Below are positions 1 through 23,171 of a stretch of DNA of 23,171 nucleotides, piece after piece. The position numbers and the translations under genes are program-made. The notes below the pieces were generated by a model. The model was not told the origin of the DNA, ran no database searches, and worked only from the letters and a program-made list of their open reading frames with translations. Source of the stretch: a virus; IMG/VR virus record IMGVR_UViG_3300046007_000896, positions 1 to 23,171 of that record; one strand, written 5' to 3'. Each line of letters starts with the position of its first letter. The stretch's first letter is position 1.

Positions 1-1397
1 TTAAAAACGTACCCGCTACTATTAAACGGGATTACCAGTGGACAGGGAAGTTAAAGCCTTTTGCCCACCAGAAAGAAACTTCTGCGTTCTTGACTATGAA
101 CAAGAAAGCATTTTGTTTTAACGAGCAAGGCACGGGTAAGACCGCCAGCGTCATATGGGCGGCTGACTATTTGATGAAGATAGGGAAAGTAAAGCGTGTA
201 CTGGTGATATGCCCGCTGTCTATTATGAAAGCCGCATGGCAACAGGATTTGTTCAAGTTTGCTATGCACCGTAGTGTAGGCATTGCGCATGGAGCAGCCA
301 GAGCCAGAGCCAACGTAGTATCCTCTAACGCGGAGTTTGTGGTTATTAACTTCGACGGAGTGGCAGTGGTCAAGGAGGCGATACTTAACGGCGGGTTTGA
401 TTTAATTGTGGTAGACGAAGCCTCTGCGTATAAGAACGTAAGTACACGTAGATGGAAAGTACTGCGGGACATAGCGGTAAAATCAGCATGGTTGTGGATG
501 CTCACCGGCACCCCGGCAGCGCAGTCTCCTCTCGATGCTTACGGACTGGCTAAACTGATTAACCCGAAAAACACCCCGAAGTACTATGGGTCTTACAGAG
601 ATATAGTTATGTACAAGGTATCTCAGTTTAGGTGGGTAGCCAAACCAAAGTCACAGCAGTACGTGCATGAGTTGTTACAACCGGCTATTCGCTTTGAACG
701 CAAGCAGTGTCTTGATTTACCCGAAGTTACTTTTATAGAACGTGAAGCGCCATTGACTGCACAACAGAAGGCGATATACAAAAAACTGAAACAGGACATG
801 TACGTGGAAGCGGCGGGGGAGGATATTTCTGCGGTTAATGCGGCAGTGCGTATCAACAAGTTGTTGCAGGTGTCAGGTGGTTCAGTATATACGGACACAG
901 GCGAGGTTGTGGATTTGGATGTAAGCAATCGTCTGAGCGTAGTGCTGGAGGTAATTGAAGAAGCCTCACATAAAGTGCTGGTCTTCGTGCCATTCACTCA
1001 CACTATAGATTTGCTGAAGGCATATCTGGATAAGAACAATATAGCCTGTGATGTGATAAACGGTAAAGTACCCGTCAATAGACGCAGTGATATTGTAAAA
1101 AGGTTCCAAGAACAAGCCGACCCGCAGGTACTTATAATACAACCACAAGCAGCGTCGCACGGACTTACCCTTACTGCGGCTAATACAATTATCTGGTACG
1201 CCCCGGTGACAAGCGTGGAAACTTACTTACAAGCCAATGCACGTATCAATCGTCCCGGTCAGAAGAACGCTATGTGTATCATACATATACGGGGTAGTGA
1301 AGTAGAGACGCGGTTATACAACATGTTGCAAAATAACATAATGAACCACACAAAAATAATTGATTTATATCGACAGGAGATTTTAGAAAATACTTGA
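1..1397 (+). CDS. SNF2/DEAD-like superfamily 2 helicase, 5' truncated by the window edge
   Basis: ATP-dependent DNA translocase/helicase of superfamily 2, SNF2-like, probably for phage DNA replication or recombination. The frame is open to the left edge (first full codon at 3), so the TTG at 90 and ATG at 96 are internal: upstream codons encode a Q-motif-like PFAHQKETSAF directly before the Walker A NEQGTGKT (Lys codon 138-140). In order follow motif Ia VICPLSIM, motif II VVDEAS (Asp-Glu codons 414-419), motif III TGTPAAQSP, motif IV FVPFTHT, and motifs V/VI with SHGLTLTAANTIIWY and QANARINRPGQ, whose arginines are the expected finger. Both RecA-like lobes are therefore present and only an N-terminal piece is missing. 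It leads the replication gene row and ends 52 bases before the next gene. The family call is firm; the exact role is inferred from context. Confidence 0.9.
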   Translation, partial: KNVPATIKRDYQWTGKLKPFAHQKETSAFLTMNKKAFCFNEQGTGKTASVIWAADYLMKIGKVKRVLVICPLSIMKAAWQQDLFKFAMHRSVGIAHGAARARANVVSSNAEFVVINFDGVAVVKEAILNGGFDLIVVDEASAYKNVSTRRWKVLRDIAVKSAWLWMLTGTPAAQSPLDAYGLAKLINPKNTPKYYGSYRDIVMYKVSQFRWVAKPKSQQYVHELLQPAIRFERKQCLDLPEVTFIEREAPLTAQQKAIYKKLKQDMYVEAAGEDISAVNAAVRINKLLQVSGGSVYTDTGEVVDLDVSNRLSVVLEVIEEASHKVLVFVPFTHTIDLLKAYLDKNNIACDVINGKVPVNRRSDIVKRFQEQADPQVLIIQPQAASHGLTLTAANTIIWYAPVTSVETYLQANARINRPGQKNAMCIIHIRGSEVETRLYNMLQNNIMNHTKIIDLYRQEILENT

Positions 1398-1421
1398 CAG
1401 AGTAAATTTAAGTAGTAACAT
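1394..1421 (+). promoter_or_regulatory. putative sigma70-like promoter
   Basis: A perfect -35 box TTGACA (1394-1399) is followed after 16 bases by TAACAT (1416-1421), which matches 4 of 6 positions of the -10 consensus. The -35 overlaps the helicase stop codon (TGA 1395-1397). Initiation would fall near 1428, just before the AAGGAG ribosome site (1438-1443) of the next gene, so it would give the 1450-3042 genes their own transcript, ending at the terminator near 3090. Found by eye only. Confidence 0.55.
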
Positions 1422-1449
1422 CAACATCCCCACAACCAAGGAGCAAACT

Positions 1450-1887
1450 ATGGAACAACTGGAACTGGATTTAAACAGCAAAGAGGAAACTGCACCTAAC
1501 GTAGAGGCACTCGCTGCTATATACATCAAGATACGCGATGTCGTGCGAGACAAAGAAGAACAGCACGAAGCGGAAATGAAAGAACTGAAAGAACAGCTGG
1601 AGACAGTCAGCACCCGTCTTTTGGACATATGCAACGAGCAGAACGCAGACAGTATACGCACCGCAGCAGGTACGATTTCTCGCAGGGTGCAGTCACGGTA
1701 CTGGACAAACGATTGGGAGTCTATGTACGCCTTTATCGAGGAACATGCCGCGCCGTTCTTACTGGAGAAACGTATTCACAATGGGAATATGAAAGAATTT
1801 CTGGAAGAAAACCCGGACGTGTTGCCGGTAGGTCTTCAGTCCGACCGCAAGTATGTAATACAAGTTCGTAAACCAAGCGCCAAATAG
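1450..1887 (+). CDS. conserved phage protein of unknown function, N-terminal coiled coil
   Basis: 145 residues, no function assigned. Residues about 20-65 are rich in Glu, Lys and Leu and look like a long helix or coiled coil (KEEQHEAEMKELKEQLETV). The C-terminal part carries a pattern I recognise from small phage proteins in replication regions: IRTAAGTI near residues 69-77, YWTNDWESMYAFI after it, then LLEKRIHNGNMKEFLEENP and LPVGL. The ATG is supported by AAGGAG seven bases upstream. It lies 12 bases before the ssDNA-binding-like gene and downstream of a likely promoter, so the two are probably co-expressed. A nuclease-inhibitor or SSB-partner role is possible but is only guilt by association. 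Confidence 0.8.
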   Translation: MEQLELDLNSKEETAPNVEALAAIYIKIRDVVRDKEEQHEAEMKELKEQLETVSTRLLDICNEQNADSIRTAAGTISRRVQSRYWTNDWESMYAFIEEHAAPFLLEKRIHNGNMKEFLEENPDVLPVGLQSDRKYVIQVRKPSAK

Positions 1888-1899
1888 GAGACGCACACA

Positions 1900-2805
1900 A
1901 TGAGTAACATTACGATATTTAAGCAGCAAACCACCCCAGCGGTGTCCCAGCGTGAGCAGAGTGATTTCGCCAAGTCACTTGTATCCAGCAACGTCACCCG
2001 TCGTATACAGGCCAACATCAACGGCACGTTTAAGCGTCTGGTAAACGGGGAGCAGATAGGTAACGCCATACGGGGCGAGATTAACCTGATTATAATTAAC
2101 GCACTGCCAAAGGTGTCCCGCACGTTCTACGCAGAGAACTACGACCCGACGAAGGAAGCCACATTGCCTGATTGCTGGTCGAACCAAGGCGACAGACCGG
2201 AACCCGCTGCGTCTAACAAACAGAGCGAAAGCTGCGTCGAGTGCCCACAAAATATTAAAGGCTCCGGCGACAACGGCGGTAGGGCTTGTCGTTACCAGCG
2301 TAGGATAGCTGTGCTGGTGGAAGGCGATACGTCAGGTGATGTGTACCAGTTCAATGTACCTGCCAAGTCGTTATTCGGTAAGGGTGACGGCAACGTGCAT
2401 CCATTTGAAAGCTACGTTAAATTCCTTGCAGCCAACGGGGAGTCAGTAGACAACGTGGTTACCAACGTCAGTTTTGACTTGAACGCGGATACGATGCAGC
2501 TGGTATTTACTCCACTGCGTAACACCACGGATGAGGAATATCTGATGGTCAGGGAAGCCCAGAAGCGCCCAGAGACGAAGGCGTACACCGTGCTTACAGT
2601 CGCCCAGACGGACAAGGTTACAAAACAGCCGAAGCAGTTGGAAGCCGCCAAGCCCAAGGTACAGGCAGTTGATGAACCGGATGACGAGATTGAAGCCGCA
2701 GACTCTGCACCAGCCCCGACTAAACGAACGGGAAAGAAAGCCCCCGTGAGTACAGAAAAGGCGAAGCTCGATGATGTAATCGACGCGTGGGGTAAGGAGG
2801 ACTAA
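1900..2805 (+). CDS. putative ssDNA-binding protein with a four-cysteine zinc site
   Basis: 301 residues. The central part alternates short beta-like stretches (INLIIINAL, RRIAVLVEG, VYQFNVPAK) as in an OB-fold, and contains four cysteines, C92, C112, C115 and C130, within 39 residues (DCWSNQ, SCVECP, ACRY), suggesting a zinc-stabilised insertion like those in some phage single-strand binding proteins. The last about 70 residues are low-complexity, rich in Pro, Lys, Ala and Asp, and end in an acidic tail (DDVIDAWGKED), a hallmark of SSB proteins that recruit replication partners. Start ATG 1900 follows GGAG; the stop is directly abutted by the next ATG. Position between a helicase and a primase supports a replication role. 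The SSB call is inference from architecture and context; a recombination mediator is the main alternative. Confidence 0.65.
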   Translation: MSNITIFKQQTTPAVSQREQSDFAKSLVSSNVTRRIQANINGTFKRLVNGEQIGNAIRGEINLIIINALPKVSRTFYAENYDPTKEATLPDCWSNQGDRPEPAASNKQSESCVECPQNIKGSGDNGGRACRYQRRIAVLVEGDTSGDVYQFNVPAKSLFGKGDGNVHPFESYVKFLAANGESVDNVVTNVSFDLNADTMQLVFTPLRNTTDEEYLMVREAQKRPETKAYTVLTVAQTDKVTKQPKQLEAAKPKVQAVDEPDDEIEAADSAPAPTKRTGKKAPVSTEKAKLDDVIDAWGKED

Positions 2806-3042
2806 ATGAGCCACGGCTACGGTTTACATACCGCTAAAATAATTAAGGAAGCTGATGGTAGGCTACTTGGGGTCAAGTTGGGTAGGTTGTGCGTAAACAA
2901 CGACATATCTGCTACGGACGTGGCTAAGAAGTTTCATGTAACACGCCAAACTATATACAACTGGTTTATGGGTAAAACGGCCATACGCAACCAGAACCTG
3001 ATTGTTGCGGTGCAAAAGTATATAGAGCAGCTTGAGCGTTAA
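2806..3042 (+). CDS. small helix-turn-helix DNA-binding protein
   Basis: 78 residues. Residues about 34-57 form a clear helix-turn-helix (ISATDVAKKFHV, then TRQTIYNWFMGK) of the Cro/XRE or phage CII-like type: hydrophobic positions and the turn are as expected, and the recognition helix carries RQTIYNW. The rest is a short N-terminal arm and a C-terminal helix (LIVAVQKYIEQLE) that may dimerise. A strong AAGGAGG (2794-2800) lies five bases before the ATG, and the preceding stop codon abuts it, so translation is coupled to the SSB-like gene. It is the last gene before a terminator, so it may set the switch between gene blocks. Its operator is not identifiable here. Confidence 0.75.
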   Translation: MSHGYGLHTAKIIKEADGRLLGVKLGRLCVNNDISATDVAKKFHVTRQTIYNWFMGKTAIRNQNLIVAVQKYIEQLER

Positions 3043-3070
3043 CCCGTAGCTGTAAGCAGTTTAGAAGTCG

Positions 3071-3093
3071 AGGGGGGAGAAGTCCCCCCTTTT
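3071..3093 (+). terminator. rho-independent terminator after the HTH gene
   Basis: An 8-bp perfect stem, AGGGGGGA (3071-3078) pairing with TCCCCCCT (3083-3090), closes a four-base GAAG loop and runs into TTTT (3090-3093). It lies 28 bases after the HTH stop and ends 25 bases before the primase start, so the primase either depends on read-through or antitermination, or has its own weak promoter in the A/T-rich bases after it. Confidence 0.8.
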
Positions 3094-3118
3094 ACCCTCT
3101 ACATAAAAAGAAAACATC

Positions 3119-5983
3119 ATGACCGACAAAGACCTTTTAAGTATTGTGCAGCCGTCTGGTGGATGGTTTGCAGTTATTGGGATTAAGGGTAAAAGTGTCG
3201 TACAGAAGTTCAAAGAGACAAGAGAGGAAGTAGCCGCCCTGACAGATAAGTACGTGGCGGAGGGCAGAGATGTCTATTTTGGTGTCGCAAAGTACGCAAC
3301 ACCAGACAGTCGGACGAAGGACAATGTACAGTCTTTACGGTCTTTCTGGTTGGACATAGACTGCGGGGAGAGCAAGGCCAGTGTAAATGAAACCACGGGT
3401 AGACCGGGCGGCTATATAGACCAACGCACCGGATTAACAGCACTGCGAGATTTCTGTACTCTGGTGGGGTTACCCCGCCCCACGATTGTCAATTCAGGGC
3501 GCGGTCTGCACGTATACTGGCCGTTGACCCGGGATGTGACTCGGCAGGAGTGGGAGCCTGTAGCGAAGCGTCTCCAAGAACTTTGTACCACACATAACCT
3601 GTACGTGGACAACGCTGTGTTTGAAGTGGCGAGAATACTGCGCATACCTGACACGTTGAATTTCAAGGATACACCGCCATCTCCTGTGAGCGTGGTCTAC
3701 TATTCCGACCCGGTGGACTTCGATGAGTTTTGCGACATTGTTGGGGTGGATGTGCCTGCACCAGCGGCACAGGGGGGGCCTGTCGCTTCGCCCGTATCTG
3801 GCGTAAAGCGGGAAATGAGTGAGTTTGCGAAGTCCATGTTGCAAAACACCGTGTGTAACTTTGCCAAGATAATGCGCCGTAGCGCGTCGGGTACGGGGTG
3901 TGGTCAGTTATTGGATGCGTACCAGAACCGGGACACGTTGGAGGAACCCCGGTGGTTTGATGCCCTGTCAGTAGCCAAGTTTTGCAACGACCGGGAAACG
4001 GCTATCCACAAGATGTCCGAGGGGCACGAGGACTACGACTACGACACCACAGAGAACAAGATAAAGCACATTCTAGGGCCCCATACCTGTGACGAGTTTG
4101 AGAAGCACAACCCCGGGGGATGTGAGGGATGCCCGCACCGAGGGAAGATAAAAAGCCCTATCGTGCTGGGTAAGGAAGTGGACGCCGCTACGGAGGAAGA
4201 CAACGTAGTAGTGGAAGAGACGGAAGAAGAACAGGAGCCGATAGTACACAAGATACCGGAATACCCGTTCCCGTTCGTCAGGGGCAAAACAGGGGGAATA
4301 TATCTCGTACCCACCGAAGAAGAAATGGAACCTATATGTGTGTACGAGCACGACTTATATGTAACAAAACGTATGGAAGACCCCAATCTGGGTGACGTGG
4401 TTGTGCTGAAAGTGCATATGCCACGAGACGGGGTTAAAGAGTTTGTGATACCGAATATACATGTCACAGACCCGAACGAACTACGCAAAGCATTATCTAG
4501 CCACGGCGTGATTGCCACGGCGAAAAAATTTAAGTTGTTAATTGAATATGTATACGCATCAATCAAAGAACTTCAATACAAACGAAAGGCGGAAAAAATG
4601 AGACTACAATTTGGGTGGGCGGACAACGACAGTAAATTTATTATCGGAGAGAGGGAAATAACAAAGGACGGCACGTTTCACAGCCCGCCTTCCAGTGTCA
4701 CAAAACCGATTGCGCCGTACCTTGAGCCAGCGGGTACGTTGGAGAAGTGGAAGGAAGTATTCAACCTGTACGGCACTCCCGGACTGGAACCTCACGCATT
4801 TGCCGCCTTGTCTGCATTTGGCTCGCCGTTGCTTAAATTCACGGGGCAGAGTGGTGCGATGATAAACCTGATTAACTCCAGCTCAGGCACCGGCAAGACC
4901 ACGATTCTACATATGATAAACAGTGTGTACGGAGACCCCAAGAAGTTGTGTGCCACAGCAGAAGACACGATGGTGGCAAAGGTACTGTTGCTAGGCATAC
5001 TGTGTAACCTGCCGTTTACTATAGACGAAATGACCAACATGGGGCCGGATAACTTCTCCAACCTTATATACAACATGTCTCAGGGACGGGGTAGGAATCG
5101 TGGTAAGGCATCAGCAAACGAACTGCGTCTGAATACGACAACGTGGAGTTCCATATCTATCTCCAGCGCCAACTCATCGTTTGCGGAAAAGCTGACCAAG
5201 ATAAAGAAAAACCCGGACGGCGAATCTATGCGGTTACTGGAATACCATATTAATTTTGTGGATGTACTTGATATGGCTCACGCAAAGGAGATGTTTGACC
5301 ACCAGTTACTCGAGAACTACGGACACGCGGGGGACATTTATGCTTCCTATCTGGTTAAGAATCTGGAGGAAGTAAAGACCCTGCTGATTAACATACAGAA
5401 GAAGATAGACCGGGAGATGAAGTTGACCCAGCGGGAACGGTTTTGGTCAGCTGTGGCTGCGTGTAATCTGACAGGTGGAATCATAGCAGAACGCTTGGGG
5501 TTGATAGACTGGGATATGAAGGCTATGTACGCCTACACCACATCTTTAATTAAGGAACTGCGTGTGGATGTAGCACCGCCGACGATGCTGGTTACTGAAA
5601 TAGTGGGTAGTTATGTGAACCGGTACTGCCAGAACATCCTGTCTACTTTTGACGGGTTGGACGCCCGCACCAATCTGGCTATGCGCCCGACCCGCGAACC
5701 ACGCGGTGAGTTGTTGATACGGCACGAGGAAGATACGCACAAACTGTATATAACCGCCAAATCGTTTAAGGACTACTGCGTGGACAGCCAGACGAACTAC
5801 CGCGATACGCTCAGGCAATTAGAAGCAATGGGGCTGTTTATCGGCACCGAAAACAAACGTATGTCGAAGGGTATGTCTGTAGTCTCCATGCCTGTCCGGG
5901 CCCTTGTTTTTGATAACAGCGACAACCGGCTGGTGGACGTGAGCGCTATTCAGGAACCGCTTGATGGTAGTGGAGGGGGTTAG
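3119..5983 (+). CDS. bifunctional archaeo-eukaryotic-type primase / DUF927-like helicase
   Basis: 954 residues; primes and unwinds DNA at the fork. The N-terminal 210 residues fit an archaeo-eukaryotic primase: motif I FWLDIDCGE with the metal-binding D79 and D81, motif II SGRGLHVYW with H131, and motif III VDNAVFEVARILRIPDTLNF with D164. A cysteine/histidine cluster follows, C324, C335, C338 and H340 (NPGGCEGCPHRG), probably a zinc knuckle. After an acidic linker (about 350-380) comes a P-loop ATPase of the DUF927 type: Walker A SSGTGKTT at about 588-595, Walker B PFTIDE with D636 and E637, then RGRNRGKAS and an STSS-like sensor region. This is the all-in-one layout of plasmid and phage primase-helicases, not the T7 TOPRIM type. 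The ribosome site is weak. Preceded by a terminator; its end overlaps the next small gene. Confidence 0.85.
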   Translation: MTDKDLLSIVQPSGGWFAVIGIKGKSVVQKFKETREEVAALTDKYVAEGRDVYFGVAKYATPDSRTKDNVQSLRSFWLDIDCGESKASVNETTGRPGGYIDQRTGLTALRDFCTLVGLPRPTIVNSGRGLHVYWPLTRDVTRQEWEPVAKRLQELCTTHNLYVDNAVFEVARILRIPDTLNFKDTPPSPVSVVYYSDPVDFDEFCDIVGVDVPAPAAQGGPVASPVSGVKREMSEFAKSMLQNTVCNFAKIMRRSASGTGCGQLLDAYQNRDTLEEPRWFDALSVAKFCNDRETAIHKMSEGHEDYDYDTTENKIKHILGPHTCDEFEKHNPGGCEGCPHRGKIKSPIVLGKEVDAATEEDNVVVEETEEEQEPIVHKIPEYPFPFVRGKTGGIYLVPTEEEMEPICVYEHDLYVTKRMEDPNLGDVVVLKVHMPRDGVKEFVIPNIHVTDPNELRKALSSHGVIATAKKFKLLIEYVYASIKELQYKRKAEKMRLQFGWADNDSKFIIGEREITKDGTFHSPPSSVTKPIAPYLEPAGTLEKWKEVFNLYGTPGLEPHAFAALSAFGSPLLKFTGQSGAMINLINSSSGTGKTTILHMINSVYGDPKKLCATAEDTMVAKVLLLGILCNLPFTIDEMTNMGPDNFSNLIYNMSQGRGRNRGKASANELRLNTTTWSSISISSANSSFAEKLTKIKKNPDGESMRLLEYHINFVDVLDMAHAKEMFDHQLLENYGHAGDIYASYLVKNLEEVKTLLINIQKKIDREMKLTQRERFWSAVAACNLTGGIIAERLGLIDWDMKAMYAYTTSLIKELRVDVAPPTMLVTEIVGSYVNRYCQNILSTFDGLDARTNLAMRPTREPRGELLIRHEEDTHKLYITAKSFKDYCVDSQTNYRDTLRQLEAMGLFIGTENKRMSKGMSVVSMPVRALVFDNSDNRLVDVSAIQEPLDGSGGG

Positions 5984-6158
5984 TTACCAGATAGACTGGC
6001 GCAAATTCAAGCGTGGTACGTCTATTTTTATACCCTGTCTGGATTGCGCCAAAGCCCGGAGCGATATTGGCGAGGTGCTAACCCGACTGGAAATTAAATT
6101 TGTATCACGTATAAGCATTGAGGAAGGAGTACAAGGCTTGCGTATCTGGAGGGTCTAG
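5964..6158 (+). CDS. small conserved phage protein with a CxxC pair
   Basis: 64 residues from ATG 5964, which I prefer over TTG 5961 because AGGA at 5952-5955 lies eight bases upstream. It overlaps the last 20 bases of the primase gene, so it is translationally coupled. The sequence has the order DWRKFKRGTSIFIPCLDC, a middle helix (DIGEVLTRLEI), then SRISIEEGVQGLRIWRV. I recognise this Trp-Phe-Gly-Ser-Phe-Ile-Pro ... Gly-Leu-Arg-Val-Trp-Arg layout from small proteins encoded behind phage primase or polymerase genes, but no function is known to me. The CLDC pair could bind metal only with a partner. Last gene of the rightward block; a terminator follows 69 bases later. Confidence 0.7.
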   Translation: MVVEGVSYQIDWRKFKRGTSIFIPCLDCAKARSDIGEVLTRLEIKFVSRISIEEGVQGLRIWRV

Positions 6159-6226
6159 GCTATTATTACTTCGGGAAGTTTGCTCCTTCCTGTTTTGTCT
6201 CTCTTTGTTGTGTTGTACCCCTTGAG

Positions 6227-6255
6227 ACCCCGCCCTAATCCGGCGGGGTTTTTTT
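6227..6255 (+). terminator. strong rho-independent terminator between convergent gene blocks
   Basis: ACCCCGCC (6227-6234) pairs with GGCGGGGT (6242-6249) over a seven-base loop and continues into seven T (6249-6255). The T-run overlaps the TAA stop (6256-6254) of the convergent minus-strand gene. On the minus strand the hairpin is not followed by a T-run, so it should act mainly on rightward transcripts. The remaining bases between 6159 and 6226 are pyrimidine-rich without a gene. Confidence 0.9.
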
Positions 6256-9200
6256 ATTTGTTTAGTCCTAATTTAGTCATACGCATAAGGTAGTACAGCA
6301 CCTCGTCGGACTCTGCTGTAAGCCCACCAGATACGGTGGCTTTTGCTCTGGCTTCTGCTTTGCGCCTCAAGCTGGAGTTTATATTTTCGGTTTCAAACGG
6401 ACGGTAGGGATTAGCAAGGCTATAGGTAATCATTTTTTCTATTATGGTATTCATTTTTGCATAAGCAGCATCTGTGCTCTTACCCTGTTTTTCCGCTGCT
6501 TCCAACTCCATGTACGCATTATTAAGTTCATTTAAAAGTTTATTGCGTTCTATTTTTTTCGCTTCATCAAATCGTTTGGCTTCAAAAATAGCGTTTTGTA
6601 TTTCTTTTTCTGTAACAGTTTTGAACCCTACACCTTGCGCAATCAATTTACCCGCAGTGAAAAACTCCGGCTGTATAAGTTCCGCGCCCATAGGAGTAAC
6701 AGACCCTTCAGTAGCAAGCCGGTTAGCCACCAGTGTGCCTCTAAAGAACGCGGGAACTATTCTTTCCGCTCCACGTAAAAATTTACCTTCGTTCATTAAC
6801 TCAACCCCGGACGCTATTTGACCTACCACACTAAGCGCCGGAGGAGATAAATGACTAAAAATAGCTTGTTGCACCCAGTCTTTCGCTCCATCGGCTAACA
6901 CTTCATCCCGGAAGAACAAATTATTAAGCCCTACAGAGCTGCCTATATCTACGTCAAGCATTGTGGATATAGGCCCAGACACTACTCCCGAACCTTCTCC
7001 AAAAATACTAGGTATATACGTTCTGGTAAACCATAGACCGAGAGGCACATTACTTCGTGGGTCTTCAGGGTCAGTGTATTTTGTAGGGTCGAAAAGCTGG
7101 TCTCGTAATCCCTCCAGTAGCCCCATTATTAAACTGAACATAGGAAGCCCGGTTACCCCCGCAAACATGTATATGGCCCCCAAAGTACCGAATAATTCAA
7201 TCGCTGCCTGTTTTGCTGCAACAGGGTCTTTACTTTGCAAACCAGACAACATCGTTGCAGCGTTACGTATTAAAAACCCCGCAGCGTTCAGCGGGAAAGT
7301 CATAAACTGGAAAAACACTCTCGCCCCAGCATTTTTATAGAGCATGGGTTGTTTGTTCATGCGGCTGTAGTCAAACATAGATTTAGCAGTGTCTTTTTCC
7401 GCTTCCAAGAGCGCACGGGCATTAGCATCTGCGCCGCCTACTTTTTCTTTTTTCGCTTTGTTATACGCAAGTTCATACGCAGACATAAACATTATCTCAC
7501 GTGACACCCGTTCCGCAGTGCTAAAAGCAGCGGTGAGAAATCCATAGACCGTTTTTTTCGCACGTACAGCTGGGGTGTATTGTTCGTAAGTAGGGTTCTC
7601 TGCTACTTGTTTAAATTGCGACCCAAAACCTTGTTCAAATACACCCCACAATCCGCCTTGTTCGTGCGCAGCAGCCAACCTTGGGTTGTTTTTCAAGTAC
7701 GTTGAATTTTCGATTGTCGGTAAAACCCACTCAGAAGTAACTTCGCCTTTTAAATTTGTGTACGAGTTTTTTACTGACAGCGCATTTGTGGATAACAAAA
7801 GCCCAGTGTACTTGGCCATCATAGCCATAGTATCCATTGCCCCATACTTAGCCGTTAAAACAGACGCACCAAATGTCGGCAACTGAGTAAACGCCACCAA
7901 CGCCGTTTTAAGCGAAGTCATGGTGTATAGGAACGTAGCCTGATTAGCAAATTGCGCCGCAGCGTCAAGCCAAGTCTCATTGCTGTCCGGGGCTAGTTCA
8001 GGCTGCGCCCTTTCTTTAATAGCTTGAGTTAAATCTTTTACAGCACTTACTGAATCAACCGGTTGCCCTTCTGCAGAATCCACTGCTGCATCTAATTGCG
8101 TAGCGAGGGCCATCCCGTATTTAATACGAGGAAGTTGGTTACTGTGCTTATAAGAAGAAACTATAAACGTGCGCAATACGTCAGAAGAAAACCCGGCTTT
8201 TTGCGTGCTACGCAAATATCGCTTACGTAAGTCGGCTCCGGGTAAGGCTCTTAAATACATGTCAAGAAACTCATCCTTTAGCCCGGATAGCGCATTTTGA
8301 CTGATACTTAACTCACCCGTCTTAGTGTCCAGATTCATTTGACCACTTAACCCATCTATCTTGGCGAACACATCTTGCAAGATTTGAGTTGTCTTTAATT
8401 TGTTGTCTTCGCTAAATAATGTCTTTTTTAATTCATCAGGGTTGTTACCCACTTCTATAGGCGGAAGTTTGTCTGCGGGTGTATCACGCTCCACTTGCCT
8501 ACGGTACCTGTCTCTGGCAAATTCACTGTCAAAAAACTGCGTCTCTCCGTTCTTGCCTTTACCAATTCGTATCCAGTAATCACCGTGCCTACCTAACGGG
8601 AAGTAGACTCCTACTTTATGCACATCAGAAAATAACGCTTTGAATATGGGGGAGAGTTTTTCCTGCAGGTCAGTCGCTTCTGACAACCCCAAAGTATTCG
8701 TTATTTCCGCTACAACACCTCTAATAGCGGCTTCGTATTCTTCCAACTGTTTCTTGTATGCTTCTTGAAGAGACTTATAAATACTTCTACCTTCGCCCCC
8801 CAAAGAATCATATTTTTTGTACGCATACTCTATTTGCTGGATACGCGCTTTCTTCCTTTTCAGGTTGTAATCTTTATTGTTACGGTACTTCGGGTCTTTT
8901 GCACGCGCGTCGTAATATTGAACCGTCTCATCGTTTTCTATAGCGGTTACTACATCTGTTTTGGACGGGTCGATCTGGTATATTCTAGCCGCGTTGGTGG
9001 CTTCTCCTAAACGAACTAAATTTTTAGGATTTTTAGCGCCCCATTTCAAAGTTAAGTCTATAAGGCGGTCATCTATTCGTCTTATTTTGTTTCTCAACTC
9101 CGGTATTTTTCTTAACAGTATATCTTCAACAGTCGCAAGAGGTGCTACACCTATTTTCTTCGCCACATCAAATAAACCACGAGTGGTAAGCGCTTGTGTA

Positions 9201-12200
9201 AACTTCAATCTTTGCGCTTTATTCATAATAGTACGGAACATACCACTTAACTCTGAAGAATCTTTTGAAGATAACGTATGAGTGAGTGTATACAACAACC
9301 CGGATTCGCGTACTACTCTATCCGCTGCGGCAGTAACATCTTCTATTTTGCGTTGCTCTTTGGTTTTTTTGCCTTGCGCAAGTTCATTTAATTGCCCCCT
9401 GTTTGCGCCATTTTTAAACACCTGATTGGATATACTGATAATGTCTGTAATTGTGTCAACCGCTTCGTCAAATATTGACGTTCTGGGGGAGAAATTAAAG
9501 AACTCAGCAATAGCACGCACAATACGGGTAAATATATTGCCTCTGTCTAGCGCTTTAACTTCTTCTTGAAATGCTTTGTTCGATATTAATTCAGAAGCAA
9601 ATTCATCTATATTTCTGGTGCCGTAACGCTTACCTAGCTTCTTTTTTACGAGATTAAACAGCTTTGTTAAATCTTGTGTAAATTTAAGTTTGGTATTGCT
9701 AAGTACATGGCTTATAGCTGCATGAATCAACTCATGCACCAGCACAGGTTCATTTATTTGAGTGGGGTCTATGGTGATGGTGTCGGCATTAGAATCGTAG
9801 TTTCCCCCAAACTCCGGGTCTGTGGATTCCTGCACAACTAGTCTAGTTTTTAACCCCAGCCCTCGTATAGCTGACATCACACGTCTAACTATAGGGTCAT
9901 TAGTAGTCTTTATTATATGGTCAATTACCGCGCCAGTGTCGCCGTTAGTAACAAGCACTACACCCGCATCGCTCAAAGGAGGAGCGACATATTTTGGAGC
10001 GTTTAGTATTTCTATGTCAGGGTGGTTTTCTGCAATAGTTTTGGCTATTTCAACTTCTTTTTCCTTAGCTATTTTATCCCCAAGCAATTTATTTGAGAGC
10101 GCTTCAATAGCTTCTTTTGGGTTACCGCTTTGGGCAACGTACCTAAAGAGATTCGCAAGATTAGATATTCGACTGTATATGCGGTCTGCTACCGCATCAG
10201 ACGTAACCCCCGGTATATAATTATTGGTGGTTAATAATTCTTTTGCTTCTTCCGCAGCATGAGTTCGCACAACGTCAGTCAGATTTGTGGTTTCCCCTGT
10301 GTCGAAATCTAATTTAGCAAGTGTATATCTACCATCTAAAGTATTAGTAACCCCGTCAGCTAAATCCATTACTTTAGCGTCAAGCTCTTCTCCTTCCAGT
10401 CTTTCGGGCGGTTGCTGGGCTAGGAACTTTCCAGCGGTAGGAGCACTTAAGTCAGCAAGTTTTTTTTCCAATTCTCTAATTAAAGCTGGTAAAACTTTTT
10501 TACGGGCTGCTTCAGTTTTAGGGTTCTCTAGTTCAAGCCTCGCAGTTAAATATTGATTAGACACAGCGTCTATTATTTTACGTTTTCTCTCCTGTGCGTT
10601 TTTAAATATTTTACGCTGTTTCCGTTCGGGGCCCTCATACTCCACGTCTTGAGTGGAACCGTATAGCTCAAATTCCTCTTCCGCCAGTTCTGCCGCGTCT
10701 TCTGCGTCCTCTGCGCGTTCCGACTCCACCGGGTATAAATCAGCTATTAAACTTTCATAATCTTCCGGGCTTAAATTTTCTTGGTCTACGTCGTAGCTAG
10801 TATCAGAAGGCGTAGGCTCTTCTGTGTATTGCGTTGTTGTCTTTTTGCTCTCTTGAGTAAAAGGTGTCTGCAAATATCTAAGTATTTTCGCCATAGGGTT
10901 TGGCGTAGCAGACGTAGGTTGTTCCACAAGCGCAGGTGTAGGTGTTACCGCTTCTTTTACTGGCGCAGGTGTGGGGGCTACGGTGGCTAGATCTACGGGT
11001 GCGGGTTTACCTATCTGATCCAGCGCGGCGGCATTTATACGATTTTCGTAGTCTCCTAAGGACTCACCCTTATTCTGTAGTATTACAGCATGTGCTTTTT
11101 CATGTGCAACAACAAAATTCTGCCACTCCTGTAATGTTTTAAAGGTATCTTCAGGTAACGGGGCAACTCCTTCTTTCTTAGGTTTAGTCCAAGCCTTGTC
11201 GTTATACCGTTTTTCCAGTTCCTTCGGGTTTATCGTTATAACCCCTGTTTTTCTATTGCGTCTTGCCCATGCCTTACCTTTGGGAGTATTATCTTCATAT
11301 TCTATTACTGGTTCTTCTACCGGTGCAGGGGCTACGGTTTCTTTTACTGGCTGTTCTACCGGTTGTTCTACAGGCGCAGGTGTAGGTGTTACGGCTTCTT
11401 TTACCGGCTGTTCTACCGGTTGTTCTACCGGCGTAGGCGCGGGGGTTACAGCTTCTTTTACCGGCTGTTTTACTGGTGTAACTTCAATAATTTTATTACC
11501 AAAATGAATTCCTCGCGCATCATCTCCTAAAGGACTTTCAGAATTCCATATTTCTACAGGGGACAAACCTTCTTTTGGGGTAACTGTGTACGGCGCAGAC
11601 GCTAAAACATCTCCTTTTTTCTTAGGCCCGTAATCTTCTGTTAATACTACTTGCGCTACGTTTTCCCCATTTACTTTTGCAGGAACAAGCTGAGTCGCTA
11701 TATCTACATTTTGTAACACCCCACCAAGAGTTTGAACACCTGATTCCGTAAGGTATATAGTTTTCCCCGAAGCTGGCTGCACTCCAACCGTTGAGTCTTT
11801 ATGTTTTTCCCCACTACGGTTTCTTACTGTTTGCCCTGTTTCGGTTTGTGCATACGTAGACCCTCTAGCAGTTTTAAATAAATGAGTTACCCCCGGTAAG
11901 TTATCAAAAGGAGCGTAATCTGGTGTAGTAGGCGTGGGGGCTGCGGCTTCTTCTATCGGCGCAGACGCGGGTGTGGAAGCTACTGTGTTAGATTTCTCTA
12001 TAAGTTTATTTACTATATCTTCTTCAGTATCTTCCTCATCAACCGCGATGTTATTCGCTTTGGCGGTCTCTCGTAACTTTTTTAACTGGGGAGCTACTGT
12101 TGTTTCTTTACCCGTTTCTTCCTCTACTTTCTTACCTACTTCCTTCCCTACTTCATTTTCAAACTTCTTGGCCTGTATTTTATCCGCCAAAGTTTCAACA

Positions 12201-13339
12201 TTATCTTCAGAAGTGACCGGCACACCTAAACTTTCCGCGTCTACTTTTAAATTCTCAAACTCCGCCGTTTCGTCAATAGTTTCATCGCCTATGCCTGTGT
12301 CCAAGTCACCTTTGCCTATTTCCGGCGCGGCAGTCGGCTTACCTAAAAATACATCTGCTCCACCACCGGTAACACCACCTACCAGTCCTTCTAACGCACC
12401 TGCTCCTGCTACCCCCCGCATGGTGGGCACGTCATAACCTGCTCGTTGCGCGGCTACGTTTCTAGCGTACTGTTCTTGTGCTCCCTGTAGTGCTTCAGGC
12501 GCAGCTTCTTTAAAGGCTCCTTCTACAAACCGTCTTGGGGCACCTTTAGCTGTTTCTTCAACCGTTTTTTCAGCTACTTCTTTACCTACTTTTTTAGCTA
12601 CGTTCCTGCCTATGGCGGAAACTAATGTTTTTTCAAGCCCCGTAGCACTCGCTAACCCTCCAAGGAAACCTCCTGTCATAATCAGGTCTAGGTTATCCCC
12701 GGTATAAGATTGCGCAGCATCCGCAGCTTTTTTCGCTTCGTCTTCTGGCACTCCCGCTTTCTTTGCTTCTTCGAGTACAGAGTTGTATATTGCATTTTTT
12801 ACGGTACCCACACCCATAGCGGAACCCAACCCAACAGCAGCGGTACCCACCGCAGCTTCTGGAAGCGCAAGAGCTGAAATAGCAACAGGGGCGGCGTAGC
12901 CTAAAGCGTTAGATACCAAATCTACAGGGGCAACAGACAGGGCTTTAAGTCCCGCTTTAACTTGTTCCCACGCGCCCTTATCTTGGGCGTCCTGCATTAT
13001 CCGGGCTATTTCTTGCTGGTCGTTTTTGGCCTGCGCCGATAACAAACTATCCAACCAGCTTTCCACACCGTATATGGATTTAGATATTTCGTTATCCGCC
13101 CCAAGAGTATCCGCAATTAACCCGACTCCACCTACAGCACCTTTGCCTATATTAATCGGTATGTCAGCGGCACTGCGTAATATGCCTTGACTCTCCGGTT
13201 CAGGTTTGGGAGTGGTGAAGAGTGGGGTGGGCAGCAAATAGTCCGGTACTGTATCCCCGGACTTAAACTTAGATTGTAATGAAGAAGGTAATAAATTAAT
13301 TGGAACTACATCCCCAGATTTAAAAACAGAGTTTGCCAT
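6254..13339 (-). CDS. giant PLxRFG-type polyvalent protein with two HExxH protease-like modules
   Basis: 2361 residues, the largest gene here and last of the late operon. In order: a doubled N-terminal peptide (FKSGDVVPINLLP at 6-18, FKSGDTVPDYLLP at 25-37); Ala/Gly-rich amphipathic or membrane-like stretches (about 55-335); an acidic helical region (about 350-450); Pro/Val/Glu linker repeats (about 621-676); a module with HEKAH at 746-750; a second linker copy (about 785-811); acidic stretch; a second zinc-protease-like motif HELIHA at 1202-1207 with a likely third ligand in DEFASEL (E1246 or E1250); PLGRHG at 1581-1586, matching the PLxRFG signature; and a long helical C-terminal part with hydrophobic segments near 1808-1853 and 2046-2077. 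Known polyvalent proteins are thought to be packaged and ejected with phage DNA to act in the host early in infection; that role here is inference. Start ATG 13339 shares one base with the upstream stop (TAATG). Confidence 0.85.
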   Translation of the reverse strand: MANSVFKSGDVVPINLLPSSLQSKFKSGDTVPDYLLPTPLFTTPKPEPESQGILRSAADIPINIGKGAVGGVGLIADTLGADNEISKSIYGVESWLDSLLSAQAKNDQQEIARIMQDAQDKGAWEQVKAGLKALSVAPVDLVSNALGYAAPVAISALALPEAAVGTAAVGLGSAMGVGTVKNAIYNSVLEEAKKAGVPEDEAKKAADAAQSYTGDNLDLIMTGGFLGGLASATGLEKTLVSAIGRNVAKKVGKEVAEKTVEETAKGAPRRFVEGAFKEAAPEALQGAQEQYARNVAAQRAGYDVPTMRGVAGAGALEGLVGGVTGGGADVFLGKPTAAPEIGKGDLDTGIGDETIDETAEFENLKVDAESLGVPVTSEDNVETLADKIQAKKFENEVGKEVGKKVEEETGKETTVAPQLKKLRETAKANNIAVDEEDTEEDIVNKLIEKSNTVASTPASAPIEEAAAPTPTTPDYAPFDNLPGVTHLFKTARGSTYAQTETGQTVRNRSGEKHKDSTVGVQPASGKTIYLTESGVQTLGGVLQNVDIATQLVPAKVNGENVAQVVLTEDYGPKKKGDVLASAPYTVTPKEGLSPVEIWNSESPLGDDARGIHFGNKIIEVTPVKQPVKEAVTPAPTPVEQPVEQPVKEAVTPTPAPVEQPVEQPVKETVAPAPVEEPVIEYEDNTPKGKAWARRNRKTGVITINPKELEKRYNDKAWTKPKKEGVAPLPEDTFKTLQEWQNFVVAHEKAHAVILQNKGESLGDYENRINAAALDQIGKPAPVDLATVAPTPAPVKEAVTPTPALVEQPTSATPNPMAKILRYLQTPFTQESKKTTTQYTEEPTPSDTSYDVDQENLSPEDYESLIADLYPVESERAEDAEDAAELAEEEFELYGSTQDVEYEGPERKQRKIFKNAQERKRKIIDAVSNQYLTARLELENPKTEAARKKVLPALIRELEKKLADLSAPTAGKFLAQQPPERLEGEELDAKVMDLADGVTNTLDGRYTLAKLDFDTGETTNLTDVVRTHAAEEAKELLTTNNYIPGVTSDAVADRIYSRISNLANLFRYVAQSGNPKEAIEALSNKLLGDKIAKEKEVEIAKTIAENHPDIEILNAPKYVAPPLSDAGVVLVTNGDTGAVIDHIIKTTNDPIVRRVMSAIRGLGLKTRLVVQESTDPEFGGNYDSNADTITIDPTQINEPVLVHELIHAAISHVLSNTKLKFTQDLTKLFNLVKKKLGKRYGTRNIDEFASELISNKAFQEEVKALDRGNIFTRIVRAIAEFFNFSPRTSIFDEAVDTITDIISISNQVFKNGANRGQLNELAQGKKTKEQRKIEDVTAAADRVVRESGLLYTLTHTLSSKDSSELSGMFRTIMNKAQRLKFTQALTTRGLFDVAKKIGVAPLATVEDILLRKIPELRNKIRRIDDRLIDLTLKWGAKNPKNLVRLGEATNAARIYQIDPSKTDVVTAIENDETVQYYDARAKDPKYRNNKDYNLKRKKARIQQIEYAYKKYDSLGGEGRSIYKSLQEAYKKQLEEYEAAIRGVVAEITNTLGLSEATDLQEKLSPIFKALFSDVHKVGVYFPLGRHGDYWIRIGKGKNGETQFFDSEFARDRYRRQVERDTPADKLPPIEVGNNPDELKKTLFSEDNKLKTTQILQDVFAKIDGLSGQMNLDTKTGELSISQNALSGLKDEFLDMYLRALPGADLRKRYLRSTQKAGFSSDVLRTFIVSSYKHSNQLPRIKYGMALATQLDAAVDSAEGQPVDSVSAVKDLTQAIKERAQPELAPDSNETWLDAAAQFANQATFLYTMTSLKTALVAFTQLPTFGASVLTAKYGAMDTMAMMAKYTGLLLSTNALSVKNSYTNLKGEVTSEWVLPTIENSTYLKNNPRLAAAHEQGGLWGVFEQGFGSQFKQVAENPTYEQYTPAVRAKKTVYGFLTAAFSTAERVSREIMFMSAYELAYNKAKKEKVGGADANARALLEAEKDTAKSMFDYSRMNKQPMLYKNAGARVFFQFMTFPLNAAGFLIRNAATMLSGLQSKDPVAAKQAAIELFGTLGAIYMFAGVTGLPMFSLIMGLLEGLRDQLFDPTKYTDPEDPRSNVPLGLWFTRTYIPSIFGEGSGVVSGPISTMLDVDIGSSVGLNNLFFRDEVLADGAKDWVQQAIFSHLSPPALSVVGQIASGVELMNEGKFLRGAERIVPAFFRGTLVANRLATEGSVTPMGAELIQPEFFTAGKLIAQGVGFKTVTEKEIQNAIFEAKRFDEAKKIERNKLLNELNNAYMELEAAEKQGKSTDAAYAKMNTIIEKMITYSLANPYRPFETENINSSLRRKAEARAKATVSGGLTAESDEVLYYLMRMTKLGLNK
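11311..11478 (-). repeat. 57-bp in-frame repeats encoding a Pro/Val/Glu linker
   Basis: Three copies of a 57-base unit (anchor points at 11351, 11408 and 11465) encode a 19-residue linker, PVEQPVEQPVKEAVTPAPT and variants, in the 2361-residue protein. A fourth, shorter copy lies at about 10905-10985, on the other side of the HEKAH module. The units differ by few bases, some of them silent, so they arose by recent duplication. Confidence 0.85.
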
Positions 13340-16300
13340 TATTTAAACCGCCACTGCCCATTAGTAAACACTATGGGCGCTCCATTCACCGCAGTGCTTA
13401 CATCTCCTTCTTGTGCTCCACCACCACTACCAACACTAGCATTAGCACCGCTACCAATGTTGCCTAGTAGATACTGTAATCGCTCATCTTCAAGCTGCTT
13501 TCTTCTTTCTGGTGATGTTTTAGGGTCTTTATATTCTTTTTGGTCTGGTGCCATACCAAGTGGGTTGCTAAAATACGCCTGAATTTCTTTTACGGCATCG
13601 TCTAGACGTTCCTGTTCAAATTGCGCTGTTCTTGCATCAGTACTAAATATAGAAGCCTGAGCTTGTTGACGTGCGTATTCGTTTTGTGCTTCTAATCTTA
13701 TAGTTGCTTCAGGACGTTTATCTCCTTTGGCTCGTTGAGCATCATAATATCTCTGCTCATACGTGTCTCTATCGGAAGGTTTATTTGCATTAGCTTGAGT
13801 AGCTGCAATACGTTCTCGTTCCAACTTATCCGCTTCTTTGTCTCTTGAGGTGTCATACTCAGCTTTCGCTATAGCTAAATCTCGTGCAATTTGTTCTTTA
13901 CGTGATTCTTTCTTCGACCCGGCAAGTTTATCAAGTTTTTCAGAATATCCTTTAAACGCAGGGGTTAATCCTTCTCCTACACCCGCAAGGAAATTAGGTG
14001 ACTGCCCCGCCATAAGATTAAACCCACCAGCAATAAGAAAGTCATTAAACGCATCCTGTTTTTCTTTAGCCAGTTCTTCTTCAGTCATTTCAGTAGAAGG
14101 AGCTTTTCTTAGTGACTCAATATAACGAGCCACCGGGTCTTCTTTTGGAGCTTCACGTCTACCCGGTATTTGAGTTTTATCTATTTCTTGTAACTGCTCA
14201 ATACCAATACTCTGTGGTGCCGGTGCGCTTGTCGGCGTAATAGCGGATAACCCCATATTAAGTTCTTCATCTCTTACGTTGGCACTAGGTGACCCAGCTA
14301 AGTCACTAACTTGCCTTCTTTGCGGTATCTGCTTGGTATTTATTTCCTCAACCCCCGGTAATATGGGCAGTCCTTTGGCTTCCGCTTCCGCCCTCAATTC
14401 GGGCAAAGATTTGTTAAACAACTTCCTACGCTCGTTTAATTTATCTTTTTCCGAGCTAGTAGCTGTTAAAAAATCTATTAATTTTTCTCGTTCGTTTATT
14501 TTTTCTTCCGCAGACGCAAAAGGTTTTTTAAGAACATCATAAATACTATACCCCGCTGGTTTAGGGGGTGTGTATTCAACACCCTCGGGAATGTACGGCG
14601 CAAGGTAGTCATATTTAACACTATCTCCCGCACCATACCCAACAATCCCACCTTCCGCAGCGGTAAACGCATTTTCAGGAAGAGGGGCGGAGGCTAATCC
14701 GGCAGTTTGAGGTTGTGGATTGAGTAGCTTCTGAGCAACAGTAGAATCCGGCGGTTGTGGGGCACTCATTTGTTTTGCTACCATACTTGCCGCCATCGTT
14801 CTCACTATATCGGGTACCCCGGGTATTCCGTTTATCTGGTTAATATCCCCTCGTGTACTCACTACAAGGTCACGAGCTTGTTTGCCCAACCCTTCCACGC
14901 TGGGAGCCGCGACATCTTGAGGAGCGTCCATAGGTTGAGGAGCAATCGCACCTAGCCCCATCTGTTGTTCCGCCCCACCACCTTCAGCAAGTGCAACCAG
15001 ACCGCCGTTGTTGTATGCCTTTATCTCGCCACCTTCAGCGGAGTTGAAAGTTCTGTAAGCCCCATACCCAGCCATACCCAAACCAGCCAACTGACTTGCA
15101 AGTGACGCAGGTTGTGAATATGTTGAGCTAACTGTTGAGGGCCCCGGAGACGGAACGCCGCCAAGCAAACTTGCGTACTGTTGCAGCTGTTGCATTGGGT
15201 ACTGCTGTTGGCGCAAGAAATCCTGATACCGCATATCAAGTTGTTGCTGATTAAGCGCCTGTTGTTCCGCACCTGCCCCACTAATAGCCCCATACCGCTG
15301 AAGCTCCGCAGCCTGTTGAGCAGAACCTAACCCACCCAGAGCCTGCGCAGCCTCTAACCCCATACCCGCACCAGTTAACCCCAACCTACGAGCTTCCAGT
15401 TCCGCCTGCTGATTAGCCAACCCAGCCTGCATACCCTGCTGCGCACCCAATGCCTGCACTCCAAGAAGCGCAGAAAGATTCTGTTGTCCTATCGTTAACC
15501 CAGCCTGCTGATTGGCAAGTGCCGCCCGGAGAGCCTGTTCCTGATTCATTCCCTGAGCTTGTAATTTAGCCGCTTGATTTTGTACATTGGCCTGTTGTTG
15601 AGTATTTAAATTAGCAAGTGCGGATTCCAGCCCAGTACGTGTACCTAACTCTTGTACGCCCAGTCTAGCCGCAAGATTCTGTTGCTCCGCCTGTTGTCTT
15701 GCCTGCTGATTAGAAAGAGCCGCCTGAAGCTGGCTTTGAATATTTGTCTGTTGCGCCTGCAACCCACGCCCTTGTTCCGCTTCAAATTGACGCTGCGCAG
15801 CCTCATACGCCGCCTGAGAACCTGTGGCTTGAATATCCCCTAACTTTTGACTCAGCGTACTTTCGCGTTCTCCTTGCAATAACGCCTGTCTAGCCCCACC
15901 ATAAGTACCTTGTCGAGCTGCAGCAAGATTCTGTCCTAACTGTGCTTTTTGTGCGTCGTATATGGCTTCCTGCTTTTGCACATCCACCACATTTTGCATA
16001 TAAGGGGACATATATTGTGATGCAACACCGGGTTGCACAAACGACCCAGTACTGGCGCGTTCCGCAGCAACACGCTCAGGGCCTTCCATTTGGAAGGTTT
16101 GTAAATTAGGAGCAAACCCTGTCTGCGCCGCAGTCATCTGAGGTGCGCGAACCATACGGGAACTTACTTCCCGAGCAGGCCCCATTGTGTATTGAGAAAG
16201 CTGTGGAGCCTGTACGTTAGGAGCTGGTTGATACGCACCCAATCCCGCCAATCCTGCTTGGGTAGCAAACTGTGTGGCCGTGTTAAATTGTCCTGCAGGT

Positions 16301-16515
16301 TGAAGTCCTAAAATACCCTGTTGCGCCGCTGTCTGCCCGGGGGTAAATCCGGCTATACGCTGGTCTTGGTAAGGAGTGTAAGGCTGATACGAAAGCTCTT
16401 GCCCACGCGATAAAACATCGGCCACATATGGCTGCATATATGAAGGCAACTGGGGGGTTACTACCTGTGACCCTGTTGGCATCGTGTTACTTTGTTTGCT
16501 GCTGCTGCTTCCCAT
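13339..16515 (-). CDS. large Ala/Gln-rich virion protein, probable ejected internal protein
   Basis: 1058 residues. N-terminal region rich in Gln, Tyr and Pro (PSYMQPYVADVLSRG). Residues about 168-246 carry a motif I know from many phage structural proteins: MSPYMQNVVDVQKQEAI, then GTYGGARQALLQGE, then YEAAQRQFEAEQ. Residues 263-394 are four tandem 33-residue helical repeats. A low-complexity Gly/Pro section follows with GG motifs (AEGGEIKAYNNGG near 495, AEGGIVGYGAGD near 619), then charged helices, a phage motif GGFNLMAGQSPNFLAGVGEGL, and the C-terminus NGAPIVFTNGQWRFK. No enzyme motif. An internal virion or DNA-ejection role fits composition, length and position between tail genes and the polyvalent protein, but is inferred. 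ATG 16515 has AGGAG upstream; the start overlaps the GNAT-like gene by 29 bases. Confidence 0.7.
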   Translation of the reverse strand: MGSSSSKQSNTMPTGSQVVTPQLPSYMQPYVADVLSRGQELSYQPYTPYQDQRIAGFTPGQTAAQQGILGLQPAGQFNTATQFATQAGLAGLGAYQPAPNVQAPQLSQYTMGPAREVSSRMVRAPQMTAAQTGFAPNLQTFQMEGPERVAAERASTGSFVQPGVASQYMSPYMQNVVDVQKQEAIYDAQKAQLGQNLAAARQGTYGGARQALLQGERESTLSQKLGDIQATGSQAAYEAAQRQFEAEQGRGLQAQQTNIQSQLQAALSNQQARQQAEQQNLAARLGVQELGTRTGLESALANLNTQQQANVQNQAAKLQAQGMNQEQALRAALANQQAGLTIGQQNLSALLGVQALGAQQGMQAGLANQQAELEARRLGLTGAGMGLEAAQALGGLGSAQQAAELQRYGAISGAGAEQQALNQQQLDMRYQDFLRQQQYPMQQLQQYASLLGGVPSPGPSTVSSTYSQPASLASQLAGLGMAGYGAYRTFNSAEGGEIKAYNNGGLVALAEGGGAEQQMGLGAIAPQPMDAPQDVAAPSVEGLGKQARDLVVSTRGDINQINGIPGVPDIVRTMAASMVAKQMSAPQPPDSTVAQKLLNPQPQTAGLASAPLPENAFTAAEGGIVGYGAGDSVKYDYLAPYIPEGVEYTPPKPAGYSIYDVLKKPFASAEEKINEREKLIDFLTATSSEKDKLNERRKLFNKSLPELRAEAEAKGLPILPGVEEINTKQIPQRRQVSDLAGSPSANVRDEELNMGLSAITPTSAPAPQSIGIEQLQEIDKTQIPGRREAPKEDPVARYIESLRKAPSTEMTEEELAKEKQDAFNDFLIAGGFNLMAGQSPNFLAGVGEGLTPAFKGYSEKLDKLAGSKKESRKEQIARDLAIAKAEYDTSRDKEADKLERERIAATQANANKPSDRDTYEQRYYDAQRAKGDKRPEATIRLEAQNEYARQQAQASIFSTDARTAQFEQERLDDAVKEIQAYFSNPLGMAPDQKEYKDPKTSPERRKQLEDERLQYLLGNIGSGANASVGSGGGAQEGDVSTAVNGAPIVFTNGQWRFK
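15334..15729 (-). repeat. four tandem 99-bp units encoding 33-residue hendecad-like repeats
   Basis: Residues 263-295, 296-328, 329-361 and 362-394 of the 1058-residue protein align without gaps, each opening with (L/M)xAxLANQQA or a close variant; units 1 and 3 also share QNLxAxLGVQxLG exactly 66 residues apart. A period of 33 is three 11-residue turns, as in right-handed coiled coils and membrane-surface amphipathic helices. Confidence 0.8.
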
Positions 16516-16948
16516 TTCTTTCTCCTATACCCGAATCGGCTGCGGGTATTTCATATGCGTAGCCGACTAATTTATAGCCATAATTCTTGAATATTTTGGC
16601 CCATCCGGGGCGTCCGACAGATTCTAACCCATTGCAGTTATTGTCGTAAGCCCACCGAGTCAAGATTTCAAGCATCGGTTCTTTCCAGTTGTGTCCTTCC
16701 ACACCGCCTATAAAAGCCAGATGGACGAACTTCTTTCTTGGATAAGAAGTGAAATTGGTGACTACAGCCCCCTTAACACCCTCATCATCAAATGCCACCC
16801 ATAACGTATGATTATCTTCTTTCACGGAGATGTAAATATCTTCCAGCGTGAACCTACCATACGTGTATTCTACTGCTTTTTCCAGATGTACCTTCACCCT
16901 ATCCCAGCACTGGTCTACATACTCAGTGGGTACGATAGAGACTTCCAT
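16487..16948 (-). CDS. GNAT-like acetyltransferase-fold protein
   Basis: 153 residues. Strand/helix order suits a GNAT fold: a beta strand ending TLWVAFDDEGVKGAVVTNF (about 48-66), HLAFIGGVEGHNWKE (about 76-90), a helix MLEILTRWAYDNNC, then LESVGRPGWAKIFKNYGYKLVG, a C-terminal pattern common in phage GNAT-like proteins. The usual acetyl-CoA pyrophosphate loop R/QxxGxG/A is not obvious; GGVEGHN occupies the place, so activity is uncertain. The tail (from about 137) is polar and ends in a Gln-rich stretch, because its last 29 bases overlap the ribosome site and start of the next gene. Its ATG overlaps the preceding stop (TGATG). Proteins of this kind are frequent among podovirus structural genes; the target is unknown. 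Confidence 0.65.
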   Translation of the reverse strand: MEVSIVPTEYVDQCWDRVKVHLEKAVEYTYGRFTLEDIYISVKEDNHTLWVAFDDEGVKGAVVTNFTSYPRKKFVHLAFIGGVEGHNWKEPMLEILTRWAYDNNCNGLESVGRPGWAKIFKNYGYKLVGYAYEIPAADSGIGERNGKQQQQTK

Positions 16949-18150
16949 CAGACAGGCATCAAACCACGAGCTAATCCCGTGTCTTCGCCTCTATCCGCCG
17001 TCTTACGTGCCTCATGCGCCTGCTTCATTAAATCGTACAGCCGCTGAGAGCCACCCATTTCTTGCACTTGATTACGCGGGATTATCACCTCATCCCGGGC
17101 AACTCTAGCTTCCTGTACCCCGCCTATATTGGCGCGAACAGAGTCACTAACTCCATCCCCAGCGCCTTCTACGGGAATCCCACCCATACGGGACAAAATC
17201 TCTTTACCAGCATTACTGCTACCGTTACCTATTTCAGATACCGTGCGGGCGTCCAGCACAAAGTCACCATCTTTCATGCCTATTTCACCACCCTGCGCTG
17301 CAGTCAAACCACGGAGAGTATCGGACAGGCTGGCTCTGGGACGGAAGTATTGGAACTCCGAAGTATCTTCCATAGGAGCATTTTGTCCCCTAAATACAAC
17401 ATCTCGTTGGTACTGCGGCTGGTATGCAGCAATATATTCTGCCGTGCGGTCGGGGGGCAGACCGGGGAAATTTTGTGCTTTTGGTTGGTTGAAAGCGCCT
17501 AGACCACTAAGAACTCCTACACCCGCAGCGTAAGGGGCGGCTTTACTTAAAAATCCCCCAGAAGGTAACCCCTCACGAGCCGCACCAGTAAAACCCGTTG
17601 TAAATTTAGTAAGAGGGGACGCAATATCGCCAGTAGTAGTTGACAAGGCTTGTTGCACAGCAGGGCTTAGAGAGTGTCTTCCGGCTTCTTTGCCTATTTG
17701 AGCGTTCATAGCCTTTGATACATTTGGAGACACCATCGTTCCTCTGCCTGCTATAGACGTAGTATCCGCCATAGCTGCCTGTACGCCACCGGTCAAACTA
17801 GCCCCACCATAGGCCCCTAATCCAGCTTTCAACCCAGAACCAAGCGCATCTCCTAATCCTTTGCCTTTAGCTAAACCTATGCCTGTTGACCCTAGCCCTG
17901 TAAGCGCCGCTGCTCCCAAAGGCTGCATACCGGGAATCATCATTAAAGCCGCCCCCGCAATCATAGGCAGTAAGCTCTTCAAGAACCCTGCTTCGGGTAA
18001 GCCCGTTTCCGGGTTAATCGTCAGAGACCCGCCATGCGCCAAAGCAATAGCTTGTAGCCCCTTAACCTCGCCCGGGGTCATGTGGATAAGCATAGTATCC
18101 TCGTCTCTACCTTTGGACTGGACTATTTTGGCTATGTCTTTCGTGTTCAT
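16948..18150 (-). CDS. Gly/Ala-rich phage virion-associated protein of unknown function
   Basis: 400 residues. N-terminal MLIHMTPGEVKGLQAIALAHGG (about 20-41) and NPETGLPEAG are followed by a hydrophobic stretch (about 56-88: LKSLLPMIAGAALMMIPGM) and a glycine-zipper-like region (about 85-120), suggesting membrane contact. The C-terminal third has AAQGGEIGMKDGDFVLDART (about 283-302) and DEVIIPRNQVQEMGG, shared in style with the 1058-residue protein. I have seen this layout in marine podovirus proteins annotated only as structural or hypothetical. Start supported by AGGATG seven bases upstream; stop overlaps the GNAT-like start by one base. An internal-virion role is plausible, not shown. Confidence 0.7.
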   Translation of the reverse strand: MNTKDIAKIVQSKGRDEDTMLIHMTPGEVKGLQAIALAHGGSLTINPETGLPEAGFLKSLLPMIAGAALMMIPGMQPLGAAALTGLGSTGIGLAKGKGLGDALGSGLKAGLGAYGGASLTGGVQAAMADTTSIAGRGTMVSPNVSKAMNAQIGKEAGRHSLSPAVQQALSTTTGDIASPLTKFTTGFTGAAREGLPSGGFLSKAAPYAAGVGVLSGLGAFNQPKAQNFPGLPPDRTAEYIAAYQPQYQRDVVFRGQNAPMEDTSEFQYFRPRASLSDTLRGLTAAQGGEIGMKDGDFVLDARTVSEIGNGSSNAGKEILSRMGGIPVEGAGDGVSDSVRANIGGVQEARVARDEVIIPRNQVQEMGGSQRLYDLMKQAHEARKTADRGEDTGLARGLMPV

Positions 18151-18180
18151 AAGTGGGCCATCCTAAATAGTAAGTTACGT

Positions 18181-18858
18181 TTAAACTGCCGCTGATACAA
18201 AAGTTATAGACCCTATTGCTGAAGGTATCGCAGGTCTATCGTAAGCATCTGGCGGGTCTGTCCACACATCATCATGGAACATATACACTCCGTTAACAGG
18301 CCCTGTAGGGCTGTAGGCTTTATCGGTCACCCAGTATATTTCTACTTCATCACCAACGGCAAATTCAGTTGCAACCGTAGAATACGCGCACACATAAGAA
18401 AAATCAGCCATAGACTTACGTGCGGGGATAAAAAACTGCGTCGCAGAGTTGATTACCTCTACACCATTCAGCTTTATCCATACTGTAGCATAATGAGAAG
18501 CGATGTCCGTGTTAACAAGCTGTAAGCTATAATCTATTTTGTATACGCCAGCGTAGTCTGCGGTAAACGAACCCGGAGAATTAAGGGTAAATCCAGCGCC
18601 AGAATCCAACGTACTCCAGTTAACAAGTGCAGGAACATCATCCCCGGTAGCATATTGGTCTGTGTCGTCAGAAGCCGCGATATGTGGCAAAACAAGCTGG
18701 TCGCCCCTACCCTTAAAATATTCGGCCTGTAAAGGAGTTTGCGAGTCTAAACGTCCGAAATACAACTCCAGCACCTGTATAAGCTGCCGCATGTAAATAG
18801 AATCATACGTCTGCGGGGGGATAGGTAAAGGACTAGACCTGAATTTTTCCATCGCCAT
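18181..18858 (-). CDS. beta-rich phage virion protein, possibly jelly-roll (C1q/TNF-like)
   Basis: 225 residues. The N-terminus has a short conserved helix (YMRQLIQVLELYFGRLD, about 22-38) typical of small phage head or tail decoration proteins. From about residue 65 on it is almost all beta strand with a pattern of C1q/TNF-like trimers: SPGSFTADYAGVYKIDYSLQL, HYATVWIKLNGVEV, VGDEVEIYWVTD. No enzymatic motif. It lies four bases after the tail-hub gene, with its ribosome site AGAGGT overlapping that gene's stop, so expression is coupled. Probably a trimeric surface protein of tail or capsid; fold assignment is from strand pattern only. Confidence 0.6.
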   Translation of the reverse strand: MAMEKFRSSPLPIPPQTYDSIYMRQLIQVLELYFGRLDSQTPLQAEYFKGRGDQLVLPHIAASDDTDQYATGDDVPALVNWSTLDSGAGFTLNSPGSFTADYAGVYKIDYSLQLVNTDIASHYATVWIKLNGVEVINSATQFFIPARKSMADFSYVCAYSTVATEFAVGDEVEIYWVTDKAYSPTGPVNGVYMFHDDVWTDPPDAYDRPAIPSAIGSITFVSAAV

Positions 18859-18862
18859 AGTG

Positions 18863-20785
18863 TTACCTCTGCCCGTCTTCTCTGCCGTCTAAACGTATCG
18901 TACCTAAAGACCAAGCTACTCCCAAATCTTCAGAACTTACTTTAAGCGCCATCTGCCTAGCACGAGCGCGAATGAATACTTGTTGTGTAAAAGAGTCAAC
19001 ACTGGTCTCTGTGACATTCGCGGTATCGTCGTTTGTTGTGTTAAACGTAGAACCGGGGAAGTTTCGGGTGCGTATAGTAAGTGTAACCTCCGGGTTTTCC
19101 ACCGTAGAAGACTCAAATGAAATATCGGGAATCATGCGTTTGGTTAAAATAAATTTATCCCCATCCGCGAGGTCAAAGTCATTGGATTGAATATAGGCTT
19201 CTATCGCCGCGCCATCAGCATCAGTGCCGTACTCTTGGTTGTAAAACGTACCTATCTGGGTATCGTAATCGGTGTCTACGGCCTGTGGGTACTGCCGCAA
19301 AGGAGAGTCAATCCATGCTGTGCGGTTAATTGAGCCAAAATACCATATGTTTTCGCCGTAATTATAAATCACATAGCGGTCTACCGTTGCGCTTGTAGCA
19401 CTGGGGTAGAACCACCAAACCTCGTTAAACGCTTCGTTTGTGCCAGATATAATCTGGTCTGCCTGCGTAGTATTCATGTTACCAAATACATACTTCCTGA
19501 CCGTACACGGCAGGGTATCCACACGGCCAGAATAGACATAGAACTTATCTATGCCCATCCAATATGTAATGTTGTTAGCAGTCACTACCACGCGAGGCGA
19601 CATAATAGATATGTTGTCAGCGTATTCCTGCAACGAAAACACATCGGTAGTACCCAAAAACTGCAAAGAACTTAAACTGGCATCTGTCCAAACAAGTATC
19701 TCCTGTCTGGTTGGCATTGCGCAAACAATTCTGGAGCCTCGTGAAACCCTCAAAAACCCTGCTGAGTTCGTTACCAACGGTTCCCACTGCCCCGGGTTAT
19801 CTTGGTCTGCCCAACGAATCAACAAGGGGTCGAAATCAGCACTCGAAGTAGAGCCATACGGAACCGCACCAAAAGCAAGTAGGTGTTTATCGTTCTGGGA
19901 TAATAAAAGCTGCCCAACCACAATAGGCACGTCATTGGAGTCGTACCCCTGAGCCGTAGCGTAAGCTTGAAGAGTAATAGCTCGGGTAGCCAGTGCCGTT
20001 GAGGGGTCATCCGTTGTACCACGTTCCCAATAATAAGGCGCACCGTTGCGTATGTTCATAGCCAAGTCATTATCGAAATTGGCAAACCACCAATCCCGTT
20101 GCGCTATGAATACACCGGATGTAGCGCCTGAACCCTCGCCCCAACCCAAGCGCCCCCAACCACCAGTACCCCACCCATAGCCAAAATACCCATTAGCCGC
20201 GCCTATACTAATTTCATACGCGCCCACGACCGCCGCCCCGCCATTACCCGTGTCGCTGGCATTTGCTGTAACAGTAACCCCGCTCGTGTTTTTAGCTGTT
20301 ATGGTGTATGAATTGGCGTTAATGATTGTAGCTATTTCATAGTTTTGGTTTAAAACCGCCGCCGTTATGTTACCCCCCAAAGACACCGCCCCGGAGTAAG
20401 TAACAAAATCTCCTGCGATTGCGCCGTGCGCGTTATCGGTAACCGTTAAAGTGGATGAGCCATTAGTAGCAGCAAAAGTAACTTCCCCCGCAGCTGTGGT
20501 CGTTCTTAGAGGAGTGATGTCGTATAACGTACCACCACCCTCGATATATACCTTTTTATTCGTGCCCAACGCGCAGAAATTGTCATTATAGGTAGTAATC
20601 CATCCCCACATCTGACGACAAGTGCCTAGTATTTGAGCCGTGGTGTAAGAAGCCCAACCACCTATCTTTTGCGCGAAACCGCTGAAAAAGCGTACCTTTT
20701 CAGTCTCCCACCAGCCGCCTTCGCCAGTGTAGTTGGTCTGGTCTCTGTTTACTCCCGAACGAAACTCAAGTTTTATAAATGGCAT
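18863..20785 (-). CDS. tail hub / packaged-DNA stabilisation protein (P22 gp10-like)
   Basis: 640 residues. The N-terminus, [19 protein letters not shown] then GGWWETEKVRFFSGFAQKIGGW, is the recognisable start of a widespread phage structural family related to the P22 gp10 stabilisation protein (Phage_stabilise-like), which closes the portal channel and forms the tail nozzle. The rest is beta-rich with repeated Trp, Tyr and Gly motifs suggestive of a propeller-like body, e.g. QMWGWITTYNDNFCALGTN, ILVWTDASLSSLQF and YWMGIDKFYVYSG. An inserted Thr/Ala-rich beta domain lies at about 100-195 (ITAAVLNQNYEIATI, an Ig-like or hub-surface domain). Its ATG 20785 overlaps the endolysin stop (TGATG). 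Family call moderately firm; a T7 gp12-like nozzle is the alternative. Confidence 0.7.
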   Translation of the reverse strand: MPFIKLEFRSGVNRDQTNYTGEGGWWETEKVRFFSGFAQKIGGWASYTTAQILGTCRQMWGWITTYNDNFCALGTNKKVYIEGGGTLYDITPLRTTTAAGEVTFAATNGSSTLTVTDNAHGAIAGDFVTYSGAVSLGGNITAAVLNQNYEIATIINANSYTITAKNTSGVTVTANASDTGNGGAAVVGAYEISIGAANGYFGYGWGTGGWGRLGWGEGSGATSGVFIAQRDWWFANFDNDLAMNIRNGAPYYWERGTTDDPSTALATRAITLQAYATAQGYDSNDVPIVVGQLLLSQNDKHLLAFGAVPYGSTSSADFDPLLIRWADQDNPGQWEPLVTNSAGFLRVSRGSRIVCAMPTRQEILVWTDASLSSLQFLGTTDVFSLQEYADNISIMSPRVVVTANNITYWMGIDKFYVYSGRVDTLPCTVRKYVFGNMNTTQADQIISGTNEAFNEVWWFYPSATSATVDRYVIYNYGENIWYFGSINRTAWIDSPLRQYPQAVDTDYDTQIGTFYNQEYGTDADGAAIEAYIQSNDFDLADGDKFILTKRMIPDISFESSTVENPEVTLTIRTRNFPGSTFNTTNDDTANVTETSVDSFTQQVFIRARARQMALKVSSEDLGVAWSLGTIRLDGREDGQR

Positions 20786-21252
20786 CAGGCAACCAACCCA
20801 GTCATGTATTTAGTTTTGCCGTCTATTTTAGCGGCAGTAAGCGTCTCTTTCTTTAACTCGTTAGGGTCGTATGACACATGCACCCACCCGCTATCTGGTA
20901 CGCCGGGGATATAAAACTCAAGGATAACCTGTTTAAACTCGAGGTTGTCCCGTATCCATGTAGCCAACTCTGCGTTAGGCACCCCAGCAATCTCAATGTC
21001 TGCCGCGCAGCCGGTAATGTGGTCAGAAGTCTTGGAGCCCCTTGCCAGCAAATTGACCTCCTCGCTGCGATACCCACTATTAATCTTTACAGGCTCCCCG
21101 TAATGGTCTCGGACGGGCTGCAACACTTTCTCACACAGTAACTTCAAGTTATTCACAACTTCGTCCGAGTCTGGTTTGTTGTCAATTCCGCAATCACGCG
21201 CCAACTGACTGCGGCATAACTCGTCAAAAGTGAAGTTTTTACTTAGGTTCAT
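20785..21252 (-). CDS. M15-family D-Ala-D-Ala carboxypeptidase-like endolysin
   Basis: Cuts peptidoglycan cross-links at lysis. With start at 21252 it has 155 residues: KINSGYRS near 56-63, [10 protein letters not shown] with zinc ligands H78 and D85, and WVHVS with H125, the full M15_3 set. No signal peptide or wall-binding domain, so it needs the holin to leave the cytoplasm. I chose ATG 21252 over the in-frame ATG 21276 because AAGGGGGGAG sits directly upstream and because the ATG overlaps the HNH stop as ATGA. Its stop overlaps the start of the tail-hub gene. Confidence 0.9.
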
Positions 21253-21635
21253 TTCTCCCCCCTTTTTCCGGCCCATCTGCCTTTTTTAACCATATCTTCT
21301 GAGTTTTCTTTTGGGGTGCCAATCCATAAATGCCGAGGGTTAAAACAAAGTCTATTATCACATGAGTGGCAAACGAACTTACCGTCTGGAATTTGACCAT
21401 TAAACAATTGATAGGAATAACGATGAGTTGTAAAAACACCTGACTTTACTGACCCAAATTGACCATATCCTGTTTGTTTAAAAACAGCACCATCCCAATT
21501 CCAACATTCATTTTCGCCCCATTGTTTGTCAATGTGTGATTTAAATCTGCAATTATTTGAACACCACTTTTCCCTAGATGTTTTTGGGCTAAACAGGGAA
21601 TTACAAAACCGGCAATTTCTATCTTTGTAAATCAT
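21249..21635 (-). CDS. free-standing HNH homing-type endonuclease
   Basis: 128 residues from ATG 21635. N-terminal zinc finger with C8, C11, C25 and C29 (CRFC, CSNNC), then [28 protein letters not shown], and the HNH_3 core [20 protein letters not shown] with H90 and H102 plus N111 in [10 protein letters not shown], ending [11 protein letters not shown] longer frame starts at 21710 but lies inside the holin gene; ATG 21635 overlaps the holin stop as ATGA and is far more likely. Hand count gives about 36% G+C against about 47-52% in the two flanking lysis genes, supporting recent arrival. Sits between holin and endolysin. Target site unknown. Confidence 0.9.
21253..21264 (-). promoter_or_regulatory. 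ribosome binding site deciding the endolysin start
   Basis: AAGGGGGGAGAA immediately precedes ATG 21252 on the minus strand. It lies inside the last codons of the HNH gene and supports 21252 rather than 21276 as the endolysin start. Confidence 0.7.
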
Positions 21636-22039
21636 TTTTTCCCACGCATATCTGCCAACTTTTCTATAGTACGGCCACCAAAATATGCGAGGAAGACTAT
21701 TTGGCCCCAACTTCCTAAGAGCTGGACATAGCTTTCTTGCGCGTTATACCCAAACGCACTCATAGCAGTAAAAAGAAAATAAGCCGTGAAGATTGCTATA
21801 AGAGCCATAGGGCGTATGTTTTTGGACAGCCAAGAGTCGCTACTCATGTCGGCTTTCCAGCGATCTGTAACCGCTGCATGTTCAAGTTTGAACAGTTCTG
21901 TCTCATTAGCCATCGCAGTTAATTCGCCGTTTTGGGCGAGTTTCGCTAACTCAAGCTGCGCAGCCGCTTTTGCCTGTGGGTCTGGGATAAGTTTATCAAC
22001 CAGCTTCCCGCCAATGTTTAAAAGTGCATCAAGTACCAT
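21632..22039 (-). CDS. holin of the 3TM / GTA-holin type
   Basis: 135 residues. Matches the layout of the GTA_holin_3TM family: N-terminal helix ([19 protein letters not shown]), a long charged helix ([18 protein letters not shown], ending [19 protein letters not shown]), then hydrophobic segments at about 78-97 ([16 protein letters not shown]) and about 104-121 ([18 protein letters not shown]), and a basic end. It opens the inner membrane so the cytoplasmic peptidase can reach the wall. Start ATG 22039 has AGGGGG upstream. The stop overlaps the HNH start (ATGA), and the lysin follows that gene, so holin, HNH and lysin form one coupled cassette between fibre and tail-hub genes. Confidence 0.85.
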
Positions 22040-22072
22040 AACGCCCCCTATGTTACGTTAATTTTTTAGTTT

Positions 22073-23171
22073 TCACTGACCTGTCAGTATCTTTTGCAAT
22101 TTTTCAACAATCAACCTACCGTTTTCGTCTGTTGTTACTGAGTTAAGTGCGGTCTCATCTTTTCTTTCACCTGTAACTTCCCAGTAAACTTCATCGGTTG
22201 AATTAATGTCTTCGCAGAAAATCTCAAGAACAGCCCCGTTTAAAATACTTTTTACCGCTGCAAAACCGCTTTCATTTTTTGTAAATCTTATGCAATTACG
22301 ATTAAGTGCTTCAAATGTGCCCTGTGTCATATTAAAACACTCGTCGATATTTATTGTTGCTCTGCCGTTTACCAATCTAACCATTTCGCTGTATTTATTA
22401 TTTATACGAGGACTTTCTATAACGGAATGAATTAGTCGGTGCGTGGGGCTTAAATTTGTTAGTGGGTGTGGTATATTAAAATTTTTCGTCCCTGTAACAT
22501 CTAAATCCCCGTCTATAGTTATTCCAGTCCATCCGTTATACCCAGTCATATACCCATCATATCTAAGGTCTGTGTATATTCCAGCAAAAGACCCGGAAGC
22601 CACGAACCCATTGTCTGCCCTAAGATTCCCCCCGGCAGTTATATCTCCGCTTGTATTAATAGTAGCCGCGTTCAAGGTACCTGTAAAAGTTGGAGAAGCA
22701 GACAGCACCACGTCCCCGGAGCCCGTAGAAGTCGTAACACCTGTACCACCCCTAGCGACCGACAAAGTACCTGTAGTCCCAGCAACTATAGGCAACCCTG
22801 TACAGTTAGTCAGAGTGCCCGAGCTGGGAGTGCCTAACGCGCCACCATTCGTTACAAAAGCGCCTGCACTACCTACGTTTACCGCCAAAGCAGTAGCTAC
22901 GTTTGTACCCAACCCACTCACACCCGTAGAAATAGGTAGCCCAGTACAACTGGTCAAAGTACCCGAAGCAGGAGTGCCAAGAGCCGGTGTAACAAGCGTA
23001 GGAGATGTAGCAAAAACCAACGCGCCCGAGCCTGTTTCGCCTGTAACCGCCGCCGCTAAATTGGCGCTTGTGGGAGTAGCCAAGAACGTAGCCACACCCG
23101 TGCCCAAACCAGACACACCCGTAGAAATAGGTAGCCCAATACAACTAGTCAAAGTACCCGAAGTGGGATCT
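22073..23171 (-). CDS. tail fibre protein, N-terminus cut by the window edge
   Basis: At least 365 residues; the frame is open through the right edge, so the TTG at 23152 is internal. The visible N-terminal part is repeats rich in Gly, Thr and Ser (SGTLTxCTGLPISTGVSG, PTLVTPALGTP) that form beta-rich shafts in many aquatic phage fibres. A C-terminal domain follows, with DITAGGNLRADNG, DLDVTGTKNFNIPHP, RLIHSVIESPRI, VRLVNGRATINID, and an end GERKDE, TDENGRLIVEKL, a pattern common to phage fibre C-termini. Receptor binding is the expected role; the virion-attachment domain is off the window. A 33-base gap to the holin gene follows. Confidence 0.85.
   Translation of the reverse strand, partial: DPTSGTLTSCIGLPISTGVSGLGTGVATFLATPTSANLAAAVTGETGSGALVFATSPTLVTPALGTPASGTLTSCTGLPISTGVSGLGTNVATALAVNVGSAGAFVTNGGALGTPSSGTLTNCTGLPIVAGTTGTLSVARGGTGVTTSTGSGDVVLSASPTFTGTLNAATINTSGDITAGGNLRADNGFVASGSFAGIYTDLRYDGYMTGYNGWTGITIDGDLDVTGTKNFNIPHPLTNLSPTHRLIHSVIESPRINNKYSEMVRLVNGRATINIDECFNMTQGTFEALNRNCIRFTKNESGFAAVKSILNGAVLEIFCEDINSTDEVYWEVTGERKDETALNSVTTDENGRLIVEKLQKILTGQ
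22075..22088. repeat. short perfect inverted repeat at the fibre gene end
   Basis: ACTGAC and GTCAGT flank two bases, spanning the end of the fibre gene. The two-base centre is too tight for a good hairpin and no T-run follows on the minus strand, so it is more like a protein-binding half-site pair than a terminator. Function unknown. Confidence 0.35.
22799..23171 (-). repeat. tail-fibre shaft repeats (65- and 48-residue units)
   Basis: Unit 1 (23137-22943, 65 codons) and unit 2 (22942-22799, 48 codons) both open with GLPISTGVSGLGT and close with a GTLTxCT motif. The near-identical DNA is 195 bases apart around 22926 and 23121. The shorter unit lacks 17 codons. The repeats continue past the window edge. 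Confidence 0.8.

Follow-up and report, generated by a model that had tools for sequence, protein, structure and literature searches.

A probably mobile HNH endonuclease gene at a putative landing site for nucleases in a phage lysis operon

Between the holin and lysin genes of a viral record of 23,171 bases, analyzed here over its whole length as the window, lies an HNH endonuclease gene. It is a mobile gene, probably spread by homing, and occupies a place in the lysis operon where nucleases appear to land repeatedly. On sequence comparison, the gene is inserted, the holin gene beside it is chimeric, the nuclease gene has moved apart from its flanks, and nuclease genes recur at the same seam. 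The best overall explanation, in which our confidence is slightly above even, is a free-standing HNH_3 gene that is mobile between phages and settles at the start/stop seam of holin and lysin, probably by homing. Free-standing nuclease genes are known from phages; how such a gene enters a tightly packed operon without harm is less clear. Near-identical phages with and without the gene, and a single joint of four bases at which nucleases of several families are found, make a clean system.

The HNH gene and its two seams

The features of the window that concern us here are the following.

20785 to 21252, minus strand: lysin gene, peptidase M15_3, 155 aa (PF08291, 2.6e-20; phrog_894, endolysin)
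21249 to 21252, minus strand: seam 2, ATGA common to the HNH stop and the lysin start
21249 to 21635, minus strand: HNH_3 endonuclease gene, 128 aa (PF13392; predicted fold with I-HmuI as best solved match)
21253 to 21875, minus strand: block unlike the HNH-free loci L001, L004, and L006, made up of the holin 3' part and the HNH gene
21255 to 21262, minus strand: GGGGGGAG at the HNH 3' end, from its sequence the probable Shine-Dalgarno of the lysin
21300 to 21428, minus strand: HNH_3 domain, residues 70 to 112 (profile match and 15-sequence alignment)
21549 to 21614, minus strand: four N-terminal cysteines, C8, C11, C25, and C29, present in 8/8 alleles
21632 to 21635, minus strand: seam 1, ATGA common to the HNH start and the holin stop
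21632 to 22039, minus strand: holin gene, GTA_holin_3TM/phrog_3427 (PF11351, E 8.6e-10; phrog_3427, 3.5e-24), chimeric, with 5' 164 nt of the type of the local phage lineage and 3' 240 nt of another type

The holin, middle, and lysin genes matched the Pfam families GTA_holin_3TM, HNH_3, and Peptidase_M15_3, respectively, each above the curated cutoff, and PHROGs assignments were concordant. The record holds one match to the HNH gene. We give 21252 as the likely lysin start only, because a second in-frame ATG lies upstream at 21276. A preliminary description of this DNA had the HNH gene joined to both neighbors by exact ATGA overlaps with alike bases ahead of each, and coordinates and sequence agree: the bases preceding the two ATGA are GGGAAAAA and GGGAGAA. 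Lysine codons together with a Shine-Dalgarno-like G-run would produce such a likeness, and no longer repeat was seen in the window. The gene is also A/T rich, as described, with 37.5% G+C against 45.8% in the holin and 48.5% in the lysin gene (30%, 43%, and 58%, respectively, at third codon positions), and in each of the eight alleles treated below, its G+C content is lower than that of the locus around it.

By themselves, two ATGA junctions are weak evidence, because 58 of 261 other adjacent co-oriented ORF pairs in 79 related loci (from the best 80 of 593 relatives) could also be read as 4-nt overlaps by a simple ORF heuristic. Two such junctions have a chance of about 0.05 (0.22 squared), or roughly 1 in 20, and the case therefore rests on relatives. 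Elsewhere in the window, the ORF at 22073 to 23170 is open at the window edge, has repeated motifs, appears tail-fiber-like by eye, and varies in parts among close relatives; further ORFs lie at 6254 to 13339 (2361 aa) and 13339 to 16515 (1058 aa).

The HNH protein scored 41.6 bits against PF13392 (HNH_3), for which the curated cutoff is 24.8. Across 15 aligned sequences, H71, H90, and H102 of this domain are invariant and N94 is nearly so; by analogy, we take these to be the catalytic HNH residues. The stretch with the four cysteines is a possible zinc knuckle. A structure predicted from the 15 sequences had a mean pLDDT of 87.8, and its top match among solved structures was I-HmuI (PDB 1u3e; Z 7.7, rmsd 2.7, 82 residues), with I-PpoI at Z 7.1, both below the tool's conclusive level of 8, so that the likeness is suggestive. 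Foldseek matches to the model had E values of about 0.02, none being below 0.001, and a search of the PDB by sequence gave a chance match only. Between the window allele and that of L101, dN is 0.056 and dS is 0.83; the HNH gene is under purifying selection.

Occupied and empty sites in near-identical phages

A lysin scan of viral contigs returned 20 loci, six of them at 99% lysin identity (W denotes the window allele and L-numbers denote the loci of relatives). L003 and L005, which gave identical counts, carry the same HNH gene; L001, L002, L004, and L006 lack it and are 97 to 98% identical to the window from the lysin on. With the gene missing from four of the six, alignment bears out the earlier view that the gene is an insertion when compared with the nearest relatives. 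Occupied alleles (W, L003, and L005) and empty alleles (L001, L002, L004, and L006) thus coexist in near-identical genomes, as expected of a homing endonuclease.

Compared with L006, L001, and L004, the window shows at least 99% identity from 22472 to 21882 and about half from 21875 to 21636, then the HNH gene, which they lack, and again 97 to 98% from 21252 on. For L006, 399/400 positions matched ahead of the holin; within the holin, the matches fell from 160/164 (5' part) to 126/240 (3' part), and the lysin gave 462/468. Not only in L001, L004, and L006 but also in L002, the final 240 nt of the holin gene are unlike those of the window. Exchange of flanking sequence along with the nuclease gene, which homing also predicts, is thus seen here as 240 nt of holin 3' sequence unlike the empty allele.

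The preliminary description further proposed that insertion had duplicated an ATGA overlap, and that HNH-free relatives would show it intact. More distant HNH-free relatives do show a direct 4-nt overlap of holin and lysin (two annotated records by coordinates; among first-family holin loci from the best 80 of 593 relatives, 75 of 77 overlap the next readable ORF by 4 nt). Of the nearest HNH-free relatives, six have a holin match just upstream, and a direct ATGA holin/lysin junction occurs in none of them: L001, L002, L004, and L006 have TAATG, the holin and lysin of the outgroup L007 overlap by 14 nt, and in L008 there is an ATGA at the holin stop with the lysin start more than 60 nt further on. 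The ATGA of the L008 holin stop opens a very short frame ahead of the lysin. The nearest empty alleles are therefore without the single ATGA that duplication supposes, a finding that the description itself had named as speaking against it. Simple ATGA duplication in the window phage is ruled out by these alleles, with their TAATG or 14-nt overlap. Among empty sites, the direct 4-nt overlap was confined to more distant relatives and to pairs involving other nuclease families or L129.

A chimeric holin and movement of the block

Judged by residue identities, the window holin is a chimera. Its N-half is identical to that of L006 at 53/54 residues and to that of L021 at 39/54; for the C-half, the figures are 43/80 and 73/81. 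The holin 3' end and the HNH gene therefore came as a single block whose end is the lysin start codon. Since the C-half of the outgroup L007 is of the L006 type (70/80), the HNH-bearing allele is the derived one, with a foreign holin end. A chimeric holin needs no nuclease, because a mid-holin crossover also separates the HNH-free contigs L002 and L006, which switch from divergent to identical within the holin, with the last difference at offset 86.

Over 22073 to 21179, W shows no difference from the HNH-bearing L003 and L005, yet its lysin is closer to that of the HNH-free L006 (462/468) than to that of L003 (459/468). L003 differs from W at lysin positions 21178, 21076, 21067, 21052, and 21049, as does the HNH-free L004 and not the HNH-free L006, so that the block has moved between lysin haplotypes. 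By such comparisons, the HNH gene has moved recently and apart from its flanks.

L101 shows the same pattern as the window: compared with the HNH-free L051, L025, and L058, its similarity ends about 150 nt into the holin and returns near the lysin start. The L101 holin (3546 to 4004) combines an N-half of phrog_3427 with a C-half of phrog_1544/9990. Among the collected loci, the only matches to the last 300 nt of this holin gene were L101 itself and L249, which has a different HNH gene at the seam.

The HNH_3 clade across viral contigs

The clade was gathered by a scan with the HNH protein and a scan with the HNH alignment (best 80 of 162), followed by flank checks. Eight distinct alleles, 65 to 100% identical to that of the window, were found: W (= L003 = L005), L101, L102, L103, L104, L128, L129, and L131 (= L130). 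In all eight, the first 4 nt overlap the stop of a holin-type gene (seven ATGA, one GTGA), and the second codon starts with A. At the 3' end, six of the seven readable alleles share ATGA with the lysin, the overlap in L101 being 14 nt; in L103 this end is unreadable at the contig end. Two kinds of gene lie upstream, GTA_holin_3TM/phrog_3427 and phrog_1544. PHROGs gives phrog_1544 no name, and we term it holin-like because the L101 holin fuses a half of each kind. Downstream, the seven genes that can be read encode lysins of three types (M15_3, GH108, and VanY/M15_4). In a flank survey with 11 protein queries, which other holin or lysin families would escape, 8 of 100 HNH loci had holin and lysin flanks, and the other 92 (at most 56% identity, barring short pieces in L111 and L122 to L124) had no holin/lysin flanks.

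Between W and L101, the HNH gene is 84% identical in DNA, against 42% for the holin 3' part and 49% for the lysin, with the left edge at AAAAAATGA. The HNH gene is likewise the most similar part in comparisons of W with L102, L104, and L131; for W and L129, the holin 3' part (67%) exceeds the HNH gene (58%). Altogether, HNH DNA was more similar than both flanks in 8 of 10 evaluable pairs of the HNH_3 clade.

Other nucleases at the same seam

An EndoVII-like family (phrog_1035; PF01844 match in L084) comprised 42 loci. In all 19 of its contigs at 60% identity or more, the start of the gene overlaps the stop of a holin-type gene by 4 nt, and a recognized lysin comes next in 15 of the 19; at the 23 more distant loci, no holin was found at the start. 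Another HNH family (phrog_2255 for L063) comprised eight loci, seven of them at 92% identity or more. Its readable 5' ends follow a holin of one of two types by a 4-nt overlap (6/6; the upstream end of L250 is unreadable at the contig end), and an M15 lysin comes next in 7/7. The eighth locus, L251 (36%), had neither a holin nor a lysin match. The nuclease gene exceeded both flanks in DNA similarity for 14 of 15 phrog_2255-type pairs (one tie) and for 26 of 36 EndoVII-like pairs (two ties). At 60% identity or more, isolated phages gave no match to the three nuclease families (1148, 94, and 30 records matched), and plasmids gave none to the L101 protein (96 records matched). A scan of bacterial genome contigs with the HNH alignment yielded no relatives among 52 pattern matches.

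Five occupied/empty pairs (L063-L029, L084-L086, L056-L046, L079-L076, and L129-L081) lose and regain similarity at the seam, where L056 has an EndoVII-type gene. A pair search over 15 insert loci found L129 as the sole close pair, with L102, L206, and L212 weak and 11 without any. In L079, the 24 nt at the holin 3' end (4382 to 4405) recur at 23/24 positions at 4898 to 4921, at the far end of the EndoVII-like gene and ahead of the lysin. This looks like a true junction duplication, in a nuclease family other than that of the window.

In L276 (2483 to 2905) and L278, a staphylococcal-nuclease gene, with PF00565 scored in L276 and a hydrophobic N terminus by eye, is flanked by a holin-like gene and a lysin of GH108 type, again with a 4-nt overlap. 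Another HNH gene, in L135 (1071 to 1697) and L136 (3818 to 4444), sits downstream of an ORF that is capsid-like by eye and is ATGA-joined to the next gene.

Taken together, these sequence comparisons suggest that the holin/lysin joint is a recurrent landing site.

How general is the seam?

The first holin family was represented by 79 loci, drawn from the best 80 of 593 relatives. L018, where the lysin precedes the holin, was left out, as were L087 and L099, which have no readable next ORF; L050 and L053, with a 14-nt overlap, were scored as misses. Among these best-matching relatives, the next ORF, of whatever kind, is overlapped by 4 nt in 75 of 77 readable loci, and holin-next pairs passed through the same filter as the background pairs above gave 67/67. 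The 75 seams lead into four nuclease-like genes, four other small ORFs, and otherwise genes that are lysin-like by eye, so that within the best 80 of 593 nucleases did not outnumber other small genes (4 versus 4). The small ORFs, of 75 aa and unassigned function, directly follow the holin in L070, L083, L091, and L093 (L091 = L093). The rule is not general, because a second, holin-like family (28 loci) keeps the 4-nt overlap with the next ORF in only 17 (absent in 10, unreadable in 1).

Nearly every gene that follows a first-family holin opens with ATGA or GTGA, and the first bases of an incoming gene would thus supply the holin stop, which would explain the exact ends without duplication. The incoming gene may also be translated by coupling. 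With the stop supplied by the insert and possible coupling, insertion at the seam would be mild. A start/stop overlap may in this way admit a new gene without breaking its neighbors.

Proposed mechanism and alternatives

In the reading we favor, the HNH gene arrived through recombination and brought along a foreign holin 3' part, the left edge of the exchange lying in conserved holin sequence and the right edge at the lysin start codon. Most likely, the HNH enzyme would cleave HNH-free phages near the junction, and repair of the break from an HNH-bearing phage would convert the adjacent holin end. Several observations count against this reading: the nearest empty sites are not ATGA, the holin 3' part is more alike than the HNH gene between W and L129, and a staphylococcal nuclease, which is no homing family, is also found at the seam. 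In addition, holin and lysin sequences around the seam vary across carriers, so that the carriers show no evident common target of the usual length.

It is possible, if on the unlikely side, that the enzyme has no part in its own spread, and that ordinary recombination in holins and in short sequence shared at lysin starts shuffles lysis modules, the ATGA seam being where reading frames survive. The mid-holin crossover between HNH-free contigs fits this, as do the varied lysin types and small ORFs that share the 4-nt seam and the equal numbers of nuclease-like and other small ORFs (four each among 75 junctions from the best 80 of 593, with L091 = L093). What argues against it is the constancy of position, in the loci covered, among close members of three nuclease clades (8/8 alleles, 19/19, and 6/6 readable), together with nuclease DNA that often surpasses both flanks in similarity (14/15 phrog_2255-type, 26/36 EndoVII-like, and 8/10 HNH_3 pairs). 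A less probable account treats the seam as a dedicated niche into which several nuclease families were repeatedly recruited since a late, lysis-coupled nuclease pays, for example because it cuts DNA of rivals in the same cell, be it their lysis genes or other sequence; an NTGA start would then be the sole rule of entry, and movement would not require homologous flanks.

We consider it distinctly improbable that selection for a role in lysis, and not homing, keeps the nucleases in place, with a late enzyme coupled to holin and lysin that breaks down DNA at about the time of lysis or damages competitors infecting the same cell. Purifying selection on the HNH gene accords with such a role, as does the presence of HNH_3, EndoVII-like, another HNH, and staphylococcal nuclease genes at one seam with two holin-type families and three lysin types; presence and absence among 97 to 98% identical contigs suggests, however, that the HNH gene is dispensable, and known homing enzymes exist among HNH and EndoVII-motif proteins (PMC2988022 and PMC6083498, in their available text). 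An intron-borne gene is least credible by far. HNH_3 genes may sit in introns, according to the accessible part of PMC10448857, but the start/stop overlaps leave an intron no space. No group I intron or other Rfam match at the gathering threshold was found in 20500 to 22400, and on this ground the candidate was rejected.

Comparison with known systems

A mobile nuclease such as we propose is known in kind; its position and breadth are apparently new within the literature and collections covered. Holins beside such nucleases can be chimeras, which calls for caution in naming lysis genes from partial similarity. Among known enzymes, I-HmuI is the best structural match to the HNH model, as predicted, and is intron encoded; the window gene differs in being free-standing and in having the N-terminal four-cysteine stretch.

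The available text of PMC10448857, PMC12724721, PMC2988022, PMC3765740, PMC6356687, PMC6728339, and PMC6083498 makes no mention of a nuclease gene at a holin/lysin joint, and among literature titles and abstract openings, a coverage mostly outside subscription journals, we recognized no nuclease at a holin/lysin ATGA joint. ATGA overlaps and translational coupling are treated in PMC6728339, as far as its accessible text goes.

T4-type free-standing endonucleases lie between conserved genes, with co-conversion of flanks, and mobE overlaps the nrdA stop (UAAUGA), suggesting coupling (PMC2988022, in the portion available). The window HNH gene resembles mobE and the seg genes described there in lying between conserved genes, overlapping the upstream stop, and having exchanged flanks. 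It differs in that the T4 sites tabulated in the same portion do not include a holin/lysin joint, and in its exact 4-nt overlaps at both ends and widely differing flanks, cleavage being a prediction in the present case.

HEGs of ICP1 and other phages are found near essential genes and at the edges of exchanged blocks, and a single locus can tolerate distinct HEGs (PMC10448857, accessible part). The window shares with them a nuclease near essential genes and at an exchange boundary, and distinct nucleases at one locus; there, the genes concerned are those for terminase, capsid, tape measure, polymerase, and reductase, and the accessible text does not name holin. Finally, F-CphI, an intron-associated homing endonuclease with an EndoVII motif at the cyanophage psbA locus (PMC6083498, in the text available), is a precedent for the EndoVII-like family at the seam, the psbA locus and the intron association setting it apart from the EndoVII-like genes found here.
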